A DNA stretch of 62,015 nucleotides from a bacterium (GTDB lineage Bacteria > Acidobacteriota > Thermoanaerobaculia > Multivoradales > JAHEKO01). The DNA lies in contig JAAENP010000295.1 in the NCBI GenBank assembly GCA_024224155.1, positions 1 to 62,015 on the forward strand. The letters run 5' to 3'. Position 1 is the stretch's first letter, and each line of letters begins with the position of its first letter. The notes below the pieces were generated by a model, which saw only the letters and a program-made list of their open reading frames with translations, searched no databases and had not been told where the DNA came from. The translations under genes and the position numbers were made by a program. Of the stretch, positions 1 to 62,015 are shown piece by piece.

Positions 1-2806
1 ATTCATAGAGATCCGGGGCGCCTGCGAACACAACCTCCGCCAGCTGGACGTGAGCATCCCACGCGACCGACTGGTGGTGATCACCGGCCTGTCCGGCTCG
101 GGCAAGTCATCGCTGGCCTTCGACACCATCTATGCCGAAGGGCAGCGGCGCTACGTGGAGTCGCTGTCGGCCTACGCCCGCCAGTTTCTCCAACAGATGG
201 AAAAGCCCGACGTCGACTCGATCGAGGGACTGTCGCCGGCGATCTCGATCGAGCAGAAGTCGGTGTCGCGCAATCCGCGCTCGACGGTGGGGACGGTGAC
301 CGAGATCTACGACTACATGCGGCTTCTGTTCTCTTCGGTCGGGACCCCGCATTGCACGAAGTGCGGCCGTGAGATTCGCCCTCAAACGGTCCAGCAGATG
401 GTGGACCGGATACTGGCTCTGCCGGAGCGAAGCCGCGTGGTTCTGTACGCGCCCTACGTTCGCGGCAAGAAGGGCGAGTACCAGAAGCAGCTGGCACAGA
501 TGGCGAAAGATGGGTTCGTGCGAGCTCGAATTGATGGAGAGATGGTCGATCTCGGGGGTGAGCCACCGAAACTGGACAAGCAGAAGAAGCACTCAATCGA
601 TATCGTGATCGATCGCCTGGTCATTCGACCCGGACTCGAGGGCCGGTTGGCGTCTTCGCTCGAGACCGCGCTCAAGGTGAGTGGTGGTTTGGTCATCGTG
701 GCGCCCTCGGGCGTTGCCGAGGAGACCCTCTCACAGGATTATTCGTGCGCGAGCTGTGGTACCAATCTCGCCGAGATCACCCCCCGACTGTTCTCATTCA
801 ACAGCCCCTACGGAGCCTGTTCGAAGTGTTCGGGCCTGGGCACGATCATGGCGGTGGACGAGGATCGTGTGATCGCGGACCCGGAACGATCGATCGATGC
901 CGGAGCGATTGCGCCGTGGCCGTCGAGCAGCAAGTCCTGGCGCATGCGCATGATCAGGACTCTGGCGAAAGAGATGCGCTTCGAGCTGTCCGAGCCGTGG
1001 AACAAGCTCCCCAAGAAGGCGCGCCAGGCGATTCTCTATGGCAGTGGCGACAAGGAGCTGACCTTCGAGCTGAGCGGAAAGAAATCGAGCTACAAGTGGA
1101 CCGGGGCCTACGAGGGCATCATTCCGGTCCTCGAGCGACGTTACAAAGACACCGACTCGACGTCGATTCGCGCCGAGATCGAAAAGTACATGGCGGTACA
1201 CACCTGTCCGGAGTGCGACGGACGTCGGCTGCGCCCGGAAGCCCTGGCGGTCAAGGTCTCAGGTCGCTCGATCGATCAGCTCTCGGATCAAACGGTCGAT
1301 GAGCTGGGCGAGTTCTTCTCGGGCTTGAAGCTGGACAGGCGTGAAACGGCGATCGCCGGCAAGGTCGTGCAAGAGATCCAGGACCGTCTGGGATTCCTCC
1401 GAGCTGTGGGTGTCGGCTACCTGTCCTTGGACAGATCGTCGGGCACCCTCTCCGGTGGGGAGAGCCAGCGGATTCGTCTGGCCACGCAGATCGGCAGCAA
1501 GCTGATGGGGGTGCTCTACGTTCTCGACGAGCCTTCGATCGGGCTTCACCAGCGCGACAACGCGCGACTCCTGAAGACTCTCAGAGGCATGCGCGACCTA
1601 GGCAACTCGGTACTGGTCGTGGAGCATGACGAAGAGACCATCCGATCGGCGGACTGGGTGATCGACCTGGGTCCCGGCGCGGGCATTCACGGCGGCGAGG
1701 TGGTCGCCCAGGGCACCCCGCGGGAGGTCGAGGAGCACCCCGATTCTCTCACCGGGCACTACCTGCGGGGCGATCTGCACGTGCCCACGCCCGGGAAGCG
1801 AAACCTGCCCGGCGGACGCACGCTGGTGGTGAGCGGCGCCAGCCACAACAACCTGAAGAATCTGACGGTCGAGTTTCCGCTCGGACTCTTCATCGTCGTG
1901 ACCGGTGTCTCGGGCTCGGGCAAGAGCAGCCTGGTCAACGACATTCTGTACCGAGCACTGGCCCAGCGCTTCTACCGGGCTCAAGAGCGCGCCGGCAAGC
2001 ACACCCGGATCGCCGGTCTCGAGCACTTGGACAAGGTGATCGCCATCGACCAGAGCCCGATCGGGCGAACGCCGAGATCGAACCCGGCCACCTACACCAA
2101 CGTCTTTCAGCACATCCGTTCGCTCATGGCGAAGACGCCCGAGGCGCGTATGCGCGGCTACAAGCCGGGGCGTTTCAGCTTCAACGTCAAGGGGGGGCGG
2201 TGCGAGGCCTGCAAGGGAGATGGTCAGATCAAGATCGAGATGCACTTCCTCCCCGATATCTACGTCACTTGCGAAATCTGCGGCGGCAAACGCTATGGGC
2301 GCGAGACTCTCGAGGTTAGGTACAAAGGCAAGAATATCGCCGAGATTCTGGACATGCCGGTGGAGGAAGCGAGCGAGTTCTTTCGCAATGTGCCGCCGGT
2401 GGCGCGGATTCTCGGCACCCTGAACGAGGTAGGCCTCGGCTACATTCGACTGGGTCAACCGGCGACGACGCTCTCGGGCGGCGAAGCCCAGCGGGTCAAG
2501 CTCGCTCGCGAGCTCTGCAAGCGCGCCACCGGCCGGACGCTGTACCTTCTCGATGAGCCCACGACCGGCCTGCATTTCGATGACGTCGGCAAGCTCCTGC
2601 GACTTCTGCATCGGCTGGTCGAGACCGGAAACACAGTCGTGGTGATCGAGCACAACCTCGAAGTCATCAAGACCGCGGACTGGATCCTCGATCTCGGTCC
2701 GGAAGGCGGCGGCGAGGGCGGGCATCTGGTGGCCTCAGGTCCGCCCGAGAAGGTCGCCAGAGTCAAGCAGAGCCACACCGGACAGTACCTGAGAAAGGCG
2801 CTCTAG
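1..2806 (+). CDS. uvrA: UvrABC system protein A, 5'-truncated by window edge
   Basis: UvrA is the damage-recognition ATPase of nucleotide excision repair; it dimerises and loads UvrB. The reading frame is already open at base 2, giving the typical [12 protein letters not shown] start region, so only a few N-terminal residues are missing and the GTG at 50 is an internal valine. Two ABC cassettes are visible: Walker [10 protein letters not shown] and GVSGSGKSS, signatures LSGGESQR and LSGGEAQR, Walker B runs [10 protein letters not shown] and [10 protein letters not shown]. Zinc-binding cysteine sets are present around CASCG...CSKC and in the C-terminal CEAC...CEIC module. About 934 residues are visible, close to the usual 940. 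A 124-base spacer follows before the next gene on the same strand. Identity is secure. Confidence 0.98.
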
Positions 2807-2930
2807 GCCGGGCGGCCGCGTTCGGATCCCGCAAAACGCTGCAGCGAAAAGACTACCTCGAGTCGGCACGGCAGACGCCGAGGCCGCCTCCCGGATGAGT
2901 GCGGCAAAAAGCCCAGGCTAGAATAACGCC

Positions 2931-4424
2931 GTGAGCTCGCCGCCACGCTCCAGCCTCGCCGAAAAAAGGAGGATCCTCCAGCTCGAGACGCTGAACGACC
3001 TCGCGGTGGCACTGCACGCGCACCGGCCGGAGCAGGAGCTGGTGGATGAAGTGCTCGAGCGCGTTTGCGCCGTGCTCGATCCGGCGGCCGCGGTGGCGGT
3101 GACCCGGGACGCCTACGGCGATCCCCGTGCGGTTTCCGGAGTGGGGTGGGTAGGCGGTCCGCCCGATGCGATCGCCCTCTTTGCCGAACCGGTCTGGAAT
3201 GAGCTTCTGGCGAGCGGCCAGACCATCGCCCTCAAGGACGGCAAGCTCGCCGGACGCCCGTTCGAAGCTCTGGTGGCGACACCCGTCGCCTATCGCGGCG
3301 TTTTTCTGGGTTATCTCGCGCTGCTGGACAAGGAGACTCGCGGTGGAGACAGCGCCGAGCCGGACAGCTCGAGCTTTCCTCCCGAGGATCGGCGCTTTCT
3401 CGAGGCGGTGTCGGCGCTGGCGGGCGTTGCGCTGGATGGCGCTCGCCAGCTCGAGAGCCTGCGCGTCCAGAAGGACCGTCTCGAGGAAGAGAACCGTGTG
3501 CTCAAGGAGCTGTTTACGGCCGACTTGGAAGATCGGCGGATCGTGGCAAGAGCGCCGGCCATGCGCCGTGCCCTGGAGGTTGCCGAGCGCGTCGCTCCCC
3601 GTGGCGTCAGCGTGGTGATCCGTGGGGAGAGTGGGACCGGGAAGGAGTTGGTCGCAAAGCTGCTTCATCTCCGCTCGGGCCGACCCGGTCCGTTGGTGGC
3701 GGTAGACTGTGCAGCGGTGCCCGAGACACTGCTCGAAAGCGAGCTGTTCGGCATCGAAGAGGGGGTCGCAACCGGCGTTACCGCCCGCCGAGGCAAACTC
3801 GAACTCGCCCACGAGGGGACGCTGTTTCTGGACGAGATCGGTGACATCCGTCCGGAGGTTCAGGTCAAGCTGCTGCGGGCGCTTCAGGAGCGAGAGGTGG
3901 TTCGGGTTGGAGCGCGGACTCCGATTTCAGTCGACGTTCGTCTGGTGGCCGCGACCCATCGAGATCTCGAGCGATTGGTGAGCGATGGCAGCTTTCGCCA
4001 GGACCTCTACTACCGCCTGAAGGGTGTCGAGATCCAGCTACCGCCACTGCGCGAAAGAAGAGAGGACATTCCTCATCTGGTCCGCCACGTGGTCGAGAGT
4101 TTCTGCCAACGAGAGGGCATACCGGTGCTCCGCGTCCACCCGGACGCGTTGGCTCTCCTCCTTGCCTACGATTTCCCGGGCAACGTTCGGGAGTTGCAGA
4201 ACATGATGGAGGCGGCTGTCTCTCTGGCCGACGAACAGGTAACCGCAGAAGTGGTTCGTCCGCTGCTCGGTGAGGCCGGGGGCGAGGGGCCGAAGGCCCT
4301 GGATCTCGGTGCGGTCGAGCGCCAGCACATCGGCAAGGTGCTCCGGCTCACAGGGGGCAACAAGTCGCGGGCCGCCCAGATTCTCGGAATCGATCGCCGG
4401 ACCCTGCAGCGGAAGGGTTTCTGA
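2931..4424 (+). CDS. Sigma-54-dependent activator (GAF, AAA+, Fis HTH) with variant GAFTGA loop
   Basis: Bacterial enhancer-binding protein: it should bind upstream DNA and use ATP to open sigma-54 promoters. The 497-residue product (GTG start) has an N-terminal GAF-like sensory region (about 30-180), a short coiled linker, an AAA+ domain (about 205-430) with Walker A GESGTGKE and Walker B LFLDEIGD, the FRQDLYYRL arginine region, and a Fis-type helix-turn-helix at the C-terminus ([18 protein letters not shown]). The sigma-54 contact loop, usually GAFTGA, reads GVATGV here: Thr and Gly are kept and the aromatic residue is lost. Two operator-like palindromes begin right after its stop and a -24/-12 promoter follows, so it probably controls the downstream partner-switching operon. 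The signal sensed by the GAF domain is unknown. Confidence 0.93.
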
Positions 4425-4425
4425 T

Positions 4426-4462
4426 TGCGACATAATGCCCGATATGGGACAATGTGCCCCAT
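4426..4462. promoter_or_regulatory. Tandem palindromic operator-like sites
   Basis: Two related dyads lie directly behind the activator gene. The second (4444-4462) is nearly perfect: ATGGGACA-ATG-TGCCCCAT with one mismatch. The first (4426-4442) reads TGCGACA-TAA-TGCCCGA. Both share a GACA-N3-TGCCC core, with centres 19 bases apart, about two helical turns. They sit roughly 190 bases upstream of the sigma-54 promoter at 4641, the normal place for an enhancer-binding protein. Binding by the adjacent activator is inferred. Confidence 0.6.
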
Positions 4463-4640
4463 TCGGACTGAGATTGAGCCGAAACAGCGCAGGCTACGGC
4501 TTCCTGTGAGTGCCAGACCTCAGAGCCGCGGCAAGATGTCGCAGCCTGGCGATTCCTGCGCTCGCATCGCAGCTTGAGCTCGAAGCCTCTAACTGTTGAT
4601 TCTGCGCTTGTTAGCCACCGATCACCCGGGTGTAGTTGGG

Positions 4641-4657
4641 TTGGCAGCGCCGTTGCT
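4641..4657 (+). promoter_or_regulatory. Sigma-54 (-24/-12) promoter
   Basis: TTGGCAGCGCCGTTGCT matches the TGGCAC-N5-TTGC consensus with the obligatory GG (4643-4644) and GC (4655-4656) separated by exactly ten bases. A start of transcription near 4667 would leave a short leader before an AGGAGG Shine-Dalgarno (4675-4680) and the ATG at 4686. Position, spacing and the activator gene upstream all agree. Confidence 0.75.
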
Positions 4658-4685
4658 GTTATCGGCGACGTCCCAGGAGGTTCGC

Positions 4686-4844
4686 ATGCTCGAAGCGCTT
4701 CGCAAGGTCCTGCCGGTTGTCTCGCCCGTCTCGATGGACGTGGTGATTTCGTTGGGAACTCTGGTCAGCTTCGCGTGGCTTCTTGCCAACGGCTTTGTTC
4801 AGCCCCTCGCCGTATACCTTCTCGAGCTCTATTTGGCACTGTAG
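4686..4844 (+). CDS. Small membrane protein, 52 aa
   Basis: A perfect AGGAGG five bases before ATG 4686 marks this start. The product has an N-terminal amphipathic stretch (MLEALRKVLPVVS) and then a hydrophobic segment of about 25-30 residues (DVVISLGTLVSF onward) likely to cross the membrane. No family is recognised. It is the first gene after the sigma-54 promoter and lies 53 bases upstream of the anti-sigma kinase gene, so it is probably co-transcribed with the partner-switching module. It could be a membrane anchor or sensor for that module, but nothing in its sequence proves a role. Confidence 0.65.
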   Translation: MLEALRKVLPVVSPVSMDVVISLGTLVSFAWLLANGFVQPLAVYLLELYLAL

Positions 4845-4897
4845 ACTGCCGGTTCGCCAACATCGGATAGAGTCGTGCGCTTGAGGTTCGTGTAAGG

Positions 4898-5353
4898 ATG
4901 GCTAGCCACGCCGTGCTGAGGGAGGTCACTTTGACGCTTCCGATGGTCGCCGACATGGAGATCGCGGCGAGCAAGACGGCGACCGCAATGGCGGAGTTCA
5001 TGGGACTTGCCGCTGACAAGACAGATGAGGTTCGTATGGCCGTCGTCGAGGCGTGTATCAACTCCTTCGAACACAGTCATGCCGATGACAGCCGCGTGTA
5101 CCTGACGTTTGCGGTCACCGGCAACGAAGAACCTGAGAAGCTGTTGATCACGGTCCGCGACACCGGTAGGGGATTCGAGCCCACGGAGGTCGCCGAGCCG
5201 AAGATCGAGGAAAAGCTGAAAGCCGAGCGCAAGCGCGGTTGGGGCCTGAAGATTATCCGCGGCTTGATGGACGAGGTGGGTATTGAGTCCGACGCCGAAG
5301 GTACTACGATCACCATGGTGAAGTACGCTAGGCCGGGAGAGGAAGATGACTGA
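4898..5353 (+). CDS. RsbW/SpoIIAB-type anti-sigma factor serine kinase
   Basis: A 151-residue GHKL-fold kinase (HATPase_c_2). The N box is seen in VVEACINSFEHS, the G1 box in DTGRGFEP and the G2 region in GWGLKIIRGLMD. Proteins of this family bind and inhibit a partner (usually a sigma factor) and phosphorylate a STAS-domain antagonist. It overlaps the next gene, the antagonist, by 8 bases, the usual arrangement for translational coupling. No sigma-B-like gene lies in the window, so the inhibited partner is either encoded elsewhere or is not a sigma factor. Confidence 0.92.
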   Translation: MASHAVLREVTLTLPMVADMEIAASKTATAMAEFMGLAADKTDEVRMAVVEACINSFEHSHADDSRVYLTFAVTGNEEPEKLLITVRDTGRGFEPTEVAEPKIEEKLKAERKRGWGLKIIRGLMDEVGIESDAEGTTITMVKYARPGEEDD

Positions 5354-5696
5354 CACGTTGAAAGTGACCCTGAAAAAGCGCGATGACCTTTCGGTGATCT
5401 ATACCGAGGGCTATATCAACAACCAGGGGGGTGAGGAGATCGCCAAGATCGCCTACCGGCTGATCGACGAAGGTGAGAAAAAGCTCCTGCTCAACCTCGA
5501 AGGCACGAAGATCGTGAACTCGATTGGCATCTCTATCCTCATCGAGATCATCGAGCGGATTCTCGAGATCGACGGCAGGCTCGGCTTCTGCTCTCTCACC
5601 AAGACCATCGCGAAGACGTTCCACATCATGGGACTCACCCAATACGCCGACATCTACGAAGATGAGAACGGCGGCGTCGCCGGCATGACCGGATAG
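5346..5696 (+). CDS. STAS-domain anti-sigma factor antagonist (RsbV/SpoIIAA type)
   Basis: A 116-residue single STAS domain. The phosphorylation region reads NSIGISIL around Ser59; most relatives have DSSG, so the Asp before the serine is replaced by Asn and the second serine by Ile, but a phosphorylatable Ser is retained. In its unphosphorylated form the protein should sequester the kinase encoded just upstream; the phosphatase encoded four bases downstream should regenerate that form. The gene order W-V-U makes a compact switch cassette. Confidence 0.9.
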   Translation: MTDTLKVTLKKRDDLSVIYTEGYINNQGGEEIAKIAYRLIDEGEKKLLLNLEGTKIVNSIGISILIEIIERILEIDGRLGFCSLTKTIAKTFHIMGLTQYADIYEDENGGVAGMTG

Positions 5697-5700
5697 GACG

Positions 5701-7269
5701 ATGCCGCAACCGGTTCCGACGGCTTCGCCAGCGGACGCCTGGGAAGAGCTAGCCGACGCAAGCCAGGGGCGGAAGGCCGAAAGAGATCTCCTCAGGCAGC
5801 TGCTCCGGATCCTGATGGGGGAGCTGGGGGCCAGCGTCGCCAAGCTGGTTCTGAACGGAACCGTCAGTTCGCAGCCCGAGCTGGTCGTGGCGTCGGATGG
5901 CGAGACATCCGGCGGGAGCGAAGCCCTTGAGGTTCCGGTCCCGGGCGGAGCGGTCTGTTTCGAGGGACTTCCCGCCGGCTCGGCGGCCACCGAGATCGAC
6001 GGGCCGCGCCGGGCGGCACTCGCGGCCGCCGTAAGAGCTTTTGACCAGTCCGAGCATGTCAAGCGCCGCCAGTTCGAAGTCAACTATCGCGGCGTCGAGC
6101 TCGATGCACTCTATGACGTCGGTCTCGCGATCGCTGCGACCCTCAACCTGGACGAGCTCTCCGAAGAGATCTTGCTGCGAGCGGTTTCGCTTCTCGACGC
6201 TCGCCGAGGTGCATTCTTCGGCAGCGCGGCCGACGAGTTTCGTCTCGAGCAGACCTTCGGTGGCAGCGCCTCGGAACGGGTCCCGGCGGGGGAGCTCGAA
6301 CGGTTGCTGACGGGCCAGACTTCCAAAGCGTTCGAGGTCCTGCCGGGGAGCGAGCACCTTCTGGCCGTGCCCATCCGGGTCGAAAGGGAAGTCAAGGGCC
6401 TTTTGGTTGTGGCAGACAAGGAGAGTCGCGAAGGTGTCGGGCCTTTCGGCAGCTCAGACCGGCGCACGCTGGAGCTCTTTGCGAATCAGGCCGCGATTGC
6501 TCTCGAGAACGCCTACCTTCATCGCCAGGCCTTGGAGAAAGAGCGCCTCGAGCGAGAGGGCGAGCTGGCCGCGGGTATTCAGAAACGACTCCTGCCGGAG
6601 ACCACACCCGAGGTGCACGGGTTCGAGCTGACGGGATGGAGCCGGTCGGCCCGGACGGTCGGTGGTGACTACTACAACTACATCAGGCTAGAAGAGGGCA
6701 CCTATTTCGTGGTGCTCGGCGACGTTACCGGCAAGGGAATGCCGGCTGCGCTGCTGGTCTCGACGCTGGATTCGGCCTTGCGACTCTTGTTGAACCAGGG
6801 CCTCCGCCGAGAAGACCTGCTGTTCGCCCTGAACAGACACATTTTCAACTCCTCGGCCTCGAACACATTCATCACCCTGGCCGCCCTCGAGCTCGATTCC
6901 GCCACGGGACGAGGCCGATACGCGAGTGGCGGCCACAACCCCTCACTTTGGCTGCGCGCCGGACAGGCTCCGCGAAAGCTTGGAGCCACGGGCCTGCCAA
7001 TCGGTCTCTTCGAGCGGGCGACCTACAGCTTCGAGGAGCTCGAGTTCGAGAGCGGCGACCTACTGTGTCTCTATAGCGATGGCATCACCGAGTGCCTTTC
7101 GGCCAGCGACGAAGAGTTCGGACTGGAGCGACTCGAAGTCAGCCTCACCGAGCGCTTTGAGCGTCCTCTGGCCGAGACCGCCGATTCGATCTGCGATCAG
7201 ATGACCGAGTTCGGGGCCGCGGGCCCCCGGGGCGACGACCAGACGGTGGTCCTGGTTCGAAAGAGCTAG
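5701..7269 (+). CDS. GAF-containing PP2C/SpoIIE serine phosphatase (RsbU-like)
   Basis: The 522-residue product should dephosphorylate the STAS antagonist and so switch the module on. An N-terminal region of about 130 residues is followed by a GAF domain (about 135-290, including the LFANQAAIALENA helix) and a C-terminal SpoIIE-type PP2C domain. Metal-binding and core motifs are visible: ARTVGGDYYNY, VLGDVTGKGMPAALL, GGHNPSLWL, YSDGITE and GDDQTVVLV. The start ATG lies four bases after the antagonist's stop. Its stop overlaps the stop of the convergent dehydratase gene. The GAF ligand is unknown; no membrane segment is apparent. Confidence 0.93.
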   Translation: MPQPVPTASPADAWEELADASQGRKAERDLLRQLLRILMGELGASVAKLVLNGTVSSQPELVVASDGETSGGSEALEVPVPGGAVCFEGLPAGSAATEIDGPRRAALAAAVRAFDQSEHVKRRQFEVNYRGVELDALYDVGLAIAATLNLDELSEEILLRAVSLLDARRGAFFGSAADEFRLEQTFGGSASERVPAGELERLLTGQTSKAFEVLPGSEHLLAVPIRVEREVKGLLVVADKESREGVGPFGSSDRRTLELFANQAAIALENAYLHRQALEKERLEREGELAAGIQKRLLPETTPEVHGFELTGWSRSARTVGGDYYNYIRLEEGTYFVVLGDVTGKGMPAALLVSTLDSALRLLLNQGLRREDLLFALNRHIFNSSASNTFITLAALELDSATGRGRYASGGHNPSLWLRAGQAPRKLGATGLPIGLFERATYSFEELEFESGDLLCLYSDGITECLSASDEEFGLERLEVSLTERFERPLAETADSICDQMTEFGAAGPRGDDQTVVLVRKS

Positions 7270-7772
7270 CGCCCCTCGAGTCGTTGACGAAGGGCTAGGC
7301 GGTCCACGATCGCGACGACCAGTTTCGCCTGGCAGACTTTGCGCTCGCCGACCCAGACCTCGCCTTCCAGCCGGGCCGTTCGCCGGCTCGAGGCTTCCAG
7401 GCTTACCCTGTAGCTCAAGGTCTCCGCCGGCCGGGCGGGCGAGTGAAACCGCGCTCGCTCGATCTCCAGACCCAGGACATGGCTGTCTTGGGGCGCCGGG
7501 AGGTTGTAGCGCACGATCAGACTGCCGGCCTGGGCTAGCCCCTCGCCGATGAGGACACCCGGCATTACCGCGAGGTCGACGAAGTGCGAGCGCAGATACC
7601 TGGACTGCTCCGGAACGAGAAAGCTCGCTTCGACGTCTCGCGCGGTCAAACGCGAGACACGATCCACGAACAGGAAGTCGTCGCCGTAGGGAAGGACTTG
7701 CTTCAGCGCGGCACGGTCGAGACTGCCGTCGGGATGGCGCAGCGCGTCGATTACCGATCGGCCTTCAGCCAT
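7266..7772 (-). CDS. 3-hydroxyacyl-ACP dehydratase (FabZ-like hotdog fold)
   Basis: 168 residues of hotdog fold. The active-site helix is recognisable: VMPGVLIGEGLAQAG carries the catalytic Glu, and the preceding His lies in RSHFVDLAVMPG, where FabZ normally has HFPG. It should dehydrate 3-hydroxyacyl thioesters on the acyl carrier protein. The ATG at 7772 was chosen over one at 7799 because an AGGCGG sits just upstream and it gives an 8-base overlap with the KAS gene. Because it is clustered with a KAS II, an ACP and a type III PKS rather than with housekeeping fab genes, it probably serves a specialised acyl chain. Confidence 0.87.
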   Translation of the reverse strand: MAEGRSVIDALRHPDGSLDRAALKQVLPYGDDFLFVDRVSRLTARDVEASFLVPEQSRYLRSHFVDLAVMPGVLIGEGLAQAGSLIVRYNLPAPQDSHVLGLEIERARFHSPARPAETLSYRVSLEASSRRTARLEGEVWVGERKVCQAKLVVAIVDRLALRQRLEGR

Positions 7773-9012
7773 CAGACCGCCTGACAACCAGACAAGCATT
7801 GGTGCCGCCGAACCCGAAGTTGTTCGACACGACGGTATCGAGGCCGTCCTCGCGACACTCGGTAACCAACGACAGGCCCTCGACGGCGGGGTCGGGGTTA
7901 TCGACGTTGATCGAAGGGGCGATGAACTCGTGCTCGATCATGCCCAGACAATAGATCAGCTCGAGTGCGCCGGCTGCGCCCAGACCGTGGCCGGTCATCG
8001 ACTTGGTCGAGGAGAAAGGCGGCAGAACCCGGCCGAAGACCCTTTGCAGTGCTCGAACCTCGGCGAGGTCACCTTGAGCGGTCGAGGTCGCGTGGCAGTT
8101 GACGTAGTCGACCGCTTCCGGCTCGATTGCGCCATCGCGCAGGGCCAGGCTCATGCATGCGGCGGCCTGCTCTCCCTTGGGCTCCGGTAGCACCAAGTCA
8201 TGGCCATCCGAGGTCGCCGCGTAGCCCACGATCTCGCCTCTGATGCGAGCGGTTCGCCGGCGCGCCGCCTCGAGCTCCTCGAGAATCACGATGCCGGCTC
8301 CGCCACTGATCACAAAGCCGTCGCGTGCGGCGTCGAACGGTCGCGAGGCTTCAGTCGGCCGGTCGTTCGAGTGGGTCGAGAGAGCCAGGCGCAGGGACTG
8401 AAACGAGGCGGTAATGAGCTCGCTCACGTCTTCGCCTCCGCCCGCAATGGCGCGATCGACCACGCCCGCGCGGATCAGCTCCGCAGCGTGGCCTATGTTG
8501 TGCGCGGAAGTGGCACAGGCGGAGCTGATGGAGTAGCTTGGTCCGCGGACCTTGAAGACGTTGGCCACGGTCGCGCTTGCAGAGCTCGACATGCCGCGCA
8601 GGAGCGTGTACGGGTCGATGCGCCGGAGTCGACCGGAGAAGTAGAGCTCACCGGCTCTTCGGACCGCGTCAACGCTGCCTACGGCGCTGCCGATGATGCA
8701 AGCGCAGCGGGAGTCTTGAAGTTCTCCGTCGCCCAGTCCGGCATCGGTCACGGCGTCCCGCGTCGCCAGGGCGCAGTAGAGGGCACCGTCGGACATCCCG
8801 GGCAGGATCTTCTTGGGCAATCTGGCCGCCTGCTTCTTTGTGTCGATGTCGACGATGGCGCCGGCAATCAAGCTCCTGAGGCCGTGATCGCGCCACGCGG
8901 GCATCGCGCGCACGCCGCTGCGGCCCTCGCGAAGCGATCCGACCACGGTCGCGTAGTCATTGCCCAGGGGCGAGATCAGCCCGACTCCGGTTACCGCGAC
9001 CCGGCGTTTCAC
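7765..9012 (-). CDS. Beta-ketoacyl-ACP synthase II (FabF-like)
   Basis: 415 residues with the full KAS catalytic triad: Cys in SSACATSAHN, His in NCHATSTAQGD and His in SMTGHGLGAAG. It should condense malonyl-ACP with an acyl thioester. The N-terminus MKRRVAVTGVGLISPLG is canonical. Its ATG overlaps the ACP stop codon by four bases and its end overlaps the dehydratase start, so all three are translationally coupled. The context suggests synthesis of a dedicated acyl chain for the type III polyketide synthase encoded upstream in the same operon. Confidence 0.93.
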   Translation of the reverse strand: MKRRVAVTGVGLISPLGNDYATVVGSLREGRSGVRAMPAWRDHGLRSLIAGAIVDIDTKKQAARLPKKILPGMSDGALYCALATRDAVTDAGLGDGELQDSRCACIIGSAVGSVDAVRRAGELYFSGRLRRIDPYTLLRGMSSSASATVANVFKVRGPSYSISSACATSAHNIGHAAELIRAGVVDRAIAGGGEDVSELITASFQSLRLALSTHSNDRPTEASRPFDAARDGFVISGGAGIVILEELEAARRRTARIRGEIVGYAATSDGHDLVLPEPKGEQAAACMSLALRDGAIEPEAVDYVNCHATSTAQGDLAEVRALQRVFGRVLPPFSSTKSMTGHGLGAAGALELIYCLGMIEHEFIAPSINVDNPDPAVEGLSLVTECREDGLDTVVSNNFGFGGTNACLVVRRSDG

Positions 9013-9266
9013 CTCTTGGGTTCCAGCAGCTTGATGACGTCGCCGACGGTCTGAAGCGACTCGAACTCGTCGTCCTCAACCACAATGCCGAACTCTTCTT
9101 CGAGATCCATGACCAGCGTCAGCGCTTGGAGGGAGCCAATCTCGAGGTCTTCGCGCAACGAAGTCGCGTCGGTCACCTCGGTGGCCTCGATCTCTAGGTC
9201 TGAAGCCTCGATCAGGTATCGGATGGCTCTCTCGCGCGTCGATGGAATGTGTGCGCTGCCTGCCAT
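9009..9266 (-). CDS. Acyl carrier protein, 85 aa
   Basis: A four-helix ACP. The phosphopantetheine site reads LEIGSLQALTLVMDLEEEFG, with Ser45 as attachment residue; the aspartate that normally precedes it (DSL) is replaced by Gly. The helix II/III acidic surface is typical. It starts at ATG 9266, 26 bases after the type III PKS gene, and its stop overlaps the KAS start. It should carry intermediates for the adjacent KAS and dehydratase. The GSL variant could change recognition by the holo-ACP synthase or by partner enzymes. Confidence 0.9.
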   Translation of the reverse strand: MAGSAHIPSTRERAIRYLIEASDLEIEATEVTDATSLREDLEIGSLQALTLVMDLEEEFGIVVEDDEFESLQTVGDVIKLLEPKR

Positions 9267-9292
9267 GATCCTGACCCTATCGGACTCTCGAT

Positions 9293-10387
9293 CTATCGAA
9301 TGATGGCCGCTTCGATGGCCAGACCCGGACCGAAGCCGAGTGCCACCAGGGGGAGCTTCGCCTCCGCTCGGCGCAGCTTCTCGAGCAGGAACAAGACCGT
9401 TGGCGAGGACATGTTGCCGTAACGCTGGAGGATCTCGTATGAGGCCGCGAGGGCGTCGCGCTCGAGGCCGGCTGCTCGCCCGACGGCGTCGAGGATCCGC
9501 GGACCGCCCGGGTGGATCGCCCAGGACTCCACGCCCGGTATCGAAAGGCCATTGCGGGCCAGCCATTGTTCGAGCCAGGGCCGGACATGGTCGTGGATCA
9601 GATTCGGTACCCGTGCCGACAGCGTCATCTCGAAACCGTGGTCCCGCACGCGCCAGGTCATGGCGTCTTCACTGTCGCTCATAATTCGCGATCCGTTGGC
9701 GGTCACCTGCCAGGCTTCGGAGTGGCCGTTGCCGACCGCTGCTCCGACCACGGCGGCCGCGCCGTCCGAAAAGATGGCGTTGGCGACGATCTGCTCCGGA
9801 TCCCAGCCGTAGTGGGCGTGAAGGGTGCAGAGCTCGACGGCGCAGAGCAGCACAAGCGCATCCGGGTCGGCTTCGACGAAGGACCGCGCGACTCGCAGTC
9901 CGTTGAGCGCCCCATGGCATCCCATGAAGCCGATGTGCGAGCGTTCTACGTCCGCTGGGAGTCCGAGCTGTCTGATCAGCGCCACGTCGACTCCCGGTGC
10001 GCTCAAGCCGGTGCACGAGACCGTGACCAGGTGAGTGACGGCGCTCGGACGCATCCCCGCGTCGTCGAGGGCCGACCGTGAAGCCCGCGTCGCGAGCGGA
10101 GTGGCCTGCTCCTCGTAGCGCTGCATGCGCTCGGCGGTCGTGGGACCGCGGTCGCCCTCCCCGCGCCAGGCGGGGAAGAAGCCCTGGTGGCTGCCGGGTT
10201 GGTCTTCGGGTCCGTCGTCGAGGACGCTGTGACGAGACGCGACTCGGGTCCACCGGTAGAGCATCGTGAGCATTCGCTCGCGTTCGCGGTTGCTCGGGAA
10301 CAGGCGCTGGGCGACCTCCGCGGCCCGCCGCTGCGGCACCGGTTGACCCGGGACCGCGGTGCCGAAGCCGAGGATTGCGAGGCTCAA
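9293..10387 (-). CDS. Type III polyketide synthase (chalcone/stilbene synthase family)
   Basis: The 364-residue product has the Cys-His-Asn triad of type III PKS: nucleophile in GFMGCHGALNGL, His in WAIHPGGPRI and Asn in YGNMSSPTV. The open frame runs further upstream, but that part is antisense-like and inside the neighbouring gene; the TTG at 10387, overlapping the oxidoreductase stop as TTGA and preceded by GGGAGGAAG, gives the expected N-terminus LSLAILGFGTAVPG. Bacterial relatives make alkylpyrones or alkylresorcinols from long acyl starters and malonyl-CoA. The KAS, dehydratase and ACP next door may supply that starter; product identity is inferred. Confidence 0.92.
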   Translation of the reverse strand: MSLAILGFGTAVPGQPVPQRRAAEVAQRLFPSNRERERMLTMLYRWTRVASRHSVLDDGPEDQPGSHQGFFPAWRGEGDRGPTTAERMQRYEEQATPLATRASRSALDDAGMRPSAVTHLVTVSCTGLSAPGVDVALIRQLGLPADVERSHIGFMGCHGALNGLRVARSFVEADPDALVLLCAVELCTLHAHYGWDPEQIVANAIFSDGAAAVVGAAVGNGHSEAWQVTANGSRIMSDSEDAMTWRVRDHGFEMTLSARVPNLIHDHVRPWLEQWLARNGLSIPGVESWAIHPGGPRILDAVGRAAGLERDALAASYEILQRYGNMSSPTVLFLLEKLRRAEAKLPLVALGFGPGLAIEAAIIR

Positions 10388-11487
10388 GGGGCTTCCTCCC
10401 CTGGCGCGGCGTTGAGATGGGTCATGAGCGGCTTTGCGAGTCCGGGTGCCGTCCCGAGCAACCGGGTAGCCGAGAGAACCAGGAGCGGCTGTCGCAAGGC
10501 CCAGGCGACACCTCGGCACCAGTGTTGCCGGCGAGCTATCCGGCGCTGATACCTTCGTCGCCAATGCCGTTCGAGAGAATCGTGCCAGTCGCGCGCCCCG
10601 CTCGCCGCGAGCGGAGCGACTTCGCGCGCGGCCTCGAGGGCCCATGAGATGCCCTCGCCGGTGAAGGGCTCGACGTATCCGGCGGCGTCGCCGATCAGAA
10701 AAACCCGCTCAAAAGAAACTCGCGGGGCCCGTCTGCTGAGGGCGGCGGTGCCGCGCCAGTGGCAAGACGAATCCCCCACGTCCGGTAGACCGGCTTCGGC
10801 AAGTAGGTCCGCGATGGCTCCCCCGAGTCCCCGACCTTCTTCGATCGCCTCACGGTCCAGAGCCGCCGCGACACTCAACCGGCCGGCCTCGGCCTTGACC
10901 AGGCCGACGTAGCCAGAGCGACCCACCGCCATGTGGATTACACCGGCTGCATACGAGTGGTGGATATCCTCGACGACCGCACCGGCTCCGATCCGGGACC
11001 CTGGAACCGAGTGGGATCTGGTTTCGGAACTGGGGCCGAGAAAGCTGCCTCCGAGGCCATCAGCGGCGATCACGACTCGTGCTTCGATCTCACACTTCGC
11101 ATGCGGCAGCCGGACGAGCCGGGACTTCGATTCGACGGTTCCCAAAACCGCTCTCGAGCCGGGAAGGAACTCGACACCGGCGGTGATGGCTGCCCTGACC
11201 AGTGCAGCGTCGAAAGCGGAGCGTGACACCGCGATACCGCGCGGTATCGAGAGCCTCACGGCTCGGCCGCCGGTCCACAGTTCGAAGCGATCGAGCGGTT
11301 CACCGCCGAGCGAAGCCGGCTCGTCTCCCAGACCCGAATCCGTCAAGAGAGCCAACGTTCTGCCGTTGAGACAGCCGCCGCAGACCTTGGGACGCGGGAA
11401 CCACTGGCGGTCGATTAGCAAGACGCGAACGCCGGTGCGCGCCAGCTCGCGGGCGACAAAGGCGCCTGCCGGCCCGGCGCCGACCAC
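10384..11487 (-). CDS. FAD-dependent oxidoreductase (geranylgeranyl reductase/hydroxylase-like)
   Basis: A Rossmann FAD motif opens the protein (VGAGPAGAFVARELARTG), followed by KVCGGCLNGRTL, typical of the geranylgeranyl-reductase-like group, and the second FAD motif in FLIGDAAGYVEPFTGEGIS. About 367 residues. It could hydroxylate or reduce the polyketide or lipid made by the cluster. The start is uncertain: GTG 11487 is the first standard start in frame but cuts into the first beta strand; the frame stays open upstream (TIWPVAVVGAG), so translation may begin at a rare codon near 11505. The gene lies between the methyltransferase and the PKS, whose TTG start overlaps its stop. Confidence 0.88.
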   Translation of the reverse strand: MVGAGPAGAFVARELARTGVRVLLIDRQWFPRPKVCGGCLNGRTLALLTDSGLGDEPASLGGEPLDRFELWTGGRAVRLSIPRGIAVSRSAFDAALVRAAITAGVEFLPGSRAVLGTVESKSRLVRLPHAKCEIEARVVIAADGLGGSFLGPSSETRSHSVPGSRIGAGAVVEDIHHSYAAGVIHMAVGRSGYVGLVKAEAGRLSVAAALDREAIEEGRGLGGAIADLLAEAGLPDVGDSSCHWRGTAALSRRAPRVSFERVFLIGDAAGYVEPFTGEGISWALEAAREVAPLAASGARDWHDSLERHWRRRYQRRIARRQHWCRGVAWALRQPLLVLSATRLLGTAPGLAKPLMTHLNAAPGEEAP

Positions 11488-11543
11488 CGCGACCGGCCAT
11501 ATCGTGGCCGCCGCCTGGGCCGCCTCGATGGTGGCCGCCGGAC

Positions 11544-12263
11544 TCAGCTCCGTCTCCAGGTCAGGAGAAAGCGCTCCGGGAAGCGGCGCAAAATGTTCGC
11601 TCGGTCGAGGCCCGCGCGCGCGGCGAGGTTAGTCATTTCCTCGAGCGTAAATGCCGCCGCGACCGATCGAGGGCCATCGGTGTGAACGACCGGCGAGCGG
11701 GTCAGAAACTGGCACCCGGCCACGGCAAACGCGTAGCCGAGTCGGCTGCGCAGGAGATCACTTATTTGAACCAGTCGAATCGCCGACGCCCTCAGGGCAA
11801 CAAGGAAACTCACTGCCTGGCTCTCGCTCAGGTGGTGAAGAAACAGTGAGCAAACAACGGCGTCGTAGTGCGGGAGTCGATGCTCGATGACGTCATGTTC
11901 AAAGAAGCCTACCTCGGCGCCGCGCTGAGCTGCGCGTTTGCGCGCGTACTCGAGCGCCGTCGGACTCATGTCGCAGCCGTCCACCTCGAGGGCGACTCTA
12001 CGGCGTTTTGCGGTTTCGCTGAGAGCGATGGCCACGTCTCCTCCTCCGCAGGCAGCGTCGAGCACTCGAAAGGTCCGTTTCTCGCTCCTCGTCGAGAACT
12101 TCTCGAGCTCCGGCCAGAAGTGCCGAGCCGTGCCCGAGACTCGGTTGATTCGGTCGAGCCCCCGGAGCGCCTGCCGGTGCGCGGCCGGTTCGAGACCGGG
12201 TTGGTCCATGATCTCCGGCTGCCGATCTCGATCCCGGAGGGAGCGGAAGGCTGGCGCTGTCAT
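11544..12263 (-). CDS. SAM-dependent methyltransferase of the PKS cluster
   Basis: A class I methyltransferase of 239 residues. Motif I is VLDAACGGGDVAIAL and the acidic residue for the ribose is in VDGCDMSPTAL; a post-I region (HYDAVVCSLFLHHL) follows. The N-terminal stretch RQPEIMDQPGLEP precedes the fold. It is encoded 56 bases before the FAD oxidoreductase and on the same strand, so it probably methylates the polyketide or a derived phenol. ATG 12263 is used; ATG at the internal MDQPG is an alternative. Substrate not predictable from sequence. Confidence 0.85.
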   Translation of the reverse strand: MTAPAFRSLRDRDRQPEIMDQPGLEPAAHRQALRGLDRINRVSGTARHFWPELEKFSTRSEKRTFRVLDAACGGGDVAIALSETAKRRRVALEVDGCDMSPTALEYARKRAAQRGAEVGFFEHDVIEHRLPHYDAVVCSLFLHHLSESQAVSFLVALRASAIRLVQISDLLRSRLGYAFAVAGCQFLTRSPVVHTDGPRSVAAAFTLEEMTNLAARAGLDRANILRRFPERFLLTWRRS

Positions 12264-12285
12264 TTCGGTCGAGACAGAGCGCCCG

Positions 12286-13683
12286 CTAGGTTTTGGGTGT
12301 GACCGAGCTCAGCGCAACCGGAGGAGCGCTGATGCCGCCGGTATAGCCGTCATTTCCGAGCCGCCGAGCCGTATCGGCGCCGAGGCCGGCCAAGCCCGAG
12401 AATGCGCGTAGCAGGCTGTCTTCCCAGATGAAGTCCGGAACCGCCGGGCCAAGCGCTCCGTTCTGGATCAATCGTACGCCGCGGGCACGGGCCCTGAAGC
12501 CGACTCGCTGCGGTTCGAAGCACTCGAGGTTCTCGAGCCAGCCGATCCAGAGACCGCCGTCGGCCGCGGCCAGGAGATCGTCCGCCGATTCCGTTCCGGG
12601 CATCAAGAACAAGTTCTCGGCTCGAGCGTTGTTGCCCCCGATCGCATGGGCCGTGGGTGGCAGCCCCAGCACCGCCGCCTGCCTTTGATCCAGGGTAGGC
12701 GTCTTGGGCGCGCCTTTTGCGATCAGGTCCACCGGATGTTTGGCCGTGCCTTCGAGGTCGAACGGAAAGGGAAGCCCGGCCGGTTCGGTGCCGTCGTCCT
12801 TCAGGTTGAGCTGGCGGTCAAAGACCTGGACGTTGATGTGCTCCCGCAAGAAGCTGGTGCCGTCGTAGTACGACATGGCTGAAAACGAGGTCTGGTTCAA
12901 GAGATCGACCAGCTCGATCGTCGTGGTCGGCGACAGCAACGCCGGCAGTGGCCCCGCGGGCAACTCGGTCGGCGCTCCGGTCGCGTGCCGCCTTTGCGCG
13001 CGCTCGATCAGCGCCTCGGCTTCGAGGGTGCGGAAGCTGCGCGAGGCATCCAGGCTGCGCCCCGCGCCGGGTCTACGACCGGTATGGACCTCCATGCCGA
13101 TCGCCGTCGCCTCCGCCGTGCGCCGGACCTTGCGGCTGTTGAAGACCAGCACTCGAGCGTGAGTCCAGGTGACCTGGAGGTTCTGGCGCCGGGCAGGGAG
13201 CTCCAATAACCAGGATCGCATTCGTTTCGGGCTCATGCCCGCAATCTCGGGATCCAGCAGCGGACCTTTGTCTGGAAGCTTGGTGAGATCGGCCGGAAGG
13301 TGAGGCAGCCCCGATAGGGGCTCGCGCACCCGAGCCTGTCCCATCGCGAAACGAACCGCGTCCGACAGCTGCCCGATCTCGGCGGCTCCGGTGCGGAAGC
13401 TCCCGACTCTGCCGAGGTCGAGCACGCGCACCAACACGGTGCGCTCGGGTCGGACCTTGAGCTCGACCCGCCTGTTCTGCCGCCTGGCGGCCCCGCGTCG
13501 CACTTCCAGCCAGACGACCTCGGTCTCGTCGGCTGGAGAGTGGTCGAGGACCGTTTCGATTCTTTCGGCGATGTCCTCGACCTCGAGGAGGGGGGTGGCC
13601 GGTTCCTCAGGAGGTAGCTCAGCCGGCCGCTCGGCGGGCTTTGACTGGGATCTCGATCTCGATCGCCTCCGTCTACGCGGCAT
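12286..13683 (-). CDS. TldE/PmbA family protein
   Basis: The product (465 aa) carries the conserved C-terminal region of TldD/TldE proteases: DGTEPAGLPFPFDLEGT, HAIGGNNARAENLFLMPG and a final SAPPVALSS strand. No HExxxH zinc motif is visible, matching the non-catalytic TldE partner; a TldD gene is not in the window. TldD/E complexes cleave unfolded or modified peptides. An Arg/Ser-rich, then Pro/Glu-rich N-terminal tail of about 35 residues is unusual. ATG 13683 was chosen because GGAG lies six bases upstream; ATG 13695 lacks one. It overlaps the end of mtaB by 11 bases. Confidence 0.82.
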   Translation of the reverse strand: MPRRRRRSRSRSQSKPAERPAELPPEEPATPLLEVEDIAERIETVLDHSPADETEVVWLEVRRGAARRQNRRVELKVRPERTVLVRVLDLGRVGSFRTGAAEIGQLSDAVRFAMGQARVREPLSGLPHLPADLTKLPDKGPLLDPEIAGMSPKRMRSWLLELPARRQNLQVTWTHARVLVFNSRKVRRTAEATAIGMEVHTGRRPGAGRSLDASRSFRTLEAEALIERAQRRHATGAPTELPAGPLPALLSPTTTIELVDLLNQTSFSAMSYYDGTSFLREHINVQVFDRQLNLKDDGTEPAGLPFPFDLEGTAKHPVDLIAKGAPKTPTLDQRQAAVLGLPPTAHAIGGNNARAENLFLMPGTESADDLLAAADGGLWIGWLENLECFEPQRVGFRARARGVRLIQNGALGPAVPDFIWEDSLLRAFSGLAGLGADTARRLGNDGYTGGISAPPVALSSVTPKT

Positions 13684-14965
13684 GTTCGGCTCCATTGGTG
13701 GTCAAAGTGGTGAGAGCCGCGTTTCCCTCACGGCTCGAGAGTACGGATCGGGTCAAGCGCCGCGAGAGGTTCGCGGTGCTCCGTGTCCTTGTGCGGATGT
13801 AGTTGTCGCTGGTGCCGTGCCAGACGCCCTGCGTTTCTCTCTCCCAGAGCACCTCGGAGAGAGAGCCCAGCTGGCTGTCGACGAAAGCGCGCTCGCCTTG
13901 CGCGGCAACGGCCAGAAGCTGTCGAACCCTTTCCTTCTTCGCCGCGGCGTCAATCTGCCCCGCTAGGCCGGCGGCTTCGGTACCCGGCCGGATCGAGTAG
14001 GGAAAGACGTGAACTCGGGCGAAGTTCAGGTCGCGAACAAAGGCCAGGCTTTCCTGGAACTCGGCGTCACTTTCCCCGGGGAATCCCACGATCACGTCGG
14101 TGGTGATGGCGATACCGGGGACTCGTTTTCGCAGCAGAGCAACGAGGTCGGCGAACTCTCCGGCACCGTAGGGGCGTCGCATGCGCTCGAGCGTGGCGGA
14201 ACTGCCACTTTGAAGTGACAAATGGATGTGGCGGCAGAGGCGCCCCGACTCAAAGACGCCCAGAAGTCTTTGGTCGAACTGCCAAGGTGCGATCGAGGTC
14301 AAGCGCAGCCGGCGGGCGGTGGTCTCATCCAGGAGGCGCACGACAAGATCGAAAAGGCCCGTGTCTCGCCACCGATACGAGGAGATCTGTACGCCGGTAA
14401 GGATGATCTCGGGATATCCGGCTCTGACCAGCTCGCGCACCTCGGTCACGATATCGGCGGGAGGGCGGCTTCGCTGGCGCCCGCGGGTCGTCGGGATGAT
14501 GCAAAAGGAGCAGCGCACATTGCAGCCGTCTTCGATCTTGACGAGGGCTCGCGAGTTGCCGAACTCGACCGCTGCGTAGGGCATATCGGCTTCGTCGGGT
14601 CGAGCGATGGCGGTGCGCTCCAACTCGGGGAACGCGCACCGAACCGCCTCTAGAAGCCGCTCCTTGTCATGATTGGGCACGATGAGATCGGCGCCGGTAG
14701 CCGCGCGCGCCCGGATCTCGTCCTCGGCTACGTAGCACCCGGTCAGGACGGTTCGAATCTCGGGGTTCAGCCGCCGCCCTCTGCGCGCGACCTTTCTCGA
14801 GTCGCGCGCCGCGACGTGCGTCACGGTACAGGTATTGACCACGTGCAGATTGGCGGAAGCCAGATCTCGCGTGACGCGGAAACCGGCTTGGCTGAAGTCG
14901 CGGGCCAGATGCTCGAGCTCCGCTTGATTCAGCTTGCATCCCAGATTGGTGAAACAAACTTGCAT
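13673..14965 (-). CDS. mtaB: tRNA (t6A37) C2-methylthiotransferase MtaB
   Basis: Radical-SAM methylthiotransferase that converts t6A37 to ms2t6A37 in tRNAs reading ANN codons. The N-terminal domain shows its three cluster cysteines (NLGCKLN, NTCTVTH, LTGCYV). The radical SAM triad is in DGCNVRCSFCIIPTTRG, and a TRAM-like C-terminal region follows. Starting at ATG 14965 gives MQVCFTNLGCKLNQ, the family's usual N-terminus and a 430-residue protein; in-frame ATGs at 15046 and 15025 would add a poorly structured leader. It lies divergent to the exported isoaspartyl methyltransferase with about 258 bases between starts. Confidence 0.95.
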   Translation of the reverse strand: MQVCFTNLGCKLNQAELEHLARDFSQAGFRVTRDLASANLHVVNTCTVTHVAARDSRKVARRGRRLNPEIRTVLTGCYVAEDEIRARAATGADLIVPNHDKERLLEAVRCAFPELERTAIARPDEADMPYAAVEFGNSRALVKIEDGCNVRCSFCIIPTTRGRQRSRPPADIVTEVRELVRAGYPEIILTGVQISSYRWRDTGLFDLVVRLLDETTARRLRLTSIAPWQFDQRLLGVFESGRLCRHIHLSLQSGSSATLERMRRPYGAGEFADLVALLRKRVPGIAITTDVIVGFPGESDAEFQESLAFVRDLNFARVHVFPYSIRPGTEAAGLAGQIDAAAKKERVRQLLAVAAQGERAFVDSQLGSLSEVLWERETQGVWHGTSDNYIRTRTRSTANLSRRLTRSVLSSREGNAALTTLTTNGAEHAA

Positions 14966-15223
14966 GGGCGCTGGAGAGGATATCGAACCCGGCCGCTCTC
15001 CGGCTACGACTTCGGTCGGCCGCATGAATCCGCCTGCGCCGGCCATATAATCGCGGGAGCTGGCCTCGCCCTTGCAGTCGAATCATTTCGGTCGGCAGGT
15101 CGGTAGAGGGCGTGAGTTTGCATGCGAAGAAGACACTGTTATTTGTTTCGCTGTGAGTCTGTTTTCGTGGCCGGCGCCGTCCCTGCCTCAGGACGCCGGC
15201 GAAAGCGTGTCGATGGGCGCTCG

Positions 15224-15961
15224 ATGATCTTACGCAGAAGTCGTGCTTTTCCGATGGTCTTGATTGCCATTTTGGCTATGCTGGGCCTGACGGCAGAGCC
15301 GGATATGGCGTTCGCTCAGACACCGGAGAACGACCCTTTTGTCGCGGATCGGCTGGATATGGTCGAGAGGCAGATTTTCGCGCGCGGCATCGAGGAAGAA
15401 AACGTGCTCGAGGCCATGAGAAGCGTACCCCGGCACCTCTTCGTGCCCGAGGAGCTTCGCGACCAGGCCTACGTCGATTTTCCGCAGCGGATCGGGTCGG
15501 GCCAGACGATCTCGCAGCCTTACATGGTCGCTCTGATGACCGCCCTCTTGAACCTGGAAGGCGGCGAGAAGGTTCTGGAGATCGGCACCGGCTCCGGGTA
15601 CCAGGCGGCGGTACTGTCGGAAATGGGGGCGACGGTCTACACGATAGAGATCCGGAAGGAGCTTGCCGAGCAGGCAAGGGGTACGCTCGACCGACTCGAG
15701 TACGGAAATATCCACTACCGAGTCGGTGACGGCTATCAGGGTTGGCCGGAGGCAGCTCCGTTCGATGCCATCGTCGTCACCGCGGCGCCGCCCGAGATTC
15801 CGCAGAAACTGGTCGAGCAGCTCGAGGTGGGCGGCCGGCTGGTCATTCCCGTCGGCCGGTACTTCCAGGACTTGGTGGTGGTCACGAAGGGCGAGGACGG
15901 CGTCAAAAAGCAGCGGGTTGCCGCGGTCCGATTCGTACCGATGGTCACCGACATCGATTGA
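15224..15961 (+). CDS. pcm: Exported protein-L-isoaspartate O-methyltransferase
   Basis: Repairs isoaspartyl residues using SAM. Motif I is VLEIGTGSGYQAAVL, and the family regions QRIGSGQTISQPYMVALM and PFDAIVVTAAPPEIP are intact. From ATG 15224 the protein begins with a charged n-region and a hydrophobic core (FPMVLIAILAMLGL) and a plausible signal-peptidase site after DMAFA, so this 245-residue enzyme should act in the periplasm, unlike the cytoplasmic E. coli enzyme. The frame is open back to 15122, but the added segment is low in coding character. Its TGA overlaps a TTG start for the next gene. Confidence 0.9.
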   Translation: MILRRSRAFPMVLIAILAMLGLTAEPDMAFAQTPENDPFVADRLDMVERQIFARGIEEENVLEAMRSVPRHLFVPEELRDQAYVDFPQRIGSGQTISQPYMVALMTALLNLEGGEKVLEIGTGSGYQAAVLSEMGATVYTIEIRKELAEQARGTLDRLEYGNIHYRVGDGYQGWPEAAPFDAIVVTAAPPEIPQKLVEQLEVGGRLVIPVGRYFQDLVVVTKGEDGVKKQRVAAVRFVPMVTDID

Positions 15962-16719
15962 ACGAGCGCTCTTTGGGCAAGGTCCTGGTCATCACCGGCG
16001 GAAGTCGGGGCATCGGTGCCGCGACCGCCCGGCTCGCCGGCGAGCGCGGCTATGACGTCTGCATCTCGTACCGGGAACGGCACGAGGCGGCTGCCGGCGT
16101 GATCTCGGATCTCGAGGCTTTGGGACGCAGGGCGATTGCGGTTGCCGCGGACGTCGGTGTGGAGTCGGAAGTCGTGGCGCTTTTCGAAAGGGTCGACGCA
16201 GAGCTGGGAACCCTCGACGCCCTGGTTAACAACGCTGGGATTCTCGAGACCCAGCAGCGACTCGAGCGGATCTCCGCGGCTCGGCTCGAGCGCGTTTTCG
16301 GTACCAACGTCGTGGGCTCGTTTCTGTGCGCGAGGGAAGCGGTGCGGAGAATGTCGACGAACAACGGAGGCAACGGCGGCGCGATTGTCAATGTCTCCTC
16401 GATCGCGGCCAAGCTGGGCTCTGCGGGAGAGTACGTCGACTACGCCGCCTCGAAGGGCGCCATCGACACCTTCACCATCGGCCTGGCGGGTGAAGTCGCC
16501 ACCGAGGGGATTCGCGTCAACGCGGTCCGCCCCGGCTTCACCTACACCGACATTCACGCCTCCGCCGGGGAGCCGGACCGGGTCGAGCGAGTCAAGGAGC
16601 TCGTTCCCATGAAACGCGGAGGCCAGCCCGAGGAAGTGGCAAAGGCGATTCTCTGGCTGCTCTCGGACGAGGCGTCCTATTCGACCGGGACTTTCATCGA
16701 TGTCTCGGGCGGCAAGTAG
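15958..16719 (+). CDS. SDR-family oxidoreductase
   Basis: A classical short-chain dehydrogenase of 253 residues: cofactor loop TGGSRGIG, NNAG motif, catalytic Ser in VNVSSIAAK and YAASK with Tyr/Lys. The cofactor is probably NADP(H) or NAD(H); SYRER after strand 2 favours NADP(H). The start is assigned to TTG 15958, overlapping the pcm stop; TTG 15973 is also possible. There is no ATG near the N-terminus. The stop overlaps the GTG of the next methyltransferase gene as TAGTG. Substrate unknown. Confidence 0.88.
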   Translation: MNERSLGKVLVITGGSRGIGAATARLAGERGYDVCISYRERHEAAAGVISDLEALGRRAIAVAADVGVESEVVALFERVDAELGTLDALVNNAGILETQQRLERISAARLERVFGTNVVGSFLCAREAVRRMSTNNGGNGGAIVNVSSIAAKLGSAGEYVDYAASKGAIDTFTIGLAGEVATEGIRVNAVRPGFTYTDIHASAGEPDRVERVKELVPMKRGGQPEEVAKAILWLLSDEASYSTGTFIDVSGGK

Positions 16720-17351
16720 TGCCCGAAGGCGGCTCGGATCGGGCCCGCTCGGCAGCCGTCTTTGGCGGTATCGACATCTACCTCCTCGACCAGATCCTCC
16801 GGGGCCGGATCCGGTCTGGGATGACCGTGTTCGAGGTTGGTTGCAGTGGTGGACGCAACCTCGTCTACCTTCTTCGAGCCGGTTTCGAGGTCTACGGCGT
16901 CGACCCGAACGGCGGTGCCATCGAGAGCCTCCGGCTTTTGGCAGGTGAGCTGGCTCCCGATCTTCCCGCCGCGAACTTTCGGCCGGAGGCGATCGAGGAG
17001 ACGACGTTCCCGCCGCATTTGGCCGACTTCGTCATCAGCTGCGCGGTCTTGCACTTTGCCGGCGATGATCGGGAATTTAGGGAAGCACTGGACGCTAGCT
17101 GGAGGATTCTGAAGCCGGGCGGAATCTTCTTCTGCCGGCTGGCCTCGACCATCGGTATGGAGGATCGCTTTCGGCGCCTGGAGGGTCGCCGATTCTCACT
17201 GCCCGACGGGAGCGAGCGCTACCTCGTGGATGAGGCGATGCTGTTGGACCTCACCGACCGGCTCGGCGGAGAGCTCTTGGATCCGATCAAGACAACCGTG
17301 GTTCAGGACCAGAGATGCATGACCACCTGGGTGGTGCACAAGCGCGCGTGA
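16719..17351 (+). CDS. Class I SAM-dependent methyltransferase
   Basis: 210 residues. Motif I VFEVGCSGGRNLVYLL and the acidic loop VYGVDPNGGAI identify a Rossmann-fold methyltransferase; ADFVISCAVLHFAGD and ILKPGGIFFCRLAS are motifs II and III. GTG at 16719 overlaps the stop of the SDR gene, so the two are translationally coupled and probably act in one pathway or were recruited together. Substrate not predictable. Confidence 0.87.
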   Translation: MPEGGSDRARSAAVFGGIDIYLLDQILRGRIRSGMTVFEVGCSGGRNLVYLLRAGFEVYGVDPNGGAIESLRLLAGELAPDLPAANFRPEAIEETTFPPHLADFVISCAVLHFAGDDREFREALDASWRILKPGGIFFCRLASTIGMEDRFRRLEGRRFSLPDGSERYLVDEAMLLDLTDRLGGELLDPIKTTVVQDQRCMTTWVVHKRA

Positions 17352-17426
17352 TCGAATCCGCCAGTATCAAGTTTCGCCATGGCCTTCGGCATGGGACGAG
17401 AACTCCGACCACCCGGCATGGTCTCT

Positions 17427-18839
17427 TCAGTTCTCGCGATGTGGCGCATCGGGAAACAGCCGCCCGTTTTCGGGCGGATCGGCGATGTCGCGGCCGGCGG
17501 TGGCCTCGGTGGATTGGCGGACGGTCCCTTCGATTCCCGCGGGCGCTTTGAGATCTCGCTTGGTTTGGAGTGTGACCATCATCTCCTCGAGCCGTCGGCC
17601 CATGGGCATGAGGCGGCGGTCGTAGGAGCCGACCGCGCGGTTGTAGGCGTTCAATGCGGTGGCCAGGCCGCGCCCCATGTCCGAGAGGTCGGTGCCGAAC
17701 TTGGCGGCGCGCTCGTAGAGCTCGCGAGCTGCGGCGGCGATGGCCTCGGCGTTTTCAACCATGGAGCTCTGTTGCCAGTAGATCGCGACGGTCCTGAGCA
17801 GAGCCACGAGAGTGGTCGGCGTCGCGAGCAGTACCTTCTGGCGAAGCGAATCGACCTGCAGATTGGGATCGCGCTCGAAAGCCGCGGCGAGAAAGGGGTC
17901 ACCGGGCAGGAACAGGACCACCATGTCGAGGTCGCCCTCCAGGCTCTCGGCGTAGGCCCGGGCCGCGAGCGTCTTGACGTGGTCGCGGACTGCTTTGGCA
18001 TGGCGATCGAGCGCCGCTTCTCTCGCCTGCGGGGCGGTGGCCTCCTGGGCCTCGAGGTAGGCGTTGAGCGGGGCCTTGGCATCGACCGCGATGCGGCGTC
18101 CGCCGGGAAGGCGAACCACCATGTCGGGGCGGCTGCCATCGGAGAGCGTCTCCTGCTCGACGAAGTCGCAATGCTTGCTCATGCCGGCTAGCTCGGCGAC
18201 GTTTTTCAACGCGACCTCTCCCCAGCGCCCGCGAACCTCCGAGCCGCGCAGAGCCGAGGCCAGCGAGGTGGTTCTCTCCTGCAGGCCTTCAGTGACCAGG
18301 GCGAGCTGCCTCATCTGCTGATCGAGGCGCGAGTACGCTTCGGTGCGAGCGCGCTCGAGCTCGACAGTGCGCTGGTCGAGGCGCTGCAAGCTCTCGCCGA
18401 GCGGCTTGACCAGGTCCTCGATCGAGCGGCGGCGCTCGTCGAGATCCTTGCCGGATTCCGCTCGAGCCGTTTCGAGCCGCTGGCCGGCGAGCGTCAAGAA
18501 CTCCTCGATGTTGCTCGTCATGGCGCGGTGAGCGAGCGCTTCGAACGCCTTCTCGAACTCCTGCTTGGCGGCCTCGAAGAGCCGGCCGCGCTCGGTCGCT
18601 ACGGCCAGCTGACGGTCGAGATCGCGGACGGTCTCCTGGGCAGCATCGAGCTCGCTGTCGAGCTCTCGCCGGCGCTGGGTCTCGGTCTCGGCGGCGGCTT
18701 CGGCTACGGCGAGCCTTCCAGCGACCCCTGCGCCGGCGGCGCCGTACTTCCGGCCGAGGTAGTAGCCCAGCAGAACACCCAAACCGGCGCCGATCAGCAG
18801 AAGGCCGAGGCCGGGAAGGAGTGGTATCGAAGATGTCAT
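17427..18839 (-). CDS. rmuC: RmuC-domain protein
   Basis: RmuC proteins limit recombination at inverted repeats and have a nuclease-like fold. The 470-residue product begins with a membrane anchor (LLPGLGLLLIGAGLGVLLGY), continues with a long coiled coil (about 40-190) and ends with the RmuC domain (GRWGEVALKNVAELAGM, VDAKAPLNAYLEA, DMVVLFLPGDPFLAAAF). ATG 18839 lies only six bases after the CCA end of tRNA-Ala, leaving no room for a Shine-Dalgarno sequence outside the tRNA; TTG 18842 is the codon before it. The message is probably a tRNA read-through or is leaderless after tRNA processing. Confidence 0.9.
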   Translation of the reverse strand: MTSSIPLLPGLGLLLIGAGLGVLLGYYLGRKYGAAGAGVAGRLAVAEAAAETETQRRRELDSELDAAQETVRDLDRQLAVATERGRLFEAAKQEFEKAFEALAHRAMTSNIEEFLTLAGQRLETARAESGKDLDERRRSIEDLVKPLGESLQRLDQRTVELERARTEAYSRLDQQMRQLALVTEGLQERTTSLASALRGSEVRGRWGEVALKNVAELAGMSKHCDFVEQETLSDGSRPDMVVRLPGGRRIAVDAKAPLNAYLEAQEATAPQAREAALDRHAKAVRDHVKTLAARAYAESLEGDLDMVVLFLPGDPFLAAAFERDPNLQVDSLRQKVLLATPTTLVALLRTVAIYWQQSSMVENAEAIAAAARELYERAAKFGTDLSDMGRGLATALNAYNRAVGSYDRRLMPMGRRLEEMMVTLQTKRDLKAPAGIEGTVRQSTEATAGRDIADPPENGRLFPDAPHREN

Positions 18840-18845
18840 CAAGAA

Positions 18846-18921
18846 TGGTGGAGCAGAAGGGACTTGAACCCTCGACCCCCACGTTGCGAACGTGGTGCTC
18901 TCCCAGCTGAGCTACTGCCCC
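18846..18921 (-). tRNA. tRNA-Ala (anticodon CGC)
   Basis: A 76-base cloverleaf with CCA encoded. The anticodon stem CCACG/CGTGG closes the loop TTCGCAA, giving anticodon CGC for GCG codons. The acceptor stem has the G3-U70 wobble pair that identifies alanine tRNAs. The TpsiC arm GGGTTCAAGTCC is typical. It lies directly upstream of rmuC on the same strand. Confidence 0.97.
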
Positions 18922-19016
18922 ACAGGAAGACGCAGTTTACTACGTTTGGCAACCGGTCCACCGCCTCGATCTCTACGGGAAGCGGCGCTAGGACCGCCAG
19001 CAGCGGCTTCGAAAAT

Positions 19017-19066
19017 CAGTCGGGAGGGGACACCAAGGAATGGTGTCCCCGATTGGTGTCCCCGAT
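19017..19066. repeat. GGGGACACC palindromic repeat, copy 1
   Basis: A GGGGACACC arm (19026-19034) faces an inverted GGTGTCCCC (19042-19050) across a 7-base loop; the right arm is repeated as a 13-base tandem copy (19041-19053, 19054-19066). The first 37 bases are identical to those at 21063-21099. It sits between tRNA-Ala and the end of the beta-CASP nuclease gene. The pattern resembles REP elements mobilised by RAYT transposases; no such transposase is encoded here. Confidence 0.85.
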
Positions 19067-19072
19067 TTCCGC

Positions 19073-20467
19073 CTACCACTTCACCTTGGTGCCGCTGTAC
19101 GGGAGCCTGGCTCTGGGGAAACCGCGCGTCTCGAGCTCCGCGGCGAGCACCTTGCGGGCCGGATCTTCGCCGTGATTCAGGAAGATCCTCTTGGGCTTGC
19201 CCGGCAGCGACTCGACCCAGCGCTGAAGCTCGTCGCCATCGCCGTGAGCGGACAGACCGTGAAGGCTCATCACCTCCGCGCGAACGGGCACCGTCTGCCG
19301 GTGAATCGCGACTGTCTCGGCACCATTCACCAGCGCGCGGCCACGCGTGCCCCCGGCCTGGTAGCCGACGAAAACGACCGCGGACCTTTCATCCGGGAGC
19401 AGTCGTTTCAAGTGGTGGACGACGCGGCCGCCGGTGGCCATGCCGCTCGCCGCGACGATCACCGTGGGTTTGCGACGCCGGTTGAGCGCCTTCGACTGCT
19501 CGACGCTCCGGCAGCGGTTGAAGCGGTCGGGACCAAGTCCGCTGATCTCTCGCTCGATGAGCTCGGCCAGCTCTTCGTCGTGCTCCTGCTTGGCCTGACG
19601 ATAGAGATCCGTCGCCTTGATCGCCATCGGGCTGTCGAGGAAGACGTCCTTGGGATCCAGATCGCCCGACTTGACCAGGCCGGCGAGGTGATAGAGGACC
19701 TCCTGAGTGCGACCCAGGGCGAAAGCGGGAATGACGACGGTGCCGCCTCGCTCGAAGACCCGCCTGATCGTCTGTCGGAACTCCTTTGCCGGGTCGGTCC
19801 TCTTGTGATCGCGGTCGCCGTAGGTCGACTCCAAAACCAGAGTGTGCGGTGCGTTCGCCGAGGGCTCGGGGTCCTTGAGAATCGGAACACCGTAGCGACC
19901 GACGTCGCCCGAGAAGAGCCAGGTGCGATGCTTTCCGTCGGAGCCCTTGGCGCTGATCTCCACCGAGCCGGCGCCGAGCAGATGGCCGGCGCGCGCGTAC
20001 CTGAAGACGACCCCGGGCGCGACGTCGTACTCGTGTTCGAAGGCGCGGCGCTTCAGAAGCCTGAGGGTCTTGCGAGCGTCGTCGGCCGTGTAGAGCGGCT
20101 TGGGTTCCTTGTGCTGGCTGTAGCCCTTCTTGCGGGCGTAGCGAGCCTGCTCCTCCTGCAGATGGCCGGCGTCCTGGAGGATCAGCGAAACCAGCCCTCG
20201 ACTGGCCTTTGAGCAGTAGATCGGGCCCTGGAATCCCTCGGCGACGAGGCGGGGCAGGAGTCCGGTGTGATCCAGATGGGCGTGGGTCAGAATGACGGCC
20301 TGGAGCTCGTGCGGACGGAACGCGAACTTGCGCCAGTTGCGCCGCTCGAGCTCGTCATCGCCTTGATACAGTCCGCAGTCCACCAGGACCGAGGTCTTCC
20401 CCCACCGCAGGTAGGTACAGCTTCCGGTGACGGTGCCGCAGGCTCCCGAGAATATAACTTCGGACAT
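19073..20467 (-). CDS. Beta-CASP metallo-beta-lactamase-fold RNase
   Basis: A 464-residue ribonuclease-like protein of the YSH1/RNase J-related group. The zinc motif is LTHAHLDHTG; beta-CASP motifs are seen in VIPAFALGRTQEVLYH, VIVAASGMATGGRVVHH and the HGLSAHGDGDEL signature. It should process or degrade RNA in the cytoplasm. The frame is open far upstream, but that extension is antisense to the DUF4112 gene; MSEVIFSGACGTVTGS is the normal N-terminus. Its ATG overlaps the ATG of the divergent DUF4112 gene within one CATG, so the control signals of each gene lie inside the other. Confidence 0.92.
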   Translation of the reverse strand: MSEVIFSGACGTVTGSCTYLRWGKTSVLVDCGLYQGDDELERRNWRKFAFRPHELQAVILTHAHLDHTGLLPRLVAEGFQGPIYCSKASRGLVSLILQDAGHLQEEQARYARKKGYSQHKEPKPLYTADDARKTLRLLKRRAFEHEYDVAPGVVFRYARAGHLLGAGSVEISAKGSDGKHRTWLFSGDVGRYGVPILKDPEPSANAPHTLVLESTYGDRDHKRTDPAKEFRQTIRRVFERGGTVVIPAFALGRTQEVLYHLAGLVKSGDLDPKDVFLDSPMAIKATDLYRQAKQEHDEELAELIEREISGLGPDRFNRCRSVEQSKALNRRRKPTVIVAASGMATGGRVVHHLKRLLPDERSAVVFVGYQAGGTRGRALVNGAETVAIHRQTVPVRAEVMSLHGLSAHGDGDELQRWVESLPGKPKRIFLNHGEDPARKVLAAELETRGFPRARLPYSGTKVKW

Positions 20468-20984
20468 GAGTGACGAGCCCCCCCCATCGAACGAGGTCAG
20501 CTTATCACCGCTGCAACCGCCTCCTTGGACGGTGCGTTGGACGAATCTGCTCGACAGTGCGGTGCGAATACCGTTCACCCGGATCACGTTTGGCCTGGAC
20601 GTGATCCTGGGCTTGGTGCCGATTGTCGGCGACTTTGCCGGCCTGATGTGCGGCGTTCCGATTCTGGTGGTGGCGGTCCGGAGAAGGCGTCCCTTTGGGG
20701 TGATCCTTGCCATGCTCGCCAATGCGCTTCTGGACGCGGTGGTGGGCTCGATACCGCTGCTAGGGAATCTGTTTGACTTGTTCTGGAAGGCTCATCAGAA
20801 GAACCTGCAGCTGCTTCAAGAGCCGGGTTCCTTGGCGCTGGTCCTCAGAGAGGCGTGGTGGAAGCTGGCCGGACTGATCGCCGTGGTCGCGCTGTTGCTG
20901 ATCCTGGCGGTTTATCTGGTGGTCGTGTTCTTGTGGTGGTATCAGAGGTTCGTGAGTGGCTGGGGCGTGACGGGAATAAGTTAG
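20466..20984 (+). CDS. DUF4112 membrane protein
   Basis: A 172-residue protein with the DUF4112 pattern (SAVRIPFTRITFGLDVILGL followed by VPIVGDFAGL) and several hydrophobic segments, the last (LIAVVALLLILAVYLVVVF) near the C-terminus. Function of the family is unknown. ATG 20466 is used; a GTG at 20427 in the same frame would extend it 13 residues into the divergent nuclease gene. Neither start has a strong Shine-Dalgarno. Two GGGGACACC repeats follow its end. Confidence 0.8.
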   Translation: MSDEPPPSNEVSLSPLQPPPWTVRWTNLLDSAVRIPFTRITFGLDVILGLVPIVGDFAGLMCGVPILVVAVRRRRPFGVILAMLANALLDAVVGSIPLLGNLFDLFWKAHQKNLQLLQEPGSLALVLREAWWKLAGLIAVVALLLILAVYLVVVFLWWYQRFVSGWGVTGIS

Positions 20985-21013
20985 AGGGGCGATCCAGGCA
21001 AAACCATTTGGTA

Positions 21014-21022
21014 GGGGACACC
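21014..21022. repeat. Partial GGGGACACC repeat arm
   Basis: One GGGGACACC arm without a nearby inverted partner, followed by CAAGTGG. It lies 50 bases before the full copy 2 and looks like a decayed or half element. Confidence 0.55.
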
Positions 21023-21062
21023 AAGTGGCTGGGGCTGTTGGGGCGATGGCGCATGCAAAAAG

Positions 21063-21111
21063 CAGTCGGGAGGGGACACCAAGGAATGGTGTCCCCGATG
21101 ATGGTGTCCCC
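21063..21111. repeat. GGGGACACC palindromic repeat, copy 2
   Basis: Left arm GGGGACACC at 21072-21080, inverted arms GGTGTCCCC at 21088-21096 and 21103-21111. It shares an exact 37-base core with copy 1 (19017-19053); the second right arm is offset by two extra bases (GATGATGG against GATTGG). It ends about 40 bases before the start of the DUF883-like gene, so it may lie in that gene's promoter region. Confidence 0.85.
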
Positions 21112-21153
21112 GAACGTGCTAAATTGAGTGGCAGGCGGACAACGGAGGAACCC

Positions 21154-21507
21154 ATGGCAGAGAACATCGACAAAGGCCCCCCTGAAGACGCGGCCGAGCG
21201 ATTGGAGTCGGCTCGCGAGAAGTTCGGTGAAGTCGTCGAGAGCAAGATCCGCGGCATCAAGGACGGTGCCGGCAAAGCAACCCAGAGCGTCAAGGAAAAG
21301 GCCGAGCGCGTGTCCGCCGGGGCGCGAGAGAAGTATGAAGGCGCCCGCGAGGGAGCGCGCCATGGTTACGAGAAGGTGACCAAGGATCTCGAGCATCTCG
21401 GTGAAGACGTCAACGAGTACGTTCGTCAGAACCCTGGCAAGGCCATCGCGATGGCGGTCGGAGCCGGTTTTCTGCTCGGCATTCTGCTGCGCGGCCGCCG
21501 AGAATGA
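21154..21507 (+). CDS. DUF883/ElaB-like membrane-anchored helical protein
   Basis: 117 residues. ATG 21154 has GGAGG five bases upstream. A highly charged, mostly helical region with repeated small-residue heptads (SVKEKAERVSAGAREKYEG) runs to about residue 90 and is followed by NPGKAIAMAVGAGFLLGILL and a terminal RGRRE, a C-tail anchor. This matches the ElaB/YqjD/DUF883 architecture; E. coli relatives are inner-membrane proteins that bind ribosomes in stationary phase. A similar role here is inferred from architecture only. Confidence 0.82.
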   Translation: MAENIDKGPPEDAAERLESAREKFGEVVESKIRGIKDGAGKATQSVKEKAERVSAGAREKYEGAREGARHGYEKVTKDLEHLGEDVNEYVRQNPGKAIAMAVGAGFLLGILLRGRRE

Positions 21508-21523
21508 CCCGGACCTTCGAAGG

Positions 21524-21805
21524 TTGGCACTGACCCTGCGCAGGAACCGAGAGAGGTTGCCGGCGGAGGCCGGTCAGACGAGAACCTCGCTGGCCGACGA
21601 AATACTCGACGAGATCCTTCCCGAGGAGATCGACTGGCGCCAGCTGGTTTGGAGTTATCCGAAATCGACCCTGACACTGGCCGCGCTCGGCGGCTACTTG
21701 CTCGGGCGATCGCGCGGACGCAGGCTGTTCAAGGCGGCCACCGAGTACGTCAGCGAAACGGTCAACGACGGCTTCAACGAGTTCTTCGGCCGCAAGGTTC
21801 TGTAG
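21524..21805 (+). CDS. Small membrane protein next to DUF883-like gene
   Basis: About 93 residues if TTG 21524 is the start; the frame stays open further upstream inside the previous gene and there is no ATG near, so the start is uncertain. The product has a charged N-terminus, an acidic segment (ADEILDEILPEEIDW) and one likely membrane segment (LTLAALGGYLLG) followed by RSRGRR, then an amphipathic tail ending FGRKVL. It pairs with the DUF883-like gene 17 bases upstream; the two probably form a membrane-associated pair. No family recognised. Confidence 0.65.
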   Translation: MALTLRRNRERLPAEAGQTRTSLADEILDEILPEEIDWRQLVWSYPKSTLTLAALGGYLLGRSRGRRLFKAATEYVSETVNDGFNEFFGRKVL

Positions 21806-21877
21806 CCGCACTGGCCCGCATTTCACACCCATCCCGACTGCGCAGCCGGACTCCGGCGCGCTGGAGTCTTTTTCGGA

Positions 21878-22735
21878 TTGCGTAGAGTTCTTCACATCTC
21901 GGACGTCCACTTCGGTCCGCCGCACTTGCCCGACCTGTCGAAATCGATCGTGGGAATGGTCAATGTTCGAAGGCCCGATCTGGTGGTTGTATCGGGGGAT
22001 CTCACCCAGAGAGCCAAGCCCGAGCAATTTCGGCAAGCTCGGGCGTTTGTCGACAGCTTGCCGGTGCCGTCGATCACGGTTCCCGGCAATCACGACGTGC
22101 CGTTGTGGCGCGTCTGGGAGCGGGTGTTCAACCCATACGGTGCCTATCGCAAGAACTTCGACAACAACCTCGAGCCACTCTTCGAAGACGAAGAGCTGTT
22201 GGTCATCGGCATCAACACCGCGCACGGCTGGACTTTCACCGAAGGCCGGATTCGGCTGGCGCGACTGCAGCGAGTGGCCCAACGGCTTGAGCGTGCGCCG
22301 GAGGGCCTGTTCAAGGTTGTGGTGGCTCACCACCATCTGATTCCTCCGCCCCGCTTCGGCACCCAGCGAGTGCTGTCGAACGCGGCGGAAGCGGTGGACC
22401 TCTTCTCGAGCGCCGGGGTCGATCTCATTCTCTCGGGTCACCAGCATCAGTCCTTTATCGCGAACTCCGAGGAGTTCTACCCCAAGGGGCGACCACCGGT
22501 GGTCATCCTGCACTCCGGCACGACCACCTCCAATCGGGGGCGAGGCAGTGAGAAGGACAAGAACACCTGCTACTGGATCGAGCTGGACAGTGAGCTGATC
22601 CGGGTTTCGCTGCTGCGCTGGGAAGACTCGCTCCACCGATTCACCGAACAGAGCCGACATCTCTATCCACGCCAGAAAAGGGTGCCGTATTCTCTCGAAG
22701 GGCTCGGCTTCGGCTCGTTCGACAGTGCCGATTGA
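21878..22735 (+). CDS. Calcineurin-like metallophosphoesterase
   Basis: 285 residues with all five metallophosphoesterase motifs: SDVHFG, VSGDLT, VPGNHDV, VAHHH and LSGHQHQ. It should hydrolyse a phosphomonoester or diester, perhaps a cyclic nucleotide or a lipid phosphate. The start is TTG 21878 (MRRVLHISDVHF); no ATG lies near it. Its end overlaps the start of the M16 peptidase gene by 11 bases, so they are probably co-translated, though no functional link is evident. Confidence 0.9.
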   Translation: MRRVLHISDVHFGPPHLPDLSKSIVGMVNVRRPDLVVVSGDLTQRAKPEQFRQARAFVDSLPVPSITVPGNHDVPLWRVWERVFNPYGAYRKNFDNNLEPLFEDEELLVIGINTAHGWTFTEGRIRLARLQRVAQRLERAPEGLFKVVVAHHHLIPPPRFGTQRVLSNAAEAVDLFSSAGVDLILSGHQHQSFIANSEEFYPKGRPPVVILHSGTTTSNRGRGSEKDKNTCYWIELDSELIRVSLLRWEDSLHRFTEQSRHLYPRQKRVPYSLEGLGFGSFDSAD

Positions 22736-24023
22736 TTCTCCCCGATACACCATTGATCGCTGGCTCGGCCCGCTCCGGGGCATCGAGCGGTACCGGCTGG
22801 ACAACGGACTGGAGGTTCGGCTGGTGCCTAGCTCGCAGGCCCCGATTGTGGTCGCGTCTCTCTGGTATCGGGTAGGCGCTCGGGACGAGCCCCCGGAGTA
22901 CAGCGGCATCGCTCACTTTCTCGAACATATGATGTTCAAGGGCAGCGACCGCTTTCCCATGGGCTCGATCGATCGACTGACCCAGTCACTCGGCGGTGAC
23001 AACAACGCCTTCACGAGCCATGACGTAACGTCGTACTACTTCAGCTTCGCGAGCGAGCACTGGCAGACCGCGCTCGAGATCGAGGCGGACCGCATGGAGC
23101 ACTTGACTCTGGACGAGCGCGAGATCGAGCGCGAGCGCGAGGTGATCCTGGAAGAGATCTCCATGTACGAGGACGATCCCTGGGATGCCCTGGAACTGCG
23201 CACCAGGGAGACCTACTACCGGGGCTATCCCTACGGGCGACCGATCCTGGGGAGGCGCGAGACCGTGCGAGCCATCGACCGGAATGCGCTCGAGAGCTTC
23301 TACCGGGCCAACTATGGTCCCGACAATGCGGTTCTGGTCTTGGCCGGCGACCTCGGAGGCGGGGCCCTGGCCGAAGTCGAGACTCGGCTCGGCAAGCCGA
23401 GGCCGATTGGCATCGACCGTCGAGCGCCGCGAGGCTCATTCGCCATACCCGATGAGCTGCGGCGAGTGCGCCACGACAAGGGCAGGAGCCCGCGTCTTCT
23501 GGTGGCGCTGCCGGCGCCGCGGGCGGACCACGATGACTTCGCTCCCTGGCGACTGTGGATGACGGTTCTCGGCGGGGGCCGCTCGAGCCGCCTGCATCGG
23601 CGTCTGGTCGACGAAGGCAAGCTCTGCAGTGCGATGTCCGCCGAGTTGACCGAGGCGGCCGGGCCCGGTGTCGCGATGATCAGCGCCGAGCTGCTGCCCG
23701 GAGTCGAGCCGGCGCGAGTCGAAGACCTGGTCCTCGACGGACTCCGTGAGCTGCTGCGCCATCCTCAGTCGCCGGTCGAGCTCGAGAACGCCAAGCGCAT
23801 GCTCTTGGCGGATTGGGTTTTCGGCCTGGAGCGCATCCTCCGTCAGGGACTTGCGGTCGGACAGGCGGAGGCGGTATTCGACGCGGGCTATCCGGAGCGC
23901 CACCTACGCGGTCTCCTGGGCTGCGAGTCCGAAGACCTCGAGACCGTGGCTCGCCGCAACCTGACCACGGCCGGCGGAGATCTCGGAGGGGTGGTCGGTT
24001 GGGCCCGGGCGGGAGCCGACTGA
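22725..24023 (+). CDS. M16 zinc peptidase, catalytic subunit
   Basis: 432 residues. The inverted zinc motif HFLEHMMFKG (HxxEH) is intact, with the distal Glu in the EIEREREVILEEI helix; both halves of the pitrilysin-like fold are present. A GTG at 22725 is used, in overlap with the phosphoesterase gene. The enzyme should degrade peptides together with the partner encoded one base downstream, as in mitochondrial-processing-peptidase-like and other bacterial M16B pairs. No signal peptide is seen, so it may be cytoplasmic. Confidence 0.93.
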   Translation: MPIDSPRYTIDRWLGPLRGIERYRLDNGLEVRLVPSSQAPIVVASLWYRVGARDEPPEYSGIAHFLEHMMFKGSDRFPMGSIDRLTQSLGGDNNAFTSHDVTSYYFSFASEHWQTALEIEADRMEHLTLDEREIEREREVILEEISMYEDDPWDALELRTRETYYRGYPYGRPILGRRETVRAIDRNALESFYRANYGPDNAVLVLAGDLGGGALAEVETRLGKPRPIGIDRRAPRGSFAIPDELRRVRHDKGRSPRLLVALPAPRADHDDFAPWRLWMTVLGGGRSSRLHRRLVDEGKLCSAMSAELTEAAGPGVAMISAELLPGVEPARVEDLVLDGLRELLRHPQSPVELENAKRMLLADWVFGLERILRQGLAVGQAEAVFDAGYPERHLRGLLGCESEDLETVARRNLTTAGGDLGGVVGWARAGAD

Positions 24024-24024
24024 A

Positions 24025-25236
24025 ATGGCATCGATTCGAGTTCGGCGGGTTCCGGGTGCGCCGGTGGTCGCGGTTCGGGTGTGGTTGCCCGGGGGTAGCA
24101 CCGCGGAGACGTTGCCGGGCCAGGCGCTGGTGAGCGGCAGGCTTCTGCTCGAGGGCACGCGAACGAGAAGCTGGCGAGTGATCTCGGAAGCGGCGGAGAA
24201 GCGGGGAGCCGCGATGGTTGCCGACGCCGGCTACGAGGCTCAGGGTCTTGCGATCGACGCGCTTGCCGACGACTGGGAGCTGGCTCTGGACTGGGCTGCC
24301 GAGTTGGTTCTAAGCTCGGTCTTTCCGCAAGAGCGCTGCCGATGGCTCGCACGACAGGCCGCGGCAGAGCTCGAACAGCTTGCCGACCATCCGGACGTCA
24401 AGACTTCGTGGGCTTTCGCCCGGCAGCTTTACGGCACAGGGGCTCGTGGCCGCCCGCTTCAGGGCAGCGTCGAGAGCCTAGAGAGTCTGGAGGCCGAAGC
24501 CTGCGAGTCCTTTCACCGGTCTTGCTTGCAGCGAGGTGCCATCGTCACCGTCGCCGGAGACATTGTCGAAGGCGCCGTCGAGGCCAAGCTCCTCGGCCTG
24601 TTCGGCGGCTTGCCGAGTCCCGGCGGCCTTCCCTCGACACCCGCGGACTCCGGCGGCGAGACCGTGTCTCATCAAGAGGTCGAGCTCGAAGAGTCCGAGC
24701 AGGCGCATTGGTTTGGAGGCGCCGTGACCGCATCGCGCAGAGATCCCGACTACTGGCCCCTGGGCCTGGTGGGGATCGTCCTCGGTGCCGGGGGGCACCT
24801 GAACGGACGGATAAGTCGTCGGGTCCGAGAGCTCGAAGGTCTGGCATACAGCTGCAGCATTGCCACCGTCGCCGGCGCCGGGCGCGAAGCCGGCAGCTTC
24901 ACCGTTGCCGCGGGAACCTCGCCCGAGCGCGTCGATGAGGTGGGAGTGGCCGTCGCCGAGGAGCTCGAGGCTCTGGTGCATGATGGAGTCACCCAAGAGG
25001 AGCTTCGCGATGCGCGTGCCTATCTGCTTGGAAGCGAGCCGTTTGCGCGCGAGACCGCTCGCCAATGGGCCACGCTGCTGGCTCAGGCCGAGCTCTTCGG
25101 CGTTCCCCTCGACGATAGCGGCTGGGTGACCGATCGCTGGCTCGCCGTAACCGAGGGGAGGGCTCTCGAGGTGGCGCGCCTGCACCTCGATCCCCGCCGC
25201 CTCAGGGTGACCGTAGGGAGGGGACACAAACTCTAA
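24025..25236 (+). CDS. M16 peptidase-like, non-catalytic subunit
   Basis: 403 residues with the M16 fold but without HxxEH: the equivalent stretch reads GQALVSGRLLLEG. This is the usual partner of a catalytic M16 subunit. It starts one base after that gene's stop. The last residues (TVGRGHKL) and the stop codon are encoded by a GGGGACACA repeat that also runs into the convergent CRTAC1 gene, so the natural C-terminus may have been replaced when the repeat arrived. Confidence 0.88.
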   Translation: MASIRVRRVPGAPVVAVRVWLPGGSTAETLPGQALVSGRLLLEGTRTRSWRVISEAAEKRGAAMVADAGYEAQGLAIDALADDWELALDWAAELVLSSVFPQERCRWLARQAAAELEQLADHPDVKTSWAFARQLYGTGARGRPLQGSVESLESLEAEACESFHRSCLQRGAIVTVAGDIVEGAVEAKLLGLFGGLPSPGGLPSTPADSGGETVSHQEVELEESEQAHWFGGAVTASRRDPDYWPLGLVGIVLGAGGHLNGRISRRVRELEGLAYSCSIATVAGAGREAGSFTVAAGTSPERVDEVGVAVAEELEALVHDGVTQEELRDARAYLLGSEPFARETARQWATLLAQAELFGVPLDDSGWVTDRWLAVTEGRALEVARLHLDPRRLRVTVGRGHKL

Positions 25237-25297
25237 TGCGAGGCCCGAACTGCGAGCCTACCTGGACTAGAGTCGCATTACGAATTGTGTCCCCTAC
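25213..25297. repeat. Imperfect inverted repeat of the GGGGACAC family at a convergent gene junction
   Basis: Left arm GTAGGGAGGGGACACA (from 25213) and right arm TGTGTCCCCTAC (to 25297) flank a second inverted pair, CTAATGCGA near 25232 and TCGCATTA near 25272. The stop codons of both convergent genes lie inside the arms. It can form a hairpin on either strand and may act as a bidirectional transcription end. Confidence 0.75.
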
Positions 25298-27021
25298 GGC
25301 GGCAGGACGAGGTAGACGTCCGAGGGCGGGTCCAGAAAGCGCATGCGCCCGGTACCGCGGTCGACCTCGAGCTCCAGGGGTGGTTCGCCGCCGAGGCCGA
25401 CGGTGACCCTGAGGTCGCTGACCGAGCAGTAGCTGCCGTCCGTGCGGGCGGTACGACTAATGGCGCGCTTGGACTTGGTCAGCACATGAACGCGATCCCC
25501 TCCTTTTGTGCGGGCGATTCCCAACCATCGCTTCCCCGGCGCCGCCTGGTTGGCGAGCATCCGGGCCGGGCCGTTGTTGTTGAAAACAACCAAATCGACG
25601 CCGCCGTCGTGATCGAGGTCTCCGGTCGCCAGTCCTCGACTGACCTCTGACAGAGTGAAGGCTTCGCCGGCGCTGGAGGAAACTTCCTCGAACGATCCGT
25701 CACCGCGATTGCGATGTAGCTGATTGGGCTGGTCGAGAGGGTAGATGTCGCCCTGCGCGGCCAGATCCAGAAGGATTCGTACTGCACCGTTGGCGATCGC
25801 GAGGTCCGGCCAGCCGTCGTTGTCGAAATCGATCGGAGCCACACCGAAACTGGTGTAGGGCATGCTCGGTGCCGCCAGGCCGGTCTCCCGGCTGCGGTCT
25901 TCGAACAGGCCGTCGCCGAGATTGCGATAGAAGGTATTGGATTCCTCGGCCAGATGAGTGAGGAAGAGATCTTCGCTGCCGTCGCCGTCGAAGTCCGCGG
26001 CGGCGAGTCCCATGCTCGCTTCGGGAGAGCCGTGTCGATTCAGCGCGGTGCCCGAGAACAGGGCGTCGTCGGCGAAGGTGCCGTCGCCGCGGCCCAGCCA
26101 CAGGTGGTTGGCCTCACCGTCGTTGGCCACATAGAGATCGAGCCGGCCGTCGCCGTTGAAGTCGCCGGAGATAACGCCGAGGCCGGCGCCGCGCGCCCGG
26201 CCAACTCCCGACTTCACCGAGATGTCCTCGAAGGTCCCGTCGCCCCGGTTGCGCAAAAGCAGATCGCTTTCCGACGTAAAGGCGCTCGGGCCGCAGTAGT
26301 CCAGTGCCGACGTCGAGGCGAAGCATCTCGGGTTCTCGTCGACGTCGAACTGCACGTAGTTCGCCGCGAACAGATCGAGGTCTCCGTCCTGATCGATGTC
26401 GACGAAGGTCGCGCTCGTACTCCATCTGGGGTCGTCGGCGCCGCTTCCGGCAGTCACGTTTTCGAACGACCCATCACCGCGATTGCGCCAGAGCTGATTC
26501 GAGCCGTAATTGGTGAGATAGAGGTCGAGGTCGCCGTCGTCGTCGTAGTCGCCGGCCGCGAGGCCCATGCCGTAGCCGGTGTCGCGAAAGCCGGCGGTGA
26601 CCGAGACGTCGACAAAGGCGGCGGCAGCCTTTCCTGCCGCGGTCTCGTGGAGGTCATTGCGATACAGCCGATCCCCGAGCGGTTTGTCAATCGGAAAGAG
26701 CGCCTGGTCGAGTGTCTCTCCGGTTGCGAGAAGCGTCCCCTGGCGGAAGAAGAGGTCGAGGTCGCCGTCACCGTCGAAGTCGACCAAGCCGCCGCCCTGC
26801 CCGGTCATTTCTGGGAAGTAGAAGGCTCCTACCATGCCATTGAAGTGGCGAAAATCCAGCCCGGCCTCGGCCGAGCGGTCCTGGAAGGTCGGCTTGCCCG
26901 TTGCGGCACTCAACGCCGCTGCGCCGGCGACCAGAATCAGAACCCCGGTGATGGCTTCGCCGACTCGGAATGTTCGCGTGTTGTTATCGTGAGATTCGCA
27001 CAAGGTCGCTAAGCCTAGCAT
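25294..27021 (-). CDS. CRTAC1-type FG-GAP/VCBS repeat protein with ASPIC/UnbV-like end
   Basis: About 575 residues from ATG 27021; an in-frame ATG at 27102 exists. An N-terminal hydrophobic segment (AITGVLILVAGAAALSAATG) should direct export. Then come at least seven FG-GAP/VCBS blades with calcium-loop signatures such as DFDGDGDLDLFF, DYDDDGDLDLYL, DIDQDGDLDLFA and DFNGDGRLDLYV, forming a beta-propeller. The C-terminus (WLGIARTKGG then GSYCSVSDLRVTVGLG) resembles the ASPIC/UnbV domain but seems shortened in its middle. Such proteins are extracellular; function is unknown. Its stop lies in the shared repeat at 25213-25297. Confidence 0.88.
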   Translation of the reverse strand: MLGLATLCESHDNNTRTFRVGEAITGVLILVAGAAALSAATGKPTFQDRSAEAGLDFRHFNGMVGAFYFPEMTGQGGGLVDFDGDGDLDLFFRQGTLLATGETLDQALFPIDKPLGDRLYRNDLHETAAGKAAAAFVDVSVTAGFRDTGYGMGLAAGDYDDDGDLDLYLTNYGSNQLWRNRGDGSFENVTAGSGADDPRWSTSATFVDIDQDGDLDLFAANYVQFDVDENPRCFASTSALDYCGPSAFTSESDLLLRNRGDGTFEDISVKSGVGRARGAGLGVISGDFNGDGRLDLYVANDGEANHLWLGRGDGTFADDALFSGTALNRHGSPEASMGLAAADFDGDGSEDLFLTHLAEESNTFYRNLGDGLFEDRSRETGLAAPSMPYTSFGVAPIDFDNDGWPDLAIANGAVRILLDLAAQGDIYPLDQPNQLHRNRGDGSFEEVSSSAGEAFTLSEVSRGLATGDLDHDGGVDLVVFNNNGPARMLANQAAPGKRWLGIARTKGGDRVHVLTKSKRAISRTARTDGSYCSVSDLRVTVGLGGEPPLELEVDRGTGRMRFLDPPSDVYLVLPP

Positions 27022-27050
27022 CGAGAACGGGATGGACGGACTGCCGGCAA

Positions 27051-27278
27051 CTTTCCACAGTTGCTGTGGAAAACACTGAGGAAATGGATGTGGAAAAAGC
27101 ACGGATCGAAGCTCACGACGCGGGTTCCAACGGATTGAACAAGGGATTGTGCAATGATTCTAAGTAGTTGAATCCTTGCGACTTATGGGAATCACGCGAA
27201 CTCGCTCGAGACCTGTCGTGAGGCTCCCCCGGCTTTTCCACAAGAGATTCTGTCCAGTACCTAAACGTCTGTGGATCA
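27051..27278. promoter_or_regulatory. DnaA-box-like cluster in a 353-base gene-free stretch
   Basis: The stretch 27022-27374 has no gene. It holds three exact TTTTCCACA 9-mers (27065-27073 and 27089-27097 on the minus strand, 27234-27242 on the plus strand), one TGATCCACA (27270-27278, minus) and one CTTTCCACA (27051-27059, plus). All are within one or two bases of the DnaA consensus TTATCCACA. The first two face each other as a perfect 9-base inverted repeat with a 3-base loop (27052-27072). The DNA is visibly richer in A/T than its surroundings. A replication origin or DnaA-binding control site is possible. Confidence 0.5.
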
Positions 27279-27374
27279 AGAACTTAGCTACCGCGCGGAT
27301 TGCCGGTCTGTGAATTGCCGCCCTTGGTTGCTATAGTTCGCGCCGCGCTTCGCCCCGCCGCTGGCTTCCTGAAG

Positions 27375-28499
27375 ATGACGGAACCCGATTCACTCAGAAG
27401 ATCGCCGCTCGATGCCGAGCACCGGGCCGCCGGCGCAAAGATGGCCCCGTTCGCCGGCTGGAGCATGCCAGTGAGCTACACCGGCGTCATGGAGGAGCAT
27501 CGGGCGGTTCGATCGACGGCCGGTCTCTTCGATGTTTCGCACATGGGAGAGGTGATCGTAGCCGGGGGACAGGCCGAGGCGTTCTTGCAGCTGGCAACGC
27601 CCAACGACGTCGGCAAGCTCGAGCCGGGGCAGGCTCATTACAGCTCGTTGTTGACCGAGGCCGGGACCTACATCGACGATCTGCTCATCTACCGGTTGGC
27701 CGCGGAGGAGTTCCTGCTGGTGATTAACGCCGCCAACGCCGAGAAGGACCTCGAGCATCTCCATGCCGTCGCCAGGCGTGAGTTCGGAGACGGCGCCGAT
27801 CTGTCGATTCGGGACGCGACCGATTCGTTCGCGCTTCTTGCGCTGCAGGGACCGCGAGCCGCGGCGCTGCTGACTCCGCTGGCCGACGAGCCGCTGGATA
27901 CGCTGGGCTACTACCGTTGCAGATGGAGCTGCGTGGCGGGCAGGAAGGTTTTTCTCGCCCGTACTGGATACACGGGTGAGGACGGTTTCGAGATCTTCGT
28001 CGATGCCGAAGCCGCGGGCGGGCTCTGGCGGGAACTGATGACGGCCGGCCGGAGCCACAGTCTGGCGCCGGCAGGATTGGGTGCCCGCGATACCCTCCGA
28101 ACGGAGGCCGCGATGGCCCTCTATGGCCACGAGATCGACGACACCACGACGCCATTCGAGGCGAGGTTGGGATGGACGATCAAGCTCGACAAGGGGCCTT
28201 TTGTGGGGCGCGACGCACTGATCGAGGCCAAGTCCAGGGGTCCCGCTCGCAAGTTGGTCGGGTTCGAGATCACCGGTCGTGGCATCGCGCGCCAAGGCTA
28301 CTCGGTGTTCGTGAACGGAGCTTCCGTGGGCACGGTCACTAGTGGTACCTTCAGTCCGACGCTCGAGAAGGCGATCGGCATGGCTTATGTGCCGAGTGAG
28401 TTAGCCCGGGTCGGGCGTGAGATGGAGATTGAACGGCGTGGGCGCAGGCTCTCGGCCGTGCAGGTGAAGCTACCGTTCTACAAGCGCGAAACGACCTAA
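27375..28499 (+). CDS. gcvT: Glycine cleavage T protein (aminomethyltransferase)
   Basis: GcvT transfers the methylene group from lipoyl-bound aminomethyl on the H protein to tetrahydrofolate, releasing ammonia. The 374-residue product begins at ATG 27375 (an open extension to 27300 lacks family similarity) and shows the N-terminal AKMAPFAGWSMPVSY, the DVSHMGEV region and the LGARDTLRTEAAMALYGHEI region. The H-protein gene follows 25 bases later. The P protein and lipoamide dehydrogenase genes are not in the window. A TATAGT at 27332-27337 could be its -10 box, with no convincing -35. Confidence 0.96.
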   Translation: MTEPDSLRRSPLDAEHRAAGAKMAPFAGWSMPVSYTGVMEEHRAVRSTAGLFDVSHMGEVIVAGGQAEAFLQLATPNDVGKLEPGQAHYSSLLTEAGTYIDDLLIYRLAAEEFLLVINAANAEKDLEHLHAVARREFGDGADLSIRDATDSFALLALQGPRAAALLTPLADEPLDTLGYYRCRWSCVAGRKVFLARTGYTGEDGFEIFVDAEAAGGLWRELMTAGRSHSLAPAGLGARDTLRTEAAMALYGHEIDDTTTPFEARLGWTIKLDKGPFVGRDALIEAKSRGPARKLVGFEITGRGIARQGYSVFVNGASVGTVTSGTFSPTLEKAIGMAYVPSELARVGREMEIERRGRRLSAVQVKLPFYKRETT

Positions 28500-28524
28500 C
28501 GCATGAACCCTGGGGGGTTGAGAG

Positions 28525-28908
28525 ATGTATCCGCAGGACTACAGATACTCGAAAGACCATGAGTGGGTGCGAGACGAGGAAGACACCGTCGTCGTAGGCA
28601 TCACGGATTTTGCACAGAGCGAGCTCGGCGACGTCGTCTACGTGGAGCTGCCCGAGGTCGGTGCTACGTTCGAGACCGATGATGAAGTCGGGACGATCGA
28701 GTCGGTCAAGGCCGTGGCGGAAGTCTATACGCCCCTTGCGGGCGAGGTCGTAGAAATCAACGAGGCGCTGGTCGACGGACCCGAGAAGGTCAATGACGAC
28801 CCCCACGGCGAAGGCTGGCTGTTTCAGCTGCGGGTCTCGTCGCCCGGACAGGCCGACCAGCTCATGACGGCCGAGGCCTACGAGGCCTTTATTCAAAGCG
28901 AAGGTTGA
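28525..28908 (+). CDS. gcvH: Glycine cleavage H protein
   Basis: A 127-residue lipoyl carrier. The lipoylation site is the Lys in GTIESVKAVAEVYTP, and the family end GEGWLFQLRVS is present. It shuttles the aminomethyl group between the P and T proteins. ATG 28525 is preceded by a purine-rich GGGGGGTTGAGAG. The gene's stop overlaps the start of a small membrane protein gene. Confidence 0.97.
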   Translation: MYPQDYRYSKDHEWVRDEEDTVVVGITDFAQSELGDVVYVELPEVGATFETDDEVGTIESVKAVAEVYTPLAGEVVEINEALVDGPEKVNDDPHGEGWLFQLRVSSPGQADQLMTAEAYEAFIQSEG

Positions 28909-29330
28909 CCGGCGGCGGAATCAGAGCTTCGGCACGAGCCGAGCTCGGGATGCTCCTCTTCTTCTTGATCTGCTGGGTAGTGTTCTGCGTCCATGCGCTG
29001 GCCGGGTACCCCCTGGCCGGCTACCTGCGCCTCAACCTCTACCACCTGTATGGACTGGCGGCGAGCGGCGGTTGGCTCCTGGGCAACCTCGCGGTCGGTC
29101 GGGAGCGACGCTTCGAGCGCCAGGGCGGCGATCCGCTGCCACCGGCGACTCGTCGACGCCTGTTCTTTCTGGAGCTGCTGGCTCCGGGCGGAGCTCTCTT
29201 TCTGTTGTGGTCGCTCGCGCCGAAGCCGATACGGATCGGGGTTCCGATGGCGCCGATCTACGCGACGGGAGTCTTCGTCCTGTTCTTTCTCGTGCCGGTG
29301 AGCCTGAAACGCGTGTTCGGCCCCAAATAG
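28905..29330 (+). CDS. Conserved-looking membrane protein of unknown function
   Basis: 141 residues from TTG 28905 (overlapping the gcvH stop) or 126 from ATG 28950. Three to four hydrophobic segments are visible: LLFFLICWVVFCVHALAGYP, LYGLAASGGWLLGNLAV, FFLELLAPGGALFLLW and ATGVFVLFFLVPVSL. It lies in translational overlap with gcvH, which suggests co-expression, but no relation to glycine metabolism can be shown. Confidence 0.7.
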   Translation: MTGGGIRASARAELGMLLFFLICWVVFCVHALAGYPLAGYLRLNLYHLYGLAASGGWLLGNLAVGRERRFERQGGDPLPPATRRRLFFLELLAPGGALFLLWSLAPKPIRIGVPMAPIYATGVFVLFFLVPVSLKRVFGPK

Positions 29331-29346
29331 CCAGCCGGCCTCCCGC

Positions 29347-30402
29347 TCAGCGACCTAGGCCCTCGTAGCGGTCGAGCAGCATGGCGTCGCCGTACGAATA
29401 GAACCTATAACCGCGCTCCACGGCGAGCCTGTAGGCGTCGAGCACGCGCCTCCGGCCGGCGAATGCCGAGACCAGCATCAGCAGCGTAGAGCGCGGCAGG
29501 TGGAAGTTGGTCAGCAGCCGGTCCACCACCTTGAACTCGAAGCCGGGCTTGATGAAGAGCTCGGTCGAGCCCTTGGCGGCAACGAGACCACCGGGTGAGC
29601 GCACCGCGGACTCGAGGGTCCGTACCACCGTTGTACCCACCGCGACGATCTGGCCGCCGCTCGCCCGGGTCCTCTCGATTGCCAGAGCGGCGCTGTCGTC
29701 GATCTCGAAGCGCTCGGATTCCATTGTGTGGTCGTCGATGCGGTCGACACTCACCGGCCGGAAGGTCCCGGGCCCCACGTGGAGAGTGAGCTTGGCGACT
29801 CCGATGCCGCGCGCCTCGATTCTCCCCAGCAGGTCCCGGTCGAAGTGAAGACCTGCGGTTGGAGCCGCGACCGCACCGGGGACCTCGGCGTAGACGGTCT
29901 GATAGCGGTCGCGATCGGTGTCGGTGTCGTCGCGGGCGATGTATGGGGGCAAGGGCACATGGCCGAGTTCCGACAGATGCCGTACCGGGGGCGAAGAGAA
30001 CCGAAGCAATAGGCGATCCGGCGCCAGGTGCTCGAGAACCTCCACCCGCAAGTCGTCGTGGAAGAGAATCCGAGTGCCTGGCCGCATCCGCTTGCGCGGC
30101 CGACCCAGACAGATCCACTCGCTGGCCCGATCGATTCCTGCCTCGGGGTCGCGAGGAGCGACCAGGAGGATCTCCGCCCGACCTCCGCCCGGCCGCCGGC
30201 CAAACAGGCGAGCCGCGAGGACGCGGGTGTTGTTGACCACCAGAAGATCCCCGGGGCTGAGCATCTCCGGCAGTTCGGAGATCTGATGATCCTCGGGCCG
30301 GCCGATCGAGGGCACGGTCAGCAGGCGGCTACGACCGCGCTCGAGCGCCTGCTGAGCAATGAGCTCGGGGGGCAGATCGTAGTCGAAATCCGATGTCAGC
30401 AC
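29347..30402 (-). CDS. queA: tRNA preQ1(34) S-adenosylmethionine ribosyltransferase-isomerase
   Basis: QueA moves the ribosyl group of SAM to preQ1 in tRNA, giving epoxyqueuosine. The 351-residue product from GTG 30402 begins LTSDFDYDLPPELIAQ, the expected N-terminus, and contains LLVVNNTRVLAARLFG, AAPTAGLHFD, LTLHVGPGTFRPV and TNFHLPRSTLLMLVSAF. An open extension to 30618 is not similar to the family. It is the last gene of a minus-strand run with the peptide transporter genes, 56 bases behind the second permease; co-transcription is likely but probably incidental. Confidence 0.96.
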   Translation of the reverse strand: MLTSDFDYDLPPELIAQQALERGRSRLLTVPSIGRPEDHQISELPEMLSPGDLLVVNNTRVLAARLFGRRPGGGRAEILLVAPRDPEAGIDRASEWICLGRPRKRMRPGTRILFHDDLRVEVLEHLAPDRLLLRFSSPPVRHLSELGHVPLPPYIARDDTDTDRDRYQTVYAEVPGAVAAPTAGLHFDRDLLGRIEARGIGVAKLTLHVGPGTFRPVSVDRIDDHTMESERFEIDDSAALAIERTRASGGQIVAVGTTVVRTLESAVRSPGGLVAAKGSTELFIKPGFEFKVVDRLLTNFHLPRSTLLMLVSAFAGRRRVLDAYRLAVERGYRFYSYGDAMLLDRYEGLGR

Positions 30403-30458
30403 TGGCCTGATCTTCTCACCAGCGTTCGTTGCAGCAGAGCGTTGGTGAGAAGGCCGGG

Positions 30459-31436
30459 CTAAGAGGCCTCCGCCGGGCCTCGCCGCAGCCGGGACTGCAG
30501 ATCGTCCCCCACCAGGTTGAAGGCAACGACTGTGATGACGATCGCAAGCCCGGGCAGTGTCGACGTCCACCAAGCGGTCGCGATGTCCGGAACACCGTCG
30601 GCAATCATGTTGCCCCATGACGGCGTCGGCGGCCGGATACCCAACCCCAGAAACGACAGCGCGGCTTCGAGGAGCAGGACGTCACCGATTCTGAGCGTGG
30701 TTGCCACCACGACGGGAGCCGCCGCATTGGGTAGCAGGTGACTGATCAGGGTTCGCAGCTGGCTCGCGCCGGAGGCTCTCGCCGCGAGGGCCATTTCGGT
30801 GTTCTTGAGCCGCAGCAACTCGGCTCGCACTAGCCGACCCACGGACATCCAGCTGGTCGCACCCAGGACGACGATGACGGTGATCGGACCGGCATTCAGG
30901 AACGCTGCCAGGGCGAGTAACAGAAAGAGCCTGGGGAAGGCGACGAAGCCGTCGACGAGTCGCATGAGCGCGGTGTCGGCTAGCCGTCCTCCCACGGCGG
31001 CCGCGCTGCCGACGATCACGCCCAGGAGACTCGCCAGCACGGCCGCCAGGAGGGCGACCGCCAGAGAGACCCGGCTGCCGTGCAGGAGGCGAGCCCAGAC
31101 GTCGCGGCCGACCCGGTCGGTTCCAAGCGGAAAGAACCGCTCGCGCGTGATTCGTCCGCGCTCGGTTCGCTGGATCGACTCCGTCGGAATCAGACGGCTC
31201 CCGTCCTCGGTCGTGGCGGCCACACCGTCGGGAGTAACCTCGACTCTGCGCGCCAGAAGGCGGCTGCCGTCTCGGCCAAGGACCTCGAAGCGCCTCGAAC
31301 CCGGAGCCAGATTGGCGCCGTTGACGGGGTCGTATTGGACGGTCGGATCGGCTTGGCTCAACCAGGGGGCCAGCACGGCCACGAGCACCAGGGTAAACAG
31401 CACGGCGGCGCCGAGTCCCGAATCACTCCTACCCAC
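30459..31436 (-). CDS. Peptide/nickel-type ABC transporter permease (OppC/DppC)
   Basis: A 325-residue inner-membrane permease. After TM1 (GLGAAVLFTLVLVAVLAPWL) there is a periplasmic domain of about 90 residues, then the FPLGTDRVGRDVWARLLHG segment that precedes the transport core in this family, and the EAA loop around ARASGASQLRTLISHLLPN. GTG 31436 overlaps the upstream permease stop by eight bases; the longer frame to 31574 is inside that gene. No ATPase gene (OppD/F) is in the window, so the transporter must share or import its ATPases from another locus. Confidence 0.92.
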   Translation of the reverse strand: MGRSDSGLGAAVLFTLVLVAVLAPWLSQADPTVQYDPVNGANLAPGSRRFEVLGRDGSRLLARRVEVTPDGVAATTEDGSRLIPTESIQRTERGRITRERFFPLGTDRVGRDVWARLLHGSRVSLAVALLAAVLASLLGVIVGSAAAVGGRLADTALMRLVDGFVAFPRLFLLLALAAFLNAGPITVIVVLGATSWMSVGRLVRAELLRLKNTEMALAARASGASQLRTLISHLLPNAAAPVVVATTLRIGDVLLLEAALSFLGLGIRPPTPSWGNMIADGVPDIATAWWTSTLPGLAIVITVVAFNLVGDDLQSRLRRGPAEAS

Positions 31437-32421
31437 GATGGGCGATCTCCCTGCGGACCCGCGGATCGACGGCGGCATGCCCGAGATCCGCGAGCAGATT
31501 GCCGCAGACGACCATGGTCGCCGCCAGAAGCGTGGCGCCGAGGATGACTGGGTAGTCTCGGGCCAGGATCGCACTGTAGGCGAGCCTGCCCATCCCCGGC
31601 AACGAGAACACCACTTCCGTGACCAACGCGCCGCTGATCAGGTAAGGCAGCGAAAGACCAGCGATCTGGATGACCGGCACCAGGGCGTTCTTGAGCGCCA
31701 GCACCCACAGAATGCGTCCCTCGCCGACTCCGGCGGCTCGCGAGCTGCGGATGAAGTCCTCGTGGCCAACCTCGAGAAGGGAATTGCGCACGAATCGGGT
31801 CACGCCGCCGGCCATCGCCAGACCCAGGACCGAGGCCGGCAGCACCAGATGATGAGCGGTATCCAGCAGCCGCCGCGGCGACGACCAAGCGCCCCAGTCG
31901 AGGGCCTCGATCGAGGATATGCCGCTCGCCGGGAACCAGCCCGCCCGGTAGCTCAGCAGCAGCAGGGCCATCAAGCCGAGCCAAAAATGGGGAGTGGAGT
32001 AGAGAATTAGGGACAGCCATCGCACTACCCGGTCGGTTAGCGAGCCCTGGCGGCGAGCGGCCAATGCGCCGAGCAGGATTCCGACTCCGAACTGAATCAA
32101 GAGGGCTGTGATCGCCAGCACCGCGGTCGGCGCCAGGTGGTCGGCGAGAACCCGGGTGACCGGCCGGTTGTGGGTGAACGAAAACCCCAGGTCGGCGCGC
32201 AGAACAACCGAGCCGAGCCACCGGACGTACTGCTCCGGCAGGGGCCGATCGAGGCCTAAGGCGTGGCGCAGCTGATCCTGCTGGGCCTGCGACATGCGCG
32301 CGTCGAGGTATCGCGTCGTCGGGTCGCCCGGCGCCAGGTGGACGGCGAAGAAGGCCAGAGTCAAGACGATCCCGATCACCAGGATGGCGGTGACGGTGCG
32401 CCGAAGAAGAAACCCAGTCAA
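31429..32421 (-). CDS. Peptide/nickel-type ABC transporter permease (OppB/DppB)
   Basis: 330 residues with the OppB N-terminal transmembrane helix (LLRRTVTAILVIGIVLTLAF) and the following HLAPGDP motif, then five more helices and the EAA loop in SSRAAGVGEGRILWVLALKN. With the OppC-like protein it forms the membrane channel for peptides or related solutes. TTG 32421 is the likely start, seven bases after the binding-protein stop. The characteristic ARDYPVILGATLL tail is intact. Confidence 0.92.
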   Translation of the reverse strand: MTGFLLRRTVTAILVIGIVLTLAFFAVHLAPGDPTTRYLDARMSQAQQDQLRHALGLDRPLPEQYVRWLGSVVLRADLGFSFTHNRPVTRVLADHLAPTAVLAITALLIQFGVGILLGALAARRQGSLTDRVVRWLSLILYSTPHFWLGLMALLLLSYRAGWFPASGISSIEALDWGAWSSPRRLLDTAHHLVLPASVLGLAMAGGVTRFVRNSLLEVGHEDFIRSSRAAGVGEGRILWVLALKNALVPVIQIAGLSLPYLISGALVTEVVFSLPGMGRLAYSAILARDYPVILGATLLAATMVVCGNLLADLGHAAVDPRVRREIAHRG

Positions 32422-32428
32422 GGATTCC

Positions 32429-34057
32429 CTACGAGGAAACGGGCGCCAGCCACCACTCGTCGAGGTTGAAGTACGCGCTCAGCGGATTCGGCTGTGCGTT
32501 CTTCACCTTCTTGGACACGCCGTAGTGGCGCATCGGCTCCCAGAGGAAGGTGTAGGGCTGCTCCTCGTGGAGAATCTCCTGGATGCGGTGGAGCGGGGGA
32601 GCGGCATCCTCGGGTCGTGCCGGGCGCCTGGCGAGCGCGATCAGCTCATCGACCTGGGCGTTCGAGTAGCAGCCGTAGTTCTTGCCGTCTTCGATGGAGT
32701 CGGTGTGGAAGGCGTAGGTGAGATTGAGTGACGTGTCGATTCCCCAGGCGCTAATGATGGCGTCGACACCGTGGCTCTGATGCCGGGCCCAGAGCGAGTT
32801 GAACTCGAGCAGGCTCACTCGAGCTTCGACGCCGATTTTTCTGAGTTGCTCCTGGACGAGGACGGCAACGTCCGCGCGGATCTGATTGTCGCCGTTGGTT
32901 GCGAGCTCGAATGAGAACTTGCGGCCGTCCTTGTCCAGGTAGCCGTCGCCGTCGTCATCACCCCATCCGGCCTTGGCCAGGAGTCTTCGGGCTGCGTCGG
33001 GATCGTAGGGCCAGGGCACGAGGTCGGGGTTGAAGGCCCAGACCGATGTGAGGATCGGCGACACGGCCGGACGAGCGGATTCCCCCCACAGGGCTTTGAC
33101 GATCGATTCACGATCGATGGCCAAGGTCATCGCCTTCCGGATACTCGCGTCCTCGAACAGACCTTGGCAGCCGTTCCAACCGATATAGGTGTACTGGCGA
33201 TGCCACTTCGAGATCAGATCGGTGCGCCCGGATCTCTCGACGTCCGCGGCGCGTTTCGGAAGCACGTGCTCGACGAAATCGACCTGTCCCGCCAACAGGT
33301 GCTCGACCTGGTTGGTCCGGTTCGGGATGACCCGAAACACCAGTCGGTCGAGCTTGGGATATCCCTGTCGGAAGTGGTTCTCGTTACGCTCCAGGACGAT
33401 CTGTTGCTGAGGCTGCAGTCTGGCCAGCATGAACGGTCCGGAGACGACAAGGTTGTCGAGGAACCAGGTTTCGTTGCCGCGCCACTCGGAAAACGGCAGC
33501 TTGGACCACGCATGCTTGGGAAGGATCACGCCTTCGTTGAGATCGCTCAGACGGGACGAGTAGACCTCGGAGAAGCGGAACTCGACGGTGTGGTCGTCGA
33601 AGGCGACGACCCGCTCGATGGCGTCTTTGCTCTGAGCCTCTTCCCAGGCGACTTCGGGATTGACCTGAGCCGTATAGGTCCAGACGACGTCGGCGGCCGT
33701 AATGGGAACCCCGTCGCTCCATTCGATTCCAGGGCGCAGGAGGAGTCGAAGCGTCTTGCCATCCTCTGACCAGGTGTAGTCTTGCGCCAACTCGGGCTCG
33801 AAGGTGGGCGGATGCTCGGCGTAGTCGGGCTGTTCCTGGAACAGGGACAGAAACAGCTGGTCGAGAATATCCTGCTCGAAGCGCGATCCGCCTCCGGTCA
33901 GCTGGTTGACGCCGGTGATGTCGACCCCTGTGGCGATGACGACCGTACCCCCGCGAGCCGACTCGTTGCCGGTCGTATAGGTCCCGCCGGGGGCTCGGTC
34001 GCAGGCGGTGAACGAGGCGACGAGCACGGCGCAACCGAGCGCAAGCCGGCCGGACAT
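32429..34057 (-). CDS. Peptide-binding lipoprotein of ABC transporter (SBP family 5)
   Basis: Extracytoplasmic solute-binding protein of about 542 residues, first gene of the transporter operon. The signal (LALGCAVLVASFTAC) ends in a lipobox-like FTAC. Family 5 landmarks are LRPGIEWSDGVPITAADVVW, ASIRKAMTLAIDRESIV and LAKAGW. ATG 34057 has GGAG five bases upstream; ATG 34084 is also possible, while the longer open frame beyond is antisense to the kinase gene. C-terminal region FLWEPMRHYGVSKKVKN is normal for dipeptide or oligopeptide binders; the exact ligand is unknown. Confidence 0.93.
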   Translation of the reverse strand: MSGRLALGCAVLVASFTACDRAPGGTYTTGNESARGGTVVIATGVDITGVNQLTGGGSRFEQDILDQLFLSLFQEQPDYAEHPPTFEPELAQDYTWSEDGKTLRLLLRPGIEWSDGVPITAADVVWTYTAQVNPEVAWEEAQSKDAIERVVAFDDHTVEFRFSEVYSSRLSDLNEGVILPKHAWSKLPFSEWRGNETWFLDNLVVSGPFMLARLQPQQQIVLERNENHFRQGYPKLDRLVFRVIPNRTNQVEHLLAGQVDFVEHVLPKRAADVERSGRTDLISKWHRQYTYIGWNGCQGLFEDASIRKAMTLAIDRESIVKALWGESARPAVSPILTSVWAFNPDLVPWPYDPDAARRLLAKAGWGDDDGDGYLDKDGRKFSFELATNGDNQIRADVAVLVQEQLRKIGVEARVSLLEFNSLWARHQSHGVDAIISAWGIDTSLNLTYAFHTDSIEDGKNYGCYSNAQVDELIALARRPARPEDAAPPLHRIQEILHEEQPYTFLWEPMRHYGVSKKVKNAQPNPLSAYFNLDEWWLAPVSS

Positions 34058-34156
34058 CGGAGCTCCGTACTGAGGGTTCTTCATTGACCGGAGGGTTTTT
34101 GCCATCGTAGCGAATGCCTCGGAGACGGTCAATCGGAATGCTATTCTGCTTCGGTC

Positions 34157-35548
34157 ATGGCGGGCGAGCCCAACCCGATTTCGCGCAAGCTGGTTTTCGG
34201 TTCGATTCTTTTGAGCCTCTTCGTGATGTTGGACCTCGGTCTGCTGGGGTGGTTGATCTTCCGATCTCTGTCGGAGCGCGAGATTCAGCAGGTGCTGTTG
34301 GAAACGGAGGCCGAGGCCAGGGGCTTGGCGGAGCGGCTGGGGGAGCGTATCGAAGAGGAGCAGGGCGACAAGGACCTCTACACGGTGGTAGCGATCGAGC
34401 GGGAGCTCCAGACCTACATCGACGACGTGTTGAACAAGCGAGATATCGTCCAGAGCGTCGAGATCCGCGACCGCGAGGGCAAGCTCGTGTTTCACAGCCG
34501 CACCGAAGCCGGAATGATCGAAGGGGATGCGGGGCCACTGCGGATGGAATCGATGGAGATTCCGCCGAACATCGAGCAGAAAGTGGTGGAGCGTGACGGA
34601 AGGTACGAGCTGGATGCGCCCATCGGTGAGGTCGGTTTCGTCCGAATCGGTTTGAGTGAAGTCGAGCTGGGCAAGCGAATCAACGTGCTCCGTGGGCATC
34701 TGTTGCGTCAAACGGGGCTCATCGCCGCTGTGACGCTCGCCATCATGGCGATGGCCTACCTCATCATCTGGCGCCTCTGGACGCGGGGCCGCATTCTCGA
34801 GGCCAAGGCCTTCGAGGCCGAGCGGCTGGCCTACATCGGAACGTTGGCCTCGGGCCTGGCCCACGAGATCCGCAATCCCCTGAACTCCCTCAATCTCAAC
34901 ATGCAGATGTTGGAAGAGGAGACGCACGCGAGCACCGGGGGATCGACCAGAAAGCTGCTCTCGATCACCAGATCCGAAATCGGGCGCCTCGAACGCCTGG
35001 TCACCGATTTTCTTCAGTATGCGAAACCCAGAGCGCTCGATCTGGAGGAGGTTCCGGCGAGCACTCTGCTTCAGAACTGCCGCGACCTTCTCGAGCGGGA
35101 GGCCCACGCCGAGGGCGTCGATCTGGTCGTCGAAGATCGGTCCGCGAGTGCTCGGGTGGCCGTAGATACCGAGCAGATGTCGCAGCTCCTGCTCAATCTC
35201 GTGCGCAACGGCCTGGCCGCTGCCAAGGCCAGCGGGCGCGAAGCCGAGGTGCGTCTCATCGCCCGCCGGGAGCACGGCCGCGTACTGCTCGAGGTCCTCG
35301 ACAACGGCGCCGGCATTCCCGCCGGCGAGCTACAGCGGATTTTCGAGATCTTCTACTCCACCAAGCGCGGCGGCACCGGACTCGGACTGGCGGTGGTCGA
35401 ACGCATCGCCAGCGCCCACGGAGCAGAGCTTTCGGTTCAGAGCACTCCCGACCTCGGAACCCGATTTCAGGTAGCTCTGCGTGAACTGCCCGCCGAACCG
35501 CTGGCGCGGCCCCTGACAAGGGCGGCCGAAGGCTCGGCGGGCGCTTAG
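34157..35548 (+). CDS. Orphan membrane sensor histidine kinase (NtrB-like core)
   Basis: 463 residues. TM1 (KLVFGSILLSLFVMLDLGLL) and TM2 (LIAAVTLAIMAMAYLIIW) enclose a periplasmic sensor of about 150 residues. The kinase core shows H box GLAHEIRNPLNSLN, N box LLLNLVRNGLAAA, G1 DNGAGIP, F box FEIFYSTK and G2 GGTGLGLAVV. The HEIRNPLN type commonly pairs with NtrC-like sigma-54 activators. No response regulator with a receiver domain is in the window. The gene ends inside a hairpin that it shares with a convergent gene. Confidence 0.93.
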   Translation: MAGEPNPISRKLVFGSILLSLFVMLDLGLLGWLIFRSLSEREIQQVLLETEAEARGLAERLGERIEEEQGDKDLYTVVAIERELQTYIDDVLNKRDIVQSVEIRDREGKLVFHSRTEAGMIEGDAGPLRMESMEIPPNIEQKVVERDGRYELDAPIGEVGFVRIGLSEVELGKRINVLRGHLLRQTGLIAAVTLAIMAMAYLIIWRLWTRGRILEAKAFEAERLAYIGTLASGLAHEIRNPLNSLNLNMQMLEEETHASTGGSTRKLLSITRSEIGRLERLVTDFLQYAKPRALDLEEVPASTLLQNCRDLLEREAHAEGVDLVVEDRSASARVAVDTEQMSQLLLNLVRNGLAAAKASGREAEVRLIARREHGRVLLEVLDNGAGIPAGELQRIFEIFYSTKRGGTGLGLAVVERIASAHGAELSVQSTPDLGTRFQVALRELPAEPLARPLTRAAEGSAGA

Positions 35549-35567
35549 TGTCCCGTGCGGAACACTA
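35546..35567. terminator. Palindrome supplying both stop codons of convergent genes
   Basis: TAGTGT (35546-35551) pairs with ACACTA (35562-35567), with an inner CCG/CGG pair and a TG loop. The first TAG is the stop of the kinase gene; the last CTA is the stop of the zinc ribbon gene on the other strand. It can form a hairpin in either transcript. No U-run follows, so it is only terminator-like. Confidence 0.6.
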
Positions 35568-35744
35568 GTGCCCGGACTCGGGATCCGACCCCATCGTGTC
35601 GAGATCGTCTTCGGTAGCGAACTCGTCCGGCTCTTCGTTGCCGCAGACCGTGCACAGAATCTCGACGAGCTTGCCTTCGGCCCACTCGAAGGTGTAGCAG
35701 GGCGTCTCGCAGTTGAGACAGACCAGGAAATCAGGCTCGGACAT
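35565..35744 (-). CDS. Small zinc ribbon protein, 59 aa
   Basis: Not long enough for most ORF callers, but well supported: ATG 35744 has GGAGGAG four bases upstream and the frame ends exactly at the hairpin. The product has cysteines in CLNCETPC and a CTVC knuckle about 15 residues later (Cys9, Cys12, Cys31, Cys34), which form a two-knuckle zinc ribbon, and an acidic C-terminal tail (NEEPDEFATEDDLD). Function is unknown; such proteins often bind nucleic acid or another protein. It lies upstream of no other gene on its strand in this interval. Confidence 0.75.
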   Translation of the reverse strand: MSEPDFLVCLNCETPCYTFEWAEGKLVEILCTVCGNEEPDEFATEDDLDTMGSDPESGH

Positions 35745-35765
35745 AACGCTCCTCCAACCGCTATT

Positions 35766-36647
35766 CTAAGCCGCCGAATGGGCACCGGGGCTCCCGCCAT
35801 CCGAGCGCTGCTGGAGCCCCTGAAGTCGAAAGCGGTCGATGGCTCCTGCCATCTGTCCGGGTTTCTCCCAGTGAATGGCGTGTCCGGCGTCGGGGAGGGT
35901 CACCAGCCAGGAGTGGGACAGATGGTGCTCCATGGCACGGGCGACCTCGAGGCTGAAAAGGCCGTCATGCTCGCCCCAGAGAAGGAGCGTCGGTTGTCGG
36001 ATCGTGGCGAGATCCTCGGGTCCGTAGGCGTGGTCCGGAGTGGTCGACCGGAGGACGTGCCTGACCGCCGGTGAGGAATAGACTTGCAGAAAACCCCTCC
36101 GCGACAATTCGATAACGAAGGGCGTTCGGTGAAAGAGCGCCTGGTAGAGCCGGTCGACGTCGTCGAGGCCAGCGACGGTGGTGAGATCCTGGATCCGCTC
36201 CCAATCCTGATCCCGGTAACCTCCGGCGTCGACGAGTACGAGCCGTTCCAGCAGATCGGGCCTCTCCAGCGCCACTCGTACCGACATCCAGCCTCCGAGG
36301 CTGATTCCGGCCAGAGTCACGGCGCGACCGGGTGCCCACCACTCGATCAGCGCCGTGACTGCCTCGCTGCCCTCCACCACGTTGAGTCCACCGTTCGGAC
36401 AAACCGTGCCGCCCAGAACCGAGAGCTCCGGGATCAGGAGCTTGACCTCTTTCTGTAGTCGTTTGACGGCCGCGATCCAGGCTAGCGCGGTCGCGCCGAG
36501 ACCGTGCAGGAGGACCCAGCGTTCGCCGTCCGGCGGGCCGATCTCGTAGCAAAGCAGGGTCGTGTCGCCGACTTCGTGCTTCACTCTCCGGGCTCCCAGG
36601 GCCCTCAGAACCGCCGCCGTCCAGACGTAGTAGAGCTTGAGCAGCAC
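35766..36647 (-). CDS. Alpha/beta hydrolase
   Basis: 293 residues. The nucleophile elbow is GISLGGW, the oxyanion region LLHGLGATALAW, the acid in LLLWGEHDGLFS and the His in PDAGHAIHWEKPG, the full hydrolase triad of the C-C hydrolase/haloperoxidase-like group. No signal peptide, although the N-terminus (LLKLYYVWTAAVLRAL) is amphipathic and may touch the membrane. Substrate unknown. The next gene on this strand is the zinc ribbon gene 21 bases downstream. Confidence 0.9.
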   Translation of the reverse strand: MLLKLYYVWTAAVLRALGARRVKHEVGDTTLLCYEIGPPDGERWVLLHGLGATALAWIAAVKRLQKEVKLLIPELSVLGGTVCPNGGLNVVEGSEAVTALIEWWAPGRAVTLAGISLGGWMSVRVALERPDLLERLVLVDAGGYRDQDWERIQDLTTVAGLDDVDRLYQALFHRTPFVIELSRRGFLQVYSSPAVRHVLRSTTPDHAYGPEDLATIRQPTLLLWGEHDGLFSLEVARAMEHHLSHSWLVTLPDAGHAIHWEKPGQMAGAIDRFRLQGLQQRSDGGSPGAHSAA

Positions 36648-36673
36648 GCGGCGGACAATAGCACCGGCACCCG

Positions 36674-36702
36674 TTGACCCGATGTTCGGGGTATGCTAAT
36701 TT
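36674..36702 (+). promoter_or_regulatory. Probable sigma-70 promoter of rplU
   Basis: TTGACC (36674-36679), 17 bases, then TAATTT (36697-36702) with a TG one base before it (extended -10). It is placed about 40 bases before the rplU start in the only gap between the divergent hydrolase and the ribosomal genes. Confidence 0.6.
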
Positions 36703-36740
36703 TCGCTTCCTCGCGCGTTAGCGCCCAGGAGGAGTTCGTC

Positions 36741-37055
36741 ATGTACGCAGTGATCGAAACAGGTGGAAAGCAGTATCGGGTCGAGCCCGGGGATGTACTC
36801 GACGTCGAACGTCGCGACTTGCCGGAAGAGTCGAGCGAACTGCGTTTCGACCGGGTGCTGATGGTGCGAGGTGACAAGGACGTGCAGCTGGGCACGCCCC
36901 TGGTCGAGGGGGCTTCGGTGACGGCGACGTTGGTCGACGAAGTCCGCGCCCCCAAGATCATGGTATTCAAGTTCAAGCGACGCAAGGGGTACCGGCGTCT
37001 GATCGGGCATCGGCAAGATCTGATGCGAGTTCGAATTGATAAGATCGAAGCCTAG
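36741..37055 (+). CDS. rplU: Ribosomal protein L21
   Basis: 104 residues from ATG 36741, preceded by AGGAGG. The sequence (MYAVIETGGKQYRVEPGD, later KFKRRKGYRRLIGHRQ) is typical L21, a 23S-rRNA-binding protein of the large subunit. It leads the classical rplU-rpmA-obgE block. A 16-residue upstream open extension is not part of the protein. Confidence 0.98.
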   Translation: MYAVIETGGKQYRVEPGDVLDVERRDLPEESSELRFDRVLMVRGDKDVQLGTPLVEGASVTATLVDEVRAPKIMVFKFKRRKGYRRLIGHRQDLMRVRIDKIEA

Positions 37056-37076
37056 TAGGCTTATTGGAGTTCGCTC

Positions 37077-37337
37077 ATGGCACACAAAAAAGGACAAGGC
37101 TCCAGCCGCAACGGCCGCGATTCCAATCCGCAGAACCTGGGCGTCAAGCGCTACGGGGGCCAGAAGGTGACCGGTGGAACGATCATCGTGCGCCAGCGGG
37201 GCACCAAGATCTTTCCGGGCGTCAACGTCGGACGTGGCAAGGACGACACCTTGTTCGCGAAGACCGACGGTGTCGTCGAGTTCAAGCGCCGAGGCCGTTC
37301 GCGCCGCGTGGTCAACATCACGCCCGCCGCGGACTAG
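37077..37337 (+). CDS. rpmA: Ribosomal protein L27
   Basis: 86 residues, beginning [17 protein letters not shown]27's N-terminal tail reaches the peptidyl transferase centre; here there is no cleavable extension of the Firmicutes type. The pattern [11 protein letters not shown] and [11 protein letters not shown] is canonical. It lies 21 bases after rplU and 43 before obgE. Confidence 0.98.
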
Positions 37338-37380
37338 AACGGGCCACACCGGGTGAGCGCCTAGCGCTTATGCGGCCGTT

Positions 37381-38382
37381 GTGAATTTCATCGACGAAGC
37401 CGACCTTCACGTGTGTGGAGGTCGAGGCGGAAACGGCTGCATGGCCTTTCGCCGCGAGAAGTCCGTTCCCAAGGGAGGTCCGTCAGGTGGCGATGGCGGT
37501 CGGGGCGGCTCTGTGCTGCTGGTCGGCGATTCGGGCATGAACACTCTCTATCCGCTCCGGCACCAGAGGCTATACGCGGCCAAGAGGGGCCAGCACGGAG
37601 AAGGCTCGAACAAGACCGGCCGCTCAGCCGAGGACTTGCGAATCAAGGTGCCGTTGGGAACCCAAGTCTTGGATGCCGGTGGATCTCTGCTGGGCGAGGT
37701 TCTGAGGCATGGTGAGGAGCTGTGCGTCGCCAAGGGCGGAGACGGCGGCCGGGGCAACGCGCGTTTCGCGACGTCCACCAACCGCGCGCCGCGGCGTAGC
37801 GAGCCCGGCTACGAAGGCGAGGAGCGCGACATCCACCTACAGCTCAAGCTGCTCGCCGACGTTGGCGTCATCGGCCTGCCCAACGCCGGCAAGTCGACGT
37901 TCATTCGCACGGTGTCGGCGGCTCGGCCCAAGGTGGCCGACTATCCGTTCACGACTCTGGTCCCCAATCTCGGCGTCGTTGACGGTGGTTACGACCGCCA
38001 GCCGTTCGTAATCGCGGATCTGCCCGGTTTGATCGAAGGCGCCGCCGACGGTGCCGGCTTGGGACATCGTTTCCTTCGCCACATCGAGCGCTGCAGGATC
38101 CTGCTGCATTTCGTGGATCTGTCAACGGGCGAAGCGAGCTCGGTGGCCGATCTGGAGGTTCTGGAAAAGGAGCTGGGCGCCTATGCCGCGGAGCTACTGG
38201 AGCGCCCGAGGTGGATCGTCGGGACCAAGCTCGACGCAGCCGTCGAGGAGCGTCGCGGTGAGCTGGCGGCCGCGGCGCAGGCTCGCAACTTGCCGTACTA
38301 TGAGATCAGTTCGGCAGCCCGCTTGGGCACCGCCGAGCTGATCGGTGGCCTGGAGAGCGTGCTCGCGCGTCTGGACACATGA
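37381..38382 (+). CDS. obgE: GTPase Obg/CgtA
   Basis: Large-subunit assembly GTPase of 333 residues, GTG start. The N-terminal Obg fold is glycine-rich (CGGRGGNGC, GGDGGRGGSV). The G domain has G1 GLPNAGKST, switch and G2 YPFTTLVPNLG, G3 DLPGLIEGA and a G4 TKLD in place of the usual NKxD. The C-terminal OCT domain of Bacillus Obg is missing, as in the short form found in many Gram-negatives. Its TGA overlaps the nadD start as ATGA. Confidence 0.97.
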   Translation: MNFIDEADLHVCGGRGGNGCMAFRREKSVPKGGPSGGDGGRGGSVLLVGDSGMNTLYPLRHQRLYAAKRGQHGEGSNKTGRSAEDLRIKVPLGTQVLDAGGSLLGEVLRHGEELCVAKGGDGGRGNARFATSTNRAPRRSEPGYEGEERDIHLQLKLLADVGVIGLPNAGKSTFIRTVSAARPKVADYPFTTLVPNLGVVDGGYDRQPFVIADLPGLIEGAADGAGLGHRFLRHIERCRILLHFVDLSTGEASSVADLEVLEKELGAYAAELLERPRWIVGTKLDAAVEERRGELAAAAQARNLPYYEISSAARLGTAELIGGLESVLARLDT

Positions 38383-38987
38383 AACTCGGAATCTTCGGTG
38401 GTTCGTTCGACCCCATTCACTCAGGGCATGTGATCCCCGTGCGCAGGGCGGCCGAGGTTCTCGGCCTGGACCGGGTCTTCTACCTTCCCACCGCGCGTCC
38501 GCCTCACAAGCCCGGCCGCCAGTTCGCGCGCTCTCAGCGCCGCTTCGCGATGGTGGAGATGGCTCTGCTCGACGAGCCCGATTTCGAGGTCTCGGCCTGG
38601 GAGTTGACCCCGGGAGAGCGCGCTTACACCGTCGACACGGTCGAGCGCTTTCATCGTCGGGACCCGTCGGACGAGCTTCACCTCATCGTGGGAGCCGACT
38701 CGTTCAAACAGCTCCCGACTTGGCGCAGATGGCGCGACATCGTAAGGCTCTCGTCTCTCGCCGTTCTGACTCGTCCCGGCTGGGACTACCGATCGGTGGA
38801 GCAGAGTCTTCCCGAGGAGCTGAGAGACGTGGTGACCGCGGGTAGGGTTACGTTCGTCAGAAACCAGCCGGTCGAGATCTCGTCGACCGAGCTCCGCCAT
38901 CTGTTCCGCACCGGCGCCGAACTGCCCGAAGGGGCCGTACCGGACCTGGTGGTAAAGTACATACGGAAGTACTCCCTTTATAGATGA
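38379..38987 (+). CDS. nadD: Nicotinate-nucleotide adenylyltransferase
   Basis: Forms NaAD from NaMN and ATP in NAD synthesis. 202 residues with the nucleotidyltransferase motif GGSFDPIHSGH at the N-terminus and ISSTELRHLFRTG near the C-terminus. ATG 38379 overlaps the obgE stop; the gene's own stop overlaps the rsfS start. This obgE-nadD-rsfS order is widespread. Confidence 0.96.
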   Translation: MKLGIFGGSFDPIHSGHVIPVRRAAEVLGLDRVFYLPTARPPHKPGRQFARSQRRFAMVEMALLDEPDFEVSAWELTPGERAYTVDTVERFHRRDPSDELHLIVGADSFKQLPTWRRWRDIVRLSSLAVLTRPGWDYRSVEQSLPEELRDVVTAGRVTFVRNQPVEISSTELRHLFRTGAELPEGAVPDLVVKYIRKYSLYR

Positions 38988-39364
38988 GCCACGACGTCGC
39001 CGTTCGTTTGGATATCCCCGAAAAGCTCCGTGGCGTCGTCCGATCGGTTCTCGACCGCAAAGCCGTGGATTTGCGCGTTCTCCACATCGGCGACGTAAGT
39101 GACTTCACCGAGTTCTTCCTGATTTGCAGCGGTACCAGTGAACGCCAGGTTCAGGCGATCGCCGACGCCGTGGTCACCGGAGCCAAGGAAGCGGGAATCC
39201 GCCCGCTGGGGGTAGAGGGCTACAGCCACGGTAGTTGGATTCTGGTCGACTATGGAGACATGGTGATCCACATCTTCAGCTCGGACAATCGAAGCGTCTA
39301 CGGGCTCGAAAAACTGTGGAGCGATGCCACCGACATCACCGACACCTTTCTGAGCGGTGACTGA
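38984..39364 (+). CDS. rsfS: Ribosomal silencing factor RsfS
   Basis: 126 residues. RsfS binds L14 and blocks subunit joining under starvation. The family regions DFTEFFLICSGTSERQVQAI and GYSHGSWILVDYGDMVIHIF are clear. It overlaps nadD by four bases and the following sigma-54 activator-like gene by eight. Confidence 0.96.
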   Translation: MSHDVAVRLDIPEKLRGVVRSVLDRKAVDLRVLHIGDVSDFTEFFLICSGTSERQVQAIADAVVTGAKEAGIRPLGVEGYSHGSWILVDYGDMVIHIFSSDNRSVYGLEKLWSDATDITDTFLSGD

Positions 39365-40283
39365 GCTCCCGCCGGGCCTGGGTGTCTTAGCCCGATCTTC
39401 ACCTTCGATCCGCGAGCTCTATCGCCAGGCCGACCGTGCCGCCAAGAGCCGGGCGCCGGTGCTGATTCTCGGCGAGCCGGGCACCGGGCGCTCGACGCTG
39501 GCTCGCGAAATCCACGCCGCGGGCGGGCGGGCCGCGGCGGTGCTGGTCGAGGTCGACGCGGCGGCGATACCGGCGAGCCTCTTCGAGAGCGAGTTCTTCG
39601 GCCACCAGGTCGGCGCGTTCACCGGCGCCGAGACGGCGTCCGAAGGTCGGGTCGGGAAAGCCAGCGGCGGTTCTCTGCTGCTCGATCACGTCGAGGACAT
39701 TCCGCTTTCGGTCCAGGCCAAGCTGCTCCGGCTCTTGAGCGAAGGTCGCTACGTGCCGCTCGGTGGTCGCGAGCTAGAGGCCGATGTGCGCTTTTTTGCC
39801 ATCGGCTCGCACGAGCTCTCAGAAAGAGTGGACAACGGCAGCTTCAGGGAGGATCTCTACTACCGTCTCGAGGTGGTGACCCTGGTCATCCCGCCGCTGC
39901 GCCAGCGTCTGGCAGATCTCGAGCCGCTGGTCGAGTTCTTCCTTGCCGATCTGTCGGAACGATTCGACAAGGGTAGGCTCACTCTCAGCGGGCGAGCTCG
40001 GGGGTGGATGTCCAAGTACTCGTGGCCCGGGAACCTGCGCGAGCTGAGAAACGTGCTCGAGCGGGAAGTGGTGCTGGCCGAGGTCGCCGCCGCCGGCGCC
40101 CGGCTCGATCCCAGTCCGCCGTTGGGCTCGTCCGAGGTTCCGCGAAGCTTGACCGAAGTGGAAAGTGAGCAGATCCAGCGCGCGCTCGCCTTTACCCGGG
40201 GCCATCAGGGACGGGCCGCCGAGGTCCTGGGTATCAGCCGTAAGGCCCTGTGGGAAAAACGAAAGCGGTACGGACTGCCGTAG
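39357..40283 (+). CDS. Sigma-54 activator-like protein with altered Walker A and B motifs
   Basis: 308 residues made of an AAA+ domain and a Fis-type HTH (HQGRAAEVLGISRKALWEKR); there is no receiver, GAF or PAS domain. The sigma-54 loop GAFTGAE and the arginine finger region FREDLYYRL are intact. However Walker A reads GEPGTGRST, with Arg for the invariant Lys, and Walker B reads LLLDHVED, with His for the catalytic Glu. ATP binding or hydrolysis is likely weakened, so the protein may act as a DNA-binding regulator or regulate another activator. GTG 39357 overlaps rsfS, placing it in a ribosome/NAD operon. Confidence 0.9.
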   Translation: MTELPPGLGVLARSSPSIRELYRQADRAAKSRAPVLILGEPGTGRSTLAREIHAAGGRAAAVLVEVDAAAIPASLFESEFFGHQVGAFTGAETASEGRVGKASGGSLLLDHVEDIPLSVQAKLLRLLSEGRYVPLGGRELEADVRFFAIGSHELSERVDNGSFREDLYYRLEVVTLVIPPLRQRLADLEPLVEFFLADLSERFDKGRLTLSGRARGWMSKYSWPGNLRELRNVLEREVVLAEVAAAGARLDPSPPLGSSEVPRSLTEVESEQIQRALAFTRGHQGRAAEVLGISRKALWEKRKRYGLP

Positions 40284-40292
40284 ACTCGCCTC

Positions 40293-41594
40293 TTGAGCCA
40301 TCTCAATCTCATCTCGCTCGTGGGCTGGTTCGCACTGTGTGGCCTGGCCTGGCTCGCCGGCGGCTGCCGGCGGCCCATCCCCTGGCGCACATTCTGGGGT
40401 TCGACAGCGCTGGTGTTCGGGCTCGGCGCCGTGGTCTTCTTGCTGCCAGCAACGCGCGGCGTGCTTCTGGTCCTGAACGACATCGTCCTCGGTCTTCTCA
40501 GCAGCAGCGCCAAGGGCGCCGAGTTTCTGTTCGGTCCGCTGGCGCTCTCTCCAGGGCAGGCCACCGGAGCCGGCGAGCCCTCCATAGGCTTCGTGCTCGC
40601 CGCGCAGGTCCTGCCGGCAGTCATTTTCTTCGCCTCGATCATGGCGGTGCTGCACCACTTCAGGCTGGTCGAGCCGGTCGTGAGGTTCTTCGGCCGGGTG
40701 TTTCAACGGACCCTCAGGCTCTCGGGCGCCGAGGCTCTGACCGGCTCGATCCACATGTTCTTCGGCGTCGAGACGGCCGCGGCGGTACGTCCATATCTGG
40801 GCGGCATGACCCGGTCCGAGTTGTTGACGGTGGTCGCCTCGAACCTCTCGACCGTGGCCTCGACCACGCTCGCGGTCTATGTGATCTTTCTGAAAGAAGC
40901 GTTCCCACAGATCGCGGGGCATCTTCTTTCGGCCTCTCTACTTTCGATTCCGTGCTCGGTTCTGGCAGCCAAGCTGATGCTGCCCGAGACCGAGACGCCC
41001 GAGACCGCCGGCGAGGTTCCGACCATGGCGCGAGAGGAAGAGCACTCGAGTGTCATGGGCGCTCTGGCCGCCGGTGCCTGGGACGGACTCAAGGTCGCGG
41101 CCGGAATCACGACGATCTTGATCGCCGTGCTCGGGCTGGTGGGTGTTTTGGATCTTCTGCTGGGGAAGATTGGCGGTGTCTTCTTCCAGCTGAACGAACC
41201 GCTGACCATAGCGGGAATCCTGGGCTGGCTATTCAGGCCGCTGGCCTGGCTGCTCGGCATCGAGGCCGGCGACCTGCCGACGGCGGGGAAGCTCCTCGGC
41301 CAGCGGCTGATGCTGACCGAGGTGGTCAGCTATCAAGAGCTCGGCGCGCTCGCGTTAGCCAAGGAGCTATCGCCGAGAACGATTCTCGTACTGTCCTACG
41401 CGCTGTGCGGCTTCGCTCACGTCGGCGGCATGGGGATCGCGGTCGGCGGTTTTGGCGCTCTGGCGCCGAGCCGGCGCGAAGACCTGGCCGCCCTGGCGTT
41501 GCGAGGCCTGGTCGCGGCGACGCTGGCCACGCTGCTCACCGGTGCCCTGGCCGGTGTCTTCTTTCACGGTCAGGCGGGGATTCTGGGGCTGTAG
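40293..41594 (+). CDS. Concentrative nucleoside transporter (CNT/NupC family)
   Basis: 433 residues and about ten membrane helices. CNT signatures are clear: GSIHMFFGVETAAAVRPYL with MTRSELLTVV (normally GQTEAP...RPYL), LTEVVSYQEL, and CGFAHVGGMGIAVGGFGALAP. The QTEAP-like nucleoside-contact segment reads GVETAA, so substrate preference may differ from NupC. Ion-coupled nucleoside uptake across the inner membrane is expected. TTG 40293 starts ten bases after the activator-like gene. Confidence 0.92.
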   Translation: MSHLNLISLVGWFALCGLAWLAGGCRRPIPWRTFWGSTALVFGLGAVVFLLPATRGVLLVLNDIVLGLLSSSAKGAEFLFGPLALSPGQATGAGEPSIGFVLAAQVLPAVIFFASIMAVLHHFRLVEPVVRFFGRVFQRTLRLSGAEALTGSIHMFFGVETAAAVRPYLGGMTRSELLTVVASNLSTVASTTLAVYVIFLKEAFPQIAGHLLSASLLSIPCSVLAAKLMLPETETPETAGEVPTMAREEEHSSVMGALAAGAWDGLKVAAGITTILIAVLGLVGVLDLLLGKIGGVFFQLNEPLTIAGILGWLFRPLAWLLGIEAGDLPTAGKLLGQRLMLTEVVSYQELGALALAKELSPRTILVLSYALCGFAHVGGMGIAVGGFGALAPSRREDLAALALRGLVAATLATLLTGALAGVFFHGQAGILGL

Positions 41595-41609
41595 CATCTG
41601 GGGGCCATC

Positions 41610-42332
41610 GTGTCGTTCTCCAATGTGTATGACGACGCCGAGCGAGCTGAGGCCTATGCGACACTCGAGTTCCCGGGCACGTACTATCTGGCGTATCGCG
41701 ATCTGCCTGCGATTCTCGCCGAGGAGGTCACCGGAAGTGCCGCTCTCGATTTTGGCTGCGGCGCCGGCCGCTCCACGAGGTTTCTGAAGAAGCTCGGTTT
41801 CGATGCGATCGGTATCGATATTTCGAGCAGCATGATTCAGCAGGCCAAGAAGATCGACCCGAATGGGACCTATCAACTGGTGGACGAGGGCGACTTTGGC
41901 CTCTTTGGACCTCGGTCCTTCGATCTTGTCCTGTCCGCGTTCGCGTTTGACAACATCCCCGGCGTCGCAAAACGGCGCGGCCTATTGCGCGGCTTGCGGC
42001 GATTGCTCAAAGACAAAGGCCGGATTGTCCTGCTCGGTTCAACGCCCGAGATCTACACGCACGAGTGGGCCTCATTCACCACCAAGGCCTTTCCGGGGAA
42101 CCGCCGCGCGAAGAGCGGAGAGAGCGTTCGGATCGTGATGAAGGACGTCGAGGATGGGCGCCCCGTGGAAGACCTGATCTGGTTTCACTCGGACTATCTG
42201 AGCCTCTTTGAGGCATCGGAACTCCGGCTCGCAGCTCACTACCAGCCGCTCGGGCTCGAGGACGAGCCGTACGAGTGGCTGACCGAGGCCTCGATCGCCC
42301 CCTGGGTCACCTACGTACTGGGCAAGAAGTAA
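41610..42332 (+). CDS. SAM-dependent methyltransferase (Methyltransf_11-like)
   Basis: 240 residues. Motif I is ALDFGCGAGRSTRFL, the ribose-binding Asp lies in AIGIDISSSMIQQA, and motif II/III are SFDLVLSAFAFDNI and LLKDKGRIVLLGST. GTG 41610 is used, 15 bases after the nucleoside transporter. The gene is followed by two SDR genes on the same strand. Substrate not predictable; small-molecule methylation is likely. Confidence 0.87.
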   Translation: MSFSNVYDDAERAEAYATLEFPGTYYLAYRDLPAILAEEVTGSAALDFGCGAGRSTRFLKKLGFDAIGIDISSSMIQQAKKIDPNGTYQLVDEGDFGLFGPRSFDLVLSAFAFDNIPGVAKRRGLLRGLRRLLKDKGRIVLLGSTPEIYTHEWASFTTKAFPGNRRAKSGESVRIVMKDVEDGRPVEDLIWFHSDYLSLFEASELRLAAHYQPLGLEDEPYEWLTEASIAPWVTYVLGKK

Positions 42333-42347
42333 TAGTCAGGAGGCCGG

Positions 42348-43142
42348 ATGAAACCACCCGAGGCACCGAAGTTGGCAGCCCTCATCGATCTGTCGGGGAA
42401 GGCCGCTTTGGTTACCGGAGCGGGACGCGGCATTGGGGCCGGGATCGCCCGCCGCTTTGGCCAGGCGGGCGCCGCGGTGGCGGTGCACTACCGGTCGAGC
42501 GCCGATGGGGCTCGCGCGGTCGTGGAAGAGATCGAGGAGACGGGGGGGCGGGCGATCGCGCTTCATGCGGACGTGACCGATGGCGCGGAAGTCGCGCGCC
42601 TGGTCGACGAGACCGTGAATGCTCTCGGAGATCTCGACATCCTGGTCAACAACGCCGGCATCTACCCGGTGAGCCCGCTTCTGGAGATGGCGGACGAGGA
42701 GTGGGACGCGGTCGTGGACGCCAACTTGAAGAGCGTGCACGTTTGCACGCGGATCGCGGCCGCGAGAATGGTCGCGCAGGGCGGCGGCGGAGCCATCGTC
42801 AACATCGCCTCGATCGAGGGCCTGGCGCCCGCGAAGCTGCATGCCCACTACACCTCGGCCAAGGCCGGGGTCCTCATGCACACTCGGGCAGCGGCTCTGG
42901 AGCTCGGCCCCGAGGGCATACGAGTCAATGCGGTCGCGCCGGGTCTGATCTGGAAGCCCGGCATCGAAGAGGACTGGCCGGAGGGAGTCCAGAGGTGGCT
43001 CGAGGCGGTGCCGTTGGGTAGTCTGGGCCGGCCGGAGGACGTGGCCGATGCTTGCCTGTTCCTGGCCTCGCCGGCGTCCCGGTGGGTCACGGGCGCGTCG
43101 ATCGCGGTCGACGGCGGCATGCTCTCAAAGGCGGTGTTCTGA
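42348..43142 (+). CDS. SDR-family oxidoreductase (FabG-like)
   Basis: 264 residues with VTGAGRGIGAG, NNAGIYP, catalytic Ser in NIASIEG and YTSAK. HYRSS after strand 2 suggests NADP(H). ATG 42348 has AGGAGG about five bases upstream. Its TGA overlaps the ATG of the next SDR (TGATG), so two SDRs are made together, perhaps acting on related substrates. Confidence 0.9.
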   Translation: MKPPEAPKLAALIDLSGKAALVTGAGRGIGAGIARRFGQAGAAVAVHYRSSADGARAVVEEIEETGGRAIALHADVTDGAEVARLVDETVNALGDLDILVNNAGIYPVSPLLEMADEEWDAVVDANLKSVHVCTRIAAARMVAQGGGGAIVNIASIEGLAPAKLHAHYTSAKAGVLMHTRAAALELGPEGIRVNAVAPGLIWKPGIEEDWPEGVQRWLEAVPLGSLGRPEDVADACLFLASPASRWVTGASIAVDGGMLSKAVF

Positions 43143-43912
43143 TGATGCTCGACGGCAAAGTCATTCTGGTAACCGGCGCGGGAAGCGGGATCGGTCGCGG
43201 CATCGCCCAGGCTCTCGCGGCGGAAGGCGCCAGGGTCGCGGCGAGCGACCTCGAGATCGAATCCGCGGAGGCGACCGTCGCATCTCTGGCCGAGGGCGCC
43301 AAGGCGATCGCGCTCGGTCTCGACGTAACCGACTCGAAGGCGGTAGCAGCCGCGGTCACCGATGCGGCAGGCCTGTTCGGTTCAGTCGACGGGCTGGTCA
43401 ACAACGCCGGCGTTTTGCGCATGCGGCCCGCTCTGGAGTCTGACGACGCGGACTGGGTCCCGCAGTTCGACGTCAATGCTCGAGCGCTTCTGACCTGCTG
43501 CCAGGCGGCGGCAAAGCAGATGATCGACCAGGGCGGGGGCTCGATCGTCAACGTCGCGTCCAACGCCGGCAAGGTCGGCTATCCCAACATGGCGGCCTAC
43601 AACGCCTCCAAAGCCGCGGTGATCAGTCTCACTCGCTCGCTCGCCTCCGAGTGGGCTCCGCACGGCATCAATGTCAATGCCGTATGCCCAGGCGGCGTCG
43701 CCACGCCGATGCTCGACGAGGTCGCCAACTGGGTCGGCAAGCGCGAGGGCCTGGATCCGAGCGAATTGGTCGCACAGATGTACCCGGCGCAGCTCCGGCG
43801 CCACGTCGCGCCGATCGAAGTCGGTCGCGTGGTCGCGTTCCTGCTCTCCGAACGCGCGACGATCATCCGCGGCCAATCGATCAACGTCGACGGCGGCGAC
43901 ACGCCGTACTAG
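43142..43912 (+). CDS. SDR-family oxidoreductase
   Basis: 256 residues: VTGAGSGIGRG, NNAGVLR, Ser in NVASNAG and YNASK. The Asp in ASDLEIES after strand 2 favours NAD(H), unlike the SDR upstream. ATG 43142 (or the next codon, also ATG) overlaps the previous stop; the frame is open to 43052 only inside the previous gene. The C-terminal GQSINVDGGDTPY is normal. A repeat-rich gap follows. Confidence 0.9.
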   Translation: MMLDGKVILVTGAGSGIGRGIAQALAAEGARVAASDLEIESAEATVASLAEGAKAIALGLDVTDSKAVAAAVTDAAGLFGSVDGLVNNAGVLRMRPALESDDADWVPQFDVNARALLTCCQAAAKQMIDQGGGSIVNVASNAGKVGYPNMAAYNASKAAVISLTRSLASEWAPHGINVNAVCPGGVATPMLDEVANWVGKREGLDPSELVAQMYPAQLRRHVAPIEVGRVVAFLLSERATIIRGQSINVDGGDTPY

Positions 43913-43925
43913 TCGCTGCCGTTGG

Positions 43926-43973
43926 AGCGGTCGACCACCGCTTGCCCTTGAGCGAAGCGAAGGGTGTCGACCG
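43926..43973. repeat. 48-base palindromic repeat, copy 1
   Basis: Outer arms GGTCGAC (43929-43935) and GTCGACC (43966-43972) enclose an inner pair CCCTT/AAGGG around GAGCGAAGCG. It is 46/48 identical to 44091-44138. Both lie in the 334-base gene-free stretch 43913-44246 between convergent SDR and crotonase genes. Confidence 0.85.
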
Positions 43974-43996
43974 AATCGATAGTGTCGCGCCGGTGT

Positions 43997-44034
43997 CGCC
44001 CCTTCGCGAACGAAGAGAGGTTCGCTTCGGGGCG
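43997..44034. repeat. Inverted repeat between the two 48-base copies
   Basis: CGCCCC...GCGAAC (43997-44011) and GTTCGC...GGGGCG (44020-44034) pair with a 3-base internal bulge and an 8-base loop. It could fold as a hairpin and may help end transcription from both sides. Confidence 0.65.
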
Positions 44035-44090
44035 CACGCGGCGCTCCTTCAGGCACTGAATCCAAAGACCAGGAGGGGAGCCCCGATTGT

Positions 44091-44138
44091 AGCGGTCGAC
44101 GCCCGCTTGCCCTTGAGCGAAGCGAAGGGTGTCGACCG
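44091..44138. repeat. 48-base palindromic repeat, copy 2
   Basis: Same structure as copy 1: GGTCGAC (44094-44100), CCCTTGAGCGAAGCGAAGGG core and GTCGACC (44131-44137). Two base differences separate the copies (CA against GC after the left arm). A related fragment, CTTCGCTTTGCTCAGAATGAC near 44213, looks like a further decayed member. Confidence 0.85.
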
Positions 44139-44246
44139 GCTTGGCAGACAACAGGCGTCGACGGCGGGCCGCCTGCCGAACTGCCGCCGAACGTGCGGCG
44201 GCGAGAGAAAAGACTTCGCTTTGCTCAGAATGACGGTAGAGAGAGT

Positions 44247-45023
44247 CTACCGCCCCTTCCACTCGGGCTTGCGCTTGCCCAGGAAGGCCGCTACGCCTTC
44301 TTCCTTGTCCTCGGACGAGAAACATAGGCAGAAGAGGTCGCGCTCGTAGTTGACGCCGTCGTCGACCGAAGTGGACCAAGAAGCGCGCACCGCCTGTTTG
44401 GCGACCTTGAGCGTCAGCGGGCTCTTCGAGCCGATGCGCTCGGCGAGCTCCAGGGTCTTCTCGCGCAGCTCCTCGGGCGGGAAGGTGAGCTCGACCAGGC
44501 CCATGCTCTTGGCTTCGTCGGCGCCGATCATGTCGCCCGAGAGCACCAGGCGCATGGTCTGCCCCAGGCCGATGAGGCGCGGCAGACGCTGGGTGCCGCC
44601 GCCGCCCGGAATCAGCCCCAGATTGATCTCCGGCTGGCCGAAGCGGGCCTTCTCGGACGCCACGCGAATGTCACACGAGGACGCCAGCTCGCAGCCGCCG
44701 CCGAGGCAGAAGCCGTTGATCATGGCGATCACCGGCTTGGGAAAGTCGGACATGACGTCGAAGACCCGCGGGCTCGCCATGGCGTCGCGCTGATCAAAGG
44801 GTGAACGACCCTCGAACTCACCGATGTCGGCGCCGGCTATGAATGATTTCTCGCCGGCCCCGGTGATGACCACGACGCCGATGGCGTCGTCGCTCTCGAT
44901 CGCCTCCAGATGGGCCATCATGTCGACTCGAACCTGCTCGTTGAGAGCATTCAGCTTGTCCGGCCGGTTGATCGTCAGGACCGCGGTGCGCCCCACGTCT
45001 TCGCGAAGTACTGCTTCTCCCAT
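44247..45023 (-). CDS. Enoyl-CoA hydratase (crotonase family)
   Basis: 258 residues. Oxyanion-hole and catalytic residues are in place: GADIGEF, Glu in GGGCELASSCD and Glu in PEINLGLIPGGGGTQRL. It should hydrate trans-2-enoyl-CoA. ATG 45023 lies 30 bases after the amidotransferase gene in the minus-strand operon that also encodes ALDH, thiolase and a second crotonase. It is the last gene of the run, followed by the repeat island. Confidence 0.93.
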   Translation of the reverse strand: MGEAVLREDVGRTAVLTINRPDKLNALNEQVRVDMMAHLEAIESDDAIGVVVITGAGEKSFIAGADIGEFEGRSPFDQRDAMASPRVFDVMSDFPKPVIAMINGFCLGGGCELASSCDIRVASEKARFGQPEINLGLIPGGGGTQRLPRLIGLGQTMRLVLSGDMIGADEAKSMGLVELTFPPEELREKTLELAERIGSKSPLTLKVAKQAVRASWSTSVDDGVNYERDLFCLCFSSEDKEEGVAAFLGKRKPEWKGR

Positions 45024-45053
45024 TGTGTTCCTCCAGTGGGTTCGTAGGTTGTC

Positions 45054-45769
45054 TTATCCGGAGTTCTTCGAGCCGACGGCCTTCGCGAAATGCTGCCAGA
45101 GCCGGCGCTGCGGCGGCAGCTCGAGCAGGTTCTCCGGGTGCCATTGCACCGCTCGCAGCCACCACCCCTCGTCGCGGTGCTCGGCGACTTCCAGGACTCC
45201 GTCCGGGGCGTAGGCCACCGGCTTCATCTCCGGAGCCAGGTCCTTGACCGCCTGGTGGTGCCGGGAATTGACCTCGGCCTTGCCTTCCGCGAGCGTCTCG
45301 CCGAGGGGACTCGACGTGTCGGTGACCTCGACGGGATGCGCCAGATGATCTTCCGGCTCTTCGAAGTCGTGATCGGTCGTATGGGGCAGCTGACTCGGTA
45401 GATCCTGCCAGAGGGTTCCCCCCAGAAAGACGTTGACCACCTGCAGGCCCCGGCAGATGGCCCAGATCGGCGTCTTGGCAGATTGCGCGCCTTTCATCAG
45501 GGACCATTCGATTCGATCCAGCTCCGGCACCAGGGTGAGATTGGCGTTCGGGCGGGCTTTCTCTCCGTAGCGCTCGGGCTCGATATCCGGACCTCCCGCG
45601 AGAACCAGCCCACCGGCCTCGGCCGCGAGCTGTTCGAGCGTGTCGTCGTCGGTCCCGTCGTCCTCGGGGCTCACGACGATCAGGCGCTGGCCGTCGATGC
45701 CGACGGACTGCAGCGCGTGCAAGTAGTTCTCGGCCTTGCGGCGGCTGCGAATGCAAACGACGACGCGGT

Positions 45770-45773
<4 letters not shown>
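45054..45773 (-). CDS. Class I glutamine amidotransferase-like hydrolase (PuuD/peptidase C26)
   Basis: 239 residues from GTG 45773, which overlaps the thiolase stop by four bases. The nucleophile Cys is in WAICRGLQVVNVFLGG, and the His/Glu pair in AVQWHPENLL; VNSRHHQAVKDLAP is the usual C26 segment. Relatives hydrolyse gamma-glutamyl-GABA in putrescine breakdown. With the aldehyde dehydrogenase nearby this could be a polyamine or gamma-glutamylated-amine route, but no glutamyl-putrescine synthetase or oxidase is in the window. The longer frame to 45989 is antisense-type extension. Confidence 0.9.
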
Positions 45774-46974
<1,201 letters not shown>

Positions 46975-46978
<4 letters not shown>

Positions 46979-48429
46979 GTGCCTACGAAGACCGTTTTGG
47001 TCTCGGTGTAATAGTCGAGCGCCGCCTTGCCGAGCTCGCGCCCGTAGCCGCTTTGCTTGAAGCCGCCGAACGGCGCTCCCGAGTCATACCAGTTGTACTG
47101 GTTGATCCAGACCGTGCCGGCCTGGAGCTGAGCCGCGACCCGGTGGGCCTTGCCCACGTCGCGAGTCCAGACCCCGGCGGCGAGACCGTAGATCGAGGCG
47201 TTGGCCAGTGCCACCGCCTCCTCGGGCTCGTCGAACGGAATCGCCACCAGCACCGGGCCGAATATCTCCTCCTGGGCAACGCGCATGGAGTTGTCGACTC
47301 CGGTCAAGATGGTCGGGTGCATGAAGTAGCCCTTGCCCTCGACGTCGGCCACGGTGCCGCCGGTCGCGACCTCGGCGCCCTCCGCCTTGCCGATATCGAC
47401 GTAGCCCATGACCGTGTCGCGCTGGCTCGAAGAGACCAGGGCACCCATGCGCGTCTTGGGGTGGAGCGGATCGCCGGGCTGCAGCCGCTCGGTTCGCGCC
47501 ACCAGCTTCTCGAGCAGCTCGTCGTGAACCTGGCGCTCGACGAAGAGCCGCGACCCCGCCGCGCAGACCTCGCCCTTGCCGTAGAAGATGCCGTTGTAGG
47601 CGCCCTTGACCGCGGCGTCGACGTCGCCATCGGCGAACACGATGTTGGGCGACTTGCCGCCGAGCTCGAGGGTGACCCGCTTCACGGTATCGGCGGCCTG
47701 CTTCATGATGCCTTGTCCGACCTCGGTCGAGCCCGTAAAGGAGATCTTGGCGATCCCCGGGTGGGAGACCATCGAGCCGCCAACCGCCGTGCCGCCACCT
47801 GTGACCACATTGAGAGTGCCGGCCGGCAGGCCCGCCTCGACCGCGAGCTCGGCGAACTTGAGCGCGGTGAGCGGCGTGTAGGACGCGGGTTTGTGGATGA
47901 CCGTGTTGCCACAGGCCAGGGCCGCGGCGATCTTCCACAGCGCCTGAATGATCGGGAAGTTCCAGGGCGTGATCGCGCCGACCACGCCCATCGGCTCGCG
48001 CAGGGTGTAGGCGAAGACGAACGGCCCCTCTACCGGGAAGGTGTCGCCGTGGATCTTGTCGGCCCAGCCGGCGTAGTAGCGCAACGCGGCGACGCCCGCG
48101 GGCACGTCGACATAGCGAGACTCGAAGATCGGCTTGCCGTTGTCGAGCGTCTCGACCAGCGCGAACTCGTCGATGCGCGCTTCGAGCGCGTCGGCGATCT
48201 TCCAGAGAATGCGGCCGCGGTCGCGCCCGGAGGTCTTTCCCCACTTACCGGTGAATGCCGCTTGCGCGGCTTCGACCGCGCGGTCGACGTCGGCCGGTGA
48301 GCCTGAGGCAACCTCGCAGAGGGTCTCCTCGACCGCCGGATTCTCGGTCGCGAAGGTCTTGCCGCCCTCGGGGGCGGTCCACTCGCCGCCAATGAAGAGC
48401 TTGGCCGGCGGGAGCTTGGGGTCGGTCAC
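46975..48429 (-). CDS. NAD(P)-dependent aldehyde dehydrogenase
   Basis: 484 residues from GTG 48429. Catalytic Cys in GKGEVCAAGSRLFV, general-base Glu in TLELGGKSPNI, cofactor loop FTGSTEVGQ and the oxyanion Asn in ITPWNFPI identify a class 1/2-like ALDH. The frame continues to 48546, but that lies in the previous gene. It follows the crotonase gene by four bases. It probably oxidises an aldehyde produced in the pathway of this operon; gamma-glutamyl-aminobutyraldehyde is one possibility because a PuuD-like gene is in the same operon. Confidence 0.94.
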
Positions 48430-48433
48430 TGGA

Positions 48434-49243
48434 TCAAACGCCTGTGAATTCGGGCTTGCGCTTCTCGATGTAGGCGGCCAGGCCCTCTCTGGCGTCGTCG
48501 CTCTGAAAGAGCTGCTGCTGGACCTCGCGCTCGATCGCGAGACCACTCTCGAACGGAACTTCCCAGCCCGACTGAACCGAGCGCTTGATCCGGCCGACGG
48601 CCTTGGAGGCCTTGTTGGGCGGGCAGAACTGCTTGGCGTAGTCGTGGACCTGGTCCATGAAGTCGTCGCCTTCCAGGACCTTGTTGACGATGCCCAACTC
48701 CTGGGCCTGCTCGAAAGAGATGAGACCGCCTTCGACCATGAGCTCGATCGAGCGGGTCTTGCCGATCATCCGTGACAGGCGCTGGGTGCCTCCCGTTCCT
48801 GGGAGCACTCCGAGGGTGACCTCGGGCAGTCCGACCTTGCCGGCGTCTTTTTTGGCCAGCATCATGTCCGCGGCCATCGCGATCTCGAGACCGCCACCGA
48901 CGGTGTGGCCGTTGAGCGCGGCGATCACCAACTTGGGCGTGTGCTCGAGCCGATTCAGGGTTTCGTTGGCATGCAGGCAGAAGTTGTACTTGAAGTACGG
49001 GTCCGACTTCTTGAGCATGTTGATGTTGGCGCCGGCGCAGAAGAACTTCTCGCCCAAACCGGTCAAAACGATGACGTGAACGTCGGCGTCGAAGCGGGCT
49101 TTGAGGACTGCGTCGTCGAGCTGACGCATCATCTCGTGGGTGTAGGTGTTCGCCGGCGGGTCGGTCAGGGTCATGTAAGCGACGCCATCTCTGACCTCGT
49201 ACTGAACTAGGATGCGCTGGGGTTCAGCTGAAGACTCAGCCAT
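48434..49243 (-). CDS. Enoyl-CoA hydratase/isomerase (crotonase family)
   Basis: First gene of the minus-strand operon, 269 residues. ATG 49243 has GGAGGAAAAA just upstream; the frame beyond it is not coding. Crotonase features are GANINML, Glu in GGGLEIAMAAD and PEVTLGVLPGTGGTQRL. It is clearly distinct from the second crotonase at 44247, so the operon carries two paralogues that may act on different chain types. Confidence 0.93.
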   Translation of the reverse strand: MAESSAEPQRILVQYEVRDGVAYMTLTDPPANTYTHEMMRQLDDAVLKARFDADVHVIVLTGLGEKFFCAGANINMLKKSDPYFKYNFCLHANETLNRLEHTPKLVIAALNGHTVGGGLEIAMAADMMLAKKDAGKVGLPEVTLGVLPGTGGTQRLSRMIGKTRSIELMVEGGLISFEQAQELGIVNKVLEGDDFMDQVHDYAKQFCPPNKASKAVGRIKRSVQSGWEVPFESGLAIEREVQQQLFQSDDAREGLAAYIEKRKPEFTGV

Positions 49244-49463
49244 AGTTTTTCCTCCGGAGCTTGGGGCGAGCGAGTCGCGAAACTGTTGGGGTTTTTCTTC
49301 CGGGCTGGCACCGTTGCCGGTAGCCGAAAGCCGCCGAGATTCTGTCACGACGCTCCGAGCGAGGCAATCCGCAGCAGTTGCGAACCCGTGGGAACTCGAG
49401 TGCCTTCGATCCCTACTAGAATTCGGCTACGAGGAATGCGGATGGACGGGGACTGAGCAGGTG

Positions 49464-49727
49464 ATGGAGACAGTCGCGGGCTGGTTGTTGGCGGCGCTGG
49501 GGCTCTACTTGGGCGCCGGTCTCGTTTTCGCTGTCGCCTTCGTGACCCGAGGTGTCCAGCGGATCGACCCGCAGGCCCGAGGTGGCAGCTGGGGATTTCG
49601 CCTGGCCATCCTGCCGGGTACCGCCGCCTTCTGGCCGATCCTGCTGCGGCGGTGGCTTCGCGGCCTGCCGCCGCCCGAGGAGAGCAACGCGCACAGGGAG
49701 CTCGCACGCAAGGGGAGCGGTCGATGA
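49464..49727 (+). CDS. Small membrane protein heading a redox/lipid operon
   Basis: 87 residues from ATG 49464 (GTG 49461 also possible; GAGCAGG upstream). The N-terminus is a transmembrane segment (VAGWLLAALGLYLGAGLVFA), followed by a second hydrophobic patch (FRLAILPGTAAFWPILL) and a charged tail. It overlaps the next small gene by four bases, and the ferric reductase/Rieske fusion follows. It is probably an accessory subunit of that membrane redox protein; no family recognised. Confidence 0.75.
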   Translation: METVAGWLLAALGLYLGAGLVFAVAFVTRGVQRIDPQARGGSWGFRLAILPGTAAFWPILLRRWLRGLPPPEESNAHRELARKGSGR

Positions 49728-49957
49728 TCCGGCGCCTGCGGCGGCGACATCGGTGGATGCTGGCGGTGGTCACGCTGGTTGTGGTGCCGCTCTTTCTCGC
49801 CGCCCTCGGGGCGAGACCCGATCGTGTGTTCGAAGAGCCTCCGATAGCTCTGATGCCTCCGGAGGGCGACCTCGAGAGCGGCGTCCTGGTGCTCTACAGC
49901 CTGGGTCACGGCGAGGAAGTGGCGCGCGTCGAATGGCCGGGCGAGGACAGCCCGTGA
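49724..49957 (+). CDS. Small membrane-anchored protein, 77 aa
   Basis: Arg-rich N-terminus, one membrane helix (WMLAVVTLVVVPLFLAAL) and a periplasmic tail of about 45 residues with no cysteines. ATG 49724 overlaps the preceding stop as ATGA, and the stop overlaps the GTG of the next gene as GTGA. The tight coupling to a ferric-reductase-like/Rieske protein suggests a subunit of a membrane redox complex. Function unproven. Confidence 0.75.
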   Translation: MIRRLRRRHRWMLAVVTLVVVPLFLAALGARPDRVFEEPPIALMPPEGDLESGVLVLYSLGHGEEVARVEWPGEDSP

Positions 49958-51021
49958 GCCATGCTTACCGGGCCGTGGGCTGGAACCGGCAGAAGCGTCT
50001 CTACGATCTGACGATTGCGGGCGGCGTCGTTCTCTACCTGGCCGTGTTCATCGGCACGGCTGCCGTGCTGCGGCCCAACGCCACCATCGAGACCCTGCTG
50101 ATCCGAGCACTCGGCACCGGCGCGCTGCTGCTCTTGCATCTGATTCTGTCGATCGGTCCGCTTTGCCGACTGGACTCCCGCTTCCTACCGCTTCTCTACA
50201 ACCGCCGTCATCTCGGCGTGACCATGTTCATTCTGGCGCTCGCCCACGGCGCCTTTTCGACCGTCCAGTTTCACGCCCTCGGCAACGTCAACCCGTTGCT
50301 GAGCGTGCTGACCTCGAACGGCCGCTGGGGCGATCTGGCTCAGTTCCCCTTTCAGCCTCTGGGCGCCGCGGCCCTGGTCATCCTGTTCCTGATGGCCGCC
50401 ACGAGCCACGATTTCTGGCTCGCCAACCTGACACCCCCGGTGTGGAAGACGCTCCACATGCTGGTCTACCTTGCCTATGGCCTGCTGGTGCTGCATGTCG
50501 CCCTCGGCGTGCTGCAGGCCGAACGGCACCCGCTGGCGGCAGGTCTTCTGGCTCTGGGCCTGGCGTGGATTCTGAGCATCCACCTCATAGCCGGCTGGCG
50601 CGAGCGCGCGGCCGATCGCGAGGTCGACGGCGCATCCGGAGACGATGGATTCGTCGAAGTCTGCCGGCTGCGAGACATTCCGGAGAAGCGAGCGAAAGTG
50701 GTCTGCCTGGCGGGCGAGCGGGTTGCGGTCTTTCGCTATGACGGCCGGGTCTCGGTGGTGTCGAACGTCTGCCAACATCAGAACGGTCCGCTGGGTGAAG
50801 GCCGGATCATCAACGGCTGCATAACCTGCCCCTGGCACGGCTTTCAGTACGAACCGGCGAACGGATCTTCGCCGCCGCCGTTCACCGAGAAGGTCCCGAC
50901 GTTTCGGGTGCGGCTGGACGGCGATCGGGTCCTGGTAGATTCACGTCCGAATCCACCGGGAACCGCCGTCGAGCCGGCCCGCGTTCCAGTGAACCGAGAA
51001 GCCGGGGAGGCCGCATCATGA
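49954..51021 (+). CDS. Ferric-reductase-like transmembrane domain fused to a Rieske [2Fe-2S] domain
   Basis: 355 residues from GTG 49954. Residues about 15-225 hold six or so helices of the ferric-reductase/MsrQ type with histidines suited to haem (ALAHGAF, FHALGN, TLHMLVYL, VLHVALG). Residues about 230-340 form a Rieske domain with CQHQNGPLG and CITCPWHGFQY, the paired Cys-His ligands. This would pass electrons through the membrane to a Rieske cluster. Neighbours on both sides are co-translated. Substrate is unknown; lipid desaturation or hydroxylation is conceivable given the acyltransferases downstream. Confidence 0.9.
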   Translation: MSHAYRAVGWNRQKRLYDLTIAGGVVLYLAVFIGTAAVLRPNATIETLLIRALGTGALLLLHLILSIGPLCRLDSRFLPLLYNRRHLGVTMFILALAHGAFSTVQFHALGNVNPLLSVLTSNGRWGDLAQFPFQPLGAAALVILFLMAATSHDFWLANLTPPVWKTLHMLVYLAYGLLVLHVALGVLQAERHPLAAGLLALGLAWILSIHLIAGWRERAADREVDGASGDDGFVEVCRLRDIPEKRAKVVCLAGERVAVFRYDGRVSVVSNVCQHQNGPLGEGRIINGCITCPWHGFQYEPANGSSPPPFTEKVPTFRVRLDGDRVLVDSRPNPPGTAVEPARVPVNREAGEAAS

Positions 51022-51785
51022 CCTCGGAGCGGGAGTTCTACGTTGGCTACCAGGCCAAGGTTCCCGGAGACTTAGCCAGGTTTCTGCGCCGCGCCGTGGT
51101 GCTCCTGGTGATGTTCGCCGCGGCGGTGGCCGCGACTCTCGCGGTGGCCCAGGGCCGATTCGATCCCGGTGTTTGGGAGTATGGCGTCGTTCGTAGCTTC
51201 GAGGGCGTGATTCGGGAGAGCCCGCACCCGGTTCTGCTCGTCGAGGGTCCCGGAACGGCCGAGAATCAGAATCGCCGACCTCTCCTGCTGGTCGCCGTCG
51301 GCAAGCGGGGCGCCGGCGCCGAGATCGCCGGTTTTGACGGGCAGCCCGTGAAGCTCAATGGCTCGCTGATCTACCGCGAGGGCGAGACCATGATCGAGGT
51401 GGTCGGTGGCAGCGTCGAGCCCCTCGGCGAAGCTCGGCTCGGTCTGCGGGCCGAATCCACGGACCTCGGGATCCGAACGCTACGCGGCGAGATCGTCGAC
51501 AGCAAGTGCTTTCTGGGGGTGATGAAACCCGGGCGGGGGAAGCCCCATCGAGGCTGCGCCTCGCGGTGCATCAGTGGAGGTGTGCCGCCGGTGCTGCGAG
51601 TCGAGACGCGGAGCGGCGACTATTGGCATTACCTGGTGGTGGACGAAAACGGTACTGCCGTCAACGACCGCGTGCTCGAGTACGTGGCCGAGCCGATCGA
51701 GATCACCGGCCGAGTGATTCGGCGCGATAGTCTCTTGTACATTCAAGCCGATCCCGAGACCTACCGGCGAACCGGACGCGGCTGA
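51018..51785 (+). CDS. Membrane-anchored protein with SKC...HRGCASRC motif
   Basis: 255 residues. After a charged N-terminus comes one membrane helix (AVVLLVMFAAAVAATLAVA) and a periplasmic beta-rich region. Near residue 160 the conserved-looking segment EIVDSKCFLGVMKPG is followed by KPHRGCASRCISGGVPP, giving three cysteines and a histidine that could bind a metal or cofactor. It overlaps the Rieske fusion gene by four bases, so it is probably a partner in the same electron-transfer unit. I do not recognise a named family. Confidence 0.82.
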   Translation: MTSEREFYVGYQAKVPGDLARFLRRAVVLLVMFAAAVAATLAVAQGRFDPGVWEYGVVRSFEGVIRESPHPVLLVEGPGTAENQNRRPLLLVAVGKRGAGAEIAGFDGQPVKLNGSLIYREGETMIEVVGGSVEPLGEARLGLRAESTDLGIRTLRGEIVDSKCFLGVMKPGRGKPHRGCASRCISGGVPPVLRVETRSGDYWHYLVVDENGTAVNDRVLEYVAEPIEITGRVIRRDSLLYIQADPETYRRTGRG

Positions 51786-51798
51786 GCCAACCGAACGC

Positions 51799-52611
51799 AT
51801 GACAAACGAAATCGCAGTTCGCGAATCGACCTATCCCGTTGCCGTCCGCCAGCTTCCGATGGAAGTCCTGCAAGACGGGCCGTATGAGGTCTCGTTCGCG
51901 CGCGACGACGAGGAGCTCGATCTCGCCTTGCGACTGCGATTCGCGGTTTTCAACGAGGAGTTGGGCGAGGGACTGGAGTCCTCGTACGAGACCGGCCGCG
52001 ATTTCGACGTCTTCGACACCTGTTGTCATCACCTGGTCGTGCGCGATACCCGGACCAGCGAGGTCGTGGGCACCTATCGGATGCAGACCGCGGGCATGGC
52101 GGCCCGCTACCGGGGCTTCTACAGTTCGGGTCTTTTCGATCTCGGGAGTCTGCCCGACGAGGTCGTCCGATCTTCGGTCGAGGTGGGGCGCGCCTGCGTG
52201 GCGAAGTCGCACCGGAGCAAGCTGGTCTTGTTTTTGCTCTGGAAGAGCCTGGCTCTCTACGTTGCCCACAACCAGGCACGTTTCCTTTTCGGGTGCTGCT
52301 CCTTGACCAGCCAGGACCCCCGAGAGGGCTGGCGAGCCATGAACTTTTTGGAGCGTGGGAACCACATGCATCCCGTGCTTTCGGTCGCTCCACTGGCCGA
52401 CCATGCCCTGGCCGGCGGGCCCTCGCCCGGCGATCGCGACAAGGACTCCCCAGAAGTCGAGTTGCCGATTCTCTTCAAGACCTACCTGCGCTTTGGGTCG
52501 AAGGTCTGCGGTCCGCCGGCGATCGATCGCGAATTCAAGACCATCGACTACCTGGTCATGATGGACATCGACGGTCTGAGGCCGCGGGTCCACAAGTTGT
52601 TTTTCGGCTAG
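51799..52611 (+). CDS. OlsB-like N-acyltransferase (GNAT fold)
   Basis: 270 residues of the OlsB/FeeM acyltransferase group. Visible motifs are LRLRFAVFNEEL, FDTCCHHLVVRD, VVGTYRMQT and EVGRACVAKSHR. OlsB proteins transfer a 3-hydroxyacyl chain from ACP to the alpha-amino group of ornithine, giving a lyso-aminolipid. The PlsC-type acyltransferase gene 19 bases downstream mirrors the olsB-olsA pair of ornithine-lipid synthesis. The actual amino acid acceptor (ornithine, glutamine, glycine or other) cannot be told from sequence. Confidence 0.85.
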   Translation: MTNEIAVRESTYPVAVRQLPMEVLQDGPYEVSFARDDEELDLALRLRFAVFNEELGEGLESSYETGRDFDVFDTCCHHLVVRDTRTSEVVGTYRMQTAGMAARYRGFYSSGLFDLGSLPDEVVRSSVEVGRACVAKSHRSKLVLFLLWKSLALYVAHNQARFLFGCCSLTSQDPREGWRAMNFLERGNHMHPVLSVAPLADHALAGGPSPGDRDKDSPEVELPILFKTYLRFGSKVCGPPAIDREFKTIDYLVMMDIDGLRPRVHKLFFG

Positions 52612-52630
52612 AGCGTCGGGAAATCTGGAG

Positions 52631-53401
52631 ATGGCGCGCCTTCGAGCCGGATGGAGGTTGTTGGTCATAGCTGTCGCCACGGCGGTGGCTTTCAAAATGA
52701 CCTTGCTCGGCCGCTTGCTGACGTTCCGCCGGCGTGCAGCCGAGGCTCGCTGGCGCCACCGCTGTTTTGGTGCCTGGGGCAGGATCGTGGTGCGAGTGCT
52801 GAACATCGACGTCACGGTCGTCGGTTCGGCGCCGAGGCCCCCTTTTTTCTTGGTATCGAACCATCTGAGTTACCTGGACATCGCGATCCTGGCGAGCCTG
52901 GTGGACGCGGTCTTCGTCGCCAAGAGCGAAGTGCGCGGATGGCCGGTGGTCGGGTTTCTTTGCAAGCACATGGGCACCATCTTCATTGATCGTACGGCAC
53001 GCCGGGACATTCCGCGCGTGATCGGGCGCATCGAGAAAGCGCTCGAGGTCGGTGAAGGAGTGGTGCTGTTTCCCGAGGGCACCAGCACGTCGGGGGCGTC
53101 GGTCGCGCCCTTTCGACCCTCGCTTCTGGCTCCGGCCGCGCGCGGCGGCCTGCCGGTGGCCGCCGCCGCTTTGAGCTACAGTACTCCTTCCGGTACCGAG
53201 CCGGCTCATCTGGCGGTGTGCTGGTGGGGGGACATGACATTCAGCGACCATTTCCTGCGCCTGCTTTCGCTTCCCGGCCTCTCGGCAAGGGTCGCTTTCG
53301 GCGTCGAGTCGATTCAGGATGACGATCGCAAGCGGCTCGCCGAGCGCCTGGAGACGGCGGTGCGCGGACTATTCATACCGGTGGCGGGAGCGGTCTCGTG
53401 A
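52631..53401 (+). CDS. PlsC-type acyltransferase (OlsA-like by context)
   Basis: 256 residues. The HX4D catalytic motif is NHLSYLD, and the second block is FPEGTSTSG; MGTIFIDRTARRD is the middle motif. A hydrophobic N-terminus (LLVIAVATAVAFKMTLLG) should anchor it to the inner membrane. Placed next to an OlsB-like gene, it is likely the O-acyltransferase that finishes a diacylated aminolipid, rather than the housekeeping phosphatidic acid enzyme. It overlaps the following DinB-like gene by four bases. Confidence 0.88.
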   Translation: MARLRAGWRLLVIAVATAVAFKMTLLGRLLTFRRRAAEARWRHRCFGAWGRIVVRVLNIDVTVVGSAPRPPFFLVSNHLSYLDIAILASLVDAVFVAKSEVRGWPVVGFLCKHMGTIFIDRTARRDIPRVIGRIEKALEVGEGVVLFPEGTSTSGASVAPFRPSLLAPAARGGLPVAAAALSYSTPSGTEPAHLAVCWWGDMTFSDHFLRLLSLPGLSARVAFGVESIQDDDRKRLAERLETAVRGLFIPVAGAVS

Positions 53402-53913
53402 CCCGTTTGGCGGTCGTCGAGCAGAATCTGGCGATGCTTCGTGACGGGCTGGCCTTGGTGAACGGCCTGGCCGACGATGTCTACGTGGCCGAAGATATCG
53501 GGGCCGGATCCGGCCTGGGTCCGCACATCCGGCACGTCATCGAGTTCTATCGGGCGCTGTTCGAGGGCCTGCCGGCCGGCAGGGTCGACTACGACCGGCG
53601 CGACCGGGACCGCGAGATCGAGCGCCGGCGGGGAGCCGCAACGGCGGCGATCGAGGACATTATCGTCAAGCTCGAGACCGTAGAGCTGAACCCGGATGTC
53701 GAGCTCCTAGTCAACGTCGACGCTCCAATCACCGGCGAGCCGGCGATATGGAGTCGATCCTCGGTGCTTCGAGAGCTCCAGTTCGCGCTTTCGCACACCA
53801 TCCACCACTATGCCTTGATCGCTCGGCAGCTGCGTGACCGAGGGGTGGATCCGGGAGCGGACTTCGGCATGGCGCCATCCACGATTGCCGCCCGCGAAGT
53901 CGGGGCCGGCTGA
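53398..53913 (+). CDS. DinB-fold protein
   Basis: 171 residues from GTG 53398. A four-helix DinB/YfiT-like fold is indicated by a first His in HIRHVIEFY and a SHTIHHYALIA helix with the metal-binding HxxxH pattern. DinB-like proteins include thiol-dependent S-transferases and some of unknown function. It overlaps the PlsC gene and is seven bases upstream of the hydrolase-DedA-ATP-grasp gene, so it is part of the lipid-related operon. Its reaction is unknown. Confidence 0.78.
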   Translation: MTRLAVVEQNLAMLRDGLALVNGLADDVYVAEDIGAGSGLGPHIRHVIEFYRALFEGLPAGRVDYDRRDRDREIERRRGAATAAIEDIIVKLETVELNPDVELLVNVDAPITGEPAIWSRSSVLRELQFALSHTIHHYALIARQLRDRGVDPGADFGMAPSTIAAREVGAG

Positions 53914-53920
53914 CGAACCG

Positions 53921-56494
53921 ATGCAACCGCCCATGGCGGCCGGGCGGCGCGCGGCTGTTGTCCTGGTGGCCGGCTATCTGCTCGCGCTGACGGCTGCGCA
54001 CGTTTGGAGAGCGCGCCCAGAGGTGGGCCGATCGCCCGATGAGGGACAGCAGAGCCTCACGATCGCCGGGCCCGCGGAATCGGAGGAGGTGTCGGTCGCC
54101 TTCCGGCAGAGCTGCACGACCGAGCAGCTCACTACTCGGCCGGCGCTCCTACTGCTTCACGGCAGTCCCGGCTCCTCGCGCGACTTCACCTCCCTGGCCC
54201 CGGCGCTTGCGGGGCGCTTTTGCGTCCTCTCTCCCGACCTCCCCGGCTTCGGGCGCTCGCAACGAGAGGTTTCGGACTATTCGATCCAAGCGCACGCCCG
54301 AGCGTCCCTAGAGCTGCTGAACGCCCTCGGGGTAGGGGAGTTCCACGTTCTCGGCTTCAGCATGGGAGGTGGCGTGGCGCTGGAGCTGGCGTCTCTGGCT
54401 CCGGATCGCGTCCGCTCGGTCATCCTGCTCTCGGCGATCGGTGTCCAGGAAGCCGAGCTGCTCGGCAACTACCACCTGAACCGAGCCGTCCACGGAGCCC
54501 AGCTGGCGGGGCTCTGGCTGTTGCACGAAGCCGTTCCCCATTTCGGCTTCCTGGACGACTCGATGCTCGATCTGCCCTATGCCCGCAACTTCTACGACAC
54601 GGATCAGAGGCCCCTGCGGCGGATTCTCGAGACCCTCGAGGTGCCGGTGTTGATTCTCCATGGGCGGAACGATCCGCTGGTGCCGCTGGCTGCGGCCAGA
54701 GAGCATCATCGGATCTCGCCGCAGAGCGAGCTGATTCTGTACGACGCGAGCCACTTTATGGTCTTCCAGGCCGAGCCGGAGCTGGTCGAGCCGATCGCGA
54801 GCTTTCTTGCCCGTGCCGAGTCGGGTCGCGCGCCGAGGCGCTCGGATGCGACGCCGGAACGTCTCGCGCGGGCGTCCGAGCCTTCGAATCCCAAGCTCCT
54901 GGGAGAAGCCCGAGGCATCGCTCTGTTCGTCTTGATGAATCTGCTGGCTCTGGCGACCTTCGTGAGCGAGGACCTGGCGAGTATCGGCGCGGGCCTGCTG
55001 ACCGCCCAGGGCCGGATCGGATACCTCGCGGGTTGCCTGGCTTGCTTCGTAGGCATCTTCGCGAGCGACGTCGGTCTCTATCTCATCGGCCGTGTCCTGG
55101 GCCGGCCCTGGATTCGGCGGGCACCTTTGCGATGGTGGATCTCCGAGGACTCGGTGCAGCGAAGCCGCAGGTGGTTTGACGACAAGGGGCCTTCGGTGGT
55201 CTTTGCCAGCCGCTTCGTGCCCGGCACGCGGGTGCCGACCTACGTCGCGGCCGGGGTGGTCGCGACCCCCTTCTGGCGATTCTCGTCGTACCTGGCGCTG
55301 GCCGTCACGGTCTGGGTGCCGCTGCTGGTCGGGATTTCGTTCCTCTTGGGCGTCAGGATCTTGGAGTACTTCGAGATATTCCGACGCTGGGCGCTCCCGG
55401 GCGCGTTCGCGCTCGCGCTTCTGCTCGTTGTCGGGTTGCGCCTGCTGAGATCGCTCGGGACTCGCCGCGGCCGGCTGCTGCTCGCGAGCCGGTGGCGCCG
55501 ACTGCGGCACTGGGAGTTCTGGCCGACGTGGGCCTTCTATCTGCCGGTGGTAGCTCGGATTGCGCGCCTCGCCGCCCGCCATCGGAGTCTCACCGTCTTC
55601 ACAGCCGCCAACCCGGCGATTCCAGCCGGCGGTTTCGTCGGCGAGTCGAAGTCCGAGATCTTGGAGCAGATCGGCGCTGACTGGGTCGCGGCGTTCCGGC
55701 TCATTCGGGCCGAGAGTGAAGATCCGGTCGCCGAGGCGCTGGAGTTCATGAGCGAACGGTCGCTCGACTTTCCCGTGGTCGTCAAGCCCGACGTCGGCGA
55801 GCGCGGACGGCAGGTCTCGATCGTGGCGACTCGAGATCTGCTCGCGGCGGCTCTGGCGGCGCCTCGTGCGGATTGTCTGGTCCAGGAGTATCTGCCGGGT
55901 CCCGAGCTCGGCGTCTTCTACGCGCGCCGGCCCGGCGACGAGCGCGGTCGAGTCTTTTCGATCACCGAGAAGCGTCTACCGGAAGTGATCGGAGACGGAG
56001 GCACGACGCTCGAGAAGCTGATTCTCGAAGACCCACGGGCAAACGCCATGGCTCCGGTGTATCTCCGGCGCTTCGCCGACGCGGCCAGGGTGGTCCCCGC
56101 ACCGGGCGAGAGGATTCGCTTGACCGAGATCGGCACGCATTGCCTGGGGGCGGTTTTCTTGGACGGACGGCGCTGGCAGACGCCGGCGCTCGAGGCGGAG
56201 GTCGAGCGAATCAGCCGGTCGTTCGAGGGTTTCTACTTCGGCCGCTACGACCTCAAGGCGCCCAGCTACGAAGCCTTCGGGCGCGGTGAAGGAATCCGAG
56301 TGCTGGAGCTGAACGGAGTTACCTCCGAGGCGACCCACATCTATGATCCTGAGAACTCGCTCGGTACCGCGTACAAGATCCTGTTTCGACAATGGCAGAT
56401 GGCCTTCGAGATCGGCCGCGCCAACCGGGACCGCGGCGCCAGGGCCGCCGGGGTGGGTGAGCTGTTGAGGTTGATTCGGAGGCATCTGCTCTGA
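53921..56494 (+). CDS. Three-domain fusion: alpha/beta hydrolase, DedA (VTT) membrane domain, ATP-grasp ligase
   Basis: 857 residues from ATG 53921. An N-terminal membrane helix leads to an alpha/beta hydrolase (about 70-300): Ser147 in GFSMGGG, Asp251 in HGRNDPL, His278 in DASHFMVF. Then a DedA/VTT domain (about 330-510) with the SRFVPGTRVPTYVAAG signature; DedA proteins move lipids across membranes. The C-terminus (about 555-857) is ATP-grasp-like: VVVKPDVGERG, VQEYLPGPELG and the metal-binding RVLELNGV. It resembles carboxylate-amine ligases. Fusion of a lipid-transporter fold with a ligase and a hydrolase beside OlsB/PlsC genes suggests modification and flipping of an aminolipid; this is inference. 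Confidence 0.88.
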   Translation: MQPPMAAGRRAAVVLVAGYLLALTAAHVWRARPEVGRSPDEGQQSLTIAGPAESEEVSVAFRQSCTTEQLTTRPALLLLHGSPGSSRDFTSLAPALAGRFCVLSPDLPGFGRSQREVSDYSIQAHARASLELLNALGVGEFHVLGFSMGGGVALELASLAPDRVRSVILLSAIGVQEAELLGNYHLNRAVHGAQLAGLWLLHEAVPHFGFLDDSMLDLPYARNFYDTDQRPLRRILETLEVPVLILHGRNDPLVPLAAAREHHRISPQSELILYDASHFMVFQAEPELVEPIASFLARAESGRAPRRSDATPERLARASEPSNPKLLGEARGIALFVLMNLLALATFVSEDLASIGAGLLTAQGRIGYLAGCLACFVGIFASDVGLYLIGRVLGRPWIRRAPLRWWISEDSVQRSRRWFDDKGPSVVFASRFVPGTRVPTYVAAGVVATPFWRFSSYLALAVTVWVPLLVGISFLLGVRILEYFEIFRRWALPGAFALALLLVVGLRLLRSLGTRRGRLLLASRWRRLRHWEFWPTWAFYLPVVARIARLAARHRSLTVFTAANPAIPAGGFVGESKSEILEQIGADWVAAFRLIRAESEDPVAEALEFMSERSLDFPVVVKPDVGERGRQVSIVATRDLLAAALAAPRADCLVQEYLPGPELGVFYARRPGDERGRVFSITEKRLPEVIGDGGTTLEKLILEDPRANAMAPVYLRRFADAARVVPAPGERIRLTEIGTHCLGAVFLDGRRWQTPALEAEVERISRSFEGFYFGRYDLKAPSYEAFGRGEGIRVLELNGVTSEATHIYDPENSLGTAYKILFRQWQMAFEIGRANRDRGARAAGVGELLRLIRRHLL

Positions 56495-56547
56495 GGCCCT
56501 TCACTCGCTCCGAGGTGGACCGCTACAAGCAGGCTAGGATAGCTGCC

Positions 56548-57471
56548 ATGATTCGCCGAAGGTCTCCGGGTCCAGCCAGTGCGACCTCCCTCGCGCTCGC
56601 GTGCCTTCTGTTCTCCGGCTGCTCGATTCGCAAGCTCGCCATCAATGGTCTGGCGGACGCGCTGGCCTCGGCCGGAGACGTCTACGCCTCGGACAGCGAT
56701 CCGGAGCTGGTCGAATCGGCCCTGCCTTTTTCGCTCAAGACCATCGAGGCTCTGCTTGCCGAGTCGCCGGGCAATCGGGGTTTGCTGCTCTCGGCGTGCA
56801 GTGGCTTCACCCAGTACTCCTATGCCTTTGTTCAGGCGCGCGCCGAGAGGCTGGAGCTCGACGACTACCTCGAATCCGAGCGTCAGCGGGACCGCGCCCT
56901 GGGGCTGTTCTTGCGGGCGCGGGACTACTGCCTGACCAGTCTCGAGCTGGACCATCCCGAAGTCACCGAGCGGCTGCGTCTGGAACCGGAGACCGCGGTG
57001 TCGGTCTTCGAGCCCACCGAGATCGATCTGGTCTACTGGACGGGTGCCTCCTGGGGCGCCGCGATGTCGGTGGGTGCTCACCGCCTGGACATTGTCGCCG
57101 ATCTGCCGGCGGTCCAGGCTCTCATGCGCAAGGTTCTCGAGTGGGCTCCGGCTTACGATGACGGCGCGGTGCAGGAAGTCATGATCTCGCTGGAATCGCT
57201 GCCCGAGGCCATGGGCGGCTCGCCGGAGCGGGCGCGAAGTTTCTTCGAGCGCGCGGTCGAGATTTCGGGTGGCAACAGTGCCGCACCTTTCGTGTCGCTC
57301 GCTTCCGGGATCGTGATCTCGGAGCAGAATCGCGCCGAGTTCGTCCAATTGCTCGAACGCGCCCTCGCCGTCGACGTCGACAAAGTGCCCGAACGACGGC
57401 TCGCCAACCTCGTCGCCCAACGCAGAGCCCAGCTCTTGCTCGACCGTATCGATGAGTACTTCATCGAATAG
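56548..57471 (+). CDS. TRAP transporter-associated lipoprotein TatT family
   Basis: 307 residues from ATG 56548, with signal LALACLLFSGC ending in a lipobox. The rest is alpha-helical, TPR-like: IDLVYWTGASWGAAMS and the ALPFSLKTIEALLAESPGN region agree with the TatT family, trimeric periplasmic lipoproteins that work with the TRAP binding protein. A GTG at 56515 in the same frame is a less likely start. Its end overlaps the dctP-like gene by 20 bases. Confidence 0.88.
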   Translation: MIRRRSPGPASATSLALACLLFSGCSIRKLAINGLADALASAGDVYASDSDPELVESALPFSLKTIEALLAESPGNRGLLLSACSGFTQYSYAFVQARAERLELDDYLESERQRDRALGLFLRARDYCLTSLELDHPEVTERLRLEPETAVSVFEPTEIDLVYWTGASWGAAMSVGAHRLDIVADLPAVQALMRKVLEWAPAYDDGAVQEVMISLESLPEAMGGSPERARSFFERAVEISGGNSAAPFVSLASGIVISEQNRAEFVQLLERALAVDVDKVPERRLANLVAQRRAQLLLDRIDEYFIE

Positions 57472-58498
57472 GTCCCGCATCGCGGTGCCGCTGCTGGCAC
57501 TGTGGGTACTCGGGGCGACCCTCGCGCCGGCGGACGCGCGGGCTTCCGACAACCGGATCATCAAGCTGGCGAGCTTGATTCCCAGCGGGTCGTTCTGGGA
57601 TCGGGCGCTCAAGTCGATGGGTGCGCAGTGGCGCGAAAAGACGTCGGGGCGGGTGCAGCTGCGCATCTATCCGGGTGGAGTCGCCGGCGATGATCCCGAC
57701 GTGTTGCGCAAGATGCGCATCGGCCAGCTCCAGGCCGGGACGGTCACGGTGTCCGGGCTCTCGGACATCGATCCGGCGTTCGCGCTGTTCGAGATCCCGA
57801 TGTTCTTCGACTCGTACGATGAGCTGTTTCACGTTTTTGAAGCCCTGAGTCCGGAGCTCGAGGCCAGACTCGAGGCCAAGGGCTACGTTCTCCTGCACTG
57901 GGCGCACGCGGGCTGGATCTACTTCTTCACCACCGAGCCCGTGGAGACGTTCGACGAGCTGCGGTCACTCGAGGTCTTTCAATGGGCCGGCGACTCGCGC
58001 ATGGAGACCCTCTGGCGCAGGCATGGCTTCCGGCCGGTGCCGCTTGCCGGGACGGACATTCCCATGGGCCTTCGGACCGGCATGTTCAAGACCCTGCCGG
58101 CCACGCCGATCGCCGCGCTCTCTTTGCAGTGGTTTCGTTCCGCCCCCAACATGATCGATCTGGGGCTCGCGCCGCTGATCGGGGCCACGCTCGTGGATGA
58201 GCGAGCCTGGGCTCGGATCGAGGAGGGGGACCGCCGGACGGTACAGGCCGCCGGCCGGGAGGTCGGGGAGCTGTTCCGTTCCGAGATCCCAGGTCAAGAC
58301 GCTCAGGCCATCGCCGAGATGGAAGGACGGGGACTGACCGTCCGGACGATCGTCGGAACTCCCGGGGAGGCGGCCTGGAAGAAGGCCGCGCTCGCCTTTG
58401 CCGACGACATGCGCACGACGTTTGTGCCCATGGATATCTACGATCAAGCGCTCGAGATCCGCGACGCCTACCGGGCGAGCGGGAAGGGGGAAGAATGA
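57452..58498 (+). CDS. TRAP transporter solute-binding protein (DctP family)
   Basis: 348 residues with a Sec signal peptide (AVPLLALWVLGATLAPADARA). DctP features are LASLIPSGSFWDRALKSMGAQW, GQLQAGTVTVSGLSDIDPAF, EIPMFFDS and MGLRTGMFKTLPATPI. In TRAP systems it captures a carboxylate ligand, often through a conserved Arg. No DctQ or DctM permease gene is found in the window; the next gene overlaps by four bases and encodes a Rieske/glutamate synthase fusion. Either permeases are elsewhere or the binding protein has another partner. Confidence 0.92.
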   Translation: MSTSSNRSRIAVPLLALWVLGATLAPADARASDNRIIKLASLIPSGSFWDRALKSMGAQWREKTSGRVQLRIYPGGVAGDDPDVLRKMRIGQLQAGTVTVSGLSDIDPAFALFEIPMFFDSYDELFHVFEALSPELEARLEAKGYVLLHWAHAGWIYFFTTEPVETFDELRSLEVFQWAGDSRMETLWRRHGFRPVPLAGTDIPMGLRTGMFKTLPATPIAALSLQWFRSAPNMIDLGLAPLIGATLVDERAWARIEEGDRRTVQAAGREVGELFRSEIPGQDAQAIAEMEGRGLTVRTIVGTPGEAAWKKAALAFADDMRTTFVPMDIYDQALEIRDAYRASGKGEE

Positions 58499-60117
58499 AG
58501 AAGATCAAGATCGCCGACTGGGAGTCGCTTGCCGACCGCCAGCCGTCTCACGCTCTGGTGGCGAACGTCGACCTGGTCGTCGTCCGTTTCGATGACGCAG
58601 TCTCGGTGCTCTACGGGCGCTGCCAGCATCGTGGCGCGCTGATGTCGGATGGCTTCGTGCGGGGTACCGACATCATTTGCGGCGTTCACAACTGGGACTA
58701 CCAGTTCGAGAGCGGCGTCAGCTCGTACAGCGTCGACGAGCGCCTGCACAAGTTCGGAGCCTGGGTAGAGGAGGGGGGCGTCTGGGTCGACGAGGACGAG
58801 ATCGCGGCCTGGGAGCGCGACAACCCTCAGCCCTACGACCGGGGCGCCTACCAGGGCGTGTTTCAGGACCACTCCAAGGGCAGCCCGGCGGAGCCCCATG
58901 TCAAGTTGATCCACTCGCTCGCCGACCACGGACTCGAAAAATATGGCCACCACGGCCCGGTCGCTGCGATGGGCGTACCTCGCACCGATCTGCCGGTCTG
59001 GGACGATCTGCAGTTCGTGACCGCGCAGCTCGCGCGCGTGCCCCAACTCGACGACGTGCCGGTCGCGACCGAGTTGGTGGTCGGGCCGGAGGCCGCGAAG
59101 CCGCTCAGGCTCCGGATTCCGCTCATCGTTTCCGACATGTCGTTCGGCGCGCTCTCGTTCGAGGCCAAGGTGGCCCTGTCGAAGGGTGCGGAGCTCGCCG
59201 GCACCGGAATCTGCTCGGGCGAGGGCGGCATGCTGCCCGAGGAGCAGGGGGCCAACAGCCGCTACTTCTACGAGCTCGCCTCGGCGCGCTTCGGCTTTTC
59301 CATGGACAAGCTCGAAAAGGTGCAGGCCTTCCACTTCAAGGGCGGCCAAGGGGCCAAGACAGGCACCGGTGGCCACCTGCCGGGCGAGAAGGTCAAGGGC
59401 AAGATCGCCGAGGTTCGCGGTCTGCCCGAAGGGCAAGGCGCGATCTCGCCGGCCCGATTCCCCGATTGGGAGGACGAAGACCCGTTTCGACATTTCGCCG
59501 ATGAGGTCCGCGAGGTCACCGGAGGGATTCCGATCGGCTTCAAGCTCTCGGCACAGCACATCGAGGACGACATCGATGCGGCCCTTCGAATCGGCGTCGA
59601 CTACATCATTGTGGACGGCCGGGGCGGTGGTACCGGAGCCGCGCCGCTGCTCTTCCGCGACAACATCTCCGTGCCGACGCTGCCCGCGTTGGCCCGGGCT
59701 CGCCGCCATCTCGACAAGCGCGGCAAGTCGGGAAGAGTGACTCTGTTCATCACCGGCGGACTGCGCACGCCGGCCGACTTCGCCAAGGCGCTAGCCCTGG
59801 GTGCCGACGGGATCGCCGTGTCCAACGCGGCGATTCAGGCGATTGGCTGCCTGGGCATGCGCGCTTGTCACACCAACAACTGCCCGGTCGGAATTGCCAC
59901 CCAGAAAGAGCACCTTCGGGACCGCTTGCCCGTGGACCAGGCCGCCGAGCGGCTGTCCCGGTTCTTCGCGGCGTCGGTCGAGTTGATGCAGGTGCTGGCG
60001 CGGGCCTGTGGTCACGTCCACTTGAACCAGTTCCGCAACGGCGACCTGACCACCTGGAAGTGCGACGTGGCGCATCTGACCGGGGTGGCCTACGGCGGGG
60101 TCGGCTCGGTAGGGTAG
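58495..60117 (+). CDS. Rieske domain fused to glutamate synthase-type FMN domain
   Basis: 540 residues. The N-terminal 110 residues form a Rieske-like domain with YGRCQHRGA and CGVHNWDYQF as Cys-His ligands. The rest is the glutamate-synthase central/FMN barrel: LIVSDMSFGALS, GEGGMLPEEQ, KGGQGAKTGTGGHLPG, GRGGGTGAAP, and a [3Fe-4S] cysteine set in GMRACHTNNCPVG. There is no glutaminase domain, so ammonia or another amide donor would be used, or the barrel has a different reaction. It is the last gene of the 49.5-60.1 kb operon, overlapping the dctP stop. Confidence 0.92.
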   Translation: MKKIKIADWESLADRQPSHALVANVDLVVVRFDDAVSVLYGRCQHRGALMSDGFVRGTDIICGVHNWDYQFESGVSSYSVDERLHKFGAWVEEGGVWVDEDEIAAWERDNPQPYDRGAYQGVFQDHSKGSPAEPHVKLIHSLADHGLEKYGHHGPVAAMGVPRTDLPVWDDLQFVTAQLARVPQLDDVPVATELVVGPEAAKPLRLRIPLIVSDMSFGALSFEAKVALSKGAELAGTGICSGEGGMLPEEQGANSRYFYELASARFGFSMDKLEKVQAFHFKGGQGAKTGTGGHLPGEKVKGKIAEVRGLPEGQGAISPARFPDWEDEDPFRHFADEVREVTGGIPIGFKLSAQHIEDDIDAALRIGVDYIIVDGRGGGTGAAPLLFRDNISVPTLPALARARRHLDKRGKSGRVTLFITGGLRTPADFAKALALGADGIAVSNAAIQAIGCLGMRACHTNNCPVGIATQKEHLRDRLPVDQAAERLSRFFAASVELMQVLARACGHVHLNQFRNGDLTTWKCDVAHLTGVAYGGVGSVG

Positions 60118-60129
60118 CTCGCGCCTTGT

Positions 60130-60150
60130 TATCGGTCGACCTGACCGATA
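60130..60150. terminator. Hairpin between convergent genes
   Basis: TATCGGTC (60130-60137) and GACCGATA (60143-60150) are perfect arms with a five-base loop. It sits 13 bases behind the Rieske/glutamate-synthase gene and could end transcription in both directions. No U-run follows, so intrinsic termination is not certain. Confidence 0.5.
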
Positions 60151-60195
60151 GAGGCCGCCGGTGCCGCCTCGCGATGCCTCCGCGGTTAGAAAGAT

Positions 60196-60777
60196 CTACT
60201 CTTCTTCGAAGAGCTTCAGGTACTCGCCGTATCCCTCGGCCTCCAGCTCCTCGACCGGGATGAAGCGCAGGGCCGCCGAGTTCATGCAATAGCGTAGTCC
60301 CGTCGGCTTCGGGCCGTCGTTGAAGACGTGCCCCAGGTGAGAATCGCCGTGCTTTGAGCGAATCTCCGTCCGGGTCATGAACCGCTTGCGGTCGACCTCC
60401 TCGACAACGTTTTCCTTCTCGAAAGGCGCCCAGAACGAAGGCCAGCCGGTCCCCGACTTGTACTTCTCGAGCGAGCTGAAGAGTGGCTCACCGCTGACGA
60501 CGTCCACGTAGATCCCGGGCTTCTTGTTGTCCCAGTACTCGTTGTTGAAAGGCCGCTCGGTAGCGTCCTCCTGGGTGACACTCCATTGGAGGTCGGTCAG
60601 TCGGTTCCGCAGTTCTTCAGCGCTTGGCTTCTTGTACACCTTGGTTTCTCCTTGCTTCTCGGCGGCTCGGGTCGAGGCGGCCGGTCCCATATTGCCCGCC
60701 AGAACCAGCAGGCACGGCAGGAGAAGAAAGAAGAGATTCTTGGACTTGCTCGTGATTCTTCCAGCTGCCTTGCTCAT
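60196..60777 (-). CDS. msrB: Periplasmic peptide methionine sulfoxide reductase B
   Basis: 193 residues. An N-terminal signal ([16 protein letters not shown]) should export the enzyme. MsrB motifs: [33 protein letters not shown], with the catalytic Cys in RYCMNS. The four zinc cysteines of many MsrBs are missing (SGEPLFSS in place of CGxPLF), so it is the zinc-free form. It reduces R-methionine sulfoxide in oxidised periplasmic proteins. GGAGG lies three bases before ATG 60777. Confidence 0.95.
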
Positions 60778-60835
60778 GATGCCTCCACTCGAATTCGACT
60801 CGGATTCTTAAACCATCTCTCGGATCGGCATATTC

Positions 60836-60853
60836 CCGAAAGGCCGCTTTCGG
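60836..60853. other. Perfect stem-loop in a divergent promoter region
   Basis: CCGAAAG (60836-60842), loop GCCG, CTTTCGG (60847-60853). It lies between the divergent starts of msrB and the next gene, about 60 bases from the msrB ATG. It may be an operator or an mRNA leader element; no family recognised. Confidence 0.4.
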
Positions 60854-60922
60854 CTGTCGTGACGTGATCCGCTGTCCCCCGAGCCGTACCCGATCTACAA
60901 TACGCTGTTGGACGGCACTCAG

Positions 60923-61633
60923 ATGATTACCGGCTACAACACGGACGTCCGCCACCGGGGAGTGGTGTTTCACGTCCAGACCGAAGACAAGGGGGTCAAC
61001 AACCCCTGCATCGAGAGCCTCGTCTACGTCGGCGGCCAGATCCTGCATCGCCGCCGTTCCGAATACGCCCAGCTGCTCAAGGACGGCGGTGGCAAGGAGG
61101 CCATCCTGGAGCTGCTCGAGGCCCAGCATCGTGAGCTGATTGCCGAGATCAGAACCGGCAAGCTGGACTCGGACGCCGAGAGCAGGCTCGGCCCCCTGGC
61201 CGTTGCGGCGCCCGCGGTGCGAGAGCCATCGGGTGCCGGAGCCGGTGCGGGGCTGGCGGGAGCGGCTGGGGCCGGCGAAGGCGGCGCTCAGAGTCTCGAT
61301 CAGGTCATTCTCGATTATCTCAACATGGAAGCGGAGCAGGAGTATCTGATTCTGGCGATGGACTCGATAGGCGAGCTGGCGCTCGGCAGCGAGGCCCGGC
61401 TGGCTTTTCACGCCAAGACCAGCGGTTTGAGCAGTCCGGTCGCCGACGCCGACATCGCGGTCAAGATCATCTCGACCGTGTCGGAGCCGGAGATTCTAGG
61501 CGCCGGCAGGACCAATGCCGAGGGCAATTTGAATCTGCGTATCGCCATCCCGGAGATAACCAAAGGCACCGCCGCCCTGATCATCACCGCCACCAGCGAG
61601 GTCGGTGCGGCGGAGATCAAGCACTTGATCTAG
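60923..61633 (+). CDS. Conserved-type protein of unknown function
   Basis: 236 residues from ATG 60923; a TTG at 60908 in frame would add five. The N-terminal 60 residues (MITGYNTDVRHRGVVFHVQT and VYVGGQILHRRRSEYAQLL) look like a compact beta domain. Then comes an Ala/Gly-rich linker (VREPSGAGAGAGLAGAAGAG) and a C-terminal beta-sandwich-like part (ARLAFHAKTSGLSSPVADAD). No signal peptide. It precedes thiS on the same strand by 18 bases. Function unknown. Confidence 0.75.
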   Translation: MITGYNTDVRHRGVVFHVQTEDKGVNNPCIESLVYVGGQILHRRRSEYAQLLKDGGGKEAILELLEAQHRELIAEIRTGKLDSDAESRLGPLAVAAPAVREPSGAGAGAGLAGAAGAGEGGAQSLDQVILDYLNMEAEQEYLILAMDSIGELALGSEARLAFHAKTSGLSSPVADADIAVKIISTVSEPEILGAGRTNAEGNLNLRIAIPEITKGTAALIITATSEVGAAEIKHLI

Positions 61634-61651
61634 CCGCTGACGCGAGCCCGA

Positions 61652-61861
61652 ATGGAAACCGCGAAGATCCGCGTCAACGGCGAGGAACGGCCTCTTGCGG
61701 AGAGCTCGACGATCGCGTCCTACCTGGAGGCGCTGGGCCTGGATCCGCGCGCCGTCGCCGTCGAGCACAACGGCGCGATCGTCCGCCGCCCCGCCTACGC
61801 CACGACTCCGCTCGGCGACGGCGACACGCTCGAGATCGTGCGCTTCGTCCAGGGCGGCTAG
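61652..61861 (+). CDS. thiS: Sulfur carrier protein ThiS
   Basis: 69 residues of ubiquitin-like beta-grasp fold ending in the Gly-Gly that is adenylated and thiocarboxylated (IVRFVQGG). It donates sulfur for the thiazole ring of thiamine. ThiG, ThiF and other thiamine genes are not in the window; a tRNA gene follows 72 bases downstream. MoaD-like roles are also possible, but the length and ending fit ThiS best. Confidence 0.88.
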   Translation: METAKIRVNGEERPLAESSTIASYLEALGLDPRAVAVEHNGAIVRRPAYATTPLGDGDTLEIVRFVQGG

Positions 61862-61890
61862 GAGAGGGCCGCCAACCGGGGCGCCGGGGG

Positions 61891-61918
61891 TTCACACGGC
61901 GCCGGATTGAGTTATAGT
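61891..61918 (+). promoter_or_regulatory. Probable sigma-70 promoter of tRNA-Lys
   Basis: TTCACA (61891-61896), 16 bases, TATAGT (61913-61918), each one mismatch from consensus, ending 15 bases before the tRNA 5' end. Confidence 0.6.
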
Positions 61919-61933
61919 TACCGCCGCTCTGGG

Positions 61934-62009
61934 GGGCCGCTAGCTCAACTGGCAGAGCAGCAGACTCTTAATCTGCGGGTTCGGGGTTCGAGTCCCTGGC
62001 GGCTCACCA
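61934..62009 (+). tRNA. tRNA-Lys (anticodon CTT)
   Basis: A 76-base cloverleaf with CCA encoded. Acceptor GGGCCGC/GCGGCTC, D arm with GGCAGAGC, anticodon stem GCAGA/TCTGC around the loop CTCTTAA (anticodon CTT, reading AAG), T arm with GGTTCGAGTCC. Six bases follow before the window ends. Confidence 0.97.
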
Positions 62010-62015
62010 AGTAAA

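Follow-up and report, generated by a model that had tools for sequence, protein, structure and literature searches.

Aminolipids are common phosphorus-free membrane lipids of bacteria, and among those known is cerilipin, the taurine-ornithine lipid of Gluconobacter. For aminoacylated lipids, the MprF layout joins an aminoacyl-lipid synthase domain to a flippase domain. The lysyl-phosphatidylglycerol synthase LpiA is reported to share an operon and to interact with AcvB, a periplasmic hydrolase (PMC13197417). Laboratory E. coli lacks ornithine lipid (PMC11001654). A third ornithine lipid pathway, that of the GH3 protein OlsH with OlsI in Singulisphaera, is described in a text that contains neither the word DedA nor ATP-grasp (PMC12493201). 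In a 2024 review of aminolipids, no word beginning with flip, transport or translocat occurs in the main text (PMC11631085). In the open-licence PMC literature, preprints excluded, no joint mention was found of DedA and ornithine lipid, or of the VTT domain and ATP-grasp. In the same literature, co-mention of ornithine lipid and ATP-grasp was limited to ATP-grasp in a reference list, and co-mentions of DedA and ATP-grasp were unrelated judging by title.

The locus described here lies in a 62,015-nucleotide stretch of DNA from an acidobacterium related to Thermoanaerobaculia, hereafter the window, and resembles the OlsBA ornithine lipid pathway in that an OlsB-type gene adjoins an OlsA-type gene. 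An earlier note on this DNA had described eleven tightly packed genes, and the coordinates bear this out: all eleven are present on the + strand between 49464 and 60117 (Table 1), and their ten junctions comprise five 4-base overlaps, one 20-base overlap, and gaps of 13, 19, 7 and 53 bases. No sigma-70-like promoter was detected in 48300–61000 (0, against 1.0 expected in shuffles), so only spacing and conserved gene order argue for a single transcript. The paired OlsB-type and PlsC-type genes (g5, g6) and the two separate Rieske fusions (g3, g11) of the earlier note were recovered with Pfam, and its hydrolase-DedA-ATP-grasp fusion was confirmed in g8, where the ATP-grasp domain has a weak Pfam match and a clear structural one. 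In the Pfam scan of the eleven proteins, g1, g2 and g4 matched no family.

Table 1. Genes of the locus, with positions in the window.
Gene	Position	Strand	Features
g1	49464..49727	+	87 aa, one predicted membrane helix
g2	49724..49957	+	77 aa, one predicted membrane helix
g3	49954..51021	+	ferric-reductase-like membrane heme protein with C-terminal Rieske domain (Pfam)
g4	51018..51785	+	membrane-anchored, two OB-like domains, invariant Cys/His motif
g5	51799..52611	+	OlsB-type N-acyltransferase, Acetyltransf_5 (Pfam)
g6	52631..53401	+	OlsA-type O-acyltransferase, PlsC fold (Pfam)
g7	53398..53913	+	DinB-fold protein, DinB_2 (Pfam)
g8	53921..56494	+	857 residues: N-terminal membrane anchor, alpha/beta hydrolase, DedA/VTT, C-terminal ATP-grasp
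g9	56548..57471	+	TAtT, lipoprotein-like TRAP T-component (Pfam); lineage-specific
g10	57452..58498	+	DctP-type TRAP substrate-binding protein (Pfam); lineage-specific
g11	58495..60117	+	Rieske domain fused to GltB-type FMN barrel, Glu_synthase (Pfam)

The two acyltransferases differ from those of the OlsBA pathway in several respects. The product of g5, the sole PF13444 match in this genome, scores 102.4 bits on that family (cut-off 22.4), and that of g6 scores 75.1 bits on PF01553 with intact HX4D and FPEG motifs; residues N77, H78, D83, F147 and E149 of g6 are kept in 40/40 homologues and P148 in 38/40. The best NCBIfam matches of the pair are OlsB and OlsA models, but the scores fall far under the equivalog cut-offs (g5, 140.6 of 350 for NF052554 and 130.7 of 320 for NF052555; g6, 145.7 of 300 and 131.8 of 300), and g5 is therefore called OlsB-type rather than OlsB. 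In a 45-row tree, 32 fusion-linked OlsBs and two unlinked ones nested among them separated from six Acidobacteriaceae-type and five reference OlsBs. The six OlsB-OlsA loci examined in another Acidobacteriota family lack DinB, NRDE and the fusion.

Conservation was read in 80 named loci, drawn from 436 relatives. The conserved heart of the locus is narrower than eleven genes and consists of OlsB, OlsA, DinB (often with a TANGO2/NRDE protein) and the hydrolase-DedA-ATP-grasp fusion. Fusions linked to OlsB are found repeatedly, in Acidobacteriota, Balneolota, Planctomycetota, Gemmatimonadota, Bacteroidota/Rhodothermota, Calditrichota and Krumholzibacteriota. Cultured Fodinibius and Balneola are among the carriers of the fusion, which include Fodinibius salsisoli (L086), F. 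halophilus (L088), Aliifodinibius/Fodinibius salipaludis (L110) and Balneola sp. EhC07 (L112). The core is thus found across phyla, as the earlier note's proposal needed, and not among close strains only. Its conservation is far beyond chance; co-occurrence and neighbourhood counts led us to reject chance adjacency of the core genes. Among eight individual genes neighbouring the fusion or DinB (in L089, L102, L109, L118, L121 and L125), no shared lipid gene emerged.

The three genes downstream of the fusion behave differently. TAtT-DctP adjoins the core in two of the 80 loci, both from relatives in the window's family, and Rieske-GltB occurs, sporadically, in four. That all eleven genes form one dedicated pathway, in which Rieske-GltB makes or transforms an amino acid and TAtT-DctP carries the lipid or a precursor, is consistent with the tight spacing up to g11, with the presence of the same three gene types downstream of the fusion in L056, the nearest relative, and with Rieske-GltB genes beside the redox module in L026, L037, L038, L047 and L101 (other families, one a planctomycete), sometimes divergently upstream of it. 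Given the counts above, however, we consider such a pathway very improbable, and in its indivisible form we reject it because g9–g11 are not conserved with the core. The GltB-like barrel is at most a putative amino-acid source. The product of g10 is a DctP-type solute-binding protein by NCBIfam NF037995 (267 bits, cut-off 50); no TRAP membrane subunit, DctQ or DctM, was found among the eleven genes.

The fusion is linked to aminolipids, a conclusion we regard as well supported. Among 297 Acidobacteriota genomes, 41 of the 47 with a DedA-ATP-grasp gene carry a strong OlsB, within 10 kb in 34 of the 41 (odds ratio 75, Fisher p 3e-28); this test, like all our co-occurrence tests, ignores phylogeny and thus shared ancestry. 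OlsB lies within 10 kb of the fusion in 43 of the 53 named loci with sufficient upstream DNA, and the genomes of the other ten all have a PF13444 gene elsewhere. In Planctomycetota, DedA-ATP-grasp occurs in 30 of 195 genomes, every one of which has an aminolipid synthase gene: a strong OlsB in 15 (within 10 kb in 14), an OlsF-like gene in eight (adjacent in four) and GH3/OlsH in the remaining seven. In three of these last, GH3 is in the same operon as the fusion, with DinB and NRDE, in the position held elsewhere by OlsBA; the base rate of GH3 in small control sets was 1/7 and 0/12. OlsF also stands beside the fusion in a Myxococcota-labelled record (L066). Exceptions run in both directions. 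Three DedA-ATP-grasp genomes lack a convincing synthase (G099 and G267 have none, G233 weak matches only), and synthase genes occur without the fusion in 21 Acidobacteriota genomes (strong OlsB) and 10 Planctomycetota genomes (OlsB/OlsF-like, one of OlsB length, G369), so aminolipid synthesis as such does not require the fusion. Relatives of the fusion that accompany three unrelated lipid pathways in several phyla may mark an undescribed step in aminolipid handling.

The earlier note had proposed synthesis, modification and translocation of an unusual amino-acid lipid. As a functional theme this stands, since the fusion tracks OlsB, OlsF or GH3/OlsH; as a pathway of all eleven genes it does not. 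The proposal is thus partly supported, right in outline and too wide in gene content, and the lipid may equally be an ordinary ornithine lipid rather than an unusual one.

Residues of g8 are numbered by the homologue alignment, three higher than when counted from the ATG at 53921. The hydrolase part matches general abhydrolase models in Pfam and has the triad S150-D254-H281; no VirJ or MprF/lysyl-PG synthase model is among the 14 Pfam families listed for g8 at E 0.1. The DedA part scores 67.3 bits on PF09335 (cut-off 33.9), and E353, D354, R434, P437 and R440 are invariant in 66/66 homologues; it shares a VTT domain with conserved charged residues with UptA and other DedA-VTT flippases, but unlike UptA it lies between a hydrolase and a ligase and scores 61.9 bits on the UptA NCBIfam model, below the cut-off of 250. 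The RimK-type ATP-grasp match is under the Pfam cut-off (16.3 of 21). In the predicted structure (pLDDT 91.2), the closest solved fold to this domain is cyanophycin synthetase CphA1 (Z 16.7, rmsd 4.5 over 259 residues, 17% identity), although the match is limited to model residues 210–503 and the ligase of the fusion, unlike CphA1, is membrane-fused. GshF, LysX/ArgX (Z 14.6), RimK (Z 13.8) and Ddl, all carboxylate-amine ligases, also match, as do carbamoyl phosphate synthetase (Z 14.7), biotin carboxylase and synapsin, ATP-grasp proteins whose chemistry differs. Residues K625, D780, E799 and N801, which we take to be ATP and Mg ligands by comparison with Ddl, are kept in 66/66 homologues. The substrate of the domain cannot be read from sequence.

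The UptA score, as a match to an undecaprenyl-phosphate transporter, and the D-Ala-D-Ala ligases among the structural relatives would suit a fusion whose substrate is a different envelope compound, for example undecaprenyl phosphate or a precursor of peptidoglycan or of a peptide, and which adjoins aminolipid genes through a shared envelope-stress regulon. A shared regulon does not readily explain ties to three unrelated aminolipid synthases, and we think this account unlikely.

Lysine and arginine are richer before than after the first helix of the fusion in 45 of 53 distinct homologues, with the reverse in six, in a test from which 33 of the 93 long members were omitted for lack of a recognised helix or motif. 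This excess suggests that the hydrolase lies outside, in the periplasm, and the ligase in the cytoplasm. The hydrolase serine is absent from 12/12 Balneolota members read, and also from Acidobacteriota-labelled L124; hydrolysis is therefore dispensable in those Balneolota, and we rejected the hydrolase as an essential catalytic part. OlsA and the fused hydrolase are both present in 47 of the 80 loci, which rules out the hydrolase as a simple OlsA substitute. Both observations also bear on an account in which the fusion is mainly a flippase of unmodified aminolipid, the ATP-grasp domain sensing or powering transport and the hydrolase acting on the acyl ester as an acyltransferase or deacylase, like OlsI. 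OlsI of Singulisphaera is indeed an alpha/beta-hydrolase-fold O-acyltransferase (PMC12493201), and tblastn found no OlsA between OlsB and the fusion in L026, L030, L031 and L035–L038, all of the window's order. The joint presence of OlsA and hydrolase, the retention of the system in Balneolota despite the lost serine, a separate alpha/beta hydrolase in the GH3 locus L163 and invariant metal and ATP residues that suit catalysis make this account rather unlikely.

The remaining genes form putative helpers and a redox module. The DinB-fold type of g7 occurs in 45/80 named loci and conserves three histidines (H46 in 30/31 homologues, H133 and H137 in 31/31). The redox module repeatedly begins with a gene of the g1 type (16/80 loci); g2 is probably a short form of a 143–222 aa protein found at the same position in 12 loci (8 distinct proteins). 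The g3 type occurs in 18/80 loci, with Rieske Cys/His ligands kept in 14/14 homologues. For g4, no match to solved structures was found by sequence at E 10; its structural matches are weak OB-folds (best Z 7.7), which makes the description as two OB-like domains soft, and 3/20 members weakly match DUF5818 (best E 0.007). The heme-Rieske protein and g4 are a second module associated with the core. Of 32 Acidobacteriota genomes with full-length g4, 30 also carry DedA-ATP-grasp, some at long chromosomal distance. This tracking, and the three histidines of DinB, fit a scheme in which electrons from heme-Rieske and g4 drive hydroxylation or desaturation of the acyl chain or head group, with DinB as the metal enzyme and the ATP-grasp step secondary. 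We find this quite unlikely: 17 of the 47 fusion-bearing Acidobacteriota genomes lack g4, and none of the eleven proteins was identified as a lipid hydroxylase in the Pfam and NCBIfam scans.

From the observed gene content, conservation, co-occurrence and intact active-site residues, we infer a topology, a substrate, an amino acid, a reaction, a reaction order and a product. In our preferred reading, to which we give a probability of roughly 55%, the products of the operon synthesise an acyloxyacyl aminolipid and then act on it. In synthesis, OlsB would N-acylate an amino acid, putatively ornithine by closest family, and OlsA would attach a second fatty acid. The cytoplasmic ATP-grasp domain would activate a carboxylate, which may belong to the lipid itself or to a free amino acid, and form an amide, so that the head group is extended or capped; the DedA domain would carry the product to the outer leaflet, where the periplasmic hydrolase may remove or recycle it and so limit its amount. 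The domains of g8 suit such ligation, flipping and hydrolysis. DinB and the TANGO2/NRDE protein would be conserved helpers with no step assigned, the heme-Rieske/g4 pair this system's redox partner, and TAtT-DctP and Rieske-GltB local additions.

The proposed logic of lipid aminoacylation, flipping and periplasmic hydrolysis is that of LpiA/MprF with AcvB/VirJ. The fusion differs in having an ATP-grasp domain rather than a tRNA-dependent transferase and a DedA domain rather than the MprF flippase fold, and in being one polypeptide tied to aminolipids, not phosphatidylglycerol. It is best read as an LpiA-AcvB analogue assembled from different components, which would work like that pair. Unidentified aminolipids are reported from Fodinibius alkaliphilus, a congener of carriers of the fusion (PMC12260241).

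Encoded by a single gene that accompanies three unrelated aminolipid pathways, the fusion is a specific candidate for modifying the head group and for transfer between leaflets. If its ligase activity holds, there would be a second way to make and flip aminoacylated lipids. More tentatively, and with less than even odds, DinB, NRDE and the fusion may be a portable module, independent of the pathway, that takes any acyloxyacyl aminolipid of OlsBA, OlsF or OlsH/OlsI, makes from it a head-group-extended (e.g. dipeptide) lipid on the cytoplasmic side, flips the product with the same polypeptide and trims it in the periplasm; such a module would be a tRNA-independent counterpart of MprF and a first aminolipid translocation route.

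The eleven-gene operon described in the earlier note is present: its genes, all open, are closely packed on one strand: neighbors overlap by 4 bases at five junctions and by 20 bases at one, and the other four junctions have gaps of 13, 19, 7, and 53 bases. The NCBIfam comparison took in g1 and g3-g11. The start of g8, which encodes an N-terminal anchor, an alpha/beta hydrolase, a DedA/VTT domain, and an ATP-grasp domain in one protein (the fusion), is best put 7 bases past the DinB stop. In the 96.6% complete genome, g5 was the sole PF13444 match found, and there were five PlsC-type genes. Beyond the operon end, the order of MsrB and an unnamed frame is shared with the nearest relative, L056.

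Operon genes (domains from Pfam/NCBIfam), flanking features, and one feature of a related locus
Feature	Coordinates	Strand	Assignment
Operon (g1-g11)	49464-60117	+	eleven genes
g1, g2, g4		+	no Pfam family matched
g3		+	heme membrane domain + Rieske
g5		+	OlsB type
g6		+	OlsA type
g7		+	DinB_2
g8	start ATG at 53921	+	abhydrolase + VTT/DedA + weak RimK-type ATP-grasp
g9		+	TAtT
g10		+	DctP
g11		+	Rieske + Glu_synthase
Upstream, divergent	44247-49348	-	enoyl-CoA hydratase, aldehyde dehydrogenase, thiolase, peptidase C26 (glutamine amidotransferase type), second enoyl-CoA hydratase
Past operon end	60196-60777	-	MsrB methionine sulfoxide reductase
Past operon end	60908-61633	+	unnamed 241 aa frame
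Related locus	L036:1495-3465	-	Rieske domain fused to thiamine-diphosphate enzyme

The closest named relative is the Thermoanaerobaculia MAG CALZIK010000093.1 (70% in the DedA-ATP-grasp part). Nine families of the window's order were sampled with 59 genomes: matches covering most of the fusion came from seven families (f1-f4, f6-f8), f9 had just the DedA-ATP-grasp part at high similarity, and f5 gave no fusion; many of the remaining listed matches were plain hydrolases. Across 84,980 species genomes, 436 relatives of the DedA-ATP-grasp part turned up; the best 80 of these were read, a sample therefore skewed towards the window's kin. In these 80 loci the hydrolase was fused in 67, OlsB occurred in 51 (including L066, actually OlsF), OlsA in 48, DinB in 45, NRDE in 21, g4 in 20, heme-Rieske in 18, and g1 in 16; OlsB, OlsA, DinB, and the fused hydrolase were all present in 31. 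Many loci lie on short-ended contigs; where the upstream DNA reached 6.5 kb or more (53 loci), the counts were 43 for OlsB, 40 for OlsA, 36 for DinB, and 50 for the fused hydrolase. The aminolipid theme of the earlier note holds in outline, but its gene content was drawn too wide, with Rieske-GltB in only 4/80, TAtT in 2/80, and DctP in 2/80. By NCBI names (six loci carry no label), the OlsB-linked form occurs in Acidobacteriota, Balneolota, Planctomycetota, Gemmatimonadota, Bacteroidota/Rhodothermota, Calditrichota, and Krumholzibacteriota. The ten of those 53 loci without linked OlsB all come from genomes with a PF13444 gene elsewhere; its open frame measured 615-639 aa (the OlsF length) in five, 281-327 aa in four, and 333 aa in one. 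Two other neighbors recur. A TANGO2/NRDE-family protein (PF05742) forms a cluster of 23 distinct proteins from 27 loci (L024, L028, L031, L038, L082, L161-L163, and others) and in many relatives, though not all, lies between DinB and the fusion. A small membrane protein, weakly DoxX-like (under the Pfam cut-off), stands near the fusion in 13 loci (11 distinct proteins; L025, L027, L064, L105, and others), often immediately downstream.

DedA-ATP-grasp was carried by 30 of 195 Planctomycetota genomes. Strong OlsB (>300 bits) occurred in 15 of the carriers, within 10 kb in 14, and in none of the non-carriers; among the latter, G369 had a 136-bit match of OlsB length, and weak matches, OlsF-like or shorter, occurred in nine others. 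An OlsF-like gene was present in eight further carriers, although one frame (G458) is just 461 aa and two stop codons interrupt the DedA-ATP-grasp match of G412. OlsF adjoins the fusion in four of the eight, L153-L156, which were examined since coordinates placed the genes near each other; Pfam identified it in L153 and L154, and similarity did so in L155 and L156. The remaining four carry it 46 kb from the fusion or on a different contig. The last seven carriers had neither gene and were therefore examined for GH3 (OlsH), the enzyme that opens the third ornithine-lipid pathway to be published (PMC12493201). All seven had GH3, immediately upstream of DinB-NRDE-fusion in L161-L163 and >100 kb away in the other four; of seven genomes having the fusion plus OlsB or OlsF, one had GH3.

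In Acidobacteriota, 47 of 297 genomes were carriers (excluding G303, whose match spanned the DedA part alone). Strong OlsB was present in 41, within 10 kb in 34; two more had OlsF-like frames (G079, G159), G230 had GH3, G233 had weak PF13444 matches only, and searches of G099 and G267 for OlsB, OlsF, and GH3 found none. As counterevidence, 21 Acidobacteriota genomes had OlsB but lacked the fusion; a single family (f24) accounts for 19, and the six loci examined from it were OlsB-OlsA pairs with no fusion. Co-occurrence tests ignore shared ancestry; the tie to three unrelated synthases is a kind of evidence that kinship alone does not give.

A redox module (g1-g4) is associated with this core. 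Full-length g4 occurred in 32 of the 297 Acidobacteriota genomes, 30 of them with the fusion; since it was absent from 17 of the 47 fusion genomes, g4 is a partner of the fusion, not a core part. The two co-occur even when distant, as in G110 (about 1.6 Mb), and lie about 50 kb apart in the planctomycete Poly30; in L062 the module sits beside the core on the opposite strand. The g4 model (pLDDT 88.5) predicts a membrane helix and a pair of OB-like domains; C164, H177, C180, and C184 of the second domain are invariant in 20 sequences. Thirteen more Acidobacteriota genomes matched only its C-terminal half, and short proteins (frames of 124-237 aa) matching just this Cys/His half (G060, G069, G087, G093, G123, G170, G329, G334, and others) suggest that the domain belongs to a wider family. 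Several enzymes near the module seem to carry a Rieske domain: the thiamine-diphosphate fusion of L036 recurs in L035, L037, L047, L055, L101, and L130, several times next to Rieske-GltB and the heme-Rieske module, and a Rieske-FMN-reductase fusion in L050 has relatives in five other loci.

The predicted DedA-ATP-grasp structure (pLDDT 91.2) placed the ligase part nearest to cyanophycin synthetase 1 (Z 16.7), followed by GshF (15.4), carbamoyl phosphate synthetase (14.7), LysX/ArgX (14.6), and then RimK and Ddl; a profile search agreed, with cyanophycin synthetase and GshAB first. Among 66 named homologues (residue numbers run three above the count from the g8 ATG), K625, P626, G629, R778, D780, E799, N801, and E806 were invariant in the ATP-grasp part and E353, D354, R434, P437, and R440 in the DedA part. 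The hydrolase triad was complete in 53; the other 13, one Acidobacteriota-labelled member and all 12 from Balneolota (L080, L086, L088, L094, L096, L108, L110, L112, L113, L116, L117, L133), lacked the serine. Eight of the Balneolota loci have a separate alpha/beta hydrolase-like stretch upstream of OlsB on the opposite strand. A recognizable first helix and motif were found in 60 of 93 long members, 53 after duplicate removal; lysine and arginine were more frequent before the helix in 45, after it in 6, and equal in 2. From this excess we infer that the hydrolase would lie outside, and from three further membrane crossings, as read from the model and hydropathy, together with the ATP requirement, that the ligase would lie inside.

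Family logic (carboxylate-amine ligases, DedA flippases, and AcvB, the periplasmic hydrolase that partners the Lys-PG synthase LpiA; PMC13197417) suggests that the fusion would ligate, flip, and trim an aminolipid. Head-group extension has chemical precedent in the ornithine-taurine and glycine-serine head groups described in PMC12493201; no enzyme for it is named in the portions of the literature examined. In a quick tree with long reference branches, neither the S. meliloti sequence (L148) nor Acidobacteriaceae-type OlsB grouped with OlsB of the fusion-linked type, so even the first amino acid of the lipid is putative. Judged from sequence, the locus would represent a variant of aminolipid metabolism, undescribed in the open-licence PMC papers searched, with a candidate ligase-flippase-hydrolase protein.
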